Assembly (NCBI GenBank): GCA_029260215.1
Contig: JAJDDQ010000039.1
Location: 174,313 to 238,312, forward strand
Source: Phycisphaerae bacterium
GTDB lineage: Bacteria > Planctomycetota > Phycisphaerae > UBA1845
Reading direction: 5' to 3'
DNA length: 64,000 nucleotides
In this document: one piece after another, positions 1 to 64,000 of the stretch
Position numbering within the stretch: the stretch's first letter is position 1
How the letters are laid out: each line of letters opens with the position of its first letter
The notes under the pieces: model-generated
Told to the model about the DNA's origin: nothing
Seen by the model: only the letters and a program-made list of their open reading frames with translations
The model's database searches: none
Made by a program: the position numbers and the translations under genes

Positions 1-1
1 G

Positions 2-274
2 CTACGTTACAATATGCGCAAGCCTTGAAACGCTCATAACGCTCGAATGCAGGACGAGCACAAGTTCGCGATTCGGCGAGACGCCGTGCGTGTTGGCTTC
101 GTTGATGTAAACCTCTTTGTTCGCGTGGCCGTCGCGGCAATCGTGTACGTCGGCGTTCTCCAGCACGAATCCGGCTGCATTGACTTCGACGAGCGTACCG
201 ATGTAAATAATCGTACCAGCCGTGTCGAGCACGACCTCGTTGGAGATAAAAATTTCGTACGGTTCCATGGTCAC
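2..274 (-). CDS. Small conserved-looking hypothetical protein, 90 aa
   Basis: This is a complete short reading frame. Its TAG stop lies at the very edge of the window (2-4). The product is a soluble, acidic, beta-rich protein with no signal peptide, Cys cluster or membrane segment. The start is either GTG at 274 or ATG at 268; an AGGGGA-like ribosome site lies about 12 nt upstream of the GTG, which favours the longer form. Codon use matches the neighbouring genes and the reverse-frame overlap looks like a shadow. I do not recognise the family and assign no function. Its operon partners, if any, lie outside the window. Confidence 0.6.
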   Translation of the reverse strand: MTMEPYEIFISNEVVLDTAGTIIYIGTLVEVNAAGFVLENADVHDCRDGHANKEVYINEANTHGVSPNRELVLVLHSSVMSVSRLAHIVT

Positions 275-393
275 GAGGTTTCAGCGTCCCCTGCCGGCGG
301 CCCGGCGGTTGAAGTCGTCTTGGCCTGAACCTATAGTCAGGTAGGCGCATGAGCCGGTCAACATCTGATTTTTGAGAGATTGCGAGTCGATCC

Positions 394-1386
394 ATGACGA
401 TTTCGAGGCGAATGATGGTCTTCGTGGCGACGCTGGTACTCACCGCGTCGTTTGCTCCGGTCCTGCTGGCCGACGACATCGACGACGAATACCTCCGACG
501 ATCGCGCGCGTTGAGCGCCGACGACGTCAAAGGCCACCTGACGTTGGCCAAGTGGTGCCGCGCCAATGAGCGATGGAATCTCGTGGCCGACGAGTGCAAC
601 GCCGTCCTGTTGGTCGATTCCAACAATCAGATCGCCGCGCTCCTTCTCGATCAGGCCCGCAAGATGCTCAACCATTCGATCAGGGGCGAAACCCCGCCCA
701 AGGGCAGCGTGCCCGTGGCGAGCGGCAAGATTCCGCGCATCGTCAACGACGACGAAATCCAGCGCATCCGCCGCGCCGAGCTGTTCAAAACAGGCAAGGA
801 ACGCGCGCGCATTCGCGTCGACCAGCGACAAGCACGGGAATTCATCCAAAGCATGAGTCGCAACCGGGGTTTCCCGGTGACTGAGAATGAATTCCATCGA
901 CTCCCGCAGTTGGAAAAAGCGCGTCTCATTCTGCAGCACGGTCGCGATCGATACGCCGATGCGGTTCGAATCTCGACCGACCCGGACCGCGTGCGCGTGT
1001 TCGATCGCGAGGTCATGTCCACCATCGCCTCCGGCTGCGCGACGGTGGAATGTCACGGCGGCGCAGGGCCGAGCAAATTTCAAATTTACGGCGGACGATC
1101 CATCCGCGGTGCCAAGATGTACACGAATTTTCTCATACTCCAGCAATACGAAGTAGGCCCCCAACGACTGATCGACCGTTTGACGCCGGCGGACAGCCTG
1201 GTTCTCACCTACGGCCTTCCGCCTCAGCCCGGGCGCGAAGCACTGAACCACCCGACAAAAATCGACCCCATCTTCCTCAACACCAAAGATCGCAAATACC
1301 AAAAAATTCTCGACTGGATAAAGATGCTCGATTTCGACACGCCCGATTACGACGTCCAACTCGACGCGCCACCCACAACGCGCTAA
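394..1386 (+). CDS. Secreted protein with TPR-like N-terminus and CX4CH (possible haem c) motif
   Basis: 330 aa. Residues 1-26 form a signal peptide (Arg-Arg, then a hydrophobic stretch ending in LLADD), so the protein is exported. The first third is helical and resembles a TPR-like solenoid. Around residue 217 there is CATVECHGG, a CX4CH arrangement that could be a variant c-type haem site, followed by a conserved-looking region with many aromatic residues. Planctomycetes encode many secreted proteins with cytochrome-like motifs, so haem binding is plausible but unproven. The SD is weak; ATG at 412 is an alternative start that keeps the hydrophobic core of the signal. uvrC follows after 145 bp. 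Confidence 0.72.
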   Translation: MTISRRMMVFVATLVLTASFAPVLLADDIDDEYLRRSRALSADDVKGHLTLAKWCRANERWNLVADECNAVLLVDSNNQIAALLLDQARKMLNHSIRGETPPKGSVPVASGKIPRIVNDDEIQRIRRAELFKTGKERARIRVDQRQAREFIQSMSRNRGFPVTENEFHRLPQLEKARLILQHGRDRYADAVRISTDPDRVRVFDREVMSTIASGCATVECHGGAGPSKFQIYGGRSIRGAKMYTNFLILQQYEVGPQRLIDRLTPADSLVLTYGLPPQPGREALNHPTKIDPIFLNTKDRKYQKILDWIKMLDFDTPDYDVQLDAPPTTR

Positions 1387-1437
1387 CGCGAGTGAATCAC
1401 AAAATCTGCATCGCGCGTCACCCACACCCGTTTAGCC

Positions 1438-1483
1438 GTGTCGCGTGCGACACGATCTCACGGTTGCGGCGCGTGCGACACGA
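1438..1483. repeat. Short hairpin and direct repeat between CX4CH gene and uvrC
   Basis: GTGTCGC (1438-1444) and GCGACAC (1447-1453) form a 7-bp stem. The 13-mer GCGTGCGACACGA occurs at 1443-1455 and again at 1471-1483. It may be a weak terminator of the upstream gene or a regulatory site for uvrC. There is no U-tract, so the role is unclear. Confidence 0.4.
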
Positions 1484-1531
1484 ATCCCCCCGCGTGTTCG
1501 GACACCCCGTTCGCCGATAGAATAACCACAT

Positions 1532-2920
1532 ATGGCCGACGCAAACGGTGACAAGCGACTGGCGACATTGCGGGAGAAGATCGGTCTTTTCCCGAAGCAA
1601 CCCGGCGTGTACCTGATGAGGGACGCACGCGGGCGGGTGCTCTACGTGGGCAAAGCCAAAGACCTGCGCTCCCGCGTCGGAAGCTACTTCCAGCCGTCAG
1701 CCGACCTGCTCAACACGCGCGGCCCGGACATCGCACGCATGGCCACGCAGGTCGTGGACATCGACTTCCTCGACTGCGAAACGGAAGTCGACGCACTGCT
1801 GCGCGAAGCCCGGCTTATCAAGGACATTCAGCCGCCGTTCAACGCCCAGCTCAAAGACGACAAAACATTTCCGTACATCGAGATCACAACGTCGGACGAT
1901 TTCCCGGGCGTCTTCGTCACGCGCACGCCACGACTAAAGGGCAGCAAACTCTACGGACCGTTCTCCAGCCCGGCTGCGGTACGCGACGCCGTGAACGCCA
2001 TGCAAAGGGTGTTCAAGTTTCGCACGTGCGAGCTGGACATTCGAGCCGACAACGAATCGCGAAAGTTTTTCCGGCCTTGCCTGCTTCACGCGATCAATCA
2101 GTGTACAGCCCCCTGCGCCGACTTGATCGACAAGGAAGACTACAAACGCGACGTGGATTGCCTGAAGAAGTTCATGAACTCGAAGCGCAGCGTGATTGTG
2201 CGTCAGATGAAAAAGGAGATGGCAACGGCAGCGGAAGAGCGGAATTACACGGAAGCCGCCCGCATACGAGATCGGATCAAAGCCATCGAGTCGCTGGCGA
2301 TGTCGGGCGATGTGCAGACCGACGTTCAGCCGGAAGTGTTCTTCATTGACCCAACCAAGGGCTTGGAGAAGCTGGCTGACCTGTTGGAGTTGGAGCATCG
2401 GCCCCGGAGTATCGAGGGCATCGACATTGCCAATCTGATGGGCGAGGAAACGGTCGGCTCGCTGGTTTGTTTCATCGACGGCCGGCCTTTCAAAAACGGG
2501 TACCGGCGGTTCAAAATCACATCGCACGAAGGCTCCGACGATTACGCAAGCATTCGCGAAGTCGTGCGCCGGCGATATCGGCACGCAGCCGTCGGCGATG
2601 AATTGTTCCCCGACGTGATCCTGATCGACGGCGGCTTGGGCCAACTGCACGCCGCGCAGGAATCATTCTGCGAGATGGACATTCAGCCGCCGATGGTGAT
2701 ATCGCTGGCCAAGCGCATGGAGGAGATTTACATCCAGGCGCGTTCGTCCCCCGTACGCCTGCCGCGAAACAACCCCGCACTGCGGTTGTTGCAGCAGGTG
2801 CGCGACGAATCCCACCGCTTCGCACAACACTACCACCACATCCTGCGTCGCAAGAAAACCTTCGACGAAGACATCCAAAAAGGCCGCCGCGCGCCACGCC
2901 GAAAGCCTGGTGATTCCTAA
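1532..2920 (+). CDS. uvrC: Excinuclease ABC subunit C, short form without C-terminal HhH domain
   Basis: 462 aa; makes the two incisions in nucleotide excision repair with UvrA and UvrB. The N-terminal GIY-YIG nuclease domain is present (GVYLM then VLYVGKA, about residues 24-45, with the downstream Arg and Glu). A four-Cys region (CELD, PCLLH, QCTAPC) matches the conserved Cys set of UvrC, which holds an Fe-S cluster in E. coli. A UVR motif follows near residue 230. The RNase-H-like domain keeps its acidic residues (GIDIAN, LIDGGLGQ) and the RDESHRFA motif. The protein then ends in a basic tail; the tandem helix-hairpin-helix domain found in the usual roughly 600-aa UvrC is absent. The GIY-YIG and RNase H cores are intact, so the gene looks functional rather than broken. 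Confidence 0.93.
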   Translation: MADANGDKRLATLREKIGLFPKQPGVYLMRDARGRVLYVGKAKDLRSRVGSYFQPSADLLNTRGPDIARMATQVVDIDFLDCETEVDALLREARLIKDIQPPFNAQLKDDKTFPYIEITTSDDFPGVFVTRTPRLKGSKLYGPFSSPAAVRDAVNAMQRVFKFRTCELDIRADNESRKFFRPCLLHAINQCTAPCADLIDKEDYKRDVDCLKKFMNSKRSVIVRQMKKEMATAAEERNYTEAARIRDRIKAIESLAMSGDVQTDVQPEVFFIDPTKGLEKLADLLELEHRPRSIEGIDIANLMGEETVGSLVCFIDGRPFKNGYRRFKITSHEGSDDYASIREVVRRRYRHAAVGDELFPDVILIDGGLGQLHAAQESFCEMDIQPPMVISLAKRMEEIYIQARSSPVRLPRNNPALRLLQQVRDESHRFAQHYHHILRRKKTFDEDIQKGRRAPRRKPGDS

Positions 2921-2944
2921 ACCGGCTTCGGTTAATTTGCGGCG

Positions 2945-2970
2945 AGCCGCGAACTTCAGTTCGCGCGGAT
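2945..2970 (-). repeat. Dispersed palindromic repeat, copy 1
   Basis: The core CGCGAAC-TTCA-GTTCGCG (2947-2964) folds into a 7-bp hairpin. The flanks (GCC before, CGGATTCCC after) are shared in inverted orientation with copy 2. It sits 26 bp after the uvrC stop and could also act as an mRNA 3' end hairpin. Confidence 0.75.
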
Positions 2971-3283
2971 TCCCAAAGGACCACAACCACAAACTGCTAC
3001 CACTGAATTGACGATACGCCATGGTCCAACGATTCGCGTCGCACAGACTTGGTAAAATCGAGTCATCGCCCTGAAACCGGCCTTCGAACGGGGGTGCCGG
3101 AAACGGGCCGGGCGGCTATGATACCAATCAGTGTACGCGCACGGATGACGGCGAATGGGTTGGGGGGTTGCGCAAGAGAGCAACAACCAGAACATCGAAG
3201 GAGATTTCGTGTCGGGCAGCGGAGGGGTTCCGCAGATTATTTTAACGATTTCGTAGCGGTCTTGGGTTGCAGCGTATTCTTGG

Positions 3284-3310
3284 GGACTCGCGCGAACTGA
3301 AGTTCGCGAC
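3284..3310 (+). repeat. Dispersed palindromic repeat, copy 2
   Basis: CGCGAACT-GA-AGTTCGCG (3291-3308) is the exact reverse complement of the copy 1 core, with related flanks (GGGACTC here, GGGAATC in copy 1 read on the minus strand). It lies in the leader of the redoxin gene. Confidence 0.75.
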
Positions 3311-3354
3311 GCTGCACCGAAATCGAAACCGCTCCAAGAAGGGAGATAGGATTA

Positions 3355-3963
3355 GTGTTGAATCGAATCTTGATTTGTACGACGGCAGCGCTCGGACTCA
3401 TTTGCGGACCGGCGATGGCCCAGCACGATCACGCTCATGCCGCGATCGGCCAAGCAGCGCCGGATTTCTCGCTGAAGTCGGTCGACGGCAAAAAGGTCAG
3501 TCTCGCGGATTTCAAGGGAAAGATCGTCGTGCTGGAGTGGACCAACCACACCTGCCCGTACGTGAAGCGTTACGTCGCGAAGAAGAAGGTCATGCAGAAG
3601 ACAGCCAGGCACTTTGCGAGAGAGAATGTGGTGTGGCTGGCGATCGATTCAAGCCATTACTGCATGGAGAAGCTGGACGGCATCAAGACGTTCGTCTCCG
3701 AAAACAAGGTAACCTATCCCGTGCTGCTGGACCCGGAGGGCAAGGTCGGCCATCAGTACGGCGCGAAGACAACGCCGCACATGTTTGTCATCGACCAAGC
3801 CGGCATTCTTGCGTACCAGGGTTCGTTCGACGACGACAAGAGCGGCGACGCGAAGAATCCGCGGAACTATGTGCATGAAGTTGTGGACGCGCTCGTAAAC
3901 GGCTCGACCGTCCCGGTGAGCAAAACACGAACGTTCGGCTGCTCGGTCAAATACAAGCAGTAA
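3355..3963 (+). CDS. Secreted thioredoxin-fold redoxin (AhpC/TSA-like)
   Basis: 202 aa. GTG start with a good SD (AAGGGAG, about 10 nt upstream). Residues 1-22 are a signal peptide ending in AMAQ, followed by a His-rich HDHAHA stretch. The thioredoxin-like fold covers about residues 35-180: APDFSL near the start, the active-site stretch HTCPYVKRY, and the cis-proline region TTPHMFVID. The motif is CPYV, with a single Cys in place of CXXC. A second Cys (HYCMEK) and a C-terminal GCSVKY motif may supply the resolving thiol; both features are typical of an envelope redoxin family common in planctomycetes. It probably acts in envelope thiol or peroxide metabolism. Monocistronic, with its own terminator. 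Confidence 0.85.
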   Translation: MLNRILICTTAALGLICGPAMAQHDHAHAAIGQAAPDFSLKSVDGKKVSLADFKGKIVVLEWTNHTCPYVKRYVAKKKVMQKTARHFARENVVWLAIDSSHYCMEKLDGIKTFVSENKVTYPVLLDPEGKVGHQYGAKTTPHMFVIDQAGILAYQGSFDDDKSGDAKNPRNYVHEVVDALVNGSTVPVSKTRTFGCSVKYKQ

Positions 3964-3996
3964 CGCGCTGGCAGCGCATTTTGAATTGGACTCATT

Positions 3997-4036
3997 GAGC
4001 GGCGTCGGCAAGCATGTCGACGCCGCTCTTATTCTG
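3997..4036 (+). terminator. Rho-independent terminator of redoxin gene
   Basis: An 11-bp perfect stem, GAGCGGCGTCG (3997-4007) with CGACGCCGCTC (4018-4028), is followed by TTATTCTG. Confidence 0.75.
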
Positions 4037-4095
4037 GTTCCCGCGGAAAATCCGGGAACGCTCGCAACCCCCGAGCCGAATCAGACACACCCCAC

Positions 4096-4121
4096 GAGCC
4101 GCGGACTTCAATCCGCGCGGA
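4096..4121 (-). repeat. Dispersed palindromic repeat, diverged copy 3
   Basis: GAGCCGCGGACTTC then AATCCGCGCGGA matches the flanks and layout of copy 1 with a changed stem (CGCGGA/TCCGCG). The stem change is compensated on both arms, which suggests the fold is what is conserved. Confidence 0.6.
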
Positions 4122-4183
4122 CGTAACCGTACTCAGCGGATGTTTCACGGCAACGACGACGCGACCGGTCGGACAAGACCGCC

Positions 4184-6142
4184 CTACTCATCGAGCACAT
4201 TCTGAAAACCCGCAAAGTCAGCGAAATCGACATCGAGATCAAAGTCAAAATCAAACGCCTCGCAACCGTCCACGTAAGGCCCACCGCCAACACCGGTCAC
4301 ACACGCCGCCCAGGACGCGTAGTCGTCCAGATTGACGCTCGAATCACAATTGAAATCACCGATCCCGAATTCGTACGCCCCCATATCCACCCGGCCGCAC
4401 AACACGCGAGCATGCCCGTCGAGGTCCGTCATACCCGGTTCAAGAGTCACACCCGGATCCCCCGCATCGATAACCGGCGAATCAGCCGTAAGACGCCAAT
4501 CGCCGTAGTCATCATCCTCCGTGCCCCAAGTCTCATCCGGCCCAGCGTTTGGACTGCGGACGAAAAAAGGATCGTCGGTGATGTTTCCTACGTTCAACGC
4601 GTCGAGTCCCTGAATGCAACTGTAGGTCACGGCAGGCGAACCGCCGTGCATCTGGGCGGACTCATCCGATCCACCTGCGTCAACGTTGCCCCAGAAGATG
4701 CAGTTGGTCAGCGTCGGGCTGCTGCCGGAATTGAAGTTACGCATCCCCCCACCGTTGTCGTCAGCCATGTTCCCGCTGAACGAACATTGGGTCAGTATCG
4801 GACTGCTGGTTGACCCGTTATGCATCCCCCCGCCGTCGTCGGCCATATTCACACCGAATGTGCAGTTGGTCAGCGTTGGGCTGCTGGATAACCCATTGTA
4901 CATCCCACCGCCAAAGTCGCCGCCCGTGTTTCCGCTGAACCTGCAGAATGTCAGAATCGGACTGCTGCTGTCGTAGTTGTACATCCCGCCGCCGAGGCTG
5001 GACGTGTTCCTGCTGAACACGCAGTTGGCCAGCGTCGGACTGCTGAGCATTCTGTTGTACATCCCGCCACCATCGTCGTCGCCCGTGTTCTCGCGGAACG
5101 TGCAGTGAGCCAGATTCGGGTTGCTCACTGCATTGGACATCCCGCCGCCGCACGGTGCCATGTTCCCGCTGAACGTGCAAAAGGTCAGCACTGGATTACC
5201 GTTGCCGTTGGACATTCCGCCGCCAAAGCCGTCAGCCGTGTTCTCGCTGAAAGTGCAATTGGCTAGGGTAGGGCTGCTGTTGTGATTTTTCATCCCGCCA
5301 CCCTCGTTGCCGGCTGTGTTTCCGCTAAACCTGCAATGGGCCAGCGTAGGAAAGCTGAATCCGTTAACCAACCCCCCGCCGTCGGCGGCAGCCGCGTTTC
5401 CGACGAATGCGCAATTAGTAAACCTCGGACTGCTGTTGTTGTTGAGCATTCCACCGCCATTATGGCTGGCTGCGTTGTTGTTGAATGTGCAATCAGCCAG
5501 CGTCGGGCTGCTCGTCAGGTTGTACATCCCGCCGCCAGTGCCTGCCGCATTTGCACTAAACGTGCAGTTGGCCAGCGTCGGGCTGCCCGAGTCATTAAAC
5601 ATCCCGCCGCCGGTACTGAATGGAAATGCCAAGCTGTTGGCATTGCCGCCCGAAATCGTGAACCCATCCAGAACTGCCGTCGCGTCCGTTCCACTACCCG
5701 TGACAATGTGGTAACTGTTCTCGCCGTTGTTGGCGAAAACAATGCCATCGTTGCCGGCTAAGTCACCGGTGAGAACGGTCGCGTTGGCTGCGAAATCGCG
5801 ATCGTTCAAATCGAAAGCGGCTACATCCTCATCACCAGCCAATCCGCCGGAGAGAGCAACGCCGCTGGTGAGCTGAAAAGTCGCAAAGCGATCACCAGTA
5901 TCCTGCTCTGCACCGTCGTCAGGCCTGTACCGACCCGCCGCGACCCAAACCTCCCTGCCGACCGCCGCAGCCGCCAAGGCGTCCTGCAAGCTCGCGAACG
6001 CCGTCTCCCAACTCCCCCCGTCGCCCCCAGCCGGAGCGTCGTCGTCCACAAATATCACGCTCCGAGCCTCAACAGGAACCACCGCCAAGCCAAACCCGGT
6101 CAAAACAGCAAGAGCAACCGTCCAATCCACGTTCCTGCGCAT
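4184..6142 (-). CDS. Secreted right-handed beta-helix repeat protein with dockerin-like tail
   Basis: 652 aa. Start chosen at ATG 6142, about 9 nt after GAGGAG; a longer GTG form adds three residues. Residues 1-27 are a signal peptide. An N-terminal block (VDDDAPAGGDGGSW, then a region with VWVAAGRYRPDD) is typical of planctomycete beta-helix surface proteins. From about residue 150 to 490 there are roughly a dozen repeats of 22-25 aa with the pattern GGGMxN, SSPTL, NCxFxxN, the layout of parallel beta-helices and of polymorphic outer-membrane proteins. The C-terminus (GDFNCDSSVNLDD, then FDFDFDLDVDFADF) resembles a dockerin-type pair of calcium loops. Likely role: cell surface or extracellular adhesion. 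No catalytic residues are recognised. Confidence 0.85.
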   Translation of the reverse strand: MRRNVDWTVALAVLTGFGLAVVPVEARSVIFVDDDAPAGGDGGSWETAFASLQDALAAAAVGREVWVAAGRYRPDDGAEQDTGDRFATFQLTSGVALSGGLAGDEDVAAFDLNDRDFAANATVLTGDLAGNDGIVFANNGENSYHIVTGSGTDATAVLDGFTISGGNANSLAFPFSTGGGMFNDSGSPTLANCTFSANAAGTGGGMYNLTSSPTLADCTFNNNAASHNGGGMLNNNSSPRFTNCAFVGNAAAADGGGLVNGFSFPTLAHCRFSGNTAGNEGGGMKNHNSSPTLANCTFSENTADGFGGGMSNGNGNPVLTFCTFSGNMAPCGGGMSNAVSNPNLAHCTFRENTGDDDGGGMYNRMLSSPTLANCVFSRNTSSLGGGMYNYDSSSPILTFCRFSGNTGGDFGGGMYNGLSSSPTLTNCTFGVNMADDGGGMHNGSTSSPILTQCSFSGNMADDNGGGMRNFNSGSSPTLTNCIFWGNVDAGGSDESAQMHGGSPAVTYSCIQGLDALNVGNITDDPFFVRSPNAGPDETWGTEDDDYGDWRLTADSPVIDAGDPGVTLEPGMTDLDGHARVLCGRVDMGAYEFGIGDFNCDSSVNLDDYASWAACVTGVGGGPYVDGCEAFDFDFDLDVDFADFAGFQNVLDE

Positions 6143-6369
6143 ACAACACACTCCTCAGACTCGTGAATCGCTATCTGAATCGATACGGCTCATGCATTTC
6201 GATGCATCACCCCAGAGCATGCTACGAATTATCAGACCCACCTTCGACGAAAATGTATTCCGAACCGGTGAATTTCATTCAATTGAGCGGAATCGCTGCG
6301 CGGTGTGTGCGATGGCCCAGGACTGGCGGACTCCGGAGGAGGCTGGGATGATCCCGACAAGGGAGTGCG

Positions 6370-6531
6370 ATGATATCCGAGTCGATTCCCCAGATCCCTG
6401 CGGATCAACAAACCGTCAAGCCGTGTCGTCGCCGATTCCTGGATGAGTTCAAGCGGGACGCGGTGCGGCTGATCACGGAGCAACAGTATGCGTTTCAAGC
6501 GGCAAGTCGCATCCCGGGTCGCTTTCGCTAG
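6370..6531 (+). pseudogene. Remnant of IS3-family transposase OrfA
   Basis: A 53-codon frame from ATG 6370, with SD AAGGGAG, to TAG 6529-6531. Its middle reads RRRFLDEFKRDAVRLIT, which matches the helix-turn-helix start of IS3-family OrfA proteins (consensus of the type R-F-EFK-AVRL). The frame stops about where the recognition helix should follow (QAASRIPGRFR). No OrfB or IS end is visible nearby, so this is a truncated relic. It is the only coding signal in the 492-bp gap 6152-6643. Confidence 0.6.
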
Positions 6532-6570
6532 CCGGTTAGCAGCGCCAAACATGGCGCGCGCAGCGAAAGA

Positions 6571-6598
6571 GGGGAAGACGTTTCGTAACGCCTTCCCC
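6571..6598 (-). terminator. Terminator of PEP-CTERM gene
   Basis: GGGGAAGACGTT (6571-6582) and AACGCCTTCCCC (6587-6598) form a 12-bp stem with one mismatch. Read on the minus strand it is followed by a U-rich TCTTTC. It lies 45 bp beyond the stop of the gene at 6644. Confidence 0.6.
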
Positions 6599-6643
6599 CC
6601 TCATTGCAATCATTTAGGCTTTTGACAGCCCGCGTGCGTCGAC

Positions 6644-7255
6644 TTAGCGACGACGACGGATCAAAGCCAAACCGCCGAGAACGACGAGACCGAGCGTGCT
6701 CGGCTCGGGCGTCGCGGTGATCGACCAACCGGCGATGCTGCCGGTGTCCGCACCGGACCAGTCACGAATCGTGAGCGTCCAGTCGCCATTGAGGTTACCT
6801 GACGGCAAAGCCGCCGCCGCAACACCACCATCAGCCGTCGGCTGAAAAACGCCGGACGGAATGGGGTTCGCGGGAAGCTCAGAAAACAAGCTGCCGTCGT
6901 TGGCCCACTCATAGCTGTTGCCGGCGACGAAGTCGGCGCTCGAACCGCATGCCGGTCCAACCGCACCGGGGCGGTCGAGAAGTTGCGTGCTGAAGCCGCT
7001 CGGTCCATCGAGAGTAATCTCGAGGTCACCAGCCCACGTGTGCTGCAAACCGTCGAGGGCAACCGACATCGTGTCGCCAGCTTCACCGGCAATGTTGATC
7101 GACGGGTAAACAGTCGGGGTGCTGGCCGCGCTGCCGCAACCGGCGCCGGTGTCAATGATGGCACCGCCACCCGCACTGTATGTGGTCTGTGCCGAAGCAC
7201 CCGCCGCAAACGCGGCCACAATCGCCAAAACCATTCCATTCTTTACGAAGTTCAT
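6644..7255 (-). CDS. Secreted PEP-CTERM protein with P-domain-like beta sandwich
   Basis: 203 aa with a strong SD (AGGAGGAGC) before ATG. Residues 1-22 are a signal peptide ending in ASAQ. The body ends in a motif LNGDWTLTIRDWSGADTG, followed closely by GWSI, which is the hallmark of proprotein-convertase P-domains and related jelly-roll modules. The extreme C-terminus is a textbook PEP-CTERM tail: TPEPST, a hydrophobic stretch (LGLVVLGGLALI), then RRRR. PEP-CTERM proteins are processed by exosortase and directed to the exopolysaccharide matrix. No exosortase is in the window, but an EPS export module is at 58.6-64 kb. No protease domain is fused to the P-domain-like module. Confidence 0.88.
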   Translation of the reverse strand: MNFVKNGMVLAIVAAFAAGASAQTTYSAGGGAIIDTGAGCGSAASTPTVYPSINIAGEAGDTMSVALDGLQHTWAGDLEITLDGPSGFSTQLLDRPGAVGPACGSSADFVAGNSYEWANDGSLFSELPANPIPSGVFQPTADGGVAAAALPSGNLNGDWTLTIRDWSGADTGSIAGWSITATPEPSTLGLVVLGGLALIRRRR

Positions 7256-7702
7256 GCCTGCTCCTCCTAATAAGAATCGCGTTTCACAAGATCACATGCA
7301 CCGCGGTTCACAACGCGGCCACGCACTCTAGAGTCAATCCGCTATAAGCATTCCGCCGAGACATCCCAGCGGCAATCCACATAATCCGTTCGCAACCGAC
7401 GCTGAAAAACGTCCGCTACAAAACACACACGCCGAGCCGCATCAAAGCGACAACACGTGCCTCGACTCTCTCTCTCGTGAAAAACGACGGAAGTGCAACC
7501 GGATACGCCCCAAGCCTCCCCAGTCCAAGGGCAATGATCCTCGTCGTTGGCCCGTTTATACCCGATCGACTTCGGCAAATGCAATAGAGAAATCTGAAAA
7601 AAAAACGATCGGCGGATGCCCTTTGACGCTCCGCGCGTAGCGTTTCCAGCGTCAGTTGAACCCATCAAGCCAAAATCGGGGGTTGATGGGATTACCGGAC
7701 CG
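7256..7702. other. 447-bp intergenic region
   Basis: The region lies between two minus-strand genes. The 108-codon frame on the minus strand (7342-7668) lacks an SD and any family resemblance, so I do not call it. An A9 run lies at about 7598-7606. The promoter and leader of the PEP-CTERM gene must be here, but no convincing -35/-10 pair was found. Confidence 0.5.
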
Positions 7703-8908
7703 TCAACCGGCGACGCTGGCGGCCATCACGTCGGCGCTCCCGGAAACGATTCGTTCCATGACCTCAGCCGAGGGCTTGGCATCGAGATGTATCAACGCGC
7801 ATGCAGCGTGATCGCCCTCCAAAAGCACGTTATTCATCTCCTCAACATTGATGCCCGTCTGACTCAGCTCGTTCAGAACGCGTGCGAGAACTCCGGGCTT
7901 GTTGATGTGGCGAACTTTGAGGCAGCAGGCCGGCGACTCGTCCTCGCGGAGATTTACGCAATTCGGAACCTGCCCGGTCCGTAGATAAGCCTCCACGATA
8001 CGCACCGTTTCGGACGCGATGGCGTTTTGGGCCTGATCCGTCGAGGCACCGATGTGATGCGTCCCGCAGGCGACGTATTTGCCCTGCATAACCGCTGGTG
8101 CGAATTCCCCCTTCCCGCTGCCCGGTTCGCCGGGGTAAACGTCCAGACCGACCCGCCACTGACGCTCCGCTGCCAGCCGATGCAACGCGACGTAGTCCAA
8201 AACCTCCGCCCGGGATGTGTTGATCACGAAACTCCCCTCTCGGAGGTGGCTAAGCACGTTTTCACCGATCATGCCCCGCGTTTCGGACGTCAAAGCGAGG
8301 TGGATCGAGAGAATGTCGCAGGCCTCCGCGACGGCGGCTGGCTCGGCGCAGAATTCCACACCCAGCGAAGCCGCGGTTTCAGGCGTCAGGGAGCGACTCC
8401 ACGCGACGACCTTCATCTCGAAGGATCGCGCCAGGCGGGCGACGGATTTTCCAATCTCGCCCAGTCCGATAACGCCGAGTGTTCGGCCCTTCAAACCACG
8501 GGCGACGGCGTATTGAGCTTTGTTCCACAGGCCGGAGCACAGGTCGTTCGTGCCCTCAACGATTCGCCGATCAAGGGTGAGAATGAGACCGAATGCCAGT
8601 TCCGCTACCGCGATCGCGTTTTTTCCGGGGCAGTTGGCCACAAAAACACCGTGCTTGGAGGCGGCTTCCACGTCGATGGAGTTGTAGCCCGCCCCAGCGC
8701 GCACGATCAGGCCCAATGAATCGCCGGCGGTAATCGCGTCGGCGGCGACTTTGGTTCCGCGCACAATCAGTATCTGGCAGCCCGATGCCTTGACCGCGTC
8801 GCGTAGGGTGTCACCAGCCAGCGCTGGTTCGTGCTGAACTTCACACCCACAATTGCTCAGAGCGTCGCCGCCCCAGGATTGAAACTTGTCGGCGATGAGT
8901 ACCTTCAT
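7703..8908 (-). CDS. serA: D-3-phosphoglycerate dehydrogenase
   Basis: 401 aa; catalyses the first step of serine synthesis, NAD-dependent oxidation of 3-phosphoglycerate. SD GAGGG precedes ATG. The NAD-binding Rossmann motif is GVIGLGEIG (about residue 145). The catalytic Arg is in INTSRAEVLD, the Glu in LDVYPGEP, and the His in THHIGAST (THH replaces the usual TPH). The last 70 residues (VRHINKPGVLARVLNEL, then INVEEMNN) form an ACT domain of the E. coli SerA type, for serine feedback. There is no intervening allosteric substrate-binding domain. It appears to be transcribed alone. Confidence 0.93.
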   Translation of the reverse strand: MKVLIADKFQSWGGDALSNCGCEVQHEPALAGDTLRDAVKASGCQILIVRGTKVAADAITAGDSLGLIVRAGAGYNSIDVEAASKHGVFVANCPGKNAIAVAELAFGLILTLDRRIVEGTNDLCSGLWNKAQYAVARGLKGRTLGVIGLGEIGKSVARLARSFEMKVVAWSRSLTPETAASLGVEFCAEPAAVAEACDILSIHLALTSETRGMIGENVLSHLREGSFVINTSRAEVLDYVALHRLAAERQWRVGLDVYPGEPGSGKGEFAPAVMQGKYVACGTHHIGASTDQAQNAIASETVRIVEAYLRTGQVPNCVNLREDESPACCLKVRHINKPGVLARVLNELSQTGINVEEMNNVLLEGDHAACALIHLDAKPSAEVMERIVSGSADVMAASVAG

Positions 8909-9127
8909 GAGTTGCCCTCGTCTGTGAACCCGGCGGACCGGATCGGAAAACCTGCCCTCGAAATCGGCTTCGACCGCCTATGTTGGCCAAGCACGGGTCG
9001 GGCGTCAATGACGTGTCAGCGATCACTCAAACCCAGCCATCTATAGTCACTTCAAAACCAGCCAATTTGAGCGGAAGGAGGTTCGCCGATCAGGCTTACC
9101 AGCGCACAACGCGTTGGAGGTTGGATC

Positions 9128-9202
9128 ATGGCGAACGTGCTCGGAATGACGGATCAGACGGCAATTATCGCACTATGGCAACGCGGCAGCACTTCGGGAT
9201 AA
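9128..9202 (+). pseudogene. 24-codon frame resembling the N-terminus of IS21 IstA
   Basis: GGAGG (9116-9120) precedes ATG 9128. The product starts MANVLGMTDQTAIIALW, close to the usual start of IS21-family IstA transposases (MANVL, then a short helix). The frame ends at a TAA that lies exactly in the loop of the hairpin 9183-9218. It is either a transposase relic fused by chance to a hairpin, or a tiny leader-type ORF. The call is weak because only about 20 residues can be compared. Confidence 0.3.
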
Positions 9203-9222
9203 CCCGAAGTGCTGCCGCTTTT
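9183..9222 (+). terminator. Strong rho-independent terminator
   Basis: A 16-bp perfect stem (9183-9198 with 9203-9218), ATAA loop and TTTT on the plus strand. It lies 36 bp beyond the cusA stop, so the stem could also end that minus-strand operon, although the U-tract is on the plus side. Confidence 0.75.
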
Positions 9223-9254
9223 GAGTAACGCTTTGGAAGGGAAACCCAAACCCC

Positions 9255-12200
9255 TTATGCATTGACCTCGCGCCGTTTCACCTTGAATCGAATTTCCTGA
9301 TACATGCAGAATAGTACGGGGACGACGAGCATCGTAATCACCTCGATCGTCATGCCGCCGAACGACGGGATGGCCATCGGAACCATGATATCCGATCCGC
9401 GCCCGCTCGACGTAAGGACCGGCAGCAATGCCAAAATCGTCGTGGCAGTCGTCATCAAACAAGGCCTAATCCTGCGCTTGCCCGCAATCAGGGTCGCCTC
9501 CCGAATCTCTTTGATGTTTTGGGGAGTGCGATTTGCGAAGGAGTCCTTCAAATAGGTCGCGATGACAACACCATCGTCCGAAGCGATACCAAAGAGTGCA
9601 AGAAAACCCACCCAGATAGCCACACTCAAGTTGATGGGATGAGCCTGAAACAGCTCGCGCAGGCTCGTGCCGAATACATTCCAATCAAGGAACCACGGCT
9701 GCGAGTAAAACCAGATCATGATAAACCCGCCCGACCAGGCCACGATGATGCCGGTAAAGACCAGGCTGGTCGTCACCACGGATTTGAACTGCATGTACAG
9801 AATCATGAAAATAATGAACAATGCCAACGGCAGCACGACCATCAGCTTCTTCTCCGACCGCACCTGGTTTTCATAGGTACCCGCAAAAGCGAAGCTGACG
9901 CCGGCCGGCATCACGAGTTCACCGGAATCGATCTTCTCGTTGAGAAACGCTTGGGCCTGCTCAACCACATCCACCTCGGCGTACCCCGGCTTCATGTCGA
10001 AAAGAACATACCCGATCAGAAAAGTGTCCTCGCTCTTGATGACCTGCGGGCCGCGAACGTAGTCGATTTTCGCCAACTGAATCAACGGAATCTGCGCACC
10101 ACCCGGCGCGGGCACCAAAATTCTGTCCAACGACTCGATGCTGTCACGCAGTTCGCGCAAATAACGCACACGGACCGGGTACCGCTCGCGCCCTTCGACG
10201 GTCGTCGTGATGCGCCGACCGCCAATCGCAACTTCGACGACATCCTGCACTTGGCGCAGCTTGATTCCGTAGCGTGCGATGGCATTGCGGTCGATGTCAA
10301 TCTCAAGGTACGGCTTACCGATAATTCGGTCCGCAACCACAGCTTGAGCTTCGATGGAGGGAACTTGCTTGAGCAGTTCCTCAATCTTCAGGCAGACCTT
10401 GTCAAGCACTTCGAGATTGGGGCCCTTAACCTTCACACCCATCGGTGCCCGCATCCCGCTTTGGAGCATGACAATTCGCGCGGCGATGGGCTGCAACTTC
10501 GGCGCAGAGGTCGTCCCTGGAATCTTGCCCGCCTGCACGATCAAGTCCCAAATATCGTTGGGTTTTCTAACCCCAGGCCAAGCCTCACGCCCGGGGTTGA
10601 GTTCTGGATCAAGCGCCAGCCGCCATTGTCGAAACGGCATCCCGCCCGACTCTTCGATCAGCGCACCGTCGTCGTCACGAGCGAACTTGCCCTGAACGAA
10701 ATACGGTTGCCCGTCCGCCGAAGGTACCGGATTCCCGTCCTTGTCCCGAAACAGATCGACCTCGGATTCATCGTAACGAAACTCCATGCGATGCCCCGCA
10801 TGGTCTGTCATGTATTGCGGATGATAGTTGATGACCGTTTCGATCATGGACAACGGAGCGGGATCGAGCGGGCTTTCGACTCTCCCAAGCTTGCCCACTG
10901 CCAACTCAACCTCCGGCACCTGGTTAAAGGAGATATCCTGCTTCTGCAAGACATCAATCACCTCGCCGATGGAAGCATGCGGCATGGTGACCGGCATGTA
11001 GAGATAGGAGCCTTCGTCGAGCGGCGGCATGAACTCTTTGCCCAGCCCAGGGAATTTCCCAGCGAGATAGGTAGCTGGTTCCGACTCCCGCACTGTCGGA
11101 GGCATCCAATCGAACAAATCGTCAAACCCACGCCAGACCATTCCCCCCGCGATGACAATCATCGCCGGCAGGATGAGAAACGTCCCCTTGTGATCCAGCG
11201 CCCACCTCAGAATGTACGGATACGCCGCCTGGAATAACTGAAACAGCAGCAGCAACCCGCCAATAGTTCCACCCACGAGAATGGCGTTTCGCCACAAACC
11301 CTTCTCCGGGCCGATCGGCAGCCACGACTGCGTCAGCAGGAGCAGGACCGCACCCACCACAACCGCATTCGCCAGCAACGGCCCCAGCTTCCGAAGAATC
11401 GAGGGCAACATCGGCTCGAATGAACCGTACGCCCCAATCACCACGAGCATCACCCCAGGCCACCACCAACCGTAGCCGAAGGCAAACACAACGCCCACGA
11501 TCGCCAACAACGGGTAGAAAAGCCACATCAGACTCCGGCGTCCCTTGCGGCTTTGAACGAATAGAATATGGGCTGCGGGCGGGATAATCGTGAGTGCCAC
11601 AATCACAGACGCAACCAACGCATAGGTCTTCGTAAACGCCAATGGCCGAAACAGCTTTCCCTCCGCCGCCTCCATTGTGAAGACCGGCAGAAAACTCACG
11701 ACCGTCGTCGAAACCGCTGTTAAAATCGCACTTCCGACTTCACTTGTCGCTTCATAGATAACTTCAAGACGGTTCGCTTCAGGATCGGCTTCGTCCAGAT
11801 GCTTGAGGATGTTTTCACAAACGATAATCCCCATATCGACAATCGTACCGATGGCTATGGCAATTCCAGAGAGTGCTACAATATTGGCATCCACACCGGT
11901 CGTACGCATCCCGATGAAGCACATCAAGACCGCCAACGGCAGCAGCCCCGAAATCAGGATCGAGCTGCGCAGGTGGCGCACCATCACAACGACCACAATA
12001 ATCGTCACGAGAATTTGCTGGAGCAGTGCATCGCTAAGCGTGCCCAATGTCTCATAGATCAAGCCTGTGCGATCATAGAACGGCACGACCTTGACCTGGC
12101 TAACCGTCCCGTCAGCCAACGTCTTCTTGGGCAGCCCGGGCGAAATCTCCTCGATCATCGCCTTCACGTTTTTGATCGCCGCCAGCGGATTTTCGCCGTA

Positions 12201-13169
12201 GCGAACAACAACAACCCCACCGACCGCCTCTGCACCGGCCTTATCCAGAACACCGCGCCGAAGCCCAGGCCCCAGTGTCACGTTCGCGACATTGCGAACA
12301 TAGATAGGTACATTGTCATTGACCTTGATGACCGCGTCTTCAACGTCTTCAAGGCTCTCCACGAACCCCAAGCCGCGAATAATGTATTCAACGCGATTGA
12401 CCTCGATCGTTCGGGCACCGACATCCACGTTGGACATCTTGACGGCCATGAAAACTTCTTCCAGCGTCACCCCAAAGGCACGCATCGCGTCCGGATCCAC
12501 ATCAACCTGATACTCCCGAACGTAGCCTCCAATAGAAGCCACTTCGGAAACACCGTGGGCCGAAAGCAGAGAATAGCGCACATACCAGTCCTGAATCGTG
12601 CGAAGTTCGTCAAGCCCCCATCCGCCCGTCGGGTTGCCGTCCTCGTCCTGTCCTTCGAGCGTGTACCAGTAGACCTGCCCCAACGCAGTCGCATCGGGTC
12701 CAAGCGCCGGCTGCACATCTTCCGGAAGTGTGCCAGCCGGCAAACTGCTCATCTTTTCCAGAACACGAGACCGCGACCAGTAAAACTCCACGTCGTCATC
12801 AAAGATGATGTAGATCAATGAGAACCCGAACAGAGAGTAACTGCGGATGGTCTTGACCCCGGGAATCCCCAACAGTGATACCGTCAGCGGATAGCCGATT
12901 TGATCCTCAACATCCTGCGGTGATCGCCCCATCCACTCCGTAAAGACGATCTGCTGGTTCTCGCCAATGTCCGGGATCGCATCGACCGGCATGGGGTCGC
13001 GCGGCAGACCGCCCAAATCCCAGTCGAACGGGGCCGACATCAACCCCCAGCCGACAGTGAACATCATGAAGAGAAAGACAACCAGCTTGTTCTCGATGCA
13101 AAACCGAATGGTCTTGTCGATCAAGCCTGGCTGTGATGGCGGGTGCTCCTGCGGACTAACCCCGGTCAT
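9255..13169 (-). CDS. CusA/CzcA-type heavy-metal RND efflux pump with extra membrane block
   Basis: 1304 aa. Start set at ATG 13169 because AGGAGGT lies 7 nt upstream; it overlaps the end of the adaptor gene by 14 bp. Proton-driven inner-membrane pump of the HME-RND family exporting Cu/Ag or divalent metals. N-terminal TM1 (FCIENKLVVFLFMMF), then PMPVDAIPDIGENQQIVFTEW and LLGIPGVKTIRSYS, are hallmark stretches. TM4 carries AIGTIVDMGIIVCENI with the essential Asp. Two oddities are a block of about 120 aa with several extra hydrophobic segments between TM6 and TM7 (about 11190-11560), and a charged periplasmic insertion (about 10600-10810); the usual family length is 1030-1060 aa. Third gene of the operon after the outer-membrane factor and the adaptor. 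The exact metal cannot be read from sequence. Confidence 0.92.
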   Translation of the reverse strand: MTGVSPQEHPPSQPGLIDKTIRFCIENKLVVFLFMMFTVGWGLMSAPFDWDLGGLPRDPMPVDAIPDIGENQQIVFTEWMGRSPQDVEDQIGYPLTVSLLGIPGVKTIRSYSLFGFSLIYIIFDDDVEFYWSRSRVLEKMSSLPAGTLPEDVQPALGPDATALGQVYWYTLEGQDEDGNPTGGWGLDELRTIQDWYVRYSLLSAHGVSEVASIGGYVREYQVDVDPDAMRAFGVTLEEVFMAVKMSNVDVGARTIEVNRVEYIIRGLGFVESLEDVEDAVIKVNDNVPIYVRNVANVTLGPGLRRGVLDKAGAEAVGGVVVVRYGENPLAAIKNVKAMIEEISPGLPKKTLADGTVSQVKVVPFYDRTGLIYETLGTLSDALLQQILVTIIVVVVMVRHLRSSILISGLLPLAVLMCFIGMRTTGVDANIVALSGIAIAIGTIVDMGIIVCENILKHLDEADPEANRLEVIYEATSEVGSAILTAVSTTVVSFLPVFTMEAAEGKLFRPLAFTKTYALVASVIVALTIIPPAAHILFVQSRKGRRSLMWLFYPLLAIVGVVFAFGYGWWWPGVMLVVIGAYGSFEPMLPSILRKLGPLLANAVVVGAVLLLLTQSWLPIGPEKGLWRNAILVGGTIGGLLLLFQLFQAAYPYILRWALDHKGTFLILPAMIVIAGGMVWRGFDDLFDWMPPTVRESEPATYLAGKFPGLGKEFMPPLDEGSYLYMPVTMPHASIGEVIDVLQKQDISFNQVPEVELAVGKLGRVESPLDPAPLSMIETVINYHPQYMTDHAGHRMEFRYDESEVDLFRDKDGNPVPSADGQPYFVQGKFARDDDGALIEESGGMPFRQWRLALDPELNPGREAWPGVRKPNDIWDLIVQAGKIPGTTSAPKLQPIAARIVMLQSGMRAPMGVKVKGPNLEVLDKVCLKIEELLKQVPSIEAQAVVADRIIGKPYLEIDIDRNAIARYGIKLRQVQDVVEVAIGGRRITTTVEGRERYPVRVRYLRELRDSIESLDRILVPAPGGAQIPLIQLAKIDYVRGPQVIKSEDTFLIGYVLFDMKPGYAEVDVVEQAQAFLNEKIDSGELVMPAGVSFAFAGTYENQVRSEKKLMVVLPLALFIIFMILYMQFKSVVTTSLVFTGIIVAWSGGFIMIWFYSQPWFLDWNVFGTSLRELFQAHPINLSVAIWVGFLALFGIASDDGVVIATYLKDSFANRTPQNIKEIREATLIAGKRRIRPCLMTTATTILALLPVLTSSGRGSDIMVPMAIPSFGGMTIEVITMLVVPVLFCMYQEIRFKVKRREVNA

Positions 13170-15339
13170 CGCTCGCACCTCCTGTCGAACGCTTCCCAAT
13201 GGTTTCCTTCTTCACGCCGCAACGAAACATCGCACTGCCAAAATAGGGATTCTCAGTCTTGTCCTTCACCTGTAACCAATCTCCGCCGCGATCACCGAAT
13301 GCCATGGGACAGTGGTACCGGTAAACCGTCTCTTGAGCATCACCGTAACACTTAGCCGCCACAATCATCGATTCGGAAAGCAGAGCGAAAGCCGCACGAG
13401 CCTTTTGAATGTCGGCCGATCCGGCAATCTTGCCCGCCGACTTCGCCATCCCTTCCGACTCTTTCATCCATGCGATATGCGCCAAGCCAGCCAACATGCT
13501 CATATCCACGTCGGCAATCGCCGCACGCAATTCCTTGGCAGCGTCCTGCGCCTGCCCGAGTTCGTCGTGACTGAGCGCGTTTTGAGCTTTCAAATACGCC
13601 GCAAGCACCGGGTTGAATTCGTTCGCAAACTCCGGCGGGATATTCAATTTCAACCCTTCCGGCATATCCATGTCTTCCCTTGGCGATGGCATTTCGCCGC
13701 CGGCATGCTGATGTTGCTCATGCCCTTCTTCGTCGGACGGCATGGGTTGACCAGCGTCGGGACTCATCATGCTGGGCTTGGCCATGATCTGTATCGCACT
13801 GTCGATCTTGAAGTTGCCACTGACCACAACGCGCTCCCGCTCCTCAAGACCCTCAAACACGATATAGTAGTCGCCCACCCTCGGGCCAAGTCGAATTTCG
13901 CGCCCCTGATATCTCCCCGGTTCACCCGGTACTTCAAGGTAAACCAACGCACGCTTGCCCGTAATCAACGGCGCGGACGCGGGAATCACCAGCGGCATTT
14001 CGACATCGCCGGTCTCTATCGAAACGAATCCGAGCGACTCAGTGCGCACCAAAGGCATACCGCACCGATCGCAGTCACCAGCTTCGTCTTTGACAATCTC
14101 CGGATGCATGGGACACATCCACTTGCCCGCGAGTTCCGCATCCACCACGCGCCCCCCCGCCGCCACTTCCGAATGAGCGACAGCCCGCACAAACATCTCC
14201 GGCTTGAGACGACCATCCGGGTTATCCACGTTGACTCTGACCTTCACCGTCCGCGTTTTCGCGTTAAGTACGGGCGAGATAAACGACACTGTGCCCGTGA
14301 AAATATCCCCGGGATAAGCCTCGGTCTCGAATTCCACCGTCTGACCGTAGCGAAGCCAAGCAAGGTCAGACTCGTACGCATCCAGCTTGACCCAAAGATG
14401 CGACAGATCGGCAATCGTATAGATACGCGTGCCGGTCTTTACATAACTTCCTTCGAGCAAATTCTTGTGTATGACAATGCCGCCCATAGGAGCGTAGATC
14501 GTCATGTAGTCCGACGCAGTGCCTCGCTTCTCGATCTCGGCGATCTGTTCGTCCGTCATGCCCCAAAGACGAAACTTGTCCCGGATGTCGTCCACCCACG
14601 CACCGACGCGCTCATTGACGATAGACTTCTCGCCGCTCTTGATTGATTCGCTCCGCCCCAACGCTTCGAGGAGCTCGGTCTGGGCAGTCGACAACTCAGG
14701 GCTGTACAGGTAGACCATGTGGTCGCCCTTCTTGACGGGGACTCCTGTATAGTCCACATACAAACGATCGAGGCGACCCGGCACCCAAGCTGTAATGTAG
14801 CCCAGCCGAGTTTCGTCGTAGTCAACCTTACCGACCATGCGAATCACAGCCGACACGGTCTTCCGCGTGACGGGGACCGCTTCAACCTCCGCCAGTTTTT
14901 GTGCCGTGGGAGACAGTGTCAGCGTGCGTGGATTGCCGTCATCCCCGCCCGAGTCCTCCACTTCCACCATCTCCATACCACAAATGGGGCAGTCCCCGGG
15001 CATCGACATCGGCGGAACACAAAACATCGAGCAGGCGTACTTCGGTTCCTTTTTCTTGGCGGTCTTGGATCCCGAGCCCCCCTCGACACGGACCAGATCC
15101 ATGCCGCACAAAGGGCATTTCCCCGGCTGCGGCAGGCGGATCTGCGGATGCATCGAGCAGGTCCATATCTCCTCCTGTGCTTCTTCGGCGGAACTGTCCA
15201 TGCCAGCCATCCCGGAAGCGGGAGGAGCCGTGCTGACCATACCCTTGAACGTGTAACCGAGTACGAATACGACAAGCACGATAGCCAGCGTCGGAGTTTT
15301 CGAAGCGATGGCCAGCGCCTGTTGGGCGGCGGATTTCAT
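13156..15339 (-). CDS. CusB-like periplasmic adaptor with three metal-binding HMBD motifs and DUF3347 tail
   Basis: 727 aa. The ATG overlaps the upstream stop (ATGA), with SD AAGGAAC. An N-terminal membrane anchor (residues 15-32) is followed by two zinc-ribbon-like heavy-metal-binding domains: WTCSMHP with CPLCGMDLV, and YACSMFC with CPICGMEMV. The membrane-fusion core follows (barrel-sandwich, LWVKLDAYESDL, RTVKVRVNVDNPDG). A third metal motif, WMCPMHP with CDRCGMPLV, interrupts the distal part. The C-terminal 150 residues match the DUF3347/CusB-associated domain, with late Cys residues in YHCPMAFGDRGGDWLQ. The adaptor bridges the RND pump and the outer-membrane channel and delivers metal. 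Three HMBD units in one adaptor is more than the usual one or two. Confidence 0.92.
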   Translation of the reverse strand: MKSAAQQALAIASKTPTLAIVLVVFVLGYTFKGMVSTAPPASGMAGMDSSAEEAQEEIWTCSMHPQIRLPQPGKCPLCGMDLVRVEGGSGSKTAKKKEPKYACSMFCVPPMSMPGDCPICGMEMVEVEDSGGDDGNPRTLTLSPTAQKLAEVEAVPVTRKTVSAVIRMVGKVDYDETRLGYITAWVPGRLDRLYVDYTGVPVKKGDHMVYLYSPELSTAQTELLEALGRSESIKSGEKSIVNERVGAWVDDIRDKFRLWGMTDEQIAEIEKRGTASDYMTIYAPMGGIVIHKNLLEGSYVKTGTRIYTIADLSHLWVKLDAYESDLAWLRYGQTVEFETEAYPGDIFTGTVSFISPVLNAKTRTVKVRVNVDNPDGRLKPEMFVRAVAHSEVAAGGRVVDAELAGKWMCPMHPEIVKDEAGDCDRCGMPLVRTESLGFVSIETGDVEMPLVIPASAPLITGKRALVYLEVPGEPGRYQGREIRLGPRVGDYYIVFEGLEERERVVVSGNFKIDSAIQIMAKPSMMSPDAGQPMPSDEEGHEQHQHAGGEMPSPREDMDMPEGLKLNIPPEFANEFNPVLAAYLKAQNALSHDELGQAQDAAKELRAAIADVDMSMLAGLAHIAWMKESEGMAKSAGKIAGSADIQKARAAFALLSESMIVAAKCYGDAQETVYRYHCPMAFGDRGGDWLQVKDKTENPYFGSAMFRCGVKKETIGKRSTGGASDDRG

Positions 15340-16919
15340 GGTTGGTTCGTTCCTTCTTCAGGCTGTCTGGGTTCGGCAGACGCTTCCGTGTCGCGAGGCA
15401 TCACGCGACCGACAATCATTTCAAGTTCCGACAACCGCTGAGCGCGGTTGGCCAACGCCCGTTCAAACGAGAGTTCGAATTCCAGCAGAGAGCGCTCCGC
15501 ATCCACAAGGTCAAGAAAACTCGTGGAACCAGCCCGGAAGGCTGTCTCTGTCGAGCGAATCGACTCCCTGGCCTTGGGAATCAACACGTCACGGTACAAC
15601 GATATCTTCCGCTCAGCGTCGCGAAACCCGTACAGCGTTCGCTGCACGGACGACGTCAACGAATTCTCCTGCTGAGTCCGCGATCTCAACGCCGCCAAAT
15701 AGCGCGCACGCGCCTCACGCTCGCCGGCTGCGTATTTGCGGTGCCAAATGGGGATGTTCATCGACAGCGACACCACCCACACATCCTGCCCACTGTCGCC
15801 GGGACGGTTGCCCGGACGAAGACTTTTGCCGATCGCATAGGCATCGACCAGGTCGCCCATGCCGCCGGCGATCCGGGACGCACTGCGCAAAGCACCTGGG
15901 TTCGAAAAACCCTGAGGATTGGAAGTGACAGAGGAACCGACGTCGGTGTAGTCCACACCGAACGTAATGTCCGGATAGTAATCCTTCTTCGACAACGCAA
16001 CGGCGTGACGTGCTCGCTCGATCTCATGATCGAGGGATTTGAGCACCGGACTGTCCTGCGTCAGCCAAAGCAACACCTCTTCATCCGTGAACAGCGGACG
16101 ATCGTCCGGAATGGAAGAAGGAATAGCCAGCTTCGCGCCGGTCGGTCGGTTGAGCACGGCATTGAGCCTGGCGATCACCGGCACAAGAAAATCGCGAAGC
16201 GAGTTGAGTTGATCCTCAAGCTTACCCAGTTCGACCTGGGCGCGAATAACATCCGGGTGACCCGTCGACGCTGTCTTGTATCGGGCACGCGCGACACTCT
16301 CCAGATACTCCACCAGCTCGAAGTTTTCCTGAACAACGTCGATGGCCTGCCCAAGGTAGTAGTACTCGTAGTAGGCGTCCTTCACCTCGAAGAAAAGCCT
16401 GAGCTTCTCGTTCTCATAACGCTGTCGCGAAACCTCAGCTGCCTCAGCAGCCACGCTGCCACGCAACTTCAGTTTGCCGAACCAGGGAAACGCCTGTGAC
16501 AAACCAAACGCCTGCTTCTGAGGCCCGACACGCGTCTCTACCTCGCGAATGAAGTTGCGATAAGTGAAGCGCGGATCCGGCAGGCTCTCCTCCTGCGGCA
16601 CGCGCTCGAGTGCAGCCTTCCAGAAGTTGAACGCCGCCTCCAAACCGGGGTTGTTCAACGCAGCGTAGGCGAGGTACTCTTCAAGACCTGCCGACTCGTC
16701 CAGCTCGGGAAGCGTTGTTTCCTCTTTCAGACGATGCATCGTTGCGACGGGCAATGGCTCCTGTCGCGCGTCCCATCGCATCGCATCACCGACAGACCGG
16801 GGACGCTCTGCCGAAACGCACGCGCCAATCATCCCGCACAACAACGTAATACAACACACCGCGAACTGCGCGTGTAGACTGACGGCTGCTTTTCTCGCCA
16901 CGTAGGGTCTCCCTGTCAT
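15336..16919 (-). CDS. CusC/TolC-type outer-membrane efflux lipoprotein
   Basis: 527 aa. ATG 16919 is preferred (GAGAG 6 nt upstream); a GTG seven codons upstream is possible. The signal peptide ends in a lipobox-like GMIGAC, so it is probably lipidated. Two OEP repeats follow with long coiled helices (about residues 60-270 and 290-500), typical of TolC-family trimeric channels. The motif QAFPWFGKLKLRG and the second half with ARARYLAALRSRTQ are characteristic of CusC/CzcC relatives. First gene of a three-gene operon with a 4-bp overlap to the adaptor. Together with the next two genes it makes a tripartite metal exporter. Confidence 0.9.
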   Translation of the reverse strand: MTGRPYVARKAAVSLHAQFAVCCITLLCGMIGACVSAERPRSVGDAMRWDARQEPLPVATMHRLKEETTLPELDESAGLEEYLAYAALNNPGLEAAFNFWKAALERVPQEESLPDPRFTYRNFIREVETRVGPQKQAFGLSQAFPWFGKLKLRGSVAAEAAEVSRQRYENEKLRLFFEVKDAYYEYYYLGQAIDVVQENFELVEYLESVARARYKTASTGHPDVIRAQVELGKLEDQLNSLRDFLVPVIARLNAVLNRPTGAKLAIPSSIPDDRPLFTDEEVLLWLTQDSPVLKSLDHEIERARHAVALSKKDYYPDITFGVDYTDVGSSVTSNPQGFSNPGALRSASRIAGGMGDLVDAYAIGKSLRPGNRPGDSGQDVWVVSLSMNIPIWHRKYAAGEREARARYLAALRSRTQQENSLTSSVQRTLYGFRDAERKISLYRDVLIPKARESIRSTETAFRAGSTSFLDLVDAERSLLEFELSFERALANRAQRLSELEMIVGRVMPRDTEASAEPRQPEEGTNQP

Positions 16920-17049
16920 CGGTCTCTCAATACGGAACACGCCATTCCCACAAGCACCATTTTTCGCCCAATTCAGCCGGTTGCGACAGCTTCGTCGCGT
17001 CCTGACAAAATGGTCCGCGCATACCCCCTCGCAAAAGGGGAGAATCTAG

Positions 17050-17084
17050 GAAGATCGGGACAATAGACATCGCCCGATCTTCCC
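17050..17084 (-). terminator. Long hairpin, candidate terminator of YHS-repeat gene
   Basis: GGAAGATCGGG (17050-17060) pairs perfectly with CCCGATCTTCC (17074-17084). A second small hairpin, CCTCTC/GAGAGG, lies at 17101-17116. It is 109 bp past the stop of the gene at 17193 and has only a weak U-tract on the minus strand, so it may instead be a repeat element. Confidence 0.4.
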
Positions 17085-17192
17085 GAAACCTCTCCCAGCC
17101 CCTCTCAAGCGAGAGGTGGAAAAATATGGATCACCAGCCTCACAATCGCCGGGCTGGCATCGCATGCGAAGAAGTGCTTGCCCAATACTTAA

Positions 17193-17897
17193 TTAATGAT
17201 CGTGATTTCCGTGTCCGCCCGAACCATGGCCGTGACCTTCGTGACCCTTGCCGCTGTCAGCTTTCTTGGCCTCCGCCCAATTAACGAGAATGCCCTGAGC
17301 AACGAGTTCCTTATTGTACTTCGCCGGGTTCCCACGAAGCTTCTTGTCGCACCCTTTGCAACAATAGTAGATCGTCTCGCCGGTCGACAGCGTCGTCGAA
17401 ACCTTGGGATTGATCGGCTCACCCATCACCGGGCACTTCGTCTGGTACGAGTAGCTGTTGGCCAAGCCAGCCGCGTACTTGCCGGGATCGCGCTTATACT
17501 TGCCGACGCATCCCTTACAGCAAAGGTAGATTTTCTCGCCGTTGCTTTCGACGAAATGCTTCTTGTTGACAGGTTCCGACGTTACCGGACAGGCCACCTG
17601 AACCTTCGCCCGATGCGCGAGCGCTTTACGCTGAGCAGCCAACTGGGTCGCGTATTTCTTGGGATTCCTTTGAAACTTCGGAATGCAACCTTCGCAGCAG
17701 AAATACACAGGGCCGTCGTCGGTCGCGACGCTGAGGGCGAGGTTTGCTGGTTCGTCCATGACGGGACATTTGGGAGTCGCCGCCTTCGCAGCGTGACTAC
17801 CGTGATCGTGATTGTCGTGTTGTGCGACCGCCGGACGTACCCCCATGCCAACAAGAAGCGCCAAAGCGAATGCCATGCCAAAATTCAAGCGATTCAT
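17193..17897 (-). CDS. Secreted triple YHS/TRASH-like metal-binding protein
   Basis: 234 aa. Start placed at ATG 17897 with SD GGAGAT; the 20-codon upstream extension would bury the signal peptide. Residues 1-26 are a signal peptide ending in AVAQ, followed by a His-rich patch (HDNHDHGSH). Three repeats of about 60 aa each carry a CPV(M/T) motif and then a double-Cys motif: CPVMDEP with YFCCEGC, CPVTSEP with YLCCKGC, CPVMGEP with YYCCKGC. Each ends in a KFQRNPKKY-like segment. This is the layout of YHS/TRASH-type metal domains. The last 20 residues are His/Gly-rich. It is probably an envelope copper or zinc buffer working with the neighbouring efflux operon. Transcribed divergently from the ECF sigma gene. 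Confidence 0.85.
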   Translation of the reverse strand: MNRLNFGMAFALALLVGMGVRPAVAQHDNHDHGSHAAKAATPKCPVMDEPANLALSVATDDGPVYFCCEGCIPKFQRNPKKYATQLAAQRKALAHRAKVQVACPVTSEPVNKKHFVESNGEKIYLCCKGCVGKYKRDPGKYAAGLANSYSYQTKCPVMGEPINPKVSTTLSTGETIYYCCKGCDKKLRGNPAKYNKELVAQGILVNWAEAKKADSGKGHEGHGHGSGGHGNHDH

Positions 17898-18001
17898 TAC
17901 TGAGATCTCCGTTTTCCACTTCGCCGTCCGCATCCGCCAGCTCACCATGAGCCACACTCAGAAGAACGGCTGTATTCAACCATTGGATGCACCAGTAGTA
18001 C

Positions 18002-18068
18002 GGTTCCTTCCACAATCGTGCAAGAAATCTCAAAAACCGACCTCAATCACCCCAAACGCACCGTTTGG
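18002..18068. promoter_or_regulatory. Divergent control region with inverted repeat and ECF-like -35
   Basis: CCAAACG (18052-18058) and CGTTTGG (18062-18068) form a perfect inverted repeat with a 3-nt centre, a candidate operator or hairpin ahead of the sigma gene. On the minus strand GGAACC (18002-18007) resembles the -35 element (GGAAC) of many ECF promoters and points toward the YHS-repeat gene. No clear matching -10 was found, so the ECF link is tentative. Confidence 0.3.
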
Positions 18069-18139
18069 CAACCTCCACGGTGTCCCGTACCATTACCGAC
18101 AGGGCCAAAAGGACGCGAACCGGGGTCTTGGACTGGCGT

Positions 18140-18715
18140 ATGAAGAGCGTGACCGAACAAGACATGGTCGAAGGATGCCGTCGTGGGGACCGAGAGGCCC
18201 AGCGGGAATTGTTCGAGCATACCTCCGATCGCGTTTTTCGACTGCTTGTGCGATTGACCGGAAGCATGGACGACGCCTACGACCTGTCGCAAGATACGTA
18301 CTTGAAAGGCTTTGCGCAAATCGACAAGTTCGACGGACACGCATCCGTCGCAACATGGCTGTACAAAATCGCCGTAAACGAAGCCCTCCAATTCCTTCGC
18401 CGGGCCAAATCCACGCGTCTGAAACTGCAAGGTGCCGCCCTCGAACTTGACACAAACCCGGTAGACACAACAGCCGTTCGACTGGACGTGCAAGCCGCCC
18501 TGGCTGTCACAGACCCCTCGGATCGCGCATTCCTTGTGCTCCGTTACCAGGACAGGCTTGATTATCGGACGATTGCGGAAATCGTCGGTTGCCCGGAGGG
18601 GACGGTCGCATCTCGCCTGAGCCGCGCCCGCGACCGACTTCGGAAGATATTACAAAAAAGTTACGATTCACGGGAAGAAAACAACCCCGCCCTGCATCCA
18701 AGGGGCAGCCGTTAG
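18140..18715 (+). CDS. ECF-family RNA polymerase sigma factor
   Basis: 191 aa from ATG 18140 (starts MKSVTEQDMVEG); a TTG-initiated form 25 codons longer is possible, and the SD is weak in both. Region 2 spans about residues 15-85 (RDxxAQRELFE, YDLSQDTYLKGF, WLYKIAVNEALQFLRR). Region 4 spans about residues 125-180 (RAFLVLRYQDRLDYRTIAEIVGCPEGTVASRLSRAR, a helix-turn-helix). There is no region 3, as expected for the extracytoplasmic function group. It directs RNA polymerase to a specific promoter set. The anti-sigma gene follows after 70 bp. The position between metal-efflux genes and a metal-rich anti-sigma suggests control of metal stress, which is inference. Confidence 0.9.
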   Translation: MKSVTEQDMVEGCRRGDREAQRELFEHTSDRVFRLLVRLTGSMDDAYDLSQDTYLKGFAQIDKFDGHASVATWLYKIAVNEALQFLRRAKSTRLKLQGAALELDTNPVDTTAVRLDVQAALAVTDPSDRAFLVLRYQDRLDYRTIAEIVGCPEGTVASRLSRARDRLRKILQKSYDSREENNPALHPRGSR

Positions 18716-18785
18716 GGTTTCAGCCACGACACCGTCGGCGATGACCGCGGTGATACTGAGGGCATTTGTTTGGGGAGTGGTGGCC

Positions 18786-19637
18786 ATGTGTTGCGAACAA
18801 CACAAACACGAAATCGGGCGTTTCCTCGATGACGAGCTTACGCCCGACGCACACGCGAAAATCTCAGAGCATTTGAAAACATGCTCGGCGTGCAGTCGCG
18901 AGCTGGCCGACATTCAGGAGCTTACCTCGAGCATATCCGATTCAAGCCGCGTAACCGTCCCCTCGAACTTGTGGGGATCAATCAAGCATCGTCTCGACGC
19001 AGCCACATGCGAGAAACCCGCGAAACCGCCGGTCATCCGATCCCCGTTGGTGTGGTCGAGGCGTTGGGCGATGGCTGCCTCGCTCGGATTCGCACTCGCG
19101 ATCGGCATGTTTGTCCTGAGTTTGACGAACAGCCCCGCACAGGCCTCCGCCATCGACTTCGGCATCTTGCTCGACGCGTTGCCGCTCGACGCGCAAAAAG
19201 CGTTTCAGAAGTTCCTAAAACTGTACGACGCGCAGCCGGGGTCGCCATCCGATGCGAAGAAGTTCGCACCGTCCCTGGACTTCGAGACCCCGCAGACGTT
19301 GCCTGGCGGCTTCGCCTTGAAATCCGTCTATCTCCTCCAGTTCGGAAATCGCCCTGGTGTGGCAGCCACATACGGACGCGACGGTGAGTTCCTGGCGACG
19401 ATCTTTCACCCGCCCGTGGAGAAGGAAAGCTTTGGCACGCACAAGGACTATCCGTGCGCGATAGGGAAACACCACGGCCACAAAGTTGAAATCGGTTCCT
19501 GGAAGATGGTCCACCTGACCGACCCGACGACCTGCCATTGCGTTCTGAGCCAGCTTGACGAAACATCAGAGCTTCCAGCCGTCATGGCTGCGGTCGCACC
19601 CCGCGCGACGACTTCTCATGCACATGGCCACGAGTAA
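18786..19637 (+). CDS. Membrane anti-sigma factor with zf-HC2 domain and Cys/His-rich outer domain
   Basis: 283 aa. ATG 18786 has GGGGAG upstream; the longer frame from 18741 lacks one. Residues 1-45 form a zinc-binding anti-sigma domain (CCEQHKHEIGRFLDDEL, then HLKTCSACSREL; the HX3CX2C signature). One transmembrane helix lies near residues 96-116. The outer part of about 165 aa has a region similar in layout to RseB/DUF4367-type sensor domains. It contains a metal-ligand-like cluster, YPCAIGKHHGHK and TTCHC, and a HAHGHE tail. It should hold the ECF sigma factor inactive at the membrane until an envelope signal arrives. Metal sensing is an inference from ligands and context. Confidence 0.85.
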   Translation: MCCEQHKHEIGRFLDDELTPDAHAKISEHLKTCSACSRELADIQELTSSISDSSRVTVPSNLWGSIKHRLDAATCEKPAKPPVIRSPLVWSRRWAMAASLGFALAIGMFVLSLTNSPAQASAIDFGILLDALPLDAQKAFQKFLKLYDAQPGSPSDAKKFAPSLDFETPQTLPGGFALKSVYLLQFGNRPGVAATYGRDGEFLATIFHPPVEKESFGTHKDYPCAIGKHHGHKVEIGSWKMVHLTDPTTCHCVLSQLDETSELPAVMAAVAPRATTSHAHGHE

Positions 19638-19779
19638 GGGCTTGCCAGAAGCCCACGCGGAACGGCCCATTCAGCACACGCCGATCGTGGTCCTTGTGCT
19701 GCGTAAACGGCCGAAAGACTGTCATGCGCCAATCGTTATTGACGAAGTGACCCATGCACTATGAAATGCACTCCGCGTT

Positions 19780-20628
19780 TCATTCCTTGCGCTCTTTCGT
19801 GAATCGCATGACAAGCTGATCGCCTGTCGCGGACTCCATGCGACTAAGCCGCCGTTCGAGGACACTCAACGGCCAGGGGATACGCTTGAAAAAACCCGCA
19901 CTGAGCACGCGGAGTACGGCTTGTAAACACATGAATGCACGCATCCCCGGAAAATAAACCGCGTATTTGTCGAGCACCAACTGCGGAGGACAGAACCCCG
20001 TGATCTCCTCCGGTCGATAATGCCTGTGCCAAGCGCGGCGGTCCGACGTCACGTCGATGTCACCCACCAGCCCAACCTCATTGGAACGAACAAAACGCTC
20101 CTCGTAGTATCCGCGATTGCGCAGAACCACGACATGGATCAAACGGTGCAGGCGGGGGAAAATGAACTTGAAATTGCCCAGGTCCAGAAAGGTAAGCAGC
20201 CCCCTGTGCGGCGTCGTGAGAATGAGCGTGCCGCCCGGCTTCAGAATGCGCACGATCTCATCAAGCGTTTGACGTTCATTCGGGACGTGCTCGATGACTT
20301 CCACCAATGCGACGGTGTCGAAGAAACCGTCGGCATAAGGAGTTCGCCCGGATTCGTCCATCGTGTGAAACACGTACTGGGGATGGTCCCGCTGAGCGTC
20401 TCGAATCGCCTGCGGGCTAATGTCCACACCGTGGTATTCCGCATCACCGTCGGAAACTCCGGCGATCAACCCGCCGCGACCGCAGCCAAAGTCCAGGAAC
20501 CGTCCCAACGGAAAACAAAGCCACTGCGCAGCACGCGCTTGCCATCGCCAAACAACCGCGGACGTCGCGTTCGGCTGTCTTGCTACGCAAGCAACCTCGT
20601 TCCTTTGCACTTTGGAAACGTCAACCAT
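19780..20628 (-). CDS. Class I SAM-dependent methyltransferase
   Basis: 282 aa. ATG 20628 (MVDVSKV) is preferred, because the alternative GTG at 20667 falls against the terminator that ends at 20676. The SAM-binding glycine motif is FLDFGCGRGGLI (about residue 45), the acidic motif II is YHGVDISPQAI, and the post-motif stretches are FDTVALVEVIEHV and ILKPGGTLILTTPH, all typical of the Methyltransf_11/UbiE group. The C-terminal 100 residues carry a hydrophobic segment (MRAFMCLQAVLRVLSAGFF) that may dock to membrane. The substrate is unknown; enzymes of this form act on quinones, lipids or sugars. No operon partner apart from the upstream Kazal gene. Confidence 0.85.
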   Translation of the reverse strand: MVDVSKVQRNEVACVARQPNATSAVVWRWQARAAQWLCFPLGRFLDFGCGRGGLIAGVSDGDAEYHGVDISPQAIRDAQRDHPQYVFHTMDESGRTPYADGFFDTVALVEVIEHVPNERQTLDEIVRILKPGGTLILTTPHRGLLTFLDLGNFKFIFPRLHRLIHVVVLRNRGYYEERFVRSNEVGLVGDIDVTSDRRAWHRHYRPEEITGFCPPQLVLDKYAVYFPGMRAFMCLQAVLRVLSAGFFKRIPWPLSVLERRLSRMESATGDQLVMRFTKERKE

Positions 20629-20675
20629 GTAAACCTGAGAATACGTATCGGAGCGCGCCGGAGTCACAAAACGGA

Positions 20676-20710
20676 GACGGCGCTCGGCTGAGGTATCAGC
20701 CGGCGCCGTC
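20676..20710 (-). terminator. Terminator after Kazal-repeat gene
   Basis: GACGGCGC-T-CGGCTGA (20676-20691) pairs with TCAGCCG-G-CGCCGTC (20696-20710). Read on the minus strand it is followed by TCCGTTTTG. It separates the Kazal gene from the methyltransferase gene. Confidence 0.65.
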
Positions 20711-20735
20711 CCGTGTCAAGAATCGAGGAACAGTC

Positions 20736-23700
20736 CTACTTCGCGATCAGGCAGGGGCCGTCGTGTTTGACACTAACGCCCGCCCGGGCTGCGTAGCAGC
20801 CGTTGGAATATGTGTTGCCGTCACATCCGCAGACCGGGATGTACACATCCAGGCAGGATTGCGGAGCGACCGTGCAGACACCGGGACCGTCACAATTGCC
20901 GACCAGCTTCTTGCAATACTCGGTGAAGCCGATGGGGCCGATGCTGACGCAATCGACATTGGTCACACAGTCATTACCGCCCGTGTCGCACGCGCCTGGG
21001 TGGTCGATGGAAACGTTGGCCTGGTCCGCCATGCATTGGTTTCCGTATGTGACCCCGTCACACCCGCAAACGGGAGCGAGGACCAGCGGGCAGAGGATCG
21101 GCGTCGGCGTGCAAATGCCCTGATTGTCCGCGATCTGGCATTCACCCGGACCAAACTTGCAGAAGTCACTTGCGCTTGGGCAAGGGATGCCCTGAATGCC
21201 ACCACAAACTTCGCCGCCGGTGTCGCACGCGCCCGAATGGTCGATGGAAACGTTGGCCTGATCCGCCATACATTCGTTTCCGTATGTGACCCCGTCGCAT
21301 CCGCAAACGGGAGCGAGGATCAACGGACAGACGATCGGGGTCGGCGTGCAGATGCCCTGATTATCCGCGATCTGGCATTCACCAGGCCCGAACTTGCAGA
21401 AGTCGTTGGGGGTGGTGCATGGAATGCCCGGGAATCCGCCACAGATTTCGCCGCCGATGTCGCACGCGCCTGGGTGGTCGATGGAAACGTTGGCTTGGTC
21501 CGCCAAGCATGCGTTTCCGTACGTAACACCGTCGCAACCGCAAACAGGGGCGAAGATCAACGGACACGCAACCGGCGTCGGCGTGCAGATACCTTGGTTG
21601 TCCGCAATCTGGCACTCACCCGGTCCGAACTTGCAGAAGTCGCCTGCGCTCGGGCAGGGGATGCCCTGAATGCCGCCACAAACTTCGCCGCCGGTGTCGC
21701 ACGCACCTTCGTGGTCGATGGAAACGTTGGCTTGATCCGCCATGCATTCGTTTCCGTATGTGACCCCGTCGCATCCGCAAACGGGAGCGAAGATCAACGG
21801 ACAGACGATGGGCGTCGGCGTGCAGATACCCTGATTGTCCGCGATCTGGCATTCACCAGGCCCGAACTTGCAGAAGTCGCCGGGGGCTGAGCACAGAACA
21901 CCCGGGAAACCGCCACAAACTTCGCCGCCAGTGTCACAAGGCCCTTCATGGGCGACGTTCACACTGGCTGCCGCCGCGAAACATTCGTTGTCGTACGTCT
22001 GACCGTCGCACCCGCAGACCGGGGCGAAAATCTCGATGCAGATTTGCGGATTCGGCGTGCAAGTGCCGACGCCGTCGCAATCGCCATCTTGCTTATTGCA
22101 ATAGAAGGTCAACGAAATGGGGCCTATGGACTGGCAATCGGCGTTGGTGAGACACTCATCCCCGCCGATGTTGCACGCGCCCGCATGATCGATCGACACA
22201 CCTGCTCGCGTCGCGAGGCAGGCGTTTCCATACGTCTGACCGTCGCACCCGCAAACCGGAGCGAAGATCAACGGGCAGAACGGAGAAGGCGACAAACAGA
22301 TTCCCTGATTGTCTGCTACATCGCACGTCCCCGGCGGGAAGATACAATTAGCGCTCGGATCGCTGCATTGAATTCCCTGAATACCGCCACAGACTTCGCC
22401 GCCGGTGTCGCAGGGGCCTTGATGGGCGACGTTCACGCCGGATTGCGCTGCTTGGCACTCGTTGCCATAAGTCCTGCCGTCGCACCCACAGACCGGCGCG
22501 TAAATCGCCGTGCATATTTGCGGGTTCGGCGTGCAAACGCCCACACCGTCGCAGTCGCCGTTTTGCTTGTCGCAGTAGAAGGACAGCGAAATGGGGCCTA
22601 CGGACACGCAATCGGCGTTGGTCAGGCACTCGTCCCCGCCAATGTTACACGCGCCCTCATGATCTATCGAAATGCCTTGCTGGGTCGCGAGGCAGGCGTT
22701 TCCATACGTCTTGCCGTCGCAACCGCAAACCGGAGCAAAGATCAACGGACAGACCGGAGAAGGTGACACACAGATTCCCTGATTGTCAGCTACATCGCAC
22801 GTTCCCGGCGGGAAGATGCAATTATCGTTCGGATCGCTGCACTGGATCCCCTGAATACCACCACACACTTCGCCGCCGGTGTCACAGGTTCCTTCGTGGG
22901 CAACGTTTACGCCCTGCGCAGCCGCGTCGCACTTATTGCTGTAGGTCTTGCCATCGCAGCCGCAAACCGGTGCGTAAATGTCGGTGCAAAATTGTGGGTT
23001 TGGCGTGCAGACGCCCGCGCCGTCACAGTTGCCGTTCTCTTTTTTGCAATAAAAGGTTAGCGAAATGGGGCCGATGGACGTGCAATCGGCGTTGGTGAAA
23101 CATTCATCCCCGCCAATGCCGCACGCGCCTTCATGGTCGATCGAAACGCCTTGCTGGGTCGCAAGACAGGCGTTGCCGTACGTCTTGCCGTCGCAGCCAC
23201 AGACGGGTGCAAAAATCAGCGGGCAGGCCGGGGACGGTGACACGCATGTCCCCTGGTTGTCAGCCACTTCACACGTTCCCGGCGGGAAAATGCAATTGTC
23301 ATTTGGATCGCTGCACTGAATCCCCTGAATGCCGCCGCACACCTCGCTGCCGGTTTCGCACTGGCCGGGGTGATCGATCGAAACGCCCTGTTGACTTGCG
23401 AGGCAGGCGTTGCCGTAGGTCTCGCCGTCGCAGCCGCAAACGGGCGCAAGGATCAGCGGGCAGAATTGCGGAATCGGCGTGCATGCGCCCTGATTGTCGA
23501 AGATGTTGCATGTGCCGGGCGGGAATTTGCAGAATTCATCGTCCGCGCAAGGTTCGCCGACAATTCCGCCGCAAGATTGCGATGCAGGCGACGCGACGAT
23601 TCGCATCACCGTGTCCAGGCAAACCATGTCGTTCATCGAGACGGTGATATCGATATTCGGCATCGAGCCGCCGTTGGGAACCAGACCGCTGTCAAAATAC

Positions 23701-24047
23701 TGAATCGGCCCGTCGTTCATCCGGAGCTTGAGTCGCATGCGGTGGAGGACACCGCCGTCATGTCGTTGGAGTCGATACGTGCCCGCTCCCGTAATTTGGA
23801 TAAAACTGCCAGCCTGCTCCACGCTCAAGGCGACATTCTCAACTCGGAATTTGTGTCTCTCGGCTGGTATCAGGGTGAATGTGCCTTCAAAACCCTGGCC
23901 CAGGGAGATCGGGCACAGGCACGGCGGAAAGCAGCCGTGGGTGTACTCGCTTTCCGGGCTTAGGCGGTATTCCACCTGCCCCCAAGCCGAGGTGGTACCA
24001 AAGGAAAGAAATCCGACCAACAAACACAAGACTGACTTGGTTCGCAT
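20736..24047 (-). CDS. Secreted multi-Kazal-repeat protein (12 units)
   Basis: 1103 aa. ATG 24047 is chosen because GGAGG lies 7 nt upstream. The signal peptide is residues 1-24. An N-terminal beta-rich domain of about 140 aa has few repeats. From there to the end come 12 copies of a Kazal-like module, each with a core (A/I)PVCGCDGxTYxNxC and then HxGxC about 14 residues later. Most are preceded by a second Cys-rich unit with CxFPPGTC or CKFGPGEC and ADNQGxC. Kazal domains are tight-binding serine-protease inhibitors, so the likely role is defence of the cell surface or matrix against proteases. There is no membrane anchor, PEP-CTERM or dockerin. Nucleotide identity between units is high, which points to recent tandem duplication. 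Confidence 0.88.
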   Translation of the reverse strand: MRTKSVLCLLVGFLSFGTTSAWGQVEYRLSPESEYTHGCFPPCLCPISLGQGFEGTFTLIPAERHKFRVENVALSVEQAGSFIQITGAGTYRLQRHDGGVLHRMRLKLRMNDGPIQYFDSGLVPNGGSMPNIDITVSMNDMVCLDTVMRIVASPASQSCGGIVGEPCADDEFCKFPPGTCNIFDNQGACTPIPQFCPLILAPVCGCDGETYGNACLASQQGVSIDHPGQCETGSEVCGGIQGIQCSDPNDNCIFPPGTCEVADNQGTCVSPSPACPLIFAPVCGCDGKTYGNACLATQQGVSIDHEGACGIGGDECFTNADCTSIGPISLTFYCKKENGNCDGAGVCTPNPQFCTDIYAPVCGCDGKTYSNKCDAAAQGVNVAHEGTCDTGGEVCGGIQGIQCSDPNDNCIFPPGTCDVADNQGICVSPSPVCPLIFAPVCGCDGKTYGNACLATQQGISIDHEGACNIGGDECLTNADCVSVGPISLSFYCDKQNGDCDGVGVCTPNPQICTAIYAPVCGCDGRTYGNECQAAQSGVNVAHQGPCDTGGEVCGGIQGIQCSDPSANCIFPPGTCDVADNQGICLSPSPFCPLIFAPVCGCDGQTYGNACLATRAGVSIDHAGACNIGGDECLTNADCQSIGPISLTFYCNKQDGDCDGVGTCTPNPQICIEIFAPVCGCDGQTYDNECFAAAASVNVAHEGPCDTGGEVCGGFPGVLCSAPGDFCKFGPGECQIADNQGICTPTPIVCPLIFAPVCGCDGVTYGNECMADQANVSIDHEGACDTGGEVCGGIQGIPCPSAGDFCKFGPGECQIADNQGICTPTPVACPLIFAPVCGCDGVTYGNACLADQANVSIDHPGACDIGGEICGGFPGIPCTTPNDFCKFGPGECQIADNQGICTPTPIVCPLILAPVCGCDGVTYGNECMADQANVSIDHSGACDTGGEVCGGIQGIPCPSASDFCKFGPGECQIADNQGICTPTPILCPLVLAPVCGCDGVTYGNQCMADQANVSIDHPGACDTGGNDCVTNVDCVSIGPIGFTEYCKKLVGNCDGPGVCTVAPQSCLDVYIPVCGCDGNTYSNGCYAARAGVSVKHDGPCLIAK

Positions 24048-24131
24048 CGCAAAACCTCCAAAATGTATTTCAAACGTGAGAGATGATGGGTTACGCTCGC
24101 CCCCGAATCCATCGTAAATCAATTCACTTTG

Positions 24132-24160
24132 ACTCTAAAAACAGCGCGCAACCGCGTCAA
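24132..24160 (-). promoter_or_regulatory. Candidate sigma-70-type promoter of Kazal gene
   Basis: On the minus strand TTGACG (24155-24160) is separated by 17 bp from TAGAGT (24132-24137). This gives a leader of about 80 nt before ATG 24047. Confidence 0.4.
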
Positions 24161-24299
24161 CACCATAAGACCCTGGAACGGAAATTTTCTTTCAATTGAG
24201 AAGGGTTTTTGAGATTTTGATCGCGGACGGCGTGTCGTTGTCACGCCGGTCCGATCGGCTACGATGGAGGCTGGTAGATCATTGGGCACGGGAAGTTAC

Positions 24300-25490
24300 A
24301 TGCCAATCGAGAGTCCGTTTCATCCACAAACCGCCAAACGGTGCAAGTCCCTGCGTTGGAAGGACTGGTCCGGCTACTACGCGGTGTGCGCTTACGACAC
24401 GTACGCCGAACGCGAATATTTCGCCCTGCGGCACTCCGCCGGCTTGATGGATGTCACGCCGTTGTACAAATACGACGTTTGCGGGGCTGACGCGGAGGAT
24501 TTCCTCACGCATGTCATGGCTCGGGACATCCGAAAGCTTGCCGACGGGCAGGTGTCCTACTGCTGTTGGTGCGACGAAGCCGGCAAACTGCTGGACGATG
24601 GGACCGTCTGGCGATTCTCAAAAGATCGTTTTCGCGTGACAGCCGCGGAGCCTTGCCTCGCGTGGTTTTTCGAAAATGCCCACGGATTTGAAGTGTCACT
24701 TTCCGACGTGACCGATCGCATCGCGACGGCGTCGTTACAGGGACCGACCTCGCGCGACATCCTCAAACAGGCGTGCGGGGGCAAAATCGAGGGATTGCGA
24801 TTTTTCCGCATGACGCCCGTTTCGATCGACGGATTCGAAGCGATTGTGACGCGTACGGGCTACACGGGTGATCTTGGCTTCGAGATTTGGGTGGACAACG
24901 AGCACGCCCCGCGATTGTGGGATGTGCTTTCAGAGGCTGGAAAACCTTACGGGCTGTTGCCCACGGGGTTGGACGCGCTGGACGTTGCCCGTGTTGAGGC
25001 TGGCTTCATTATGAACGGCGTTGACTATTACAGTGCGAATCATTGCCTGATCGAATCGCGCAAGTCCACACCCTACGAAAGCGGCCTGGGTTGGACGGTG
25101 CATCTCGATCGCGAGCCGTTCATCGGTCAATCCGCGCTGCGGGCGGAAAAATATCGGGGGCCTGATCGGCGTTTCGTGGGTTTGGAAATCGACTGGGACG
25201 AATTCGAAGCACTTTTTGCGAAGCACCGCCTGCCGCCCGAGGTCTGCTCGGCTGCCTGGCGGGATCCGAAACCGATCTACAACCTCAAAGGTCAGCACGT
25301 AGGTCATGCTACCAGCGGTGCGTGGTCGCCAACGCTCAAAAAGAACCTGGCGCTTGCGACCGTGCAGGCATCGCATGCGAAGATCGGGGCGGAACTGCGG
25401 TTCGAGGTCACCGTCGAGTATGTCCGCCACACGGTCAAAGCCGTCGTGGTCAAAAAACCGTTCTTCGATCCGGAGCGAAAACGCGCGTGA
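24300..25490 (+). CDS. GcvT-family folate-dependent aminomethyltransferase/demethylase
   Basis: 396 aa. ATG 24300 follows GGGAAG; a longer ATG at 24264 lacks an SD. GcvT fold: GLMDVTPLYKY, LLDDGTVWRF (with the acidic residue of the folate site), SRxGYTG-type motif TRTGYTGDLGFEI, and LPTGLDALDVARVEAGF. The C-terminal barrel is present. It resembles T-protein, but the genes for glycine cleavage P and H proteins are not here. Instead it overlaps by 4 bp (GTGA) with the first of two flavoprotein genes. Such GcvT/flavoprotein pairs usually oxidise N-methyl amines (sarcosine, dimethylglycine) and pass the one-carbon unit to tetrahydrofolate; that role is an inference here. Confidence 0.85.
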   Translation: MPIESPFHPQTAKRCKSLRWKDWSGYYAVCAYDTYAEREYFALRHSAGLMDVTPLYKYDVCGADAEDFLTHVMARDIRKLADGQVSYCCWCDEAGKLLDDGTVWRFSKDRFRVTAAEPCLAWFFENAHGFEVSLSDVTDRIATASLQGPTSRDILKQACGGKIEGLRFFRMTPVSIDGFEAIVTRTGYTGDLGFEIWVDNEHAPRLWDVLSEAGKPYGLLPTGLDALDVARVEAGFIMNGVDYYSANHCLIESRKSTPYESGLGWTVHLDREPFIGQSALRAEKYRGPDRRFVGLEIDWDEFEALFAKHRLPPEVCSAAWRDPKPIYNLKGQHVGHATSGAWSPTLKKNLALATVQASHAKIGAELRFEVTVEYVRHTVKAVVVKKPFFDPERKRA

Positions 25491-27079
25491 GCACAAGCAA
25501 TAGATACGACGTAATCGTCATCGGCGGAGGTCACAACGGGTTGATCTGCGCTGCCTACCTCGCCAAAGCGGGACGCAAAGTGCTCGTGCTGGAGCGGCGA
25601 CACGTGCTCGGCGGGGCAGCCGTCACCGAGGAATTGTATCCGGGATTCAAATTCTCCGTCTGTTCGTATGTCGTCAGCCTGTTTCGCCCGCACATCATTC
25701 GCGATCTGGAGCTGGCGAAGCATGGTTTTGACTTGATCCCACTCGAATGCTCGCATCTGCCGCTGCCCGACGGTGATTCGTTGTGCAGATGGGCGGACGC
25801 CCACGAAACCCGTCGCGAAATCGCTCGGTTCAGCGCGCGGGACGCCGAGATTTATCCCGAATTCGGGCTGGCGATGAGCAAGCTCTCGCACTTCGTCAAA
25901 GCCATGATCGATTCTCCCGCGCCGGACCCCGCCTCCCTGAATCCGCGCGAGTTGGCCAACCTTTTGCGGCTGGGCGGGCAACTGAAGGAGTTAGGCCCCG
26001 ACTTGATGCATCTGCAAATGCGGCTGCTGACCATGAGCGCCGTTGATTTTCTCGATCTGTGGTTTGAATCGGACATTCTCAAAGCGCCGATGTCGGTGAG
26101 CGGCATCATCGGGACGTTTCTGGGCGTGCGTTCGCCGGGGACCGCCTACGTGTTGCTGCATCATTACATGGGCGAAATCGACGGGGCGTTTCGGTCGTGG
26201 GGTTTTTCACGCGGCGGGACGGGGCAGGTCAGCATGGCCTGTGCCCGAGCTGCTCAAAGCTACGGTGCAGAAATTCGCACGGAATGTTCGGTCGATCGCG
26301 TGTTGCTCAAGAACGCGTCTGCCTGCGGCGTCGTTCTGGAGAACGGCGACGAGATTTTCGCCCAAACGGTCGTCTCGGGCGTCGACCCGCAACGCACGTT
26401 TTTCGGATTCGTGGGCGAGGAAAATCTTGACCCGGAATTCGCAGCCCAGATCAGGCGGTACAAGCTTCGCGGCAGCAGTGCCAAGGTCAACTACGCCGTC
26501 GACAAACTGCCCATGTTCGGTCGCACGGAGAACGATTTGCACCTGCGCGGCGACATCGCCATCGCGCCGAGCATCGCGTATCTCGAAAAAGCGTACGACC
26601 AGGCTAAGTACGGTGATTTTTCGGATCGCCCTTATCTGAACATCGTGATCCCGTCGCTGGTCGATCCCACGGTGGCCCCGCCGGGCAAACACATCGTGTC
26701 GTGTTTCGTGCAATACGCGCCGTACAAGATCAAGGAGGGGCCTGAGCATTGGCCCAAGCGAAGCGACGCGCTGGGCGACACGGTCACGGACACAATCGAG
26801 GAATACTGTCCCGGTTTTCGCGATTCGATTTTATTCCGTCAGGTGCTGACGCCGTGGGATTTGGAGCAGGAATTCGGGCTGACCGAAGGCAACATCTTCC
26901 ACGGCGAGCTGAGTCAGGAGCAGCTATTGTTCCAGCGACCAGCCGCTGGTTGGGCGCGCTACCGCACGCCGATCTCGAATCTGTGGATGTGCGGATCCGG
27001 CACGCATCCCGGCGGAGGCATCATGGGGGCACCGGGTGAACTGGCTGCCAAAACCATGCTCGGCGGAGGGGGCGTGTGA
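25487..27079 (+). CDS. FAD-dependent oxidoreductase, phytoene-desaturase/PYROXD2-like (first paralogue)
   Basis: 530 aa. The GTG start at 25487 overlaps the GcvT-like stop; the frame upstream of it is a shadow. The N-terminal dinucleotide-binding motif is DVIVIGGGHNGLICAAYL, with the acidic end of beta-2 at VLVLERR. The next block, LGGAAVTEELYPGFKFSVCSY, and the C-terminal FAD motif, LWMCGSGTHPGGGIMGAPG, match the COG1233/PYROXD2 group. No membrane segment or signal peptide is visible. It oxidises an unknown substrate with FAD. No carotenoid genes are near, so a carotenoid role is unlikely. It is followed by a paralogue with a 1-nt overlap (TGATG), so the three genes are translationally coupled. 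Confidence 0.87.
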   Translation: MSTSNRYDVIVIGGGHNGLICAAYLAKAGRKVLVLERRHVLGGAAVTEELYPGFKFSVCSYVVSLFRPHIIRDLELAKHGFDLIPLECSHLPLPDGDSLCRWADAHETRREIARFSARDAEIYPEFGLAMSKLSHFVKAMIDSPAPDPASLNPRELANLLRLGGQLKELGPDLMHLQMRLLTMSAVDFLDLWFESDILKAPMSVSGIIGTFLGVRSPGTAYVLLHHYMGEIDGAFRSWGFSRGGTGQVSMACARAAQSYGAEIRTECSVDRVLLKNASACGVVLENGDEIFAQTVVSGVDPQRTFFGFVGEENLDPEFAAQIRRYKLRGSSAKVNYAVDKLPMFGRTENDLHLRGDIAIAPSIAYLEKAYDQAKYGDFSDRPYLNIVIPSLVDPTVAPPGKHIVSCFVQYAPYKIKEGPEHWPKRSDALGDTVTDTIEEYCPGFRDSILFRQVLTPWDLEQEFGLTEGNIFHGELSQEQLLFQRPAAGWARYRTPISNLWMCGSGTHPGGGIMGAPGELAAKTMLGGGGV

Positions 27080-28629
27080 TGGACGGAGCGAACCACGAAT
27101 TCGACGCGATTGTCGTGGGGGCGGGGCACAACGGTCTGGCTGCGGCTGCGATGCTTGCGCGGAGCGGGCGAAAAGTGCTCGTTTGCGAGCGGCGAGACAT
27201 TGTGGGCGGATTGGCTGCCCGCGAAGAATTTCATCCGGGTTTCAGAGTGCCCGGTTTCCATCACGATTCCACCTGTGTCAGGCCTCGCGTGATCGAGGCG
27301 TTGCGCCTTGAGTCGTTCGGCCTGAAGCGCACGAATCCGCCGTCGATCTTCGCCCCGCATCTCAGTGGTCCCGGCCTGTTGCTGCATCACGACGCCGGTG
27401 CAGCCGCGGATGAGATCGCGGCGCATTCCGATACGGATGCGCAGCGTTATGCCGATTATCGAGCGTTCATCGAGCGCATCGCGCCGGCTGTCCTGCGACT
27501 GCTCGACGAAGCACCACCGGATGTGTTGGGTTTGAACATAGATTTCAGCCGTCTTCTTTCGACCGGCTGGTCGCTGCGCAAGCTCGGGCGGCGGGACATG
27601 ATGGAGTTGCTGCGCATCGCGCCCATGTGCGTCGCGGATTGGCTTGATGAATGGTTCGCGTGCGATCTGTTGAAATGCACGTTGGCGGGTTCAGCCATTT
27701 TCGGCACGTTCACCGGACCTTGGTCGCCGGGCAATAACGCGTTGTTGCTTCGGCACGAAGTCCTTTCGGGAGGTGCGGTTTTCGGCGGACCGGCGAACCT
27801 GATCGATGCTCTTCGCCAATCGGCTGAGCATTTCGGTGCGACGATTCGCACGGGTGCGGACGTTTCGCGCGTGCGTGTGACCGACGGGCGGGTGGATGGC
27901 GTAACACTGTCGGACGGTGAGGAAATCGACGCGTCATGCGTGGCGGCTTCTTGCGATCCCAAGCGACTTTTTCTGGGTCTTCTGGGACGGCAGGCGGTCA
28001 CGACGAAGCTTCGCCTGCACATCGAAAGCTACCGCATGTCCGGCACGACCGCGAAGGTACACTTGGCCATCAAAGGCCGGTTGCGGTTCGCATGCAGGCC
28101 TGATCTGAATGTCGAGCATGCGCGCATCGCCGACTCGCTGGACGATATGGAGCGCGCGTTTGACGCGATCAAGTACGAGCGTTTTTCGGATCGCCCCGTG
28201 CTGGATGTATATGTCCCCACCGTGTCGGACCCGAATCTCGCACCGGACGGGCACAGCGTCGTGTCCATCATGGCCCACTACGCACCGTACACCTTGGATG
28301 GCGGTTGGAACGATGCGCAGCGGTCGCGATTGACCGAAAACGTTCTGTCGATTCTCGAACAATATGCTCCGGGTTTGCGGGATTGCGTCGTGGCGTCGGA
28401 AACGCTGGTGCCACCGGACATTGAAAAACGTTACGGCGTGGCGGAGGGGCAGTGGCATCACGGTGAGCACGGTCTGGATCAACTGATCGTGCGACCCGCG
28501 CCAGAATGTACCGAGTACGCCACGCCGATCGCCGGCCTGTTCCTGTGCGGCAGCGGTGCGCACCCCGGAGGCGGATTGACCTGTGGGCCTGGCGCGCTGG
28601 CAGCCGATCGCATCATTCGCGGTGCGTGA
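27079..28629 (+). CDS. FAD-dependent oxidoreductase, phytoene-desaturase/PYROXD2-like (second paralogue)
   Basis: 516 aa. ATG 27079 overlaps the previous stop by one base and has GGAGGGGG upstream. It is a clear but distant paralogue of the preceding protein: N-terminal DAIVVGAGHNGLAAAAML and VLVCERRDIVGG, a middle region with the same spacing, and C-terminal LFLCGSGAHPGGGLTCGPG. The two proteins may form a heterodimer or act in sequence. The substrate is unknown. Codon use is like the neighbours. Nothing indicates truncation. Confidence 0.87.
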   Translation: MDGANHEFDAIVVGAGHNGLAAAAMLARSGRKVLVCERRDIVGGLAAREEFHPGFRVPGFHHDSTCVRPRVIEALRLESFGLKRTNPPSIFAPHLSGPGLLLHHDAGAAADEIAAHSDTDAQRYADYRAFIERIAPAVLRLLDEAPPDVLGLNIDFSRLLSTGWSLRKLGRRDMMELLRIAPMCVADWLDEWFACDLLKCTLAGSAIFGTFTGPWSPGNNALLLRHEVLSGGAVFGGPANLIDALRQSAEHFGATIRTGADVSRVRVTDGRVDGVTLSDGEEIDASCVAASCDPKRLFLGLLGRQAVTTKLRLHIESYRMSGTTAKVHLAIKGRLRFACRPDLNVEHARIADSLDDMERAFDAIKYERFSDRPVLDVYVPTVSDPNLAPDGHSVVSIMAHYAPYTLDGGWNDAQRSRLTENVLSILEQYAPGLRDCVVASETLVPPDIEKRYGVAEGQWHHGEHGLDQLIVRPAPECTEYATPIAGLFLCGSGAHPGGGLTCGPGALAADRIIRGA

Positions 28630-28858
28630 GTACGTTCGTTCGCAACAACGCCCCGTTGACGCCGCGCCTGCGCCCGTAGTGCAGTGTCACACGTGAATTA
28701 ATGGGTGATTCGAATTTTGACGGTGAGTGCGAAGTTGGGCGTAGCGGAAGGTTATCGCGGCCCCCCGCTTCCTTACGGGCGCGGCTCTGTTCGTTTCTTC
28801 ATGCCGGACGATTTTTGACAGAGCAGCAGTTTCTTTATTTCCTAAAGGGATGAGACGG

Positions 28859-29632
28859 ATGCCGCCGGAAGCACCGTATCCGCCAAACACCATGACCGTC
28901 AGCCTTGCAGCCAATGCACCGATGTACAATCTCTCCACCGTCGCCGTCGTCATCCCAGCGCTCAACGAAGCCGACAACTTACGCATTCTCATGCCGAGAT
29001 TCGTCGGGATGAATCTCGGACAAATCGTCGTCGGCGACAACGGATCGACCGATGCGACGGCGGATGTCGCCCGCGAATTCGGTGCGACTGTGGCCAACGT
29101 GACCGACCGTGGGTACGGCGCCGCCTGCCACGCTGCGTTGCAGCAGCTCAACGACGACATCGAAACGATCATCTTCGTCAATGCGGACCTGACCGACGAC
29201 GTAACGCTCATACCAGCCATGATCGCCCCGATCCACGGAAACGAATGCGACGTGGTCATCGGCATCCGCGTGCCGCCGCTGCGCGGGCAGGGATCCATGT
29301 CCATCCCGCAGCAGTTCGGCGACAAGCTGGCGGTCCTGCTGATTCGACTCGCCTGGGACGTTGACTACTACGATCTGGGCCCCTACCGTGCCATCAGCCG
29401 CAAAGCCCTCGATCAAATCGATATGCAGGACCGAGCCTACGGCTGGACCATTGAACTCCAGATTCGCGCCATTCAGGAAAACCTCCGTGTGCAGCAGTTG
29501 CCGGTCCCCTACCACCGCAGCCCCACCCCCAGCCGCATTGGCGGCACGGTCCGCGGCGTACTCCGCGCGGGGTGGTGCATCCTGTCGACGTGGTGGCGAC
29601 TGTGGCGAAATGCTCCGGGCGACGAGGCTTGA
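28859..29632 (+). CDS. Family 2 glycosyltransferase
   Basis: 257 aa. ATG 28859 has AAAGGG about 10 nt upstream; other in-frame ATGs at 28850 and 28892 are possible. GT-A fold: VAVVIPALNEADNL at the start, IVVGDNGSTDATADVA (nucleotide-binding Asp), and IFVNADLTDD as the DXD-like metal site. The pattern is that of dolichol/polyprenyl-phosphate mannose or glucose transferases and of planctomycete GT2 enzymes of similar size. The tail lacks a long hydrophobic anchor. It probably transfers a sugar from a nucleotide sugar to a lipid carrier or glycan. Convergent with the next gene. Confidence 0.85.
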   Translation: MPPEAPYPPNTMTVSLAANAPMYNLSTVAVVIPALNEADNLRILMPRFVGMNLGQIVVGDNGSTDATADVAREFGATVANVTDRGYGAACHAALQQLNDDIETIIFVNADLTDDVTLIPAMIAPIHGNECDVVIGIRVPPLRGQGSMSIPQQFGDKLAVLLIRLAWDVDYYDLGPYRAISRKALDQIDMQDRAYGWTIELQIRAIQENLRVQQLPVPYHRSPTPSRIGGTVRGVLRAGWCILSTWWRLWRNAPGDEA

Positions 29633-29692
29633 GCCTGGAATGGCACAGGTTCGACTACCTTGTCGGTGAAGCGAGAAACGCGAAAAAGAAAA

Positions 29693-29722
29693 GGGCGACA
29701 CCGAAATGAACCGGTGCCGCCC
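29693..29722 (-). terminator. Terminator of HYR-repeat gene
   Basis: GGGCGaCACCG (29693-29703) pairs with CGGTGcCGCCC (29712-29722), one mismatch. On the minus strand it is followed by CTTTTCTTTTTCG, a good U-tract. Confidence 0.75.
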
Positions 29723-29758
29723 ACGAATATTCAACACAATCTACATCAGCCGATCGGG

Positions 29759-32700
29759 CTATTTGCTCCGGCGGCTTCGTTCGGTGCGCTGGTGGTTTTT
29801 CTCCACGATGAGGCCTCGCTCGCGCAGCTTCACCGGGTCGAACCCGCGTTGGCGAGCATACTCGGGCGTCAGGCGAATGCCGATCTCACTGCGATGACGA
29901 TAGACGTTGCCGTTGTGGCGGATCGTGAAGTCAGCCTTGGTCGGCACAAGATCGCTACCCAGTTCCGTAATAGTGAACTGCACTGCCTCAGTGTCGTTGC
30001 TTACGTCTTCGGAAAGCGAGTCGTAATCCGAGACAAACCCGTCCGGCGGCTGAACACTGACTGACACATCCCAGTCACCCTCGGCATCGAACACAAACGG
30101 ATAAAGCTGCTCGGTTTCATCCCAAATAACCTCTTCCGGCTCGATCACGTACAGCTCCGAGCCGCTCCAGCGGTTCCATCGGCAGGCGTACCGGCGGTTG
30201 TTGGCCAGGCGAACTGTGAAGAGACGCGCCCGCTTGACTTGGCCACAACTGAGGTTGTTCACACGCTGGCTGAGGAACTGATCGGGGTAACCGTCGTCGT
30301 CGGAGTCAAAGTGCAAACCGACAACATAGTCGCCCGGCGGAACGTCGATCGTGACCCGCCCGTTCGCATCGGTGATGCCCGTCGTGTCCGGCGTGCAGTT
30401 GGCGAATATCGACGGGATAGCCCAATGCAGGATGTAGTAATAATTGGCCAACTCCGCTCTTGCGCAACTTCCCGGCGAATTGTCGAACACGACGATCGTC
30501 TCGCCTTCAAGCCGCTCTCTGGTCACAAACGGGTGATGACCAAAACCGATCACGAACCGAACAGCCTTGACCGAAATCCACGCGCCGTGCTCGACGTCCA
30601 CATCGACTGACTCAGCGGTGGTGTTGCCGCAATCGTCCGTCGCGGAAAACGTTACGCTCGTCGTGGAACCGGCGAGAAACCCGCCCGCCGGAGCGTCGTC
30701 AACAACCGCAAGCGGGCCGTCACAGGCGTCGTCAGCCGTCGCCGCCGGCAACGTCGCGACCTCACTGCCGGAGCAATCCGAATCGACGACTGAGATCGGC
30801 GTCACGTCAACCGTAAGTACCGGCGGCGTGTTGTCCACCGTCTGAATGGTCTGGACACAGTCCGCTGCATTGCCGCAGGCATCGGTCGCAGTCCACGTGC
30901 GCGTAATCGTCTCAGTCAAGCCGCAACCCGCCAACGACGCATCCGCGGACGCCAAAGCAGCCGGACCACAGTTGTCCGTCGCCGTCGCAACGCCGGTGGC
31001 TGAACTGCTTGTGTCGGAGCCGCAGTCAAGCCCAGCCACGTCGGCGGGACAGGAGACGACCGGTGCCGTCGCATCCGTGATCGAAATCACCTGATTCGAG
31101 CTTCCGACGTTTCCGCAAGCGTCGGTCGCCGTCCACGTGCGCGTAATCACCGAGTCGTTCACGCAAGCGCCGCCGACAGTCACGTCGCCGAATCCGATCG
31201 CGGGGGCTGCGTCACAATTGTCCGCCGCTGTGGCTGAACCGGTAGCCGTCGGCGAGGTGTCAGTCGCATCGCAGGACAAAGCCGCGTCCGCCGGTGTGCT
31301 GACCGTCGGTGCGGTCGCGTCCACCACCGTTATCACCTGTGCCGCGCTGACGCTGTTTCCGCAGGCATCGGTCGCAGTCCATGTGCGCGTGATGACCGAT
31401 TCCCCCGCGCAGATGCCAGCCACCACAGTATCGTTTGACGATACCGCCGGAGCTGCATCACAGTCGTCCGTCGCGGTGGCCAACCCCGTCGCAGCCGGTG
31501 ACAGGTCGTCTTCGCAGGATACGACGGCGTCAGCCGGAATCGTCAGCACGGGCGCGACCGTGTCGCTGACCGTAATGATCTGATTGGCGTTCGATGCGTT
31601 GCCGCAGTCGTCGGTCGCCGTCCACGTGCGCGTAATCACCGAATCTGCGGGGCATGCGCCGGCGACGACGACATCACTGAAACTCATGCCAGCCGACACG
31701 GCGCAATTGTCGGAGGCCGTCGCGAACCCGGTGCCCGCTGGCGATGAATCGTCTGTACAGGCCAACGTCGCATCGGGCGGAACCGTGACAACGGGGGCGG
31801 TGGTATCCATAACTGTGATAGTCTGATCGGCGCTGACGCTGTTTCCACAATCGTCTACGCCCGTCCACGTGCGCGTGATAACCGAGTCGGCTGGACACGC
31901 GCCAGCGGCAACACTGTCGGACGAGGAGATATCGACGACTGCGTCGCAATCGTCGGTAGCTGAGGCTGATCCCGTCGCCGCGGCGGAACTGTCCGCGTCG
32001 CACTCGACCGTCGCGTCAACCGGCAGGGACAGCGCGGGCGCGTCCGTATCGACCGTGGTGATAACCTGATCGCACGTTACGGATGCACCGGAAGCATCCG
32101 TCGCGGACCATGTGCGTGTGATGGTCGTCGTGTTGCCGCAAGACGCCGCAATGCTGTCGCTGGAAACCGCAAGTATCGACGCGCCGGTGCAGCTATCGGT
32201 CGCGGTGGCGTCGCCCAGAGATGCCGAACCTGTGTCAGCCGTGCATGCAAGGTTGATGGCATCGGGCGGGCATGTGATTTCAGGCGTCCCCCCGCCCGTC
32301 GCGCCGACGTCGGCGATGTAGACTCCGGAATCGAACGTGCCGAACGACGCCAGGAATGCCACTTGATTGGCATCGTTGAGCGAACGGTAGTGACCGGCTC
32401 TGATTTCCGTTCCGTCGTAAATCAAAAGCACGCCGTTTCCACTTGCGGTGTCGATGGTTCCGATGTCGGGATTGGCTGCTTCTGACAGATCATCCATGAT
32501 CAACTCGATCGACTGTGTGCAGGCATTGTAAAAATACAAGCCCGCCAACCCGCCGCCGGTTTCACTTGGTCCGGTCGCAGAAAAAGCCATATTGCCCGAT
32601 TCATTGATCGACGCGCTTTTGAAATCGCCGCCGCCGAACGAGCGCAACAGAGCAGGCGCACTGCGCGAAGGCGGAATGATCGTCGAATTGGCCACCAACC

Positions 32701-33940
32701 CGAGCGGTGTGCCTGATGTGTCCGCCGCATAAATGCCCCGGTCCTGCGTGACCGCGTCATCATCCTGGCCAAACAAACCGAGCTGCCCCGCGTTGTTGAT
32801 CGCCGCGTGCTGAAAACTCTTGAATCCGAAGCCAGCCTTGCCCGGCACTGCGAATGTTCCAAGATCGTCGACGATGCGCCCCAACGCTCCGCCGGCGGTG
32901 TCGCCTATGTACAGACCTTCGTTCGTGTTGTTTCCATGTCTGGCGTGAAAAACGACCGTACCGTTGTCGTTGATGTCGTATCCACCGAAAAATCCGCCCA
33001 GCGAAGCATCGGGCACCGCGTCAAAACGCATCGCCACGGCTGTCGGCGACGCGCTTGCGTTGAGCGGAACCGAAAAAATACCCTGGAAAAACTGCGTCCC
33101 CACACGCGCCGTGCCTCGGAACGCCACCTGACCGGTTTCCGTGAAAGCAGCCTCCTCACTCTGCACGCCGCTCAACACGAATCCCGCGCGGTTGCTGATG
33201 GGCATTGTTTCGGTCGAATCCGCAATCAGCGTCAACGGCCCGCCCGCAACAGTGGTAGCGTACAAAGCCTGGTCCTCAAACTGCTGTCCGACGATGTTGA
33301 ATCGCCCGAGAAAGACAACATTCCCGCTGTTGTCCATGGACGCTACGAATATGAGAGAGCTTGTCGATCCAAGCGTAAACTCGAACCCCTTGAAGAACAC
33401 GCCTGCCTGCCCGGGAACGGCATCGGTACGGTCGACGAGTTTGACGATTGGGCCACCCGTAACGGTTGTCGCATAAAGGCCGGTGCCACCGCTGAACGTC
33501 GCATGAAAGACGACATCGCCATTATCGTTAATGATCGGAGATTTGAAATCACTGAAAAGTGACCCCGCAGGCTGACCGGGGACCGCGAATGTCGGATCGC
33601 CCATCGCGTCGGTGGTAGAATCAACCAGGACCGACAACGGTTGCCCCGGCCTCTTGACGTAGAGGCCGATGGCTGTGTTTGTCGGCGAAAAAGCCCGGCT
33701 GCTCACACCGCGAAAGACAGCTTCGCCAACGCCGTTGATGCTCGGCTTGGTGAAGGTGCCCGGTCCGGACGGCTGAAAACTCCGTCCGCGAAACGCGATT
33801 CCGGGGACGGTTTCACGCCCTGGTACCAGATCGCCAATCCGAGCGACCTTTTCAATGGCTGCGGCGCGGGCCTGGTCTCCTATTGCGCAAACCAGCAATC
33901 CTGCCAAGGCAATCGCGACATACGTTCGTCCAGCAAACAT
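29759..33940 (-). CDS. Secreted 1393-aa surface protein with HYR-type Ig-like repeats
   Basis: ATG 33940 is chosen: AGGAGGT lies 7 nt upstream and would overlap the alternative GTG. Signal peptide residues 1-26. The first roughly 550 aa hold six or seven repeats of a beta-propeller-like unit (patterns such as VPGQAGVFFKGFEF and INNAGQLGLFG) shared with planctomycete choice-of-anchor proteins. About residues 560-1110 hold seven HYR-like repeats of about 80 aa, each ending VITRTWTATDACGN or similar, with paired Cys. The last roughly 280 aa form a carboxypeptidase-regulatory-like module (TGITDANGRVTIDVPPGDY) and a charged tail. No cell-wall sorting signal is visible. Likely an extracellular adhesive or matrix protein. 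Divergent from the giant repeat gene. Confidence 0.8.
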   Translation of the reverse strand: MFAGRTYVAIALAGLLVCAIGDQARAAAIEKVARIGDLVPGRETVPGIAFRGRSFQPSGPGTFTKPSINGVGEAVFRGVSSRAFSPTNTAIGLYVKRPGQPLSVLVDSTTDAMGDPTFAVPGQPAGSLFSDFKSPIINDNGDVVFHATFSGGTGLYATTVTGGPIVKLVDRTDAVPGQAGVFFKGFEFTLGSTSSLIFVASMDNSGNVVFLGRFNIVGQQFEDQALYATTVAGGPLTLIADSTETMPISNRAGFVLSGVQSEEAAFTETGQVAFRGTARVGTQFFQGIFSVPLNASASPTAVAMRFDAVPDASLGGFFGGYDINDNGTVVFHARHGNNTNEGLYIGDTAGGALGRIVDDLGTFAVPGKAGFGFKSFQHAAINNAGQLGLFGQDDDAVTQDRGIYAADTSGTPLGLVANSTIIPPSRSAPALLRSFGGGDFKSASINESGNMAFSATGPSETGGGLAGLYFYNACTQSIELIMDDLSEAANPDIGTIDTASGNGVLLIYDGTEIRAGHYRSLNDANQVAFLASFGTFDSGVYIADVGATGGGTPEITCPPDAINLACTADTGSASLGDATATDSCTGASILAVSSDSIAASCGNTTTITRTWSATDASGASVTCDQVITTVDTDAPALSLPVDATVECDADSSAAATGSASATDDCDAVVDISSSDSVAAGACPADSVITRTWTGVDDCGNSVSADQTITVMDTTAPVVTVPPDATLACTDDSSPAGTGFATASDNCAVSAGMSFSDVVVAGACPADSVITRTWTATDDCGNASNANQIITVSDTVAPVLTIPADAVVSCEDDLSPAATGLATATDDCDAAPAVSSNDTVVAGICAGESVITRTWTATDACGNSVSAAQVITVVDATAPTVSTPADAALSCDATDTSPTATGSATAADNCDAAPAIGFGDVTVGGACVNDSVITRTWTATDACGNVGSSNQVISITDATAPVVSCPADVAGLDCGSDTSSSATGVATATDNCGPAALASADASLAGCGLTETITRTWTATDACGNAADCVQTIQTVDNTPPVLTVDVTPISVVDSDCSGSEVATLPAATADDACDGPLAVVDDAPAGGFLAGSTTSVTFSATDDCGNTTAESVDVDVEHGAWISVKAVRFVIGFGHHPFVTRERLEGETIVVFDNSPGSCARAELANYYYILHWAIPSIFANCTPDTTGITDANGRVTIDVPPGDYVVGLHFDSDDDGYPDQFLSQRVNNLSCGQVKRARLFTVRLANNRRYACRWNRWSGSELYVIEPEEVIWDETEQLYPFVFDAEGDWDVSVSVQPPDGFVSDYDSLSEDVSNDTEAVQFTITELGSDLVPTKADFTIRHNGNVYRHRSEIGIRLTPEYARQRGFDPVKLRERGLIVEKNHQRTERSRRSK

Positions 33941-34368
33941 GTTCGGCACCTCCTGGAAATGAAGTTAAGAAACGGCTGCCAAGCTCAGATCGTACCTGTG
34001 CCCTGCGTCCGATACAACGCGAGAACTTGCGCGGCGAATTCTATTGATCTCATGCCCGAATCGACGAAACGTCATAATGTATCAAATACAACGATTGGGG
34101 CAATCAGGATGATTGGGGCAAATCTACAGGGATGCAACAGGCAGCGACCAGTTTCTCTCTAGTCCGGACCCGAAATCATGCATCTACCCTAGAAAGCTAT
34201 TGAATTGGGGCTGTACGACCGGTAAACTACGGATTCTGAGGTGCCGGTGCGCGGAGGGTGCGAACGCTTCCCATATTCCTCCTCCAAGGATGGACACAAC
34301 GCTGGCTCTTCGGGGTGCCGGGAGAACGACGGAGGTTCTCCTCGAAACGAATGGAGGAAAGGAAAGCC
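33941..34368. promoter_or_regulatory. Divergent control region of two giant surface genes
   Basis: 428 bp without a gene. It contains an 18-bp tandem direct repeat (GATTGGGGCAA at 34093-34103 and 34111-34121), a candidate activator or repressor site. In the leader of the plus-strand gene, GGAGAAC (34321-34327) pairs with GTTCTCC (34335-34341), just ahead of the SD (GGAGGAAAGGAA). No clear -35/-10 pairs were identified. Confidence 0.4.
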
Positions 34369-37300
34369 ATGACTCGCCAAAAGTCGCCGGTCTCGATCAG
34401 TCTTTGCGCGCTCGCTCTGCTAACGTCCAGCCTGTTCGCCGACACGACACCACTCGGGACCAGTTCCGAACCTAGCGTGTTCGACATCATTGCAACCATT
34501 TATACCAACGGTGAAACGGTGACGCGCATCGACGACTTCGTCGACATGGGCGTGGCTGAAGATGAGGGTATGGTGCTCGAGCTTTTGTCGAGCATGACCT
34601 TCAGCGGGCGTACCGATCAGACCTGGACGGATGGAATCGTCATCGTCGATGCCGAAGCGAAATTCGCGGGCAATGGCCAAGAGCTTGGCTGGGAACGCGG
34701 CGGTGTTTACACCGACCTCTTCACGATTTCCGGTTCCGGTTACGGCGCTACGGGCGGCATTAGCGGTCTGAATCTGACCGGAGGTGACTTCCACTGGTAC
34801 GACCGGACTGACGGCGAGGTTTGGTCGTCTGACGTTTCCGACAACGTGGACGGCATGGACCACATGATTACGTTTCGCGTTGAGGGCGGTGCGACGCAGA
34901 GCATGACGTGGTTGATCTGCTTTGAAGACCTTCCCAGTTCGTCAGCCGACAACGATTACAACGATCTCTGCGTACAAATCACCATCGACGAATGTCCCAA
35001 CGATCCCAACAAGATCGACGCGGGCGAGTGTGGTTGTGGAAGTCCCGACACCGACACGGACGGCGACGGCACGGCTGACTGTCTCGACGGCTGCCCCAAC
35101 GACCCCGACAAGACTATTCCCGGGCAGTGCGATTGCGGCACGTCTGACAAGGATCGCGACTCCGACGGAACGGCTGACTGCAACGACGGTTGCCCGAGTG
35201 ACCCCGGCAAGATTGATCCGGGGCAATGCGGATGCGGCACGCCTGATACCGACACAGATTCGGACGGTACGGCGGATTGCGTTGATGGTTGTCCGACCGA
35301 TCCCGGTCGCACGGAACCCGGCGTTTGCGGTTGCAACGGACTGGGCGGCTGCGGCGACGAATCGGCTAACCTCTCCGGGAGCAATAGTTGCTTTGATAGC
35401 TTGCGACCCAAAACGACTTCCGGTGACTCCGCCTCATTCGTAGTGACGGCACGGACGAGCATTGACCCTGGGGCACCAACGGATCCAAATGCGTCAGGCA
35501 GTGTCGGAAAGGTTTACCGGTACAGCAAGGGATTGGGCGTCAAGCATTCCGGCTGTGGCGGCAGCAAGGAGATTTCGGGCGGTGGCGGCAATCAAAACGA
35601 GGAATTGATTGTCACGTTCGACGCTCCGGTTGCGGCTGCGAGCGTTGTCATCGAACTGCGCAAGATCAAATTCAGCGACGATGATCCGGTACTGTTCATT
35701 TCCAGCGATATGTCATCCGGCTACGATTACACGATCCTTGAATCCGAAATTCAGGCGGCGTTCTCAAGCACAGGCACTGACCGCGGAGATGTTGATTTTG
35801 CGCTGCTCACCAGCCTACCTGCCAATCTGTTGATCGACAGCTTCAAGCTCCGTGAAACAGACAGCCACATTACTCTCAACGCCGTGGATATTTCCGTCGA
35901 ATGCGATACGGACGGCGACGGCACGCCGGACTGCCTAGACGGCTGCCCCAACGATCCCAACAAGACGACGCCCGGCCTGTGCGGTTGCGGCGTAGCTGAC
36001 GACGACACGGACAACGACGGGACGCCGGACTGCAACGACGGTTGCCCGAACGACCCCAACAAGACCGGACAGGGCGTGTGCGGTTGCGGTGTCCCCGACA
36101 CGGACACCGACAACGACGGAACGTTTGACTGCAACGACGGCTGCCCGAACGATCCGAATAAGACCGCTCCCGGCTCCTGCGGTTGCGGCGTTGCGGACAC
36201 CGACACGGACAACGACGGCGCGGCGGACTGCATCGACGGCTGCCCGAATGACCCCAACAAGATCGCCCAGGGCGTCTGTGGATGCGGTGTCGCGGACACC
36301 GACACGGACAGCGACGGCACGGCGGACTGTGCAGACGGTTGCCCGAACGACCCCAACAAGACCTCCCCAGGCCAATGCGGTTGCGGTGTTCAGGATACGG
36401 ACACGGACAACGACGGCACGGCTGACTGCGTCGATGCCTGCCCGAACGATCCCAACAAGATCGCCCAGGGCATCTGCGGATGCGGCGTTGACGATGTGGA
36501 CACGGACAACGACGGAACGTTCGACTGTTTCGACGGCTGCCCGCTCGATCCCAACAAGATCGCCGAAGGCCAATGCGGCTGCGGAAACCCGGATACGGAC
36601 ACGGACGGCGACGGCACGGCTGATTGCGTCGATGCCTGCCCGAACGATCCCAACAAGATAAGCCCGGGCGTCTGCGGATGCGGCACGCCGGACGTCGATT
36701 CGGACAACGACGGCACGCTCGATTGCAACGACGGCTGTCCGAACGATCCCAACAAGGTCGCGCCAGGCCAGTGCGGCTGCGGCAACCTCGAAACGGATAC
36801 GGACAGCGACGGCACTGCGGACTGCGTTGACGGCTGCCCGAACGATCCCAACAAGATCGCTCAGGGCGTCTGCGGATGCGGCGTCGCGGATACTGATACC
36901 GACAATGACGGCACGGCGGACTGCGACGACCTCTGCCCGAACGATCCGAACAAGGTCGCCCAAGGCCAATGCGGCTGCGGCAACCCTGACACCGACACGG
37001 ACGGCGACGGCACAGCCGACTGCGCGGACGCCTGTCCGAATGACCCCAACAAGATCGCTCAAGGTGCCTGTGGTTGCGGCGTCGCGGATACCGACACGGA
37101 CAACGACGGCACAGCCGATTGCGACGATCTTTGCCCGAATGATCCGAACAAGGTGACGCAGGGCCAATGCGGCTGCGGCAACCCTGAAACGGACACGGAC
37201 GGCGACGGGACGGCTGATTGCGTGGATGCCTGCCCGAGCGATCCCAACAAGATCGCCCCCGGCGTTTGCGGATGCAACGCTCCGGAAACAGACTCGGACA

Positions 37301-40300
37301 ACGACGGCACGCTCGACTGCGACGATCTCTGTCCGAACGATCCCAACAAAATCGTCCCAGGCCAATGCGGCTGTGGAAACCTCGATACCGATACGGACAA
37401 CGACGGCACGGCTGATTGTGTTGATGGCTGTCCGAACGATCCCAACAAGATCGCCCAGGGTGTCTGCGGTTGCGGCGTGTCGGATGTCGATACGGACAAC
37501 GACGGCACGGCTGACTGCGACGACAACTGCCCGAACGACCCAAACAAAGTCACACAGGGGCAGTGCGGCTGCGGCAATCCCGACACGGACACGGACGGCG
37601 ATGGCACGGCGGACTGTGCCGACGGTTGCCCGAACGATCCCAACAAGCTCGCCCCACGCGTCTGCGGATGCGGCACGCCGGATGCGGACACGGACAACGA
37701 CGGCACGCTCGATTGCAACGACGGTTGCCCGAACGACCCGAACAAGGTCACGCCGGGGCAGTGCGGCTGTGGCAATCCCGACACGGATACCGACAGCGAC
37801 GGTACGGCTGACTGCGTGGACATCTGCCCGAACGATCCCAACAAGATCGTGCCGGGCGTCTGCGGATGCGGCACGCCGGATGTCGATACCGACAACGACG
37901 GCGTGCTCGACTGCAACGACGCCTGTCCAGCCGACCCGAACAAGGTCGCTCCGGGGCAGTGTGGTTGTGGCAATCTCGACACGGACACGGACAGCGACGG
38001 CACGGCGGACTGCGTGGACGGCTGCCCGAACGATCCGAACAAGGTGAATCCGGGCATTTGCGGGTGCGGCACGCCAGATACGGACACGGACAACGACGGG
38101 GCGGCGGACTGCAACGACGGCTGCCCGGCTGACCCCAACAAGACCTCCCCAGGCCAATGCGGGTGCGGCAATCCGGAAACGGACACCGACAACGACGGCA
38201 CGGCGGACTGCATCGACGGCTGCCCGAACGATCCCAACAAGATCGCTCAGGGTGTTTGCGGATGCGGCACGCCCGATGTGGATACGGACAACGACGGTGT
38301 GCTCGATTGCATCGACGGTTGCCCGAACGACCCGAACAAGACCACACCAGGCCAATGCGGCTGCGGCAATCCGGAAACAGACACCGACAACGACGGCACA
38401 GCCGACTGCATCGACGCCTGTCCGATGGACCCCAACAAGATTGCCCAGGGGGTTTGCGGATGCGGCGTGGCGGACACCGACACCGACAACGACGGCACGG
38501 CTGACTGCGACGACGACTGCCCGCTCGATCCCAACAAGACGGGGCCTGGTGTGTGCGGCTGCGGCATGCCGGACATCGATTCGGACAACGACGGCGTGCT
38601 CGACTGCAACGATCAGTGCGTGGGCAAACCGGACGTCGATACCGACGGAGACGGCGTGCTCGACTGTCTTGAAGATTGCCCGCTCGATCCGAACAAGACC
38701 GTAGAGGGCATCTGCGGTTGCGGCGTCTCGGATGTCGATACCGACGGAGACGGAACCGCCGATTGTGTTGACGGCTGCCCGAGCGATCCGAACAAGGTCG
38801 CCCCCGAGCAGTGCGGCTGCGGAAATCCCGAGACGGACACCGACAACGACGGGACGGCGGACTGCATCGACGCGTGCCCGAACGATCCGAACAAGATCAC
38901 CCAGGGCGTCTGCGGATGCGGCGTGGCGGATGTCGATTCTGACAACGACGGAACGCTTGATTGCAACGACAACTGCCCGAGCGATCCGACGAAGATTGAT
39001 CCGGGGCAATGTGGTTGTGGAAATCCCGACACGGATTCGGACGGTGACGGGACGGCTGACTGCGTGGACGGCTGCCCGAGCGATCCGACCAAGACCATGC
39101 CCGGCGTCTGCGGGTGCGGCGTGCCGGATGTCGATTCAGACAACGACGGCACACTCGATTGCAACGACAACTGCCCGAGCGACCCGAACAAGGTCGATCC
39201 CGGCCAATGCGGTTGTGGAAACCCGGATACGGACACGGACAGCGACGGAACGGCTGACTGTCTTGACGGCTGCCCACTCGATCCCAACAAGATCAACCCC
39301 GGCGTCTGCGGATGCGGTATCCCCGATGTCGATACGGACAACGACGGCACGCTCGATTGCAACGACGGCTGCCCGCTCGATCCGAACAAGATCGATCCGG
39401 GGCAGTGCGGTTGCGGAAACCTCGACACGGATACGGACGGTGACGGAACAGCCGATTGCATCGACGGTTGCCCGGCTGACCCCACGAAGATCGATCCGGG
39501 CGTCTGCGGATGCGGTACGCCGGACGTCGATTCCGACAGCGACGGCACGCTCGATTGCGACGATCTCTGCCCGCTCGATCCGACCAAGATCGCGCCGGGG
39601 CAATGCGGATGCGGCAACCCCGATACAGACACGGACGGCGACGGAACAGCCGACTGCGTGGACGGTTGCCCGAACGATCCCAACAAGATCGGCCCGGGCG
39701 TCTGCGGATGTGGTGTGACCGACGTGGACACGGACATGGATGGAACGGCTGACTGCGACGACCTCTGCCCGCTCGATCCCAACAAGATCGCGCCGGGGCA
39801 GTGTGGTTGCGGCAACCTCGAAACGGATACCGACGGCGACGGCACAGCCGATTGCATTGACGGCTGCCCGAGCGATCCCACCAAGATCGCCCCAGGCGCG
39901 TGCGGATGCGGAACGCCGGACGTTGACTCCGACAACGACGGCACGCTGGATTGCGACGATGGTTGCCCAGCCGATCCCAACAAGATCGCGCCGGGGCAGT
40001 GCGGCTGCGGCAATCCCGAAACGGATACCGACAGCGACGGGACGGCTGACTGCGTGGACGGTTGCCCGAACGATCCCACCAAGATCACGCCCGGCGTCTG
40101 CGGATGCGGAACGCGCGATGTCGATACGGACAACGACGGCACGCTGGATTGCGACGATGGTTGCCCGAACGATCCCAACAAGGTCGCACCGGGGCAATGC
40201 GGTTGCGGCAATCCTGATACAGATACCGACAACGACGGCACGGCTGACTGCGTGGACGGTTGCCCGAACGATCCCAACAAGATCGCACCGGGTATCTGCG

Positions 40301-41946
40301 GATGCGGCACGCCCGATGTCGATACGGACAACGACGGGACAGCCGATTGCGACGATCTCTGCCCGAACGATCCCAATAAGATCGCACCGGGGCAGTGCGG
40401 GTGCGGCAATCCTGACACCGACACCGACGGCGACGGCACAGCCGACTGCGTCGATGGCTGCCCGAACGATCCCAACAAGATCGCACAGGGTGTCTGCGGA
40501 TGCGGTACGCCGGATATCGATACCGACAACGACGGCACGCTCGATTGCAACGACGGCTGCCCGAACGATCCCAACAAGATCGCGCCGGGGCAGTGCGGAT
40601 GCGGGAATCTCGAAACGGACACCGACAGCGACGGCACAGCCGATTGCGTGGACGGTTGCCCGAACGATCCCAACAAGATCACGCCCGGCGTCTGCGGATG
40701 CGGCACGCCGGATGTCGATACCGACAACGACGGCACGTTCGACTGCAACGATGGATGCCCGAACGATCCCAACAAGATCGCTCCGGGCCAGTGCGGTTGC
40801 GGGAATCTTGAAACGGACACCGACAGCGACGGCACTGCCGATTGCGTGGACGGTTGCCCGAACGATCCCAACAAGATCGCACCGGGTATCTGCGGATGCG
40901 GCACGCCGGATGTCGATTCGGACAGCGACGGCACTGCCGATTGCGACGACCTCTGCCCGAGCGATCCCAACAAGATCGCTCCGGGGCAGTGCGGCTGCGG
41001 AAACCTTGAAACGGACTCCGACAGTGACGGCACAGCCGATTGCGTGGACGGTTGCCCGAACGACCCCAATAAGGTCAGCCCGGGTGTCTGCGGATGCGGC
41101 ACGCCGGATGTCGATACGGACAGCGACGGCACGCTCGATTGCAACGACGGCTGCCCGAACGATCCCGACAAGGTCAACCCCGGTGATTGCGGGTGCGGCG
41201 TCGCCGATGTTGATTCGGACAGCGACGGGACGGCTGACTGTGTGGATGGCTGCCCGAACGATCCCGACAAGATCAGTCCGGGCGTCTGCGGGTGCGGGAA
41301 TCCTGATACGGACTCCGACAACGACAATGTTGCAGATTGCATCGACGGCTGCCCCAATGACCCCAACAAGGTCAATCCGGGCGTCTGCGGCTGCGGCGTG
41401 GCCGACAGCGATTCCGACGGCGACAACACGCTGGATTGCAACGACAACTGTCCGGGCGATCCGAACAAAACGACGCCCGGAGAGTGCGGTTGCGGCACGC
41501 CGGACGACGACACGGACAACGACGGGTTGGCCGACTGCAACGACGGCTGCCCGAACGACCCCGACAAGTTTGAAGCGGGGCAGTGCGGCTGCGGGAACTC
41601 CGATTTGGATACCGACTCAGACGGCACTGCCGATTGTGTGGACTTGTGCGACCTCAACCCGCTCAAGCTCGCACCGGGCTTCTGCGGGTGCGACTTCCCG
41701 GATCAGGATCTCGACGGTGACGGCATTCCGTCGTGCATCGACCAGTGCAATGTTGATCCGAACAAGGTCATCCCGGGTGCGTGCGGCTGCAACTATATCG
41801 AGATCGATACCGACGGTGATGGCGAGCCGGACTGCATCAACACCATCCCAACGGTCTCGCAGTGGGGTATGATCATCCTGTCGATGCTGTTCGTGGGCGG
41901 GCTGGTAATACAACTCCGCCGCAACCGAACATTGTCGCCGGAGTAA
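34369..41946 (+). CDS. Giant calcium-binding-type repeat protein (2525 aa) with DUF4114-like head and IPTL-CTERM tail
   Basis: Start set at ATG 34369 (AGGAAAGCC before it). Signal peptide residues 1-24. Residues 25-205 resemble a DUF4114-like domain ending DNDYNDLCVQI. Four repeats (34991-35330) precede a second non-repeat beta domain of about 180 aa. From 35905 to about 41840 there are about 60 tandem 33-aa repeats of the form CPNDPNK, then CGCG, then DTDxDGTxDC. This combines a thrombospondin type-3 calcium loop (DxDxDGxxDC) with an extra CGCG. The C-terminus is IPTVSQWGMIILS, a hydrophobic helix, then RRNR: an IPTL-CTERM sorting signal. Expected to be a long, calcium-stiffened surface fibre. 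The repeats are so alike that long false frames open on the antisense strand. Confidence 0.9.
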   Translation: MTRQKSPVSISLCALALLTSSLFADTTPLGTSSEPSVFDIIATIYTNGETVTRIDDFVDMGVAEDEGMVLELLSSMTFSGRTDQTWTDGIVIVDAEAKFAGNGQELGWERGGVYTDLFTISGSGYGATGGISGLNLTGGDFHWYDRTDGEVWSSDVSDNVDGMDHMITFRVEGGATQSMTWLICFEDLPSSSADNDYNDLCVQITIDECPNDPNKIDAGECGCGSPDTDTDGDGTADCLDGCPNDPDKTIPGQCDCGTSDKDRDSDGTADCNDGCPSDPGKIDPGQCGCGTPDTDTDSDGTADCVDGCPTDPGRTEPGVCGCNGLGGCGDESANLSGSNSCFDSLRPKTTSGDSASFVVTARTSIDPGAPTDPNASGSVGKVYRYSKGLGVKHSGCGGSKEISGGGGNQNEELIVTFDAPVAAASVVIELRKIKFSDDDPVLFISSDMSSGYDYTILESEIQAAFSSTGTDRGDVDFALLTSLPANLLIDSFKLRETDSHITLNAVDISVECDTDGDGTPDCLDGCPNDPNKTTPGLCGCGVADDDTDNDGTPDCNDGCPNDPNKTGQGVCGCGVPDTDTDNDGTFDCNDGCPNDPNKTAPGSCGCGVADTDTDNDGAADCIDGCPNDPNKIAQGVCGCGVADTDTDSDGTADCADGCPNDPNKTSPGQCGCGVQDTDTDNDGTADCVDACPNDPNKIAQGICGCGVDDVDTDNDGTFDCFDGCPLDPNKIAEGQCGCGNPDTDTDGDGTADCVDACPNDPNKISPGVCGCGTPDVDSDNDGTLDCNDGCPNDPNKVAPGQCGCGNLETDTDSDGTADCVDGCPNDPNKIAQGVCGCGVADTDTDNDGTADCDDLCPNDPNKVAQGQCGCGNPDTDTDGDGTADCADACPNDPNKIAQGACGCGVADTDTDNDGTADCDDLCPNDPNKVTQGQCGCGNPETDTDGDGTADCVDACPSDPNKIAPGVCGCNAPETDSDNDGTLDCDDLCPNDPNKIVPGQCGCGNLDTDTDNDGTADCVDGCPNDPNKIAQGVCGCGVSDVDTDNDGTADCDDNCPNDPNKVTQGQCGCGNPDTDTDGDGTADCADGCPNDPNKLAPRVCGCGTPDADTDNDGTLDCNDGCPNDPNKVTPGQCGCGNPDTDTDSDGTADCVDICPNDPNKIVPGVCGCGTPDVDTDNDGVLDCNDACPADPNKVAPGQCGCGNLDTDTDSDGTADCVDGCPNDPNKVNPGICGCGTPDTDTDNDGAADCNDGCPADPNKTSPGQCGCGNPETDTDNDGTADCIDGCPNDPNKIAQGVCGCGTPDVDTDNDGVLDCIDGCPNDPNKTTPGQCGCGNPETDTDNDGTADCIDACPMDPNKIAQGVCGCGVADTDTDNDGTADCDDDCPLDPNKTGPGVCGCGMPDIDSDNDGVLDCNDQCVGKPDVDTDGDGVLDCLEDCPLDPNKTVEGICGCGVSDVDTDGDGTADCVDGCPSDPNKVAPEQCGCGNPETDTDNDGTADCIDACPNDPNKITQGVCGCGVADVDSDNDGTLDCNDNCPSDPTKIDPGQCGCGNPDTDSDGDGTADCVDGCPSDPTKTMPGVCGCGVPDVDSDNDGTLDCNDNCPSDPNKVDPGQCGCGNPDTDTDSDGTADCLDGCPLDPNKINPGVCGCGIPDVDTDNDGTLDCNDGCPLDPNKIDPGQCGCGNLDTDTDGDGTADCIDGCPADPTKIDPGVCGCGTPDVDSDSDGTLDCDDLCPLDPTKIAPGQCGCGNPDTDTDGDGTADCVDGCPNDPNKIGPGVCGCGVTDVDTDMDGTADCDDLCPLDPNKIAPGQCGCGNLETDTDGDGTADCIDGCPSDPTKIAPGACGCGTPDVDSDNDGTLDCDDGCPADPNKIAPGQCGCGNPETDTDSDGTADCVDGCPNDPTKITPGVCGCGTRDVDTDNDGTLDCDDGCPNDPNKVAPGQCGCGNPDTDTDNDGTADCVDGCPNDPNKIAPGICGCGTPDVDTDNDGTADCDDLCPNDPNKIAPGQCGCGNPDTDTDGDGTADCVDGCPNDPNKIAQGVCGCGTPDIDTDNDGTLDCNDGCPNDPNKIAPGQCGCGNLETDTDSDGTADCVDGCPNDPNKITPGVCGCGTPDVDTDNDGTFDCNDGCPNDPNKIAPGQCGCGNLETDTDSDGTADCVDGCPNDPNKIAPGICGCGTPDVDSDSDGTADCDDLCPSDPNKIAPGQCGCGNLETDSDSDGTADCVDGCPNDPNKVSPGVCGCGTPDVDTDSDGTLDCNDGCPNDPDKVNPGDCGCGVADVDSDSDGTADCVDGCPNDPDKISPGVCGCGNPDTDSDNDNVADCIDGCPNDPNKVNPGVCGCGVADSDSDGDNTLDCNDNCPGDPNKTTPGECGCGTPDDDTDNDGLADCNDGCPNDPDKFEAGQCGCGNSDLDTDSDGTADCVDLCDLNPLKLAPGFCGCDFPDQDLDGDGIPSCIDQCNVDPNKVIPGACGCNYIEIDTDGDGEPDCINTIPTVSQWGMIILSMLFVGGLVIQLRRNRTLSPE
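35905..41840 (+). repeat. Tandem array, 99-bp unit with 198-bp higher-order period
   Basis: About 60 copies of a 99-bp (33-codon) unit. Adjacent units tend to alternate between a form with QCGCGNP and ADCVDG and a form with VCGCGTP and LDCNDG, giving a 198-bp higher-order repeat. Two units near 38620-38760 are diverged (CVGKPDVD, lacking the CGCG part), which breaks the register. Confidence 0.9.
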
Positions 41947-41970
41947 CGTCACGAAACTGACGCCAATTCA

Positions 41971-42014
41971 CGAATCGGGCGGCGCACCTCGCGTTTGCCC
42001 GATTCGTTCGTTTC
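41971..42014 (+). terminator. Terminator of giant repeat gene
   Basis: CGAATCGGGC (41971-41980) pairs perfectly with GCCCGATTCG (41997-42006), followed by TTCGTTTC. Confidence 0.6.
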
Positions 42015-42049
42015 GGGGTGCTCCGCCCCACCTTTCCTGTATGAAATCG

Positions 42050-42181
42050 GGGTGCATCCCATTCTGGGTGGCACGGTCTGGCGCAGCCAGACCGTGGATA
42101 TCCGCAACCCCCACGGCCTACCGACTGCGCCGGTAGATGCCACCCTTCATCACGAATCGCCACCCGTTTTGGGATGCACCC
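42050..42181 (+). mobile_element. MITE-like element, copy 1 (132 bp)
   Basis: The ends are perfect 12-bp terminal inverted repeats, GGGTGCATCCCA and TGGGATGCACCC. Inside are two hairpins: CACGGTCTGGC-GCA-GCCAGACCGTG (42072-42096) and CTACCG/CGGTAG (42118-42136). Flanks ATGAAATCG (42041-42049) and ATGGAATCG (42182-42190) look like a 9-bp target duplication with one change. It shares most of its length with the element at 57670-57804 in reverse orientation. It carries no coding capacity. Confidence 0.85.
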
Positions 42182-42256
42182 ATGGAATCGTCGTCATGGA
42201 AGACTGCATGGACAGGTTGGCGAAGCCGATATAGAGTCCGCAAGGAGGATCACACT

Positions 42257-42979
42257 ATGAATTTACGACAGACTCAGTTGGCTGGGGCACAGGTCATCCC
42301 AGGTTCGGTATGGTCGCTGGGCGAGGACACACGCGCCGACTTCATCACCAAGACCTATGCGCACCTCTTCGGAGCCATCGCTCTCTTTACCCTCATCGAG
42401 GTGTTCCTGTTTTCAAGTGGGTTGGCCGAAAGCATCGCGCACGCGCTGATGGCCGCCCCGGGCGGCTGGCTGATGGTTCTCGGCGGATTCATGCTGGTCA
42501 ATTGGATCGCCAGCCGCACCGCACACACCGCGACGTCGCTGGCTGCGCAATACGCAGCTTTGGGCGGATTCGTCCTGGCGGAGGCCATCATCTTCGTGCC
42601 GATGCTGTACATCGCAAACGAGCAGTTCTCGGGCGTGATTTCCAGCGCCGCGATTGTGACGCTTGGCGGATTCACCGCGTTGACAGCCGTCGCCTTCATC
42701 ACACGAAAAGATTTCTCCTTCATGCGCAGCGTTCTCATCTGGGGCGGCATGTGTGCGATGCTCCTGATCGTGGCCGGCGTGATTTTCGGCTTTTCACTGG
42801 GACCGGTGTTCTCCGTAGCCATGATCGCATTCGCGGGCGGTGCGATTCTCTACGACACGTCCAACGTGCTGCATCACTACCCGCCGGGCAAGCACGTGGC
42901 TGCCTCGCTGGAGTTGTTCGCCTCAGTCGCACTGTTGTTCTGGTACGTGTTGCGCATCTTCATGTCGTCGCGCGATTGA
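42257..42979 (+). CDS. Bax inhibitor-1/YccA family membrane protein
   Basis: 240 aa. ATG 42257 follows AAGGAGG by 8 nt; the longer upstream frame reads through the MITE and is not used. Six to seven transmembrane helices fill residues 35-235. The pattern TKTYAHLFGAIALFTLIEV at the first helix and YDTSNVLHHYPPG before the last one is typical of the UPF0005/BI-1 family, including the conserved Asp that forms the pH-sensing pair in bacterial BI-1 proteins. These proteins are calcium-leak or stress-related membrane proteins, and YccA inhibits FtsH in E. coli. That link is suggestive given the three HflK/HflC-type genes nearby. Monocistronic, ended by its own terminator. Confidence 0.9.
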   Translation: MNLRQTQLAGAQVIPGSVWSLGEDTRADFITKTYAHLFGAIALFTLIEVFLFSSGLAESIAHALMAAPGGWLMVLGGFMLVNWIASRTAHTATSLAAQYAALGGFVLAEAIIFVPMLYIANEQFSGVISSAAIVTLGGFTALTAVAFITRKDFSFMRSVLIWGGMCAMLLIVAGVIFGFSLGPVFSVAMIAFAGGAILYDTSNVLHHYPPGKHVAASLELFASVALLFWYVLRIFMSSRD

Positions 42980-43023
42980 GCACGTGTCCATGAAAAACCC
43001 GTCAGAACCGCTTACTCGGTCAG

Positions 43024-43046
43024 CACGAACTGACGTTCGCGGCTCG
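43024..43046 (+). repeat. Dispersed palindromic repeat, copy 4
   Basis: ACGAACTGACGTTCGCGGCTCG matches the minus-strand form of copy 1 (GCGAACTGAAGTTCGCGGCTCG) with three changes. It lies just before the terminator of the Bax-inhibitor gene. Confidence 0.6.
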
Positions 43047-43054
43047 TTTGCGAG

Positions 43055-43099
43055 AACCGCCGGGCGGGATTTGATAATCCCAGCCGGCGGTTGTTTTTT
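43055..43099 (+). terminator. Terminator of Bax-inhibitor gene
   Basis: AACCGCCGG-GC-GGGATT (43055-43071) pairs with AATCCC-AG-CCGGCGGTT (43076-43092), TGAT loop, then GTTTTTT. Confidence 0.85.
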
Positions 43100-43128
43100 A
43101 TCGATCCTGATCCTGGTGACGCAGACGC

Positions 43129-43545
43129 TTATGCGACCATGCGTCGTATAGCGGGGAGCGGCTTGCGGGCGGGCGGTGGATTCGCGGACTGAAACTCTAC
43201 GCCGATGATGAATCCGCCCAGCGCTTCCGAGCAGTGGCGGACACGGGCGACAAGCGACTCGCCGGTCGCGTCCACGGTCACGCGGATGATGGTGTTGGCA
43301 TCGATGCGGCGACGGGTCTTCAAGCCCATTCCGCCTACGCCGATGTCGCGGGCGGTGGCGTACTGCTGTGATTGGCCTTCGTCGTCGACGGCTTCGACCG
43401 TGAGGGCTGCGTGCCAACTGAATCGCGGGTGGCGACGCTTGCCAGCGTAGTTGTCCTTGCGACCCGTCCTGCGTGCGTCCGTGAGCCACCGCTGGATGGT
43501 GATTTCGTCGTTGCGTGTTTGGCGTGTTGTGGCGGTCGCGATCAT
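43129..43545 (-). CDS. PilZ-domain protein
   Basis: 138 aa. Start at ATG 43545 because AAAGGAG lies 9 nt upstream; the upstream 48 codons have no SD. The N-terminal 35 residues are a helical, basic stretch. The PilZ motif follows: KRRHPRFSW, then RDIGVGGMGLKTRR as the D-(x)SxxG element with Gly in place of Ser, and a beta-barrel to GGFIIGVEFQ. PilZ domains bind cyclic di-GMP; both the RxxxR and the D/SxxG parts are recognisable, so binding is plausible. It probably adjusts surface or secretion functions. Not in an operon. Confidence 0.82.
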   Translation of the reverse strand: MIATATTRQTRNDEITIQRWLTDARRTGRKDNYAGKRRHPRFSWHAALTVEAVDDEGQSQQYATARDIGVGGMGLKTRRRIDANTIIRVTVDATGESLVARVRHCSEALGGFIIGVEFQSANPPPARKPLPAIRRMVA

Positions 43546-43844
43546 GAGTCCTACTCCTTTTTGAACCCTTCGATTCCCCATCGTGGTGTACGGGAATCGA
43601 GTAAGGCAATCTCCGTGCCAAACGTGATTCCTGCTCAAAAACGCGGTTTGGTGGGTAAGAGTACGCTGGGGTGGGCAATACTCCCCCACCCTGCGTTCCC
43701 CACGTCCGGTAGTAACCGCGTTGCCCGACGCTTGGCGGCAGGATCCGGGAGCGCGCCAAAAGCGAGCATGACAACAATATTGTAGGTGTCTCGCCTGAGC
43801 GGATTATCGAGACGCTTGGCGTCGGGAGCGTGCGGCTGCGGGTG
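43546..43844. other. Intergenic region between PilZ gene and membrane operon
   Basis: 299 bp. It holds a GGGTGGG/CCCACCC inverted repeat near 43655-43682 and a short hairpin (GACGC/GCGTC) near 43811. No gene is supported. The PilZ promoter must lie here. Confidence 0.4.
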
Positions 43845-45824
43845 TCAGGCTTTTTCGCCGTGGTTGATGGTCGGATCGGGGGCGTTGTCGAGGGGGTGGT
43901 TCCGCCGATATTCCTCCATGCCTTCCGGCTCGGGGAAGGCCTTCGCGGGATCGTACGGCGGGACGTTGCGGGCGCAAGCCTCTTCGAAATAGTCGATCAA
44001 GCGATCGTAGGACCTCTGCCGGGGATCGAGCGCGAGCGAATTCCACAGGCGAGCGCGGTGCAGGATGTACACGTCGGGACGCTGCATGAATTCCACGATC
44101 GCGTCGGAGTACATGTTGGCGATGGGCGGCAGCTCCCTGCGTCCGGAGTCGCCGGGATCGTCGCCCTTGTCACGCTGGTAGATTTCCCAGCCCATTTTGG
44201 CGCGATTCAGAGAGGCGGCGCTTGATTCCACTTCACCGAGACTCAGGTATTTCAACGAACGGTACAGCCAGGCACCGATAACCGCGTTGGCCCGTTTCCA
44301 ACTGACCAACTCCTCGCGGAACTGGCGGAAGACGAACATTTCGAGCGGCTGACGGTACTGTGCCTGCATTAAGCCTGTGTCCTTGTCGACATAATGCGCG
44401 CGCAGAAATTCGTAGAGTTCAGCCGCCAGTTTTTCGTTGGCAGGCCCGCCCTCGGTGTAGAGCTGGCGGATGCCGTCCTCGAGTATCGAGATATGCCCGG
44501 TGCTGTAATTCGGACCGGCTGTGCCTTTGACGAAACGTGGATCGTCTCCGAACTGCTCCTCGCCGAAACGAAGATAGGCTTGGTGCAGGTGTTTGATGAA
44601 GCGTGAGTCGGGCATCAACTCGAGGTAGGAATTCTTCGGATCGTCCATGTCCGGTTCGAAAATGAGCCGGCCTCTCTGGATCATGAAGCGCAGGCCGAAG
44701 AAGACGTAGCGCACCGTGTTCATGGAGTCGTTTTCGTCGAGACTCAACTGCCCCTTGGTCATCATGTCGCCGCGCGAAGACCAGTACAAAGCGTGCGCGT
44801 AGGGCAGGCGCCAATCGAGCGGACCGTAGTCCTGCATCAACTTGTACATCCAGTCAGGGTCCATGTTGAACTTGTCACGCAAACCTATCCCGCGCAGACA
44901 GGCCAACAGGCGCTCCAATGCTCCCTTGTGACCTTCGTCGGTGAGCAATTCTATGCGCGACTGGTGCAGTGTGCGGGCGGTGTCCTGCTGAACGTCTTTC
45001 AGGATATCGCGAATCTGCAACCCGGTGCGCATGTTGCGTGCGACGAAATCGAGCAGTCCGTAGTCGGGCTTGAGGTCGAGTTCCGCCATCTTCCCAACCA
45101 GCTCCACGACTCTTTCGTCGGTGGCGAGGAGGTCTTTGAGGCGGTGCGGGGCGCGCGCGATGTCGCCGAAGCGCTCGACGAATTCGTCGGACGATTGCGT
45201 CACGGGCGGTGGGCCGAGGATGCGTTCGACCTCGACGGCGAGTTCCTTCTTGTAGGTCCAATGGTGATCGTCGAGGAAGTCGCCGATTTTGTGCCAGTAA
45301 ATCCAGGCCAGTTCCAGGTACAAGCCTATGGACTTTTCGTTGTAGCGCAGACCCTGGTTGCGTAACAACTCCACACCTTTTTTGACCCAATACCACCGCC
45401 CTTCCGGCGAATACTGCGTCACGCTGATGTTGTAGGCCATGTTCCATGCGGCGTATTTCCACACGGACGGGAAGCGCGGCGACAGCTTGCAGATGATGTC
45501 GGAGAGCTTGTTCAGTTCGTAATACTTGTTCTCTTCCTTGAGGCGTTCGAGACGGATGAAGAGAAAGTCAATCGCAATCGCACGCAGTGTTCCGGTCTTG
45601 GTCAGCAGCGCGATATCCGGGGGCAGGCCTTTGGTGCTCTCGGGATCGAGCGTCAACTGGTGTTCCAAACGCAGATTGTCGATCGGCTTGACGAACTGTG
45701 CAGCGGCCAGGAGCGAAACCACCGCGATGAGCAAAGCCATCACCTGCACGGTGCGCTCGGAGCGTTTGGCCTGCTCGCGGCGGACGAGATAGTCGGGCAT
45801 ATCCTGTTGAACAAGCTGCGTCAT
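43845..45824 (-). CDS. 659-aa membrane-anchored protein of unknown function
   Basis: Last gene of the SPFH/ABC operon, 6 nt after the permease stop. One transmembrane helix (residues about 29-46, VMALLIAVVSLLAAAQFV) follows a short basic cytoplasmic tail. The remaining roughly 600 residues should lie outside the membrane and are mostly helical, with TPR-like helical pairs and many aromatic residues (RFPSVWKYAAWNMAYN, LELAWIYWHKIGDF). I recognise no catalytic motif. By position it is probably the extracytoplasmic partner of the ABC permease. The family looks planctomycete-specific from layout, but I cannot confirm that without a search. Confidence 0.75.
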   Translation of the reverse strand: MTQLVQQDMPDYLVRREQAKRSERTVQVMALLIAVVSLLAAAQFVKPIDNLRLEHQLTLDPESTKGLPPDIALLTKTGTLRAIAIDFLFIRLERLKEENKYYELNKLSDIICKLSPRFPSVWKYAAWNMAYNISVTQYSPEGRWYWVKKGVELLRNQGLRYNEKSIGLYLELAWIYWHKIGDFLDDHHWTYKKELAVEVERILGPPPVTQSSDEFVERFGDIARAPHRLKDLLATDERVVELVGKMAELDLKPDYGLLDFVARNMRTGLQIRDILKDVQQDTARTLHQSRIELLTDEGHKGALERLLACLRGIGLRDKFNMDPDWMYKLMQDYGPLDWRLPYAHALYWSSRGDMMTKGQLSLDENDSMNTVRYVFFGLRFMIQRGRLIFEPDMDDPKNSYLELMPDSRFIKHLHQAYLRFGEEQFGDDPRFVKGTAGPNYSTGHISILEDGIRQLYTEGGPANEKLAAELYEFLRAHYVDKDTGLMQAQYRQPLEMFVFRQFREELVSWKRANAVIGAWLYRSLKYLSLGEVESSAASLNRAKMGWEIYQRDKGDDPGDSGRRELPPIANMYSDAIVEFMQRPDVYILHRARLWNSLALDPRQRSYDRLIDYFEEACARNVPPYDPAKAFPEPEGMEEYRRNHPLDNAPDPTINHGEKA

Positions 45825-45830
45825 GAGAAA

Positions 45831-47213
45831 TTAGAAGGACGTTTCCGCCACCTCGCGCCGCTGGAACAGAATGCACGCGAGCAGTCCGACGGCTGTCGTG
45901 CCGATCAGGACCAAATCGCGTATGCCGGTCAAGACCCACATGAGCGTCACGTTTCGCCCGTTCACCAACAGGCTCGCTCCGTCGTACCTTGAGAAATCCG
46001 GAATGATGAAGAACAGGACACTGTACAGAACTTCGGCGAATTTCTTGAACCAGTAGTACGCGCCTTCACTTTCAAAATGGATCAGCGAGCCGGACAGGTA
46101 ACCGGTCATCGAAGCCATCACAATGAAGCAGAAGGTCATCAGGCAGGCGACCGGGAAGGAGAACAAACAGGCCGCCATCATGGCGAAGGCAGCGAGCAGC
46201 ATCAACCGGCAGAAAACCAGAGTCAGTTGCCGGGCGAGGTTGCCGCCGAACGTGCCCACCGGAAAAAACATTTCAATAACATCGTAGGTCGTGAAGCTGA
46301 TGGTGTTGCCGAATTGCGGCTCGCCCTCGAACGGGTTCTGGTTGATGAGTGTGGCTTTGAGCGTGCGGTCCGCGGCGATGGCATCTGCGGGAACGAAAAT
46401 GGACTGACGCCGGGCGATCACGTCGCGACGGTGGAACACGTATTGAGATGTGCCCTTGTCAAGGTCGCCGAATACCCACACACAGCGGAGGATTTCATCG
46501 GGGGGGTAAGCCCAGACTTCAGCCTCGTAACGTACCTGCACGGTGCGGTCGGCGGTGCGGTCGCAGCGGATATTGCTGAAAAGGTAGTCGCGACTTTCCA
46601 GCGGATAGATCGTGCGATCGATCTGGGCAAAATCGTCCAGAAGACGATTGCGCTCCCTCTTGGGATCGAAGTCGATCACACCGGAATAGCCGCCGGATTC
46701 GAGGCGGTCGTTGAAGTAGTCTTCCGCGTCCTGTCTGAAATCGGGGATGTCCACCTTGATGCCGTGTCGGGCGGTGAGGATTTCGTCGCGCAGGCGCAGC
46801 TTGTCGTACTCATCGGTCGCCTGGTACTTGGCCATCCCGTGGGCGACGAAGAAGATTGCCAGCCCCGAAAAAACCAGCAGCACCCCGTTAATCGTCACAA
46901 TGCCAAGCCACTTGCCGACCACGAACTGCCATCGGGGGACGGGTTTGGCCATCATCAGCAGAATCTGCCCGCCGGCGATTTCCTCGGAAAGCGATCTCGT
47001 CAGGAAAATGGTGAGCAGACAGAGGAAGAAATTCAAACCAGCCAGCGAAAACGACAGGAACGTCTGGACTGCCGAGCTGACCGAGTCCTCGTTTCTGAGC
47101 ACGAAGGGCAACCCGCCGAGAATGAGCAGGATGAACGCGATGAAGACCAGGGCGACCTTCATGCGGACGCCTTCGGCGATGGTTTGTCGCGCGACCGCCC
47201 AAATCCTAGTCAT
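45831..47213 (-). CDS. ABC-2-type permease with large periplasmic domain
   Basis: 460 aa, overlapping the ATPase gene by 8 bp. The N-terminal cytoplasmic helix leads into TM1 (residues 19-38). TM2-TM3 lie around residues 54-125 and include LTRSLSEEIAGGQILLMMAKPVPRW, a hallmark of ABC-2 permeases that couples to the ATPase. A soluble insertion of about 180 aa (residues 125-310) has beta-rich character. Then four helices follow at the C-terminus. The second permease, at 53209, lacks the insertion. It exports or remodels an unknown envelope substrate together with the neighbouring ATPase. Confidence 0.85.
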   Translation of the reverse strand: MTRIWAVARQTIAEGVRMKVALVFIAFILLILGGLPFVLRNEDSVSSAVQTFLSFSLAGLNFFLCLLTIFLTRSLSEEIAGGQILLMMAKPVPRWQFVVGKWLGIVTINGVLLVFSGLAIFFVAHGMAKYQATDEYDKLRLRDEILTARHGIKVDIPDFRQDAEDYFNDRLESGGYSGVIDFDPKRERNRLLDDFAQIDRTIYPLESRDYLFSNIRCDRTADRTVQVRYEAEVWAYPPDEILRCVWVFGDLDKGTSQYVFHRRDVIARRQSIFVPADAIAADRTLKATLINQNPFEGEPQFGNTISFTTYDVIEMFFPVGTFGGNLARQLTLVFCRLMLLAAFAMMAACLFSFPVACLMTFCFIVMASMTGYLSGSLIHFESEGAYYWFKKFAEVLYSVLFFIIPDFSRYDGASLLVNGRNVTLMWVLTGIRDLVLIGTTAVGLLACILFQRREVAETSF

Positions 47214-48480
47214 CGTCGCGTTTCTCGGTTCTGCCGATGAGATTGTCGATCACCGAACGATCGCCGGCGGACGGCTCATCGGGCAATACTTTTTTCGGCT
47301 CCGGTGTAGCCGGTTCCGGTGCGGCCGGTTCCGGTGCGGCTGATTTCTGAGAAGCCGGTGTCGGCGTGGCCGATTCCGGCGAAACCGACTTTGCCACGGG
47401 CCCTGTCGGCTCCTTGCAAACGAGCTGCTCGATAAGCTGCGCGGCGCGCTGCTCCTCGCGTTTGGGCTGACGCAACGCGACGGGTTCGATCGTCTTGCTG
47501 TGTGTCGGCTTGACATCGGCGGCTGCCACCAGCGATTCCACGACGTTGGCCGGCTTGCGCGTTCCGAGAAAGTCCGGCAGTGCGCCCGATCCCTTCGCAC
47601 CGCTGCTTCGGACATTGGCAGCCTCCGCCTGCTCGACGGTGTGCATGAAGAAGGCTTCGAGGCGGTCGGACGGTGCGCCGACTTTCAGAATGGCTTTGTG
47701 TTCGCCATCCTCGATGAGGTGGCGAATTTTCTTGATCGTGTCTTCGGTCAGTTTCTCGGAAATAATCTGCGTGCGATCCTCGCGACTGAGCAATTCGTTC
47801 ACAGGTCCGTCGGCGCGAACGCGACCGCCGTACAGAATCGTGATTCGGTCGCAGACGTCCTCTACATCGGCCAACAAGTGACTCGAAAGCAGAATCGTCT
47901 TGCCCTTGTCTGCGAGCTGGCGAATGACGTCTTTGATCTGGCGTATGCCGATAGGGTCCAAGCCAGCCGTCGGTTCGTCGAGGATCAGAAACTCGGGGTC
48001 GTTGATGAGGGCCTGGGCGAGACCGATGCGCCGGGCCATGCCTTTGGAGTATTCGCCGATGCGTCTTCCTGCTTCGGAGCGCAGGCCTACCATGTCGAGC
48101 AGCTTTTCGATGCGTTCGCGGCGGACGCGCGTGTGCTGTTTGAAAATGCGCCCGTAAAGGTCGAGCGTCTCGCGGGCGTCCAGAAAGCGATAGAGGAAAG
48201 ACTCTTCCGGAAGAAACCCGATGTGCTCTTTGACGGCTACATCCGTCGGCGGGCGCCCGAAAACGGAGATACGCCCGCGCGTCGGGTAAAGCAGCCCGAG
48301 CAGCATTTTGATGGTCGTGCTCTTGCCGGAACCGTTGGGGCCCAGCAGGCCGAAGACCTCCCCGCGACGAACCTCAAGATTGAGATCGTTTACAGCAGCC
48401 ACACGATCGCGGCGCCAGAAGTCTTTGAAAACTTTGGTTAGACCGGCTGTCTGCACGATCGGTGCGTTGCGTTCGCTCAT
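47206..48480 (-). CDS. ABC transporter ATP-binding protein with Pro/Ala-rich tail
   Basis: 424 aa. Residues 1-225 are a complete ABC ATPase: Walker A GPNGSGKST, Q-loop FLPEESFLY, signature GEYSKGMARRIGLAQAL (a non-canonical signature seen in ABC-2 exporters), Walker B FLILDEPTAGLD, and H-loop SSHLL. Residues 300-424 are an unusual low-complexity extension with repeats of PEPA and PEPT flanked by charged patches, absent from ordinary ABC-2 ATPases. The tail may contact the SPFH proteins or the membrane. 34 bp separate it from the SPFH gene upstream. Confidence 0.9.
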   Translation of the reverse strand: MSERNAPIVQTAGLTKVFKDFWRRDRVAAVNDLNLEVRRGEVFGLLGPNGSGKSTTIKMLLGLLYPTRGRISVFGRPPTDVAVKEHIGFLPEESFLYRFLDARETLDLYGRIFKQHTRVRRERIEKLLDMVGLRSEAGRRIGEYSKGMARRIGLAQALINDPEFLILDEPTAGLDPIGIRQIKDVIRQLADKGKTILLSSHLLADVEDVCDRITILYGGRVRADGPVNELLSREDRTQIISEKLTEDTIKKIRHLIEDGEHKAILKVGAPSDRLEAFFMHTVEQAEAANVRSSGAKGSGALPDFLGTRKPANVVESLVAAADVKPTHSKTIEPVALRQPKREEQRAAQLIEQLVCKEPTGPVAKSVSPESATPTPASQKSAAPEPAAPEPATPEPKKVLPDEPSAGDRSVIDNLIGRTEKRDDD

Positions 48481-48514
48481 GGTTGGCCTGTGTGTACCAT
48501 GTCAACAATGTCGA

Positions 48515-49810
48515 TCACCAGGGGACGGTCAGTTGCCCGCCCGGATTCCGCGATTCAAACTGAACGGGCTCGTTAAGCACTTCCCGAAGATACTGATCCT
48601 CATCCTTCTTCTTCTTCTGACGTGGATCAGCCCCTATGTGAATACGAAAAATCGAGTCCGCGGGCTTGTAGAGCTTGACGATGTTTGGATTCCGCAGAAT
48701 CTCCGCCTTGGCTTCCTGCCAGATACGCGCCTTGAACAGCTTGGGATTGGCGAGGAACTCATCGAGCAAACCATCGAATTCCTCCGCGTCCGCAAGAATG
48801 TTCTGCACGCCCGCACCGACCGAAGATTTCGCATTGCGGACCAATTGGGCAACCCGTCCCGTCGCTTCGAATTCGAGCACCTCGTCGATGCGCGTGTCCA
48901 GTCGGGCCATTGTGGCAGTGTCGTCAGCAAGTGCAGCCTGATCACGCTGCTCAATCAATGCGACAAGCTTGGGGTAGGCTGCGCCGGCCACCGCGTTCAG
49001 CGTATCACGAGCGTGCTGCTCAGCGTTGCGAATAATCGTGCGTTTGTTGTTTTCGGCGACGATGACGTTGTCAAAAGCCATGCGCGTTTGCAAGGGCGGC
49101 GTCGATTCGGGAATATCCACCGACTCGACCAAAATCCCCGTGTTCAAAGCCGACAACACATCGTTCATGCCGATTTTGACCTCGGCGCGAAGCTCAGCCA
49201 CACGTTTGCGCGTCGCATCCTCCGTCGAGAACCCGCCGACGACACGGATCGCGCACATTTCCAGCAATCGCGTGATGACGTTTTCCGCCCGCTCGCGATT
49301 GGTATCCGAAACGAGCGACACAAACTGCCGCAAATCGTCGACGCGATAAGTCACCCGCCACTGCATATGCACCAGACCCTTGTCGCCGGTAAGCAGTGCC
49401 CCGTCGCGCATGGGGTCAAGTCCCTCGCCGCCGCGGCGGACATTGCCGAGCGGGATGCCTTTCTCGTTTTCGCGCAAGTGCAGCCAATGACTGCGGATTT
49501 GCACGGTGCTGCTCTGTTTGACGGGAATCTTCACGACTTCGTCGATGGGTGTCGGAAACGCCCAGTTGAAACCAGCCTCGCGCACCGCACCAACCGGTTT
49601 GCCCAGTCGCAGCACGATGGCCTGTTCGTTTTGCTCGACTACGAACGTGCCGGAGGCGATAAACAGAATGACCAGCACAACCATGGCTGACTTGAGAATG
49701 CGAAAGCTCGTGCTCAGTGCATCGGCCAGCGATCGGTTGGCGACGCTGCCGCCGATGTCAGCCGACGGGGGCGGGGGCGACGAAGGCAGGTTTTGCGGTT
49801 CGTTACTCAT
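48515..49810 (-). CDS. hflK: HflK-like SPFH membrane protein
   Basis: 431 aa. A Pro-rich cytoplasmic start (PSSPPPPSA), one transmembrane helix (about residues 40-57), then an SPFH/band-7 domain (VVEQNEQAIVLRLGKPVG, FNWAFPTPIDEV, LTGDKGLVHMQWRVTYRV) and a long coiled-coil with Ala/Glu/Arg-rich heptads (about residues 240-340). In E. coli HflK with HflC forms a cage around the FtsH protease. 6 bp separate it from the HflC-like gene. The tail is longer than usual for HflK and ends PGGQLTVPW. Confidence 0.85.
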   Translation of the reverse strand: MSNEPQNLPSSPPPPSADIGGSVANRSLADALSTSFRILKSAMVVLVILFIASGTFVVEQNEQAIVLRLGKPVGAVREAGFNWAFPTPIDEVVKIPVKQSSTVQIRSHWLHLRENEKGIPLGNVRRGGEGLDPMRDGALLTGDKGLVHMQWRVTYRVDDLRQFVSLVSDTNRERAENVITRLLEMCAIRVVGGFSTEDATRKRVAELRAEVKIGMNDVLSALNTGILVESVDIPESTPPLQTRMAFDNVIVAENNKRTIIRNAEQHARDTLNAVAGAAYPKLVALIEQRDQAALADDTATMARLDTRIDEVLEFEATGRVAQLVRNAKSSVGAGVQNILADAEEFDGLLDEFLANPKLFKARIWQEAKAEILRNPNIVKLYKPADSIFRIHIGADPRQKKKKDEDQYLREVLNEPVQFESRNPGGQLTVPW

Positions 49811-49816
49811 GACTCG

Positions 49817-50758
49817 TTACTCGCCTCGCTTGACCGCGGTCAATGCGTCGCCCGCACCGCGCGTATCGTCGGCCACAGGAACCGGCTCAGCCGCGAACGG
49901 CTGAACCAGCGGATGGGTCCGATCAAGGATGAATGTTGTGTCCTCGCGGAATGAATCACGCATGGCGTTGATGTTGTCCAGGAAAATGCGCAGCTCCTGA
50001 TTCTCGGCGAATCGAGCGTAAATCTCGCTGACTTTGCGCTGCCCGTCGTTGCGGATTTCGTCGGCCTTCCTGTTCGCCACGGACATGATGCGTTCTTGAA
50101 TCGCCATCGCTTCGGCGACAATCTGGGCAGCCTCAGCGTCGCCCTCCGCACTGTAGTTGTCAGCTTTGTTTTCCTCGTTTTTCTTCATGCTGTCGAAGAT
50201 GGCTTTGGTGACGTTTTCGGGCAACGTCAACTTCGTCAGACCGAAGTAGCGCACATCGACACCATACTCGTCCCGCCACACACCGCGTACGGGTTCGAGC
50301 ATCTTCTCCTCAATTTCGCGAAGCTTGCGGTCTTCCGGGTGCGTGGAGACGAGGTTGTTAAACTCATATTGGCCTATGACCGCCTTCTTCTGAGAGCGCA
50401 CCGCACTGCGAAGCTGCTTCTCACCCTCTTCTTCACTTCCAAAACGAAGGTGGAAAAGGTAGGGATCCTCAATGGTCCAGAACGTCGAGGTCGAAACGAT
50501 GACGTTCTTGCTGTCGGCTGTGATCGTCTCTTCGGTACGGTCTTCGAGCACGCGGATGCGCTTGTCGAACTTGACCACACTCTGAATAGGCCAAGGCCAT
50601 TTGAATTGCAGACCGGGTTCGGTAATGGCTTCGCCGGCTTTTTGGCCGAAGGTTTTCTTGATTGCGACTTCAGTGAAGCGTACGGGGAACGTACACATAT
50701 AGAAGCCGAGAATCATCACGACGAAGATGGCGGCAAAAATCGATGGAAGACTACGCAT
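49817..50758 (-). CDS. hflC: HflC-like SPFH membrane protein
   Basis: 313 aa. An N-terminal signal anchor (residues 5-22), then the SPFH domain (ITEPGLQFKWPWPIQSVVKFDKR, typical of HflC) and coiled-coil (YSAEGDAEAAQIVAEAMAIQ). Residue pattern and length fit HflC. It is the middle one of three SPFH genes, between a large multi-pass SPFH protein and HflK. It probably assembles with both in a membrane ring. Confidence 0.88.
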   Translation of the reverse strand: MRSLPSIFAAIFVVMILGFYMCTFPVRFTEVAIKKTFGQKAGEAITEPGLQFKWPWPIQSVVKFDKRIRVLEDRTEETITADSKNVIVSTSTFWTIEDPYLFHLRFGSEEEGEKQLRSAVRSQKKAVIGQYEFNNLVSTHPEDRKLREIEEKMLEPVRGVWRDEYGVDVRYFGLTKLTLPENVTKAIFDSMKKNEENKADNYSAEGDAEAAQIVAEAMAIQERIMSVANRKADEIRNDGQRKVSEIYARFAENQELRIFLDNINAMRDSFREDTTFILDRTHPLVQPFAAEPVPVADDTRGAGDALTAVKRGE

Positions 50759-50800
50759 GAAAAACGCTCCGTGGCAACCGGAATAACCGGCTTATCGCAC

Positions 50801-52996
50801 CTACTGAGGCCCACCGGCACTGTCGTCGGCGGCCAAATCCAACACTGTCCGCTGCTTGGTTTCATACTCAATGATGAGTGTGTCCGGATCGCTGGTATAA
50901 ACAAACTTCCTCAGCCCCGGCAGCGCTTCCCGCCAGACCGCCAAACGACGCCTCGCCTTGAACAACTCGGGGGCGGACTGATAAGCGATGAGATCGTTCG
51001 CCGTCGTGCGAAACTTGGACTGCGCAATACCGACTGAGGCTGCACGCTTGGCTTTGGCATCGAAAATCGCAGCCGCCGCCCCACCGCTGATCGGCTCGAT
51101 TCCTTTTCCGGGATTTCCCAGAAGCAGGTCCGTCACCCGTTGCCGGGCAGATTCCTTCGCCGCGAGCGACGCGGCGGAGTGATCGGCGGCGGCGATTGCG
51201 TTGAGATGTTCGTGCTCGCGAGCCGCTGCATCCAGCGCCTCCGCCCGTGCGACGTTGCCAGCCGTCAGCGTCAACACGCGATCGTACATGCCCTTCGCCT
51301 TTTCGACGGTCGCTTCCATACGCACCTCAGCCGAAATCACATTCTGGAACGTGGCAGCCACCTGCTGCGTCGCCGGCGGATGCGCGTGAAGCCCGACTAA
51401 AGTGACCGCCACACCGAGCTTGGCTTCGTCGCACCGTTCCTGGAGCGCCTGCTTCCATTGTTCGTGAAAATGACGCCGCCCAGGCCCCATCAGGAACTCG
51501 GCATCGTGGCTGGCTGCGTAATCGCTCAATTCCTGATGCGCGATCGACTCAAGAACAGACACAGGGTCCACATAGTTGTAAACGTAATCGTGCAGGCTTT
51601 CGATGTAGTACTCGATCGTCACCGACACCATGAGCAGGTTCACGCCGGCCCGACTGTCCGTCGATCTGTTTCCCCCCACCGCCGTGTCGCGAACCTTGTC
51701 GGACGTGCGACCGTCTTCCAGGTTGGCCACGATCATAAGCGACGTGTTGGCTACGCGCTCATGATCGTCCGTCCACAATTCAGCGTGTTCCAGCCCGTGC
51801 GCCTCGTGATCGATGTTTTCACGCTTAGCCACGTTTTCACGGATTTCCCAGCCCTCGCGATGCTCGCTGCCGACGGTGAGGCTGCGCATGCGGTTGATAC
51901 GCTCGCGCACCACCCGATCCACAGGCCAAGGCCACTTCAAATGGAAACCCGGCTCCAGCGGTGCAGCGATGTCAGCCTCTTCGACAGCACCGAATCGCTC
52001 GACAAAGGCCAATTCGTCAACGTCCACAACGACGACGCTCGACAGGAGGATCAAGGAGAAAACGGTCATCGCGGCCAGTGGAAAAAGGGATCGCTGAACG
52101 ACCTTGTAAATCCACGTCCCGCTGACCTCGAACCCGAACTGATAGTTAATCGTCTCGGCAATCGAACGCACAATGCCGCCCGGCTCGCTGAACAGTGCCA
52201 GCAAGCGACTGTCGAAAGCGGGGCGAATGTCGTCCTCGGCGTGTCGAGGCCTGTAGAATTCGAGGATGAAATTGACGACGAATTCGAGACCCAGAAACAG
52301 CAGGGTGAAACGAACGATGTAGGCAGCCAGCGGCTCCGCCCAGCGCCCAGCCGCACTTCCGCCCGCAAACGCGAATGCGACAACGAGCAGCGTCGAAACG
52401 AGGGCGTTGCCCATCAGGTAACTGCCCGCAGCGCGAATGAGCCTGAGTTTCGGCTCACGCGACATGCCCACCACATAACGCGAGAAAACAAAGCACACGA
52501 ACGCGACCGCACCCATGACGATCATGCCGATGACCGGACTCGGCGAGCGATGCCACTCCTCTACATCCAGCGTGCGACCGAAAGGCCAAGTCCACGTGAT
52601 AAACGACCCGCCGACGTGATAAGCAGCCAGCAGGACGGAAAACGCGGGCAGAAGGAACTTATAGGTCCAGTTCAGGCGGCGGCGTTCGAGCAGCAGCGAC
52701 TCATCCGCCACGTCGAAGACGTTGGTCGATATGCCGGCAGCCTGAGCACGCTTGATTTGCTCGGTTTCGAGATCCTCAAGCCGGCTGCGACGACGCTGGG
52801 TGAAAACCAGCAGAAGGATGATCCAGATAGGAACGCCGCCCAACAGACTGCGGGCGACTGCCACCATCGCGTCGGAACGCGTTTCAGCGAGAAGCCCGAC
52901 GGTCAGCACAGCGCCGAAGAGGATCAGTTGCAGGAAAAGTCCACACAGGATGACCCACTGCGCGCGGCGGTCACCTGGCGGGGCTGCTTCACTCAT
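50801..52996 (-). CDS. Multi-pass membrane protein fused to SPFH domain (third SPFH gene)
   Basis: 731 aa. The first about 300 residues have five or six transmembrane segments (for example ILCGLFLQLILFGAVLTVGLL and IWIILLLVF), interrupted by a cytoplasmic loop with QRRRSRLEDLETEQ. A final helix (SLFPLAAMTVFSLILLSSVVVV) leads into an SPFH domain (DVDELAFVERFG, PLEPGFHLKWPWPVDRVV). A coiled-coil follows, then a C-terminal region. Classical HflK has only one transmembrane helix, so this is a lineage-specific fusion. First gene of the operon. I give no symbol. Confidence 0.82.
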   Translation of the reverse strand: MSEAAPPGDRRAQWVILCGLFLQLILFGAVLTVGLLAETRSDAMVAVARSLLGGVPIWIILLLVFTQRRRSRLEDLETEQIKRAQAAGISTNVFDVADESLLLERRRLNWTYKFLLPAFSVLLAAYHVGGSFITWTWPFGRTLDVEEWHRSPSPVIGMIVMGAVAFVCFVFSRYVVGMSREPKLRLIRAAGSYLMGNALVSTLLVVAFAFAGGSAAGRWAEPLAAYIVRFTLLFLGLEFVVNFILEFYRPRHAEDDIRPAFDSRLLALFSEPGGIVRSIAETINYQFGFEVSGTWIYKVVQRSLFPLAAMTVFSLILLSSVVVVDVDELAFVERFGAVEEADIAAPLEPGFHLKWPWPVDRVVRERINRMRSLTVGSEHREGWEIRENVAKRENIDHEAHGLEHAELWTDDHERVANTSLMIVANLEDGRTSDKVRDTAVGGNRSTDSRAGVNLLMVSVTIEYYIESLHDYVYNYVDPVSVLESIAHQELSDYAASHDAEFLMGPGRRHFHEQWKQALQERCDEAKLGVAVTLVGLHAHPPATQQVAATFQNVISAEVRMEATVEKAKGMYDRVLTLTAGNVARAEALDAAAREHEHLNAIAAADHSAASLAAKESARQRVTDLLLGNPGKGIEPISGGAAAAIFDAKAKRAASVGIAQSKFRTTANDLIAYQSAPELFKARRRLAVWREALPGLRKFVYTSDPDTLIIEYETKQRTVLDLAADDSAGGPQ

Positions 52997-53208
52997 ACAT
53001 CACCATCCGTAAATACCAGTTTTGCCGCCTCCCAGCGGGCATCTGACAATTCCGTCGAACCCGCAAGCGGTCGCAAGCGTCTTACCATGAGAACTTCGCT
53101 TGCCCGAAGCGGCGCGGAACTTACAATGAATCGATACGTTTGCCAAGCTGCGGCGGTTCGGATCGCCGCACCGAAAACTTTGAAACTTTCTCCGGATCTT
53201 GCTTTTAC
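52997..53208. promoter_or_regulatory. Divergent promoter region between SPFH operon and second permease
   Basis: 212 bp between opposite starts. The geometry suggests shared control. No conserved -35/-10 or operator was identified with confidence. Confidence 0.35.
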
Positions 53209-54177
53209 ATGCTGACCAAGCTCTTCAGTATCGCCGGCAACACCTTCGTTGAGACCATCCGCCAGCCAATTTACGGCGTCCTGCTGCTGGTCACATTCCT
53301 CCTCATGATCCTGAATATCTTCCTCGCGGGGTTCACTCTGGAGGACGACAACAAGCTCCTGATGGACCTCGGGCTGTCCACCATGCTGCTCTGCGGGCTG
53401 TTTCTGGCCGCTTTTTCAGCCACCAGCGTGCTGACCCGCGAAATCGAGAACAAAACCGTGCTGACCATCATCAGCAAGCCCATCAGCCGCCCCGTCTTCA
53501 TTCTGGGCAAATACCTGGGCCTGATCGGGGCACAATCGGTCGCGCTCTACCTCTCCTTCCTCATGTTCATCCTGTGCATGCACCACCGCGTGCTCCAGTA
53601 CTCGACGGACCCGTTCGATTGGCCTGCAATTATTTTCGGAGGCGGATCGCTGGTGCTAGGACTGCTCCTCGCCGCGGCCGCCAACTATTTTCACGGAAAA
53701 GAATTTTCGTCCACAGCCATTGCCCTGGTGGTCCCGCTGATGACCATCGGCACGGGCATTACGGCCTTTTTTGATCGCGAATTCGACACGGTGGCGTGGT
53801 CGCGGGCGTTCGCAGGAGGCCAACTAGCGCTGGCTGGCTCACTCATCGCCCTGGCCGTGCTCGTGATCGCAGCCGTCGCGCTGGCCGCCTCGACACGACT
53901 CGGGCAGGTGATGACGCTCATGACCTGCGTGGGGGTTCTTGTCCTGGGCCTGCTTTCCGATTCCGTGCTCGAACCGCACAAGGACGACATGCTGTTCGCG
54001 AGCGTGATGTACCGGATCATCCCCAATATCAATTTCTTCTGGATCGTGGACGCAATTACGGGCGACCTCCAGGTGCCGACGTCGTACTTCGTTTACGTCA
54101 CCGGCTACGCCCTCTGCTTCATCATCGCGATTTTGGCGATCGGCGTGGCGATGTTCCAGCGGCGGGAGGTCGGGTAG
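53209..54177 (+). CDS. Second ABC-2-type permease
   Basis: 322 aa from ATG 53209; the upstream 23 codons have no SD. Six or seven transmembrane helices. The signature VLTREIENKTVLTIISKPISRPVFILGK matches the EEIAGGQILLMMAKPVPRW region of the first permease. No ATPase is adjacent on this strand; the one at 47206 is the natural partner. C-terminal VAMFQRREVG resembles the end of the first permease (ILFQRREVAETSF), so the two are paralogues and may form a heterodimer. Confidence 0.85.
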   Translation: MLTKLFSIAGNTFVETIRQPIYGVLLLVTFLLMILNIFLAGFTLEDDNKLLMDLGLSTMLLCGLFLAAFSATSVLTREIENKTVLTIISKPISRPVFILGKYLGLIGAQSVALYLSFLMFILCMHHRVLQYSTDPFDWPAIIFGGGSLVLGLLLAAAANYFHGKEFSSTAIALVVPLMTIGTGITAFFDREFDTVAWSRAFAGGQLALAGSLIALAVLVIAAVALAASTRLGQVMTLMTCVGVLVLGLLSDSVLEPHKDDMLFASVMYRIIPNINFFWIVDAITGDLQVPTSYFVYVTGYALCFIIAILAIGVAMFQRREVG

Positions 54178-54184
54178 CGAAGAT

Positions 54185-54916
54185 CTAAGCAGTAAGTTTG
54201 GCGGCTTGGCAGTTGGCGTGCAGCTTCCTGAGCTGGTTCACCATGTCCTCGTACGAATGCTCCCTGCCGCACAGCGCGATGACGCCTTGGGCGATCCGTG
54301 CGATCGGGCTGAATCCGTACTCCTGCGACGCTTCGTTCAATTCGTCGGCCAACGTGCTCAGTGCGGCCATTTCTTTTTTGGCGCAGGCACGCGCCATTGC
54401 GTGACAACGGCGGTCCAACGCGCCCAAATACCCGGCGATCTCCGCGTCGAGCCCCTCACCTGCGCGCGAACTGGTGAGCGGATGTACGCGCATTAGGGCA
54501 ACGAATTGAGCGATTACATCCTTGGTGAGCGGCTTTTGCAAGTAATCGTCCGCGCCGGCATCGATGCATATTTGACGAACGCCGTCGTCATCGTGGGCGG
54601 TACAGACGACGATCTTACCGAGGTACGCGCGCCGACGAAGGATTTGGATGGTCTCCAAACCGTTGGGAGACGGCATTTCCCAATCGATCATGATGCAGTC
54701 GAAAACTTCGTCCCGAACGCGCAGAACCGCCTCCGCACCGCCCGAAACAGCCACCACATCGACATTCTCGTTTTGGAGGAACGCTGTCGCCAGTTTTCGA
54801 ATCAGGAGGTCGTCGTCTACGACCATCGCCCGAAAACGATGAGTTTCCGTTGAATCCGTGGGCAGACAAACGCTCGCAGGAACGGCGGCCGCGTCTGGTT
54901 GTTCTTGCGGCCCCAT
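54185..54916 (-). CDS. Response regulator with receiver domain and helical tail
   Basis: 243 aa from ATG 54916 (AGGAG upstream); the 35-codon extension has no support. The receiver domain is residues about 30-150: MVVDDDLLIRK (acidic pocket), CIMIDWEMPSPNG (phospho-acceptor Asp), VVCTAHDD (Thr/switch) and LQKPLTKDVI (Lys). It lacks a DNA-binding domain. The C-terminal 90 residues are helical (RCHAMARACAKKEMAALSTLADEL, then YGFSPIARIA) and have the layout of an HPt bundle, but I cannot see a clear phospho-His motif. It probably acts by protein contact. Convergent with the permease gene, 7 bp apart. Confidence 0.82.
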   Translation of the reverse strand: MGPQEQPDAAAVPASVCLPTDSTETHRFRAMVVDDDLLIRKLATAFLQNENVDVVAVSGGAEAVLRVRDEVFDCIMIDWEMPSPNGLETIQILRRRAYLGKIVVCTAHDDDGVRQICIDAGADDYLQKPLTKDVIAQFVALMRVHPLTSSRAGEGLDAEIAGYLGALDRRCHAMARACAKKEMAALSTLADELNEASQEYGFSPIARIAQGVIALCGREHSYEDMVNQLRKLHANCQAAKLTA

Positions 54917-55060
54917 AGTGAATTCGGCTCCTGTGGGTCCATCACCGCGATTCCAAAGCGCAACCGAACAAACCCACCATACCCAACATCGGCGTTGCGT
55001 TTCGCTCGCTTGACGCGACACAACGAATCATGTCTCTACCGCCAAGACTTCGTTTCGAGC

Positions 55061-55969
55061 CTAAGACTCGCCGGCAGGATCGGAAGACGGGGTGCCTTCG
55101 ATGCGCCTTGGGCCTGACTGATTCCGAGCGGCTTCGACGGCGTTGCGCAGGAGAATCGCGACAGTTACCGGACCCACGCCGCCGGGGACGGGCGTCAGGA
55201 CGGATGCGACATCTTCAACCTCATCAAAGCGGACGTCGCCCACGGTCTTTCGCCCGCTACCGTCCTGCACGCGGTTGATGCCGACATCGATCACGACCGC
55301 CCCCTCGCGAACATGCTCACGACCGATAAGCCCGGCTTTGCCCACCGCGACGATCAGCAGCTCAGCCCGCTGTGTATGGGAGGCCAAGCCCTTCGTCAGT
55401 GCGTGACACGTTGTGACGGTGGCTAGCTCGTGTTGAAGAAAAAGCGCAATCGGGCGACCGGCGATGGCGCCCTGTCCCACAACGACGGCATCCATACCTC
55501 GCGGATCGCACCCCGCACGGCGCAGCAATTCCATCACCGCCAGCGCGGTGCAGGGACCGATAATCGGATTGTCGTAAAACAACAGGCCGATGTTGGCGGG
55601 ATTGACCCCCTCGACATCCTTGTAAGGGTCGATCGAGTATTGCATCGCGGGCGTATCGACGTGGTCGGGCAGCGGCAGATTGAGGAGAATCCCGGTCACC
55701 AGCGGGTCGTGATTGAGCTGCCGAATCCTGGACACGATGGCCTTCTCGGACGCGTCGCGCGGCAGCGCGTGCAAGACATATTCCATCCCGACGGACGCAC
55801 AGTGACGCTCCTGAGAACGGGCGTACAACGCGCTGGCCGACGCATCGCCGACCATAATCGCGTCGAGTCGTACCGATCGCCCTTGTGCGTGGAGCGCGCG
55901 AACCGCGTCGGCGGTTTCAGCCTTCAACTCCGCAGCGATAGCGTTACCGTCCAGGATTCGGGCGGACAC
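55061..55969 (-). CDS. folD: FolD homologue (methylene-THF dehydrogenase/cyclohydrolase) with substituted active site
   Basis: 302 aa. GTG start at 55969 with GGGAG 8 nt upstream; it overlaps the M48 gene by 26 bp. The FolD fold is clear: TGILLNLPLPDHVD, DPYKDVEGVNP, VVVGQGAIAGRP, and the C-terminal TPVPGGVGPVTVAILLRN. Three residues that are catalytic or folate-binding in E. coli FolD differ: Lys54 is Gln53, Gln98 is Asn97 and Asp121 is Glu120. The NADP contact stretch GRSxxVGxP is GQGAIAGRP. The enzyme may have lost cyclohydrolase activity or use another cofactor. It supplies one-carbon units, which would suit the GcvT-like operon at 24 kb. Confidence 0.85.
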   Translation of the reverse strand: MSARILDGNAIAAELKAETADAVRALHAQGRSVRLDAIMVGDASASALYARSQERHCASVGMEYVLHALPRDASEKAIVSRIRQLNHDPLVTGILLNLPLPDHVDTPAMQYSIDPYKDVEGVNPANIGLLFYDNPIIGPCTALAVMELLRRAGCDPRGMDAVVVGQGAIAGRPIALFLQHELATVTTCHALTKGLASHTQRAELLIVAVGKAGLIGREHVREGAVVIDVGINRVQDGSGRKTVGDVRFDEVEDVASVLTPVPGGVGPVTVAILLRNAVEAARNQSGPRRIEGTPSSDPAGES

Positions 55970-57509
55970 GAATGACGCTCCCAACTGTTGATTTGCGCAC
56001 GGATTTAACCGCGGTCTTGCCAAACACAAACGGCCAAGCGTAGTAGGCAGACACAGCCGTACCGACAATGCAAACGGTGAGCAGGCTCACGCGGATTCGC
56101 CGGATCAACCGATCGAAACGCGCCACCGACAGCGGATCGGATGCCAGCCGCCTGAGAAATCGAATGCGGCTGGCAATCGAAGAGTGCCGCCAACTCGGTT
56201 CGTCCGGCGGAATACCGTTCAAGTCCGCCACCCGTTCAAGCGAAGATACAAAGACGTCGGCACCGGTGGCACACAGCGCATTCGCAGCCGGCGATGCACC
56301 GGACACATGATGCGCCCCGCAAGGCCTGCGACACTCGGAAGCGTCTTGCGGCGACACGCAACGCGCCCCGTACAGATCGGCTTGACGCTCGAATCGCCGT
56401 GAAACGAAACCAAACCCCAGACCCCAAAGCGCGACGATCAGAAGAAACCCGACGGCCTGAATCGTCTCCACATTAAGATAGGCTGGCGCGTCCGGCGAAT
56501 CCGATGCGCGGTACAACAACTCCATCGCACCGGCGGAAATCAGCATGCTGGCCAGCGCAAAAAGAAGAAACAGCGGGATATGCAAATGATGCACATGCCC
56601 CGCTTCGTGCCCGAAGACCGCCTCGATCTGATCCTCGTTCATTTCCTCGATCAGCGCATCGGACAGCATGATGTACCGAATGCTGGGGAACAGACCCATG
56701 ACGGCTGCGTTTACGGTCATCCCGCCGCTTCGCCAGACGAGAATGTCCCGGCAACGCAATCCGATACGATCACACATTTCCAGGAGCGAGCGTCGCAGCG
56801 GCCCGTCGGGAAGCGGATGCGTCGTCCAGATACGCGTCAACAGAATCGGTGCGAAGATAAAAACAATCGCAGCCACCAAGCCCAACACCGCGTCCGGCAA
56901 CCACGGTACCGGAATCCACCGCGTGAGCGCTTCCTCGCGGTCCCGCGTGAAATCGTAGGCCACCAGAATCAGCCCCATCGGTGCGGCCACCGCCAGCAAA
57001 TGGTGACGAACATTGAACGCAAGGTATTCGCGCAGCGACCACACTTTGTGTGGCGTGCCCTGCTGCCAGAGTTGCGCCTCCACAGTCGTCGCACGCAGCG
57101 CACGATCCACCGGATAAACCACGACCAGCAGAATGATCGACCCCAACAGAAACGGCATGATGGCCAACAAATCGGGCAAGGCGGGCACGGCAGCCACAAA
57201 CTCGATCGAGTTGATCAGGTCGTACCAGTTCGTCAGCGCGACATCGACAACGAACGTCCCCAGCACCAGCCCCCGCAGCAGCGAATTGTTTCGATGATGA
57301 CTGGCCTGGGCGAGCGACGGACCGTCACGCCCCCGCCCCAGTCGCCTCATATCGAGACGCGCAGCCAACCGCGAAGCAGCCCACACGAGAATAAGTTGCC
57401 CAACGACCACGCTCGCCACGGCGAAACCACCAGCAATCGGCGGTGCAAAAGGTCGCTCCTTAGGCCACCAAACCAAAACAGCAAATGCGATGACGACTTG
57501 TAAGTGCAT
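55944..57509 (-). CDS. M48-family membrane metallopeptidase
   Basis: 521 aa. Five or six transmembrane helices in the first half (residues 1-215), then the peptidase domain with zinc motif VFGHEAGHVHH (HEXXH) and, further on, RRFERQADLYGARC, where Glu is the third ligand. Two more hydrophobic segments follow the HEXXH. A Cys-rich stretch (CVSPQDASEC, CGAHH, ALCATG) after the third ligand is unusual. Like HtpX and Ste24 relatives it should cleave membrane or misfolded proteins. It precedes folD with an overlap of 26 bp, so the two genes are translationally coupled. Confidence 0.88.
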   Translation of the reverse strand: MHLQVVIAFAVLVWWPKERPFAPPIAGGFAVASVVVGQLILVWAASRLAARLDMRRLGRGRDGPSLAQASHHRNNSLLRGLVLGTFVVDVALTNWYDLINSIEFVAAVPALPDLLAIMPFLLGSIILLVVVYPVDRALRATTVEAQLWQQGTPHKVWSLREYLAFNVRHHLLAVAAPMGLILVAYDFTRDREEALTRWIPVPWLPDAVLGLVAAIVFIFAPILLTRIWTTHPLPDGPLRRSLLEMCDRIGLRCRDILVWRSGGMTVNAAVMGLFPSIRYIMLSDALIEEMNEDQIEAVFGHEAGHVHHLHIPLFLLFALASMLISAGAMELLYRASDSPDAPAYLNVETIQAVGFLLIVALWGLGFGFVSRRFERQADLYGARCVSPQDASECRRPCGAHHVSGASPAANALCATGADVFVSSLERVADLNGIPPDEPSWRHSSIASRIRFLRRLASDPLSVARFDRLIRRIRVSLLTVCIVGTAVSAYYAWPFVFGKTAVKSVRKSTVGSVIRVRPNPGR

Positions 57510-57635
57510 GGTCTATCTAACGTTACACATCGAATCGCACCGACAGCAGACCGCGTCCCGACGCCATCGACCCCGGCCCCTGTTCGTGTAAGATTGAAAC
57601 ATCAAACCGTATTCTTGTAACGGGAGAACACGCTC

Positions 57636-58544
57636 ATGGAAAGTCGTACGCAACACACTCGCTCCACCGAGAGGCGTCCCCAAACGGGTGGCAATTCGCA
57701 GCGCGGGGTGCCACGGTCTACCGGCGCAGTCGGTAGGCCGTGGGAACTGCGAAACGCCACGGCCTGGCTGCGCCAGACCGTGCCACCCAGAATGGAATAC
57801 GCTCGCTCCACCGGTTTCGTCGTCTTGATGGCGGCGCTCTGCCTCACCAGCTGCGTCCAACGCGCGACAGCCGAGAACGATCACGATCGCGACAGAATAA
57901 GGGCCGTCCGCCTGTTGCAGGAGTCGGTCATCAAAGAACTGACGCTCGACGAAGAAACAGCCGGCGAGTTGAACGCGCTTTTCGATGAGCATTACGAAAA
58001 CATCAAGTCGATCGTTCGCGAAACGGAGCGGCTGCACAACGAGAACCGGGCCATGGTACGCAAGCTGCGCGAAGAAATCGAAACCGCCAAAAAAGCCCGC
58101 GATTTCCCCGAGGTTCGCGAAATTCGCAAACGGTTGCGCGAACTCGACACGGGGAGACTGGCCCTGCGACAGGTCAACATGGCATTCGACGTCAAAGCTC
58201 TGAAACTCCTGACAGGCGAACAGGGACGCACCTTCAGAAAACTCGCCGCCCGACATCGAAACTCGGCTGACGCACGGGCCAATCCGTACGCCGGCATCGC
58301 AGCCATTCACCGCAGGCTCAAACGCCTTAGCATTTCCGATGAGCAAACCAAAGAAGTCCGGGAACGCATGAGCACGCTCGCCACAGAGTTGGCCAAAGCG
58401 CAGCAGGACGCCGAAAAACGCGAGCAACTGTCCAGCGATTTCCGAGAATTCGTCCTTGGTGTTCTGACCGAAGAGCAGAAGGAAAGGTTTCTTGCACTGG
58501 AACGGGCATCCACGGACTCAGGCCGCCGGGATCACAAACGGTAG
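57636..58544 (+). CDS. Spy/CpxP-like coiled-coil periplasmic protein with MITE-derived N-terminal insertion
   Basis: 302 aa as read from ATG 57636 (GGGAG 9 nt upstream). Without the MITE the protein would begin MESRTQHTRSTGFVVLMAAL and run straight into a lipobox-like LCLTSC. The element inserts 48 codons in frame after RST, and brings its own ATG at 57792, from which a normal signal peptide (MEYARSTGFVVLMAAL) also follows. The mature part is almost wholly helical with charged heptads (residues about 80-290) and the repeating LT(D/E)EQ-type motifs of Spy/CpxP chaperones (LTLDEETAGEL, LTGEQGRTF, ISDEQTKEV, LTEEQKERF). Likely an envelope stress chaperone. Confidence 0.78.
   Translation: MESRTQHTRSTERRPQTGGNSQRGVPRSTGAVGRPWELRNATAWLRQTVPPRMEYARSTGFVVLMAALCLTSCVQRATAENDHDRDRIRAVRLLQESVIKELTLDEETAGELNALFDEHYENIKSIVRETERLHNENRAMVRKLREEIETAKKARDFPEVREIRKRLRELDTGRLALRQVNMAFDVKALKLLTGEQGRTFRKLAARHRNSADARANPYAGIAAIHRRLKRLSISDEQTKEVRERMSTLATELAKAQQDAEKREQLSSDFREFVLGVLTEEQKERFLALERASTDSGRRDHKR
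57670..57804 (-). mobile_element. MITE-like element, copy 2, inside a gene
   Basis: 135 bp, flanked by GCTCCACCG at 57661-57669 and 57805-57813 (a 9-bp target duplication; the identity extends to 12 bp, CTCGCTCCACCG). Read on the minus strand it matches copy 1 over its whole length with about 80 percent identity by eye. Internal hairpins are CCACGG-t-CTACCG with CGGTAG-g-CCGTGG, and CACGGcCTGGC with GCCAGaCCGTG. The ends are less perfect than in copy 1 (AGAGGCG and CGCTC). Confidence 0.85.
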
Positions 58545-58582
58545 GCGTCGCTCCTCAACCGCGTCGAATGCACGCGCCTCGA

Positions 58583-60139
58583 TCAATCGTTCGCGTCGTC
58601 GGGCGGCATGAGTCCGCCAAACTGAACACGTTCCGCCAATTGTGCCAACCCGCGGACGCTGCTCAGCAACCGGCGTGTGGATCGCTCCCCCGCAAGCTCG
58701 ACCGGCAACGCTCGTGCGGGCGTCTGCGGGGTCGCGGGAATGCGTACACCGACATTGGCCTTACCCGTCACCGCAGTTCCGGCATTGCCCGCAGGCCGTC
58801 GCCCGCCAACGTCTGAAGTAGCCAGCCGACTGACGTTATCGTACGCCTTGCGAACGCGGGCTGCGACGAGTTCAGCCCGTCGCGATTGATCGTTAATGCG
58901 TTTGAGAGATGCGTCAGCACGACGTTGCGAATCGCCGAGCGTTTTTTCGATCTGCGCGTGCGCTTCCACCTGGCGGTCGCGCGATTGCTTCGATGCTTCG
59001 CGTTGATCGTCGCGCAGCACGTCCATCTTCCTGTCCAGCGCTTCCAGCCTGCGCGCCGTGGCGGCTGCCCGCTCGGATTCAGCCGACACGATCTGCCGTT
59101 GAAGCTCCGTCATGCGGTTTTCGAGACCGGAAGATTGCCCTGTCACGTTCGTGACCGCAAAGTGCGTCTGCGCAGGGACACGCGCCGACGGATCGCCCGC
59201 TTCCACAAGGTGCGCCAAATCGTCGATCCGTGACGCCAAGTCCTGAATAACGCGATCGTCTATCGACGCCCCGCCAGCCCCGCCTTCCACCGCATGCACC
59301 GCACCGGTTCGGGCTGCACTCGGCTTGCTCCACGGCACACAGGTCCGTTCATGAACTTGCGAAACAAATGCGGCGTCGATTTCGCGACGCTCAGAGGTAA
59401 ACGCCGACAGCAGCACGTTGTCGCAAAGTGTGTTGATAAGCCTCGGCAACCCGCCCGAAAGTTGGTGAACCACCTCGACGGCCTTCGCGTCGAACAACTT
59501 CGAATCAGACTCACCCGCCACAGCAAGTTGCGACGCGATGTAGGCGCCCGTTTGTTCAACATCCAACGCCGCCAGCCGTGACGTGCGGAAACAGCGCTGG
59601 CGCAACGCGCGCAATTTCGGCGCTGCCAGTGTCTGCGACAGTTCGGGTTGCCCAACCAAAACGACTTGTATAAGACGAGCATTGCTGGCCTGAAGATTGC
59701 ACAGGAAACGTAGCTCGTCCAGCGCTTCGACGCTCAGAAGATGCGCGTCGTCAACGATCGCAGCCACAGGCCTGTGAGCGGAAAACTGATCGAGCAGAAA
59801 GTCCTGCAGCGCGTACACCGTGGCGGACGAGTCCGCATCGCGCGGAACATCGACGCCGAATTCGATACACAACGACTGAAGAACGCTCCGCTCACCCAGC
59901 GGTGTGACCGACGACTCTGCGAAGGCGATGCGTCCGCTGAAATGCGCCAACGCCATGCGCGTCAGCAGCGTCTTGCCGGTACCCGATTCGCCCGTCAAGA
60001 CGGTCAGCCCCTTGCCCTCGCCGATCGTGTAAATCAGCGAAGCCAGCGCGTCTTCGTGCGTCTGCGACGAAAAGTAGAAGCGCGGATCGAATGTGTTTGT
60101 AAATGGTTGCTCGCGCAAACCGAAGTATTCGGCGTACAT
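58583..60139 (-). CDS. ExeA/MshM-like AAA ATPase of the EPS/PEP-CTERM type with coiled-coil tail
   Basis: 518 aa. Start at ATG 60139 (MYAEYFGLREQPFTNTFDPRFYF, the standard opening of ExeA-type ATPases). The AAA core is residues 1-270: Walker A TGESGTGKT, Walker B AAIVDDAHLL, then sensor motifs. Residues 300-518 are a coiled-coil (heptads around RMTELQRQIVSAESERAAA) and a basic tail, an addition not found in ordinary ExeA proteins. In many bacteria this ATPase accompanies PEP-CTERM/EPS loci; here it is divergent from wza-like genes. It probably drives assembly of the export complex. Confidence 0.85.
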   Translation of the reverse strand: MYAEYFGLREQPFTNTFDPRFYFSSQTHEDALASLIYTIGEGKGLTVLTGESGTGKTLLTRMALAHFSGRIAFAESSVTPLGERSVLQSLCIEFGVDVPRDADSSATVYALQDFLLDQFSAHRPVAAIVDDAHLLSVEALDELRFLCNLQASNARLIQVVLVGQPELSQTLAAPKLRALRQRCFRTSRLAALDVEQTGAYIASQLAVAGESDSKLFDAKAVEVVHQLSGGLPRLINTLCDNVLLSAFTSERREIDAAFVSQVHERTCVPWSKPSAARTGAVHAVEGGAGGASIDDRVIQDLASRIDDLAHLVEAGDPSARVPAQTHFAVTNVTGQSSGLENRMTELQRQIVSAESERAAATARRLEALDRKMDVLRDDQREASKQSRDRQVEAHAQIEKTLGDSQRRADASLKRINDQSRRAELVAARVRKAYDNVSRLATSDVGGRRPAGNAGTAVTGKANVGVRIPATPQTPARALPVELAGERSTRRLLSSVRGLAQLAERVQFGGLMPPDDAND

Positions 60140-60438
60140 GCACCCGCCTCGTTTCCATGCACGCCGCCACCTGCGACGCGAAACCGGACTCCCGGTTACA
60201 CGGGAATATCGGTCGTTGCCCGAGGCGTCTTAAGCATCCACCCATCCAATTCGCCAGCACAACGTTCGCAGCGGCTGCAACGTCCGAAAATCCACCGATC
60301 ACGCCTCTGTCTCGTCGCGTCCGAAAAACACGCACACACATTTTCAGACCGCCCCCGCTTCTCCCGATAAGCACGTAGGTCCGAAATTCCCGGCGGCTAC
60401 GTCGAATGCCCGCGGGCGGTTGTACGGAGTTGACAAAA
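60140..60438. promoter_or_regulatory. Divergent promoter region of EPS module
   Basis: 299 bp between the divergent ExeA-like and Wza-like genes. No clear promoter or operator could be identified. The region must contain both transcription starts. Confidence 0.4.
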
Positions 60439-61191
60439 ATGCACGGTAAGCTGATCCTCGCGACGGCCTTATGCACAGCGGCAGTCGGTTGCGCATCCAC
60501 GACGCATGAAGCCTTCGCCTCGTTCCTCAAGGCCCACGAGCACGCGGTGTCCGCCACCGAAATCCGGCTCAACGCCGGAGATTTCGTACGTTTTCGTTCC
60601 AATAACGTTTCGGAAATCCACAACACGGTTCGCGAAATCGGACCCGACGGCAAGGTGACGCTTGCACTGCTCGGCGAGGTCAAGGTCGTCGGCCTGACCG
60701 CGAAAGAGTTGGCCGTCAAACTTGAAGAGCAGCTAAGCCGCTACTATCGCGACCCGGACGTGCTCGTTCGCATCGGCGCCCAGCCAAGCCAGGTATTCTA
60801 CGTCGTCGGCCAAGTCGGCGGCGCAGGGCCTTATCGGTACACCGGACGCGACACGCTGCTCGATGCGATTGTCCGAGCCAGACCCAACAACATCGCCTGG
60901 AATGCTCGCGTGAAGGTCATTCGCCCCGGCACGTCGCCCGGCGAACGACGCGAAATCCGGGTCGACGTCAACAAAATGGTCAAAGAGGGCGACACGCGCA
61001 TGAATGTTCTGCTCGAAGTCGGCGACATCGTGTACGTCCCGCCAACACCCCTGGGATGGGTAGGCCTCAAACTCCAGGAAATCATCTATCCCGCCAGACC
61101 GATCATCCAAGCCGGAACCGCCCCCGCGGCCATCCGCGATATCCCGGACGCGTATGATCAAAACAGTACGGGCGTCGTGGCATTTCGGTAG
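60439..61191 (+). CDS. Wza-like polysaccharide export lipoprotein
   Basis: 250 aa. ATG 60439 follows CGGAG by about 10 nt and gives a lipoprotein signal with lipobox AVGC (residues 17-20). A Poly_export domain follows (LNAGDFVRFRSNNV, IGPDGKVTLALLGEVKV, LEEQLSRYYRDPDVLVRI). An SLBB-type segment comes next (VFYVVGQVGGAGPYRYTGRDTLLDAIVRA). Lipoproteins of this family form the outer-membrane channel for exopolysaccharide. First gene of a three-gene operon with the chain-length regulator and tyrosine kinase. Confidence 0.9.
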   Translation: MHGKLILATALCTAAVGCASTTHEAFASFLKAHEHAVSATEIRLNAGDFVRFRSNNVSEIHNTVREIGPDGKVTLALLGEVKVVGLTAKELAVKLEEQLSRYYRDPDVLVRIGAQPSQVFYVVGQVGGAGPYRYTGRDTLLDAIVRARPNNIAWNARVKVIRPGTSPGERREIRVDVNKMVKEGDTRMNVLLEVGDIVYVPPTPLGWVGLKLQEIIYPARPIIQAGTAPAAIRDIPDAYDQNSTGVVAFR

Positions 61192-61208
61192 GAAACGAGA
61201 AGAGTAGC

Positions 61209-63098
61209 ATGAAAGAATTCGAACTTCCGCAACACGAAGAGTCGATCGAAGGCAATCCATCCGACGAGATGGACCGCCCGATGCTTTCCGAACTTCGGCG
61301 ATCAGTCACCGAAATCTCGCGCATCCTGTATGTGCGAAGATGGCTGTTCTTCGTACCCTTTTGCCTGGTCGTGAGCACAGCCTTCGTCCTCAGTCTGTAC
61401 GTCCAGAGACGGTACGTGTGCACGACAACATTCGAGCGACGCGACGATCCCGTCCTGGTGAACCTGCCGCGTAATGAAGGCTCCGGAGCGTTCATCACGT
61501 TTCGCCGCACGTTGTCTCAGGATGTAACGAATTCGGAAATGATCACAGACGTAGCCCGCGATCTCGATTCCGCACACAATGGCGAAAACAATGCCGACCC
61601 GTCCAACCCACAAGACCCCGCGTCGTTCGGCCCAATGAGCCCCGAGGACACAGATCGCTCCATTCTGGCGAAAGCGAAAAAGATCGCCGGCGGCTTGAAA
61701 GTGCGCCTGCTCCAGCAAAGCGACCACCTCGATGTAATCCAAATCGAGTACACCGGCAGCGATCCGGCGTCCATGATCCCCATCCTCGACGCCGTACGCG
61801 ACAGCTACATCGAAACGACCCAAACGCGCATCACAAGTGTATTGAAACGCACAAGAGAATGGTTCGAGCACGAGCGCCAAAAACGTCACGACGCCGTCGA
61901 AGCAATGGAAGACGCACTCATCGAATTTCGCACCGAACACCAAGGCCTCGACCCGCTCGACCCGCGGACCGGTATTGCAAGGCTGGCCAGTGCACGTGCC
62001 GACCTGCTCAAACTCGAACGTCGTCAGAAAGACCTGCAAAACCAGGTCGACGGACGACGCGAATTCCTCGATGGAACACGCATGGACATACCGGGAAAAG
62101 TCTCGGTCAATTTTGCCTCAAGCATCGGATTGGAAACCCCTAAAGCAAGCGCCGAAAGCCGTCGGCTCGCCTCGCAACTGAAAAAACTGAACGAAGAACT
62201 CCGAGACCTGACTGTCACACGCGGCATGACCGAACGCCATCCCAAAATTGTGGAATTGACCAGCAAACGCCGCGTCGTCGCCGATGCGCTCGATCAGCAG
62301 CAGTCACTCGACGCGGTGGCGACGTCCGTCAACGGTGTGTTCGGCCGCCAACCCGATGAGCTGCCGCTGCTGAACGACAGCCCAGCCGCCGCCGCAAAAG
62401 CCAACGCCCGCATGGAGATGCGCATATTCGAGAAAATGTTCGTCGAAGGCGAAGTGCATATCAATGAAGTCCAAACCGCCATCGCCGAACTTGAAGCACT
62501 TCAACACGACGCGCTCGTGCATCGCAAGGAATTCAGCCGGCAACGTGCGGAAGTCGATCGCGCTCGTGGCGAACTGGCGCTCTACCAGGGATACGCCGAT
62601 CAGGTCGGGCGCGTCCTGGCGGCGGAGAACAGCCAGCGCGGCATCCTGTTCGGCAAGATCAAACCCGCGACCGGGAGTTCCGTACCAGCCTCGCCGCGCC
62701 TGCCCACCGTCCTGGTACTCGCAGCCACCTCCGGGCTGACCATCAGCGTCATACTCGTACTCTTGAGCGAGCTGTTCGATCGCACCATCCGCACACGCAA
62801 ACAGGTCGTTTCCGTGCTGGGCCTGCCGATTCTCGAGTCCATCGGCGAGATCGTCACCGCACGCGTTCGACGCAGACGATTCGCGAGACAGTTCATATTC
62901 ACGCCCGCAGTCTCGTTCGTACTCGTCGCCGGCGTACTGGGCAGCGGCTCGCTCGCGTACCTCAACCTGCGCGACAGATTATTGTTCAACCGGGCTGTCG
63001 AGACGCCGAAAATAGTATTCGACAAGCTGACCGATACAGGCACATCTGACGAATCCGATTTGGATCAGACACTTCACGATGCGGAGCAAGAAACCTGA
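61209..63098 (+). CDS. Wzc/Wzz-like chain-length determinant (no kinase domain)
   Basis: 629 aa. TM1 at residues about 45-65 (FFVPFCLVVSTAFVLSLYV), a Wzz domain and a long periplasmic coiled-coil (residues about 190-500), and the second transmembrane region at about residues 500-520 (LPTVLVLAATSGLTISVILVL). A third hydrophobic segment is at about residues 565-585. There is no Walker A in this protein: the kinase is the separate gene that starts at the stop codon (TGATG). This split form (as in CapA/CapB) sets polysaccharide chain length and passes a signal to the kinase. Confidence 0.87.
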   Translation: MKEFELPQHEESIEGNPSDEMDRPMLSELRRSVTEISRILYVRRWLFFVPFCLVVSTAFVLSLYVQRRYVCTTTFERRDDPVLVNLPRNEGSGAFITFRRTLSQDVTNSEMITDVARDLDSAHNGENNADPSNPQDPASFGPMSPEDTDRSILAKAKKIAGGLKVRLLQQSDHLDVIQIEYTGSDPASMIPILDAVRDSYIETTQTRITSVLKRTREWFEHERQKRHDAVEAMEDALIEFRTEHQGLDPLDPRTGIARLASARADLLKLERRQKDLQNQVDGRREFLDGTRMDIPGKVSVNFASSIGLETPKASAESRRLASQLKKLNEELRDLTVTRGMTERHPKIVELTSKRRVVADALDQQQSLDAVATSVNGVFGRQPDELPLLNDSPAAAAKANARMEMRIFEKMFVEGEVHINEVQTAIAELEALQHDALVHRKEFSRQRAEVDRARGELALYQGYADQVGRVLAAENSQRGILFGKIKPATGSSVPASPRLPTVLVLAATSGLTISVILVLLSELFDRTIRTRKQVVSVLGLPILESIGEIVTARVRRRRFARQFIFTPAVSFVLVAGVLGSGSLAYLNLRDRLLFNRAVETPKIVFDKLTDTGTSDESDLDQTLHDAEQET

Positions 63099-63997
63099 TG
63101 GGAAAAATGGCTGACGCGCTCGAACGAGCCGAACAAAAACGCTCCGGACGAAATAAATCGGACATGTTCCTGCACCTGCCCGGTCGTCGCAGATGGTCGG
63201 AATGGTACGGATTCGCCAAGCCCAACACCACCGAACAACTGGAGGCAATCTCGCCGCCGCCCCCCCTCAACATCGTGAAGGGGCTGTCCGAGGAAATCGT
63301 CAGCTACTACGACCGATCTTCGATCGTCTGCGAGCAGTACCGAGGGCTGCGCACCAGACTGATGAGCGCCAACCCGACGCAGGAACACCGCATATTCGGC
63401 GTTTCCAGCGCTGTCCCCCGCGAGGGCAAGAGCGTTACAACCGCAAACCTCGGCTTCTGTTTCGCAGAAATACCCGATCTCAAAGTCCTCATCGTCGACG
63501 GCGATTTTCGACAGGCATCCCTCGCGAGACTCCTGAACATCGACCAGGAACCCGGGCTGGCAGACATGCTCTGCGGCCAAGCCACCTACGACGACGTTGT
63601 ACGCCCAACACCACTGCCCAATCTCTTCTTCGTGCCAGCGGGGAGAACGCGCGGGCGGTCGGCCACAGAACTGTTCAGCGGACGAACCGCCAAAGCAACC
63701 TTCGCCCGATTCCACCGCGAATTCGCGTATACTATCGTCGACACGCCCCCCGCAGCCACCGTCTCGGACGTCGGCATCATCGGGCAGATGACATCCGGGA
63801 TCATCTTCGTCGTGCGCGTCAGCAGAACACCCGAACCCATCGCCCGCCGCGCAATCAGGCACGTGCTCAACAACAACGTACCCATTCTCGGTGCCCTCGT
63901 CATCGGTGAAGACGAACCATCAGCCGGGTACGGAAAGCAATACGGCTACTATCCTTACGGCAAACGCGATTACGACGCGACACCCCCACAAGGATAG
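63098..63997 (+). CDS. CpsD/CapB-type bacterial tyrosine kinase
   Basis: 299 aa. Start ATG overlaps the upstream stop by one base. Walker A is PREGKSVTT (about residues 107-115), Walker A' is VLIVDGDFRQ, and Walker B is YTIVDTPPA; this trio defines the BY-kinase group. The C-terminus carries a cluster of six tyrosines within YGKQYGYYPYGKRDYD, the expected autophosphorylation tail. The N-terminal 60 residues are a basic cytoplasmic extension (MGKMADALERAEQKR). It partners with the preceding Wzc-like protein to control exopolysaccharide synthesis and export. The stop TAG is three bases before the window end. Confidence 0.9.
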   Translation: MGKMADALERAEQKRSGRNKSDMFLHLPGRRRWSEWYGFAKPNTTEQLEAISPPPPLNIVKGLSEEIVSYYDRSSIVCEQYRGLRTRLMSANPTQEHRIFGVSSAVPREGKSVTTANLGFCFAEIPDLKVLIVDGDFRQASLARLLNIDQEPGLADMLCGQATYDDVVRPTPLPNLFFVPAGRTRGRSATELFSGRTAKATFARFHREFAYTIVDTPPAATVSDVGIIGQMTSGIIFVVRVSRTPEPIARRAIRHVLNNNVPILGALVIGEDEPSAGYGKQYGYYPYGKRDYDATPPQG

Positions 63998-64000
63998 GCC

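Follow-up and report, generated by a model that had tools for sequence, protein, structure and literature searches.

Gene Organization of the Locus

The stretch of DNA analyzed here (the window; 64,000 nucleotides, from a genome of 5.0 Mb) contains a locus in which an ECF sigma factor gene and an anti-sigma factor gene follow one another on the forward strand (+), while a gene for a secreted triple-YHS protein and then those for CusC, CusB, and CusA homologues run divergently on the reverse strand (−). An initial annotation, made from the letters of the sequence, had described an ECF sigma/anti-sigma pair that diverges from a triple-YHS gene, which is followed by a CusCBA-like operon, and profile matches and sequence reading show that all of these parts are present.

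The sigma factor gene (18140–18715, +) encodes both the sigma2 and sigma4 regions (Sigma70_r2 and Sigma70_r4_2, above the Pfam cut-offs) and also matches the NCBIfam sigma70-ECF model (TIGR02937, 84.3 vs. a cut-off of 42.9), and the protein is thus a member of the ECF class. Its C-terminal tail (...REENNPALHPRGSR) contains no cysteine by reading and lacks the Cys-rich extension of the CorE type. The gene that follows (18786–19637, +) encodes a membrane anti-sigma factor of the ZAS type (zf-HC2, 29.4 vs. a cut-off of 22.2) with a zinc-finger domain at residues 3–36, a single hydrophobic segment at about residues 94–117, by reading, that would span the membrane, and an outer domain at residues 120–283. 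The H-x3-C-x2-C signature of the class I ZAS proteins is present, as H29, C33, and C36 are found in all 64 aligned anti-sigma factors and C3 in 62 of them.

On the opposite strand, the triple-YHS gene (17193–17957, −; PF04945, 48 bits vs. a cut-off of 30.3) encodes three CPV...CCxGC units, by reading. The open reading frame begins with GTG, and a downstream ATG at 17897 (MNRLNFG...), at which a signal-peptide-like sequence starts, is the likelier start of the gene. It is followed by genes encoding a CusC-like outer-membrane efflux protein (15336–16940, −; PF02321, 154.3 bits), a CusB-like adaptor in which Pfam recognizes three HMBD units and a DUF3347 domain (13156–15339, −), and a CusA-type RND pump (9255–13199, −; TIGR00914, 745.8 vs. 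a cut-off of 701.45, which assigns it to the CusA/CzcA model). No terminator-like site was found between the YHS and CusC genes, which is why read-through from YHS into cusCBA is possible. The same gap holds an inverted repeat (GAAGATCGGG...CCCGATCTTC, 17050–17059 and 17073–17082) without a run of T. For the region 15200–19800 as a whole, the single sigma-70 promoter-like and two terminator-like predictions are no more than are found in shuffled sequences and were not used for that reason.

Elsewhere in the window, the gene at 3355–3963 (+) encodes an AhpC/TSA-like protein that is secreted and, by reading, rich in His in its N-terminal part. A Cys-rich protein of a secreted type with 1128 residues (20736–24122, −) has 237-base repeats of the PVCGCDGKTYGN kind, which are Kazal-like, and a long tandem array of 99/198-base repeats at 35904–41643 has a consensus that encodes Asp-rich units (DTDNDGT-like) of a thrombospondin-3-like kind.

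Distribution of the Sigma/Anti-Sigma Pair

Relatives were sought in 200 genomes, comprising 114 of the same order (G000–G113) and 86 sampled outside the order. Matches to the anti-sigma factor (E ≤1e-5) occur in 72 of them, of which 56 are strong and cover the outer-domain sequence and the remainder are at the level of the ZAS domain. All of the strong matches come from the order (56 of its 114 genomes vs. 0 of the 86 others, where the matches are at the ZAS level). A profile of the outer domain run against 392 genomes of the phylum gave two matches, one to the window's own genome and the other a partial match in G314 that stops ahead of the Cys-x-Cys. Since no strong match was found outside the order, the anti-sigma family is treated here as confined to it in these samples.

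The regions around the strong matches gave 63 loci, which together with the window make up the alignments of 64 sequences referred to throughout. A homologue of the sigma factor gene lies beside that of the anti-sigma factor in 60 of the 63 loci, and from this adjacency we infer that the anti-sigma factor binds the neighboring sigma factor. Upstream sequence of 9 kb or more is available for 41 loci, of which 27 have a CusA-type match of more than 100 bits, 23 a YHS match, and 33 a Cus or YHS match. As a scale for the Cus counts, RND-type genes occur in about seven places in the 5 Mb of the window's own genome. The eight well-covered loci that have neither neighbor are L055, L095, L096, and L103–L107. 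The literature searched gave no account of this sigma/anti-sigma pair, which may already have a name in the classification of ECF groups.

The Outer Domain of the Anti-Sigma Factor

The initial annotation pointed to an outer Cys/His cluster in the anti-sigma factor, and each of the motifs that it quoted is indeed located in the outer domain (YPC224, HHGH229–232, TTCHC248–252, and HAHGHE278–283). Their conservation differs greatly. C224, C250, and C252 are invariant (64/64) and H243 is present in 63 of the 64 sequences, while H251 is found in 55, H219, H229, and H232 in 52 each, and H230 in 15. In the tail, H280 and H282 are found in only 24 and 30 sequences, respectively. These counts point to a real constraint on YPC and TCHC, to a partial one on HHGH, and to none on the His-rich tail. 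Lack of conservation had been named as what would speak against the cluster, and it applies to the HAHGHE tail, which is not a conserved ligand, and not to the core of three cysteines and H243. Position 208 is His in 55 sequences and Cys in the other nine (L099–L107), which have an additional cysteine three residues ahead of C224 (ECxxC), a pattern that resembles a change of ligand. Among 28 divergent outer domains (25–80% identity to that of the window), eight columns are invariant (A1, P50, L53, G68, C105, H124, C131, and C133 in domain numbering), and the putative ligands make up four of the eight. It is a well-supported inference that C224, H243, C250, and C252 form a metal site outside the membrane and that this site prefers copper.

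The full-length anti-sigma factor gave a poor structural model (pLDDT 53.8), whereas a model of the outer domain by itself, built from the same 10 sequences, had a pLDDT of 77.3 and a pTM of 0.76. E. coli RseB occupied the seven best rows of a Foldseek search with the latter model (E 4e-3 to 0.14), and the six best rows given by VIA-align were RseB or MucB (Z 7.7–8.4, 92–97 residues aligned), the next being an unrelated chain with a Z of 6.8. The outer domain is likely to resemble the small C-terminal domain of RseB/MucB. We hold this as likely rather than as shown because the match spans only about 95 of the 164 residues and a Z near 8 may, according to the tool's own note, reflect an unspecific or common arrangement. 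At the level of sequence, PF17188 (MucB_RseB_C) has no match in the window's own genome at E values up to 10, and a profile of the 28 outer domains matched no PDB chain at E values up to 5. In the model, H124 lies in the strand 120–126 and C131 and C133 in the strand 131–136, and a regular hairpin with these strand limits would put H124 opposite C133 and place C131 on that side too. C105, which corresponds to C224, sits in a stretch with a pLDDT below 50.

A Bipartite Motif Precedes the Anti-Sigma Gene and Metal Genes

The regions upstream of the sigma factor genes have in common a bipartite word, GGAAGRA-N14-GCATCCAA, that is absent from shuffled sequences and in which the gap between GGAAG and GCATCC is fixed at 16. 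Exact sites of the form GGAAGR-N15-GCATCCAA number 99 in the 200 genomes, where they occur in 55 genomes (vs. five sites for the reversed control). They are found in 45 of the 56 genomes with a strong anti-sigma match and in 10 of the 144 others (89 and 10 sites, respectively; Fisher p 1.5e-24, uncorrected for kinship). Within the order, the genomes with and without a site number 45 and 11 where the anti-sigma factor is present and 6 and 52 where it is not. The loci of the 11 anti-sigma genomes that lack an exact site mostly hold a variant of it. When one mismatch was allowed, the window's own genome contained 10 sites compared to two for the reversed control. Among the seven that were new, the one at L170 lies ahead of a gene whose product is related to the HAMP-SpoIIE phosphatases discussed below, as judged by its sequence only, and the others look like chance occurrences.

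A position weight matrix (PWM) was built from 75 sites that include those of the anti-sigma genes, and scores in front of that gene are partly circular in consequence; 6 of 995 control windows elsewhere in the loci exceed 15, some of which are perhaps real sites. The window contains only two strong sites. The best (GGAAGAAAACAACCCCGCCCTGCATCCAA, 18673–18701, +; PWM 35.8) lies within the sigma gene at its 3′ end, where it is the putative promoter of the anti-sigma gene, and the second best (GGAAGGAACCGTACTACTGGTGCATCCAA, 17983–18011, −; PWM 32.5) is the putative promoter of the YHS gene, the next best score anywhere being 12.4. The promoter activity of both sites is predicted from their sequence. 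ECF promoters had been placed by the initial annotation at 17193 and 15336, which turn out to be the 3′ ends of genes, and the two motif sites take their place.

The loci were scored in the same way. The anti-sigma gene is preceded by a score above 15 in 58 of the 64 loci and above 11 in 63, the exception being L052, and on the divergent (YHS) side a score above 15 is found in 27 of 57. Upstream of the sigma gene, on the strand that encodes it, no score exceeds 15 in any of 57 loci (best 5.1), the sequence being missing from the other seven of the 64. Three anti-sigma genes (L054, L071, and L052) have no detected adjoining sigma gene, and in two of the three the motif is still in front.

In 52 of 61 loci the anti-sigma motif site is inside the reading frame of the sigma gene and in nine it is outside the frame or across the stop codon. 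Where it is inside, all 52 sites use GAA for Glu and CAT for His, against 295 GAA to 379 GAG and 54 CAT to 78 CAC in the remainder of these sigma genes, and Pro is encoded by CCA in 35 of 36 (vs. 19 of 178 in the remainder). The residue that follows the His is Pro, Gln, Leu, or Arg, and the DNA is kept as CNA in 51 of 52. This codon choice indicates that it is the DNA word rather than the peptide that is conserved. The p-values for these codons are biased by the fact that the sites were placed by the motif itself, whereas the nine cases outside the frame are independent of codons. The counts from the 61 loci supersede an earlier test of 25 sites that used a crude ORF finder.

Downstream Genes and the Probable Metal

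We inspected the genes downstream of 83 of the 99 exact sites, 63 of them in the window and its related loci and 20 chosen outside those loci. Pfam scans covered 13 of the 20 unlinked sites and eight linked ones besides those of the window, and the other genes were named by their likeness to the scanned proteins. The 63 linked sites precede 30 anti-sigma genes, 13 YHS genes, five that are CusB-like, three for HAMP-SpoIIE phosphatases, two that are AhpC/TSA-like, and one each for an HMBD protein, a multicopper oxidase (Cu-oxidase_3, 103.8 bits), a receiver-type protein, and a Met-rich protein, while six have no assigned gene. The 20 outside sites precede five YHS genes, two for Met-rich proteins of the Metal_resist type (one above and one below the cut-off), two for HAMP-SpoIIE phosphatases, two of the receiver type, and one each for an outer-membrane efflux protein (OEP), an AhpC/TSA-like protein (below the cut-off), a carbohydrate-binding-module protein, and, at 359 bases, an FtsX-type protein. 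Four have no convincing gene and one is at a contig end. No folding-factor or protease gene is found among the nameable genes downstream of the motif.

The third exact site in the window's own genome is followed (L141, C84, 15–4732, −) by a gene for a Met-rich secreted Metal_resist protein, then one for an FAD/2Fe-2S reductase with a Met-rich N-terminal part, and then one for a DUF547 protein. HAMP-SpoIIE phosphatases that sit in the membrane and are alike in their outer portion (ASPGHHI) follow the motif at L142, L151, L076, L083, and L088, as well as the one-mismatch site at L170, and because they do so repeatedly the regulon may include a signaling branch.

An alignment of the CusA homologue to the E. 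coli protein (3k07, E 6.7e-180) shows that the YMP, PLxM, and RIxML segments have kept their methionines, which are presumably equivalent to E. coli M573, M623, and M672 of the Cu(I)/Ag(I) path. These methionines and the kinds of downstream gene narrow the metal towards the Cu(I)/Ag(I) type and make Zn or Ni less likely as the main signal.

A Proposed Circuit and Its Alternatives

We regard the ECF/anti-sigma system as real and as order-wide, with a regulon of a metal type and with feedback laid out in an unusual way. We further consider it fairly probable that the system is an envelope sensor circuit of the Cu(I)/Ag(I) type, in which the ZAS anti-sigma factor with its outer metal site controls the ECF regulon with negative-only feedback. 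The chances seem about even for the fuller proposal of an order-wide Phycisphaerae copper regulon with a one-piece receptor, in which a ZAS anti-sigma factor is joined to a fold like that of RseB and a Cys3His copper site has arisen in this fold, again with negative-only feedback. The complete envelope metal sense-and-export circuit proposed in the initial annotation is well supported by the comparison of loci (the three cysteines and the His, the Cus or YHS neighbors, and the common motif), but is to be drawn without HAHGHE as a ligand and with other promoter positions.

In such a circuit, the cytoplasmic ZAS domain would hold the sigma factor, and outside the membrane the RseB-like small domain with its C224/H243/C250/C252 site would bind excess metal. 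The altered outer domain might then lead to the anti-sigma factor being cut or opened, perhaps by regulated proteolysis, with release of the sigma factor. M50-type proteases are encoded in the window's own genome, and as they are likewise found in all 14 control genomes they are only permissive for this step. The freed sigma factor would read promoters of the motif type, in the window that of the YHS gene and possibly of cusCBA via read-through, and elsewhere those of the Met-rich, phosphatase, multicopper-oxidase, and CusB-like genes. The neighboring metal pump CusCBA is probably among the genes switched on. The promoter that lies within the last part of the sigma gene would feed the anti-sigma gene only, and because the sigma gene has no such promoter of its own the feedback would be negative only.

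A pair of cysteines such as C250-x-C252 could also form or exchange a disulfide, and the presence of three invariant cysteines in an oxidizing compartment is what a redox sensor would call for. The sigma factor would in that case be freed by a thiol/disulfide change at C224/C250/C252 and not by a metal, and the metal genes would belong to a wider thiol-stress regulon. We consider this unlikely, as the near invariance of H243 and the exchange of His for Cys at position 208 are better suited to ligands and the nameable genes downstream of the motif are mostly metal genes. The top fold matches raise a different possibility, since RseB and MucB belong to envelope-stress sensors. The outer domain may be an RseB-like sensor of damage with a structural zinc, and the metal genes may respond since excess metal harms the envelope, with which the HAMP-SpoIIE phosphatase and receiver-type genes behind the motif would agree. 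Such a regulon does not fit with the lack of folding-factor and protease genes noted above or with a ligand set that is better conserved than the remaining outer domain, and we judge this explanation to be quite improbable.

It is highly improbable, in our estimation, that the motif is read by a different regulator co-inherited with the pair and not by this sigma factor. The absence of the motif in front of the sigma gene is unlike the usual autoregulation of ECF factors, and each of the 10 genomes that have a site without a strong anti-sigma match carries a single exact one, which in L160 precedes a YHS gene. Yet presence of the motif tracks presence of the pair, with the reservation on kinship given above, and two boxes with a fixed gap, the first of which starts with GGAA, are what is expected of an ECF promoter.

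Comparison with Known Systems

ECF sigma factors are numerous in the Planctomycetota, but the signal or the target motif is known for few of them. The present system offers a candidate ligand site, a motif that is sharp enough for a pattern search of the regulon, and a wiring rule open to testing, in which feedback acts on the anti-sigma factor only. Should the outer domain indeed be RseB-like, a fold that senses stress would have come to serve as a receptor for a metal, and the system would provide a direct means to study how a metal ion on the outside releases a sigma factor on the inside.

A parallel in architecture is found in RseA/RseB-sigma E of E. coli and MucA/MucB of Pseudomonas, where a membrane anti-sigma factor likewise holds an ECF sigma factor and where the small domain of RseB/MucB is likely to be similar in fold to the outer domain. 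RseB is a separate protein that is not known to have this set of cysteines, while here one protein carries both parts and, to judge from the motif, the targets are metal genes. The CnrYXH system of Cupriavidus similarly ties metal sensing by an ECF/anti-sigma pair to an operon for RND efflux. Its sensor of Ni/Co, CnrX, is a periplasmic protein of its own, and CnrY is a class II anti-sigma factor, in contrast to the ZAS protein with its own outer domain found here. CorE of Myxococcus is a copper-responsive ECF factor that activates multicopper-oxidase and copper-export genes; it differs in that the sensor is the Cys-rich tail of the sigma factor itself and there is no anti-sigma factor.

SigAb/AabA/AabB of Acinetobacter is similar in combining a copper-responsive ECF factor with anti-sigma proteins (PMC12153292). 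SigAb autoregulates its own operon and controls metal genes indirectly (PMC12153292), whereas in the present system the genes preceded by the motif are those for the anti-sigma factor and metal proteins, and the sigma gene is not among them. Sigma F/NrsF of Caulobacter shares an ECF factor for metal stress and an anti-sigma factor that depends on two conserved cysteines, and sigma F itself is not strongly autoregulated, which is a further likeness to our system (PMC3511200). It is unlike ours in responding to chromium and cadmium (PMC3511200).

What the first reader, a model, noticed from the sequence alone, without database searches (positions are those of the whole stretch)
42050..42190. A 132-135-bp MITE family with hairpins and 9-bp target duplication
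Copy 1 has perfect 12-bp terminal inverted repeats, two internal hairpins and flanking near-identical 9-mers. A second copy at 57670-57804 (reverse orientation) matches it along its full length. The pair shows a mobile, non-autonomous element. A 9-bp duplication fits several IS families, but no transposase with matching ends is in the window. The two IS relics here (IS3-like, IS21-like) are not obviously related.
Basis: seen in the sequence. Interest (0 to 1): 0.72.

Follow-up and report, generated by a model that had tools for sequence, protein, structure and literature searches.

The report
ISKra4-type MITE carrying paired DNA hairpins
A short, dispersed jumping DNA of about 135 bases, present in dozens of copies in this planctomycete genome, has the ends and the 9-base target duplication of the ISKra4 family of jumping genes and carries a hairpin pair that also spreads without those ends and serves as landing site for another mobile element.

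Summary
Copy 1 (42050-42181, 132 bp) and copy 2 (57670-57804, reverse, 135 bp) belong to a family of at least 40 dispersed copies in this genome. Among 31 full-length copies the flanks match at an offset of exactly 9 bp (67% of positions, against 21-34% at every other offset; permutation p <= 5e-5), so 9-bp target duplication is established. The likely source of mobility is the ISKra4 family (Mutator-like DDE transposases): in related genomes ISKra4 elements have the same 23-bp ends (left to left 22/23, right to right 21/23) and 9-bp duplications. The window's own genome has no ISKra4 transposase, so the family looks orphaned there. The interior is a pair of inverted hairpin units (GGGTGGCACGGTCT...AGGCCGTGG) that also occur without ISKra4 ends across the class, whose stems vary by compensatory changes, and which are better conserved than the element's ends. 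They resemble REP doublets, but no REP transposase (RAYT) was found beside them. An IS1111-type IS110 element inserts at the hairpin foot. The net insertion is 144 bp (48 codons); copy 2 lies in frame in a lipoprotein-like signal peptide, another copy in frame inside an MnmE-like GTPase gene.

The parts
42050..42181 (+). MITE copy 1 (132 bp)
42041..42049 (.). left 9-bp target duplication of copy 1, ATGAAATCG
42182..42190 (.). right 9-bp target duplication of copy 1, ATGGAATCG (8/9)
42050..42072 (+). left ISKra4-type end GGGTGCATCCCATTCTGGGTGGC; 22/23 identical to the left end of the G002 ISKra4 element
42159..42181 (-). right ISKra4-type end; 21/23 identical to the right ends of the G002 and G031 ISKra4 elements
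42066..42145 (+). core: two inverted hairpin units (REP-doublet-like) between GGGTGGCA and TGCCACCC
42073..42095 (+). hairpin 1, ACGGTCTGGCGCAGCCAGACCGT
42118..42136 (+). hairpin 2, CTACCGACTGCGCCGGTAG
57670..57804 (-). MITE copy 2 (135 bp, reverse)
57661..57669 (.). 9-bp target duplication of copy 2, GCTCCACCG
57805..57813 (.). 9-bp target duplication of copy 2, GCTCCACCG (perfect)
57706..57788 (-). double-hairpin core of copy 2
57636..58544 (+). open frame of 302 aa that runs in frame through copy 2; without element and one duplication it reads MESRTQHTRSTGFVVLMAALCLTSC, a lipoprotein-type signal peptide
42257..42979 (+). neighbour gene downstream of copy 1, Bax1-I (BI-1) family; likely start 42257, 75 bp beyond the element

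Best explanation
This is a MITE family moved in trans by an ISKra4-family (p-MULT 4, Mutator-like DDE) transposase. Shown here: dispersed copies with 23-bp imperfect terminal inverted repeats, an exact 9-bp target duplication, and handed ends that match the left and right ends of ISKra4 elements in related Phycisphaerae. Inferred: the transposase binds both ends, cuts and inserts the element into a target with a 9-bp stagger; the enzyme has since been lost from (or was not binned with) this genome, so copies now mostly decay. Between the ends lies a doublet of inverted hairpin units that also occur without ISKra4 ends. The best reading is that this doublet was captured as cargo, joined at the GGGTGGC motif that the ISKra4 left end and the hairpin foot share. 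The hairpins are probably kept by a constraint of their own on structure, and they act as the docking site of an IS1111-type IS110 element.
For: At least 40 copies in the genome. Flank match at 9 bp is 0.667 against 0.21-0.34 at offsets 4-8 and 10-14, with 7 perfect duplications and permutation p <= 5e-5. ISKra4 transposases (NF033572) occur in 18 of 60 relatives and 0 times in the own genome. Matching ends: G031 right end next to the transposase stop; G016 both ends; G011 a complete 1,533-bp IS with perfect 9-bp duplication CGATCTTCG. G002 has five contig ends with an ISKra4 C-terminus (77-78% identity over 22-23 aa) followed by the MITE's right end, and two paired contig ends give 9-bp duplications ATCCATCAT and ATTCTACGA. 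Identity is left to left 22/23 and right to right 21/23, against 19/23 between the MITE's own ends. MITEs with these ends, other interiors and perfect 9-bp duplications occur in other planctomycete MAGs (10 perfect cases). Published ISKra4 features fit: inverted repeats of 18-39 bp, 8-9-bp duplications, presence in Planctomycetes (PMC3942029).
Against: No ISKra4 transposase in the own genome, so movement in trans is inferred from relatives; the assembly is a 97%-complete set of 88 contigs and could lack an IS contig. The only complete ISKra4 with a visible duplication on both sides of one contig has ends GGGTGCATGAC rather than GGGTGCATCCC. The interior of the closest-ended IS (G002) is not assembled. 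No empty site in a close relative could be shown, since no same-genus genome was among the relatives searched.
Confidence: 0.9

Rival explanations
1. The element is a pure REP/REPIN-type repeat moved by a REP-associated tyrosine transposase (RAYT), and the ISKra4-like ends are incidental.
For: The core is a doublet of inverted hairpins, dispersed as singlets and doublets without ISKra4 ends in other genomes. Stems covary: 19 distinct tips, 18-19 of 19 paired at each of the four stem positions. Y1 transposases are common in these genomes.
Against: An exact 9-bp target duplication and 23-bp terminal repeats are DDE features. No hairpin unit lies near any of 43 stretches around Y1 transposase genes, three of them in this genome. 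No GTAG or CGTC tag at the foot. MITEs with the same ends exist without this core (L246, L247, L249, L251).
Confidence: 0.04
2. The element is mobilised by the IS110/IS1111 element found in the same genome.
For: The IS110 element sits inside copies of the MITE at one fixed place.
Against: IS110/IS1111 elements do not work through terminal repeats with 9-bp target duplication (general knowledge of the family). The junctions show the IS110 inserted into the hairpin foot, between GGGTGGCA and CGGTCT. The same insertion occurs in G298 in a core without ISKra4 ends (L288).
Confidence: 0.02
3. The whole element is an ancient internal-deletion derivative of an ISKra4 IS and the hairpins arose inside it; hairpin units elsewhere are fragments that escaped from it.
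For: The same layout (left end, GGGTGGCA, two hairpins, TGCCACCC, spacer of 10-13 nt, right end) recurs in other genera with different stem sequence (L250, L255, L259, L178).
Against: Free hairpin units occur in other families and orders of the class without ISKra4 ends, and inside a second MITE type with different ends in G005 and in the own genome. The ISKra4 elements seen have no such hairpins at their ends.
Confidence: 0.2

Closest known systems
ISKra4 family (p-MULT 4, Mutator-like DDE transposases; PMC3942029)
   Same: ends begin GGGTGCAT (in the relatives examined here), 23-bp inverted repeats, 9-bp duplications, presence in Planctomycetes
   Different: no transposase in the element or in the own genome; the interior is a hairpin doublet
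MITEAba12 with ISAba12 (PMC6382973)
   Same: 113-bp bacterial MITE with 9-bp target duplications, assigned to an IS by shared ends
   Different: different ends (GGCTTTGTTGCACAAA) and IS; no dispersed hairpin cargo is described in what I read; its parent IS lives in the same genome
REP / REPIN / BIME repeats (PMC3733652, PMC3116915)
   Same: short hairpin units as singlets and inverted doublets; REPs too are hit by insertion sequences
   Different: no GTAG or CGTC tag and no RAYT nearby; here packed between DDE transposon ends with target duplication
Rickettsia palindromic elements (RPE; described in PMC3733652)
   Same: palindromic repeat found in frame inside protein genes
   Different: RPE ends carry CGTC; here the 135-bp element plus 9-bp duplication makes exactly 48 codons, and only a few of the copies examined lie in genes
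IS1111 group of IS110 (seekRNA-guided; PMC11187229)
   Same: the IS found inside MITE copies has a DEDD transposase and subterminal inverted repeats and picks a hairpin target, as ISPa11 does with REPs
   Different: its target is this hairpin unit; the guide RNA was not examined

Membership tests
MITE | short element without transposase gene | tested here: met
   132-137 bp
MITE | terminal inverted repeats | tested here: met
   12 bp perfect, 19/23 over 23 bp
MITE | target duplication of fixed length | tested here: met
   9 bp, permutation p <= 5e-5
MITE | many dispersed copies | tested here: met
   at least 40 in the genome
ISKra4-mobilised element | ends shared with an ISKra4 IS | tested here: met
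   22/23 and 21/23 to G002; G031 and G016 ends
ISKra4-mobilised element | 8-9-bp duplication | tested here: met
   9 bp in the MITE and in ISKra4 of G011 and G002
ISKra4-mobilised element | ISKra4 transposase in the same genome | tested here: not met
   none by profile or by the closest protein; the assembly is incomplete
ISKra4-mobilised element | movement by ISKra4 transposase | not testable with these tools
   needs a transposition assay
REP/REPIN (core only) | hairpin unit in dispersed singlets and inverted doublets | tested here: met
   compensatory stem changes
REP/REPIN (core only) | GTAG or CGTC tag at the foot | tested here: not met
   feet are GGGTGGCA and CCGTGG
REP/REPIN (core only) | RAYT flanked by the units | tested here: not met
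   0 of 43 stretches around Y1 transposase genes; not all Y1 genes were looked at
IS1111 group (nested element) | DEDD transposase and subterminal inverted repeats | tested here: met
   NF033542 and PF01548 match the two halves of a broken frame; CTATGA(A)GCGAG repeats

The most novel reading that the evidence does not exclude
REP-like hairpin doublets in planctomycetes spread by riding as cargo inside MITEs of unrelated DDE transposon families (ISKra4-type, and at least one other end type), rather than by their own tyrosine transposase, and then serve as docking sites for RNA-guided IS1111 elements: a three-layer nest of mobile DNA in which the hairpins, not the transposon ends, are what selection keeps.
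Probability: 0.4. Interest if true: 0.6.

Novelty: new variant of a known kind. Interest (0 to 1): 0.5.

Why it matters
My literature searches found no described MITE of the ISKra4 (bacterial Mutator-like) family. The composite build offers a route by which REP-like hairpins can spread without a REP transposase. Finding the same hairpin core inside two different MITE types, and as the target of an IS1111-type element, makes the question of what keeps such palindromes in genomes testable. The 48-codon net size also shows how a MITE can sit inside a gene without breaking the frame.

Tried and rejected
Rfam: no family near copy 1 above threshold. RAYT link: 43 stretches around Y1 transposase genes scanned, no hairpin unit nearby. 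Homologues of the copy 2 lipoprotein in relatives align only from residue 20 on, so they give no empty site at the signal peptide. IS110 as the mover of the MITE: rejected, it is nested in the MITE. A first transposase comparison used the antisense frame by mistake and was redone. Sigma-70 scan: one promoter-like site begins 28 bp beyond copy 1 (42209-42237), outside the 13-17 bp reported for ISKra4 insertions upstream of promoters, so that preference is not supported by copy 1.

Full report
OBSERVATION. Copy 1 has perfect 12-bp ends, two hairpins and near-identical flanking 9-mers (8/9). Copy 2 turns out to have a perfect 9-bp duplication, GCTCCACCG. A family profile finds only these two copies in the window. 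Folding is far outside dinucleotide-preserving shuffles.

FAMILY IN THE GENOME. A search of the own genome found at least 40 copies, nearly all 79-95% identical to copy 1. End-pattern and profile searches over the fetched loci gave 57 places, in which copies split by another element count as two halves. Most copies are exactly 135 bp; mean pairwise identity is 86% and the maximum 96%. For 31 full-length copies with both flanks, left and right flanks match at 66.7% of positions when 9 bp is assumed and at 21-34% for every other length from 4 to 14. Seven are perfect, and 20,000 permutations of the partners never reached the observed value. The 9-bp target duplication is therefore established.

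WHICH TRANSPOSASE. From memory, ends starting GGG with a 9-bp duplication suggested ISKra4; this was then tested. The ISKra4 profile NF033572 matches 18 of 60 relatives and not the own genome. In G031 the transposase stop is followed at once by GCCACCCTTTTGGGGATGCACCC. In G016 both ends of a 1,513-bp element read GGGTGCATCCC, the second at a contig end. In G011 a complete 1,533-bp element with ends GGGTGCATGAC has the perfect duplication CGATCTTCG. In G002 five contig ends carry an ISKra4 C-terminus (77-78% identical to G016 over 22-23 residues) plus the right end, and others carry the left end. Two pairs of such contig ends share 9-mers, ATCCATCAT and ATTCTACGA, which I read as the two sides of single insertions. 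The MITE's left end matches the G002 left end at 22/23 and its right end the G002 right end at 21/23, while the MITE's own two ends match at 19/23. The ends are thus handed as in the IS. Published features of the family agree: inverted repeats of 18-39 bp, duplications of 8 or 9 bp, occurrence in Planctomycetes (PMC3942029). A second search with the closest transposase again found none in the own genome, so the MITE family appears orphaned there, with the caveat of an 88-contig assembly.

OTHER GENOMES. The pattern GGGTGCATCCCANNNNGGGTGGCA occurs at 41 places in 84,980 species genomes, in MAGs titled Phycisphaerae, Phycisphaerales or Planctomycetota, and in one titled only 'bacterium' (Gpa_12). 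Many of these places are MITEs of 122-472 bp with 9-bp duplications, ten of them perfect. Some have no hairpin core of the present kind (L246, L247, L249, L251). Others have the same layout with different stems, such as GGGCAAACTTGTTTGCCC in Gpa_12.

THE CORE. The interior (42066-42145) is a doublet of inverted units of the form GGGTGGCACGGTCT-tip-AGGCCGTGG. With up to two mismatches this unit occurs 71 times in the own genome and in 12 of 397 genomes of the class. In G298, G292, G244, G238, G398, G051, G053 and G027 the units seen stand without ISKra4 ends. In G005 and at six places of the own genome, doublets lie between other ends (CTAGTGCTTTGTCA in G005; TCGATTGATGAGTC-like in G000), read by eye. 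Tips vary by compensatory change: among 19 distinct 11-nt tips the four stem positions pair in 18-19 of 19, with T-A/A-T, G-C/C-G/A-T/T-A and G-C/C-G/A-T types. Within the MITE family the hairpins diverge by 3-4% from the consensus, the ends by 8-9% and the spacers by 15-19%, which suggests that structure is kept or homogenised after insertion; part of this could be a bias of the search that found the copies. The units look like REP doublets, but lack a GTAG or CGTC tag, and no unit lay near any of 43 stretches around Y1 transposase genes. I therefore say that they resemble REPs and do not file them as RAYT-type REPs.

A NESTED ELEMENT. In the own genome an IS110-family element of IS1111 type (DEDD transposase, subterminal repeats CTATGA(A)GCGAG) sits inside the MITE, between GGGTGGCA and CGGTCT; nine right-end junctions are seen. 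The one complete copy read (C14) has its transposase frame broken. The same IS end lies at the same place in a free core of G298 (L288). IS1111 elements are known to choose REP or attC hairpins through a guide RNA (PMC11187229).

POSITION AND EFFECT ON GENES. 135 + 9 = 144 bp = 48 codons, and four of six frames of a typical copy are open. Copies avoid long frames: 18 of 31 empty sites fall in any ORF of 150 aa or more, against 82% of random positions. Copy 2 sits in frame in the first residues of a lipoprotein-like frame; with element and one duplication removed it reads MESRTQHTRSTGFVVLMAALCLTSC. A copy at C35:11476 lies in frame in an MnmE-like GTPase. Joining the flanks raises the TrmE_N score from 40.1 to 46.1 bits and extends the match from profile positions 2-66 to 2-97, so the gene preceded the insertion; a second, better match to TrmE_N lies elsewhere in the genome (C78). 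A copy at C63:81075 splits an ATPase-like frame in frame, without Pfam support. Copy 1 lies 75 bp upstream of a Bax1-I family gene.

MECHANISM. Shown: family, ends, duplication, kinship of ends, core as a separate unit, nested IS. Inferred: movement in trans by ISKra4 transposase; capture of the hairpin doublet through the GGGTGGC motif shared by the ISKra4 left end and the hairpin foot; present inactivity in this genome. Not shown: any movement in the laboratory, or any role of the hairpins.

Noticed in passing
L139 / L127 (G000:C14:31872-33570) and contig ends C4, C19, C41, C45, C47, C55, C61: IS1111-type IS110 element inserted at GGGTGGCA|CGGTCT inside MITE hairpins; it probably explains why many contigs break there. 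The transposase frame of the complete C14 copy is broken.
   Followed up: partly
L015 (G000:C35:11476-11606): MITE copy in frame inside an MnmE-like GTPase gene, splitting the TrmE_N domain; a better TrmE_N match is on C78.
   Followed up: partly
L020 (G000:C63:81075-81206): MITE copy in frame between the P-loop part and the rest of a MinD/FlhG-like ATPase frame (by eye; no Pfam match).
   Followed up: partly
L022 (G000:C25:96894-97026): MITE inserted so that the target duplication contains the ATG start codon of a protein that looks like topoisomerase VI subunit B (by eye).
   Followed up: no
L322, L323, L324, L325, L158, L141 (G000); L042, L032 (G005): The same hairpin doublets inside a second MITE-like type with other ends (TCGATTGATGAGTC-like in G000; CTAGTGCTTTGTCA in G005); transposon family not tested.
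   Followed up: partly
L250-L281 (MAG Gpa_12, JAAEQG): 124-bp MITEs with ISKra4-type ends and hairpins of another sequence (GGGCAAACTTGTTTGCCC) in the same layout.
   Followed up: partly
L361, L372 (G216): Multi-copy ISKra4 element at contig ends with ends GGGTGCATCTC.
   Followed up: no
window 34258-41946: Frame of 2,562 aa with a 99-bp (33-residue) repeat in about 60 in-register copies, ending just upstream of copy 1.
   Followed up: no
window 41970-42010: Inverted repeat ACGAATCGGGC...GCCCGATTCGT just after the stop of the large repeat gene, terminator-like to the eye; the scan did not report it.
   Followed up: no
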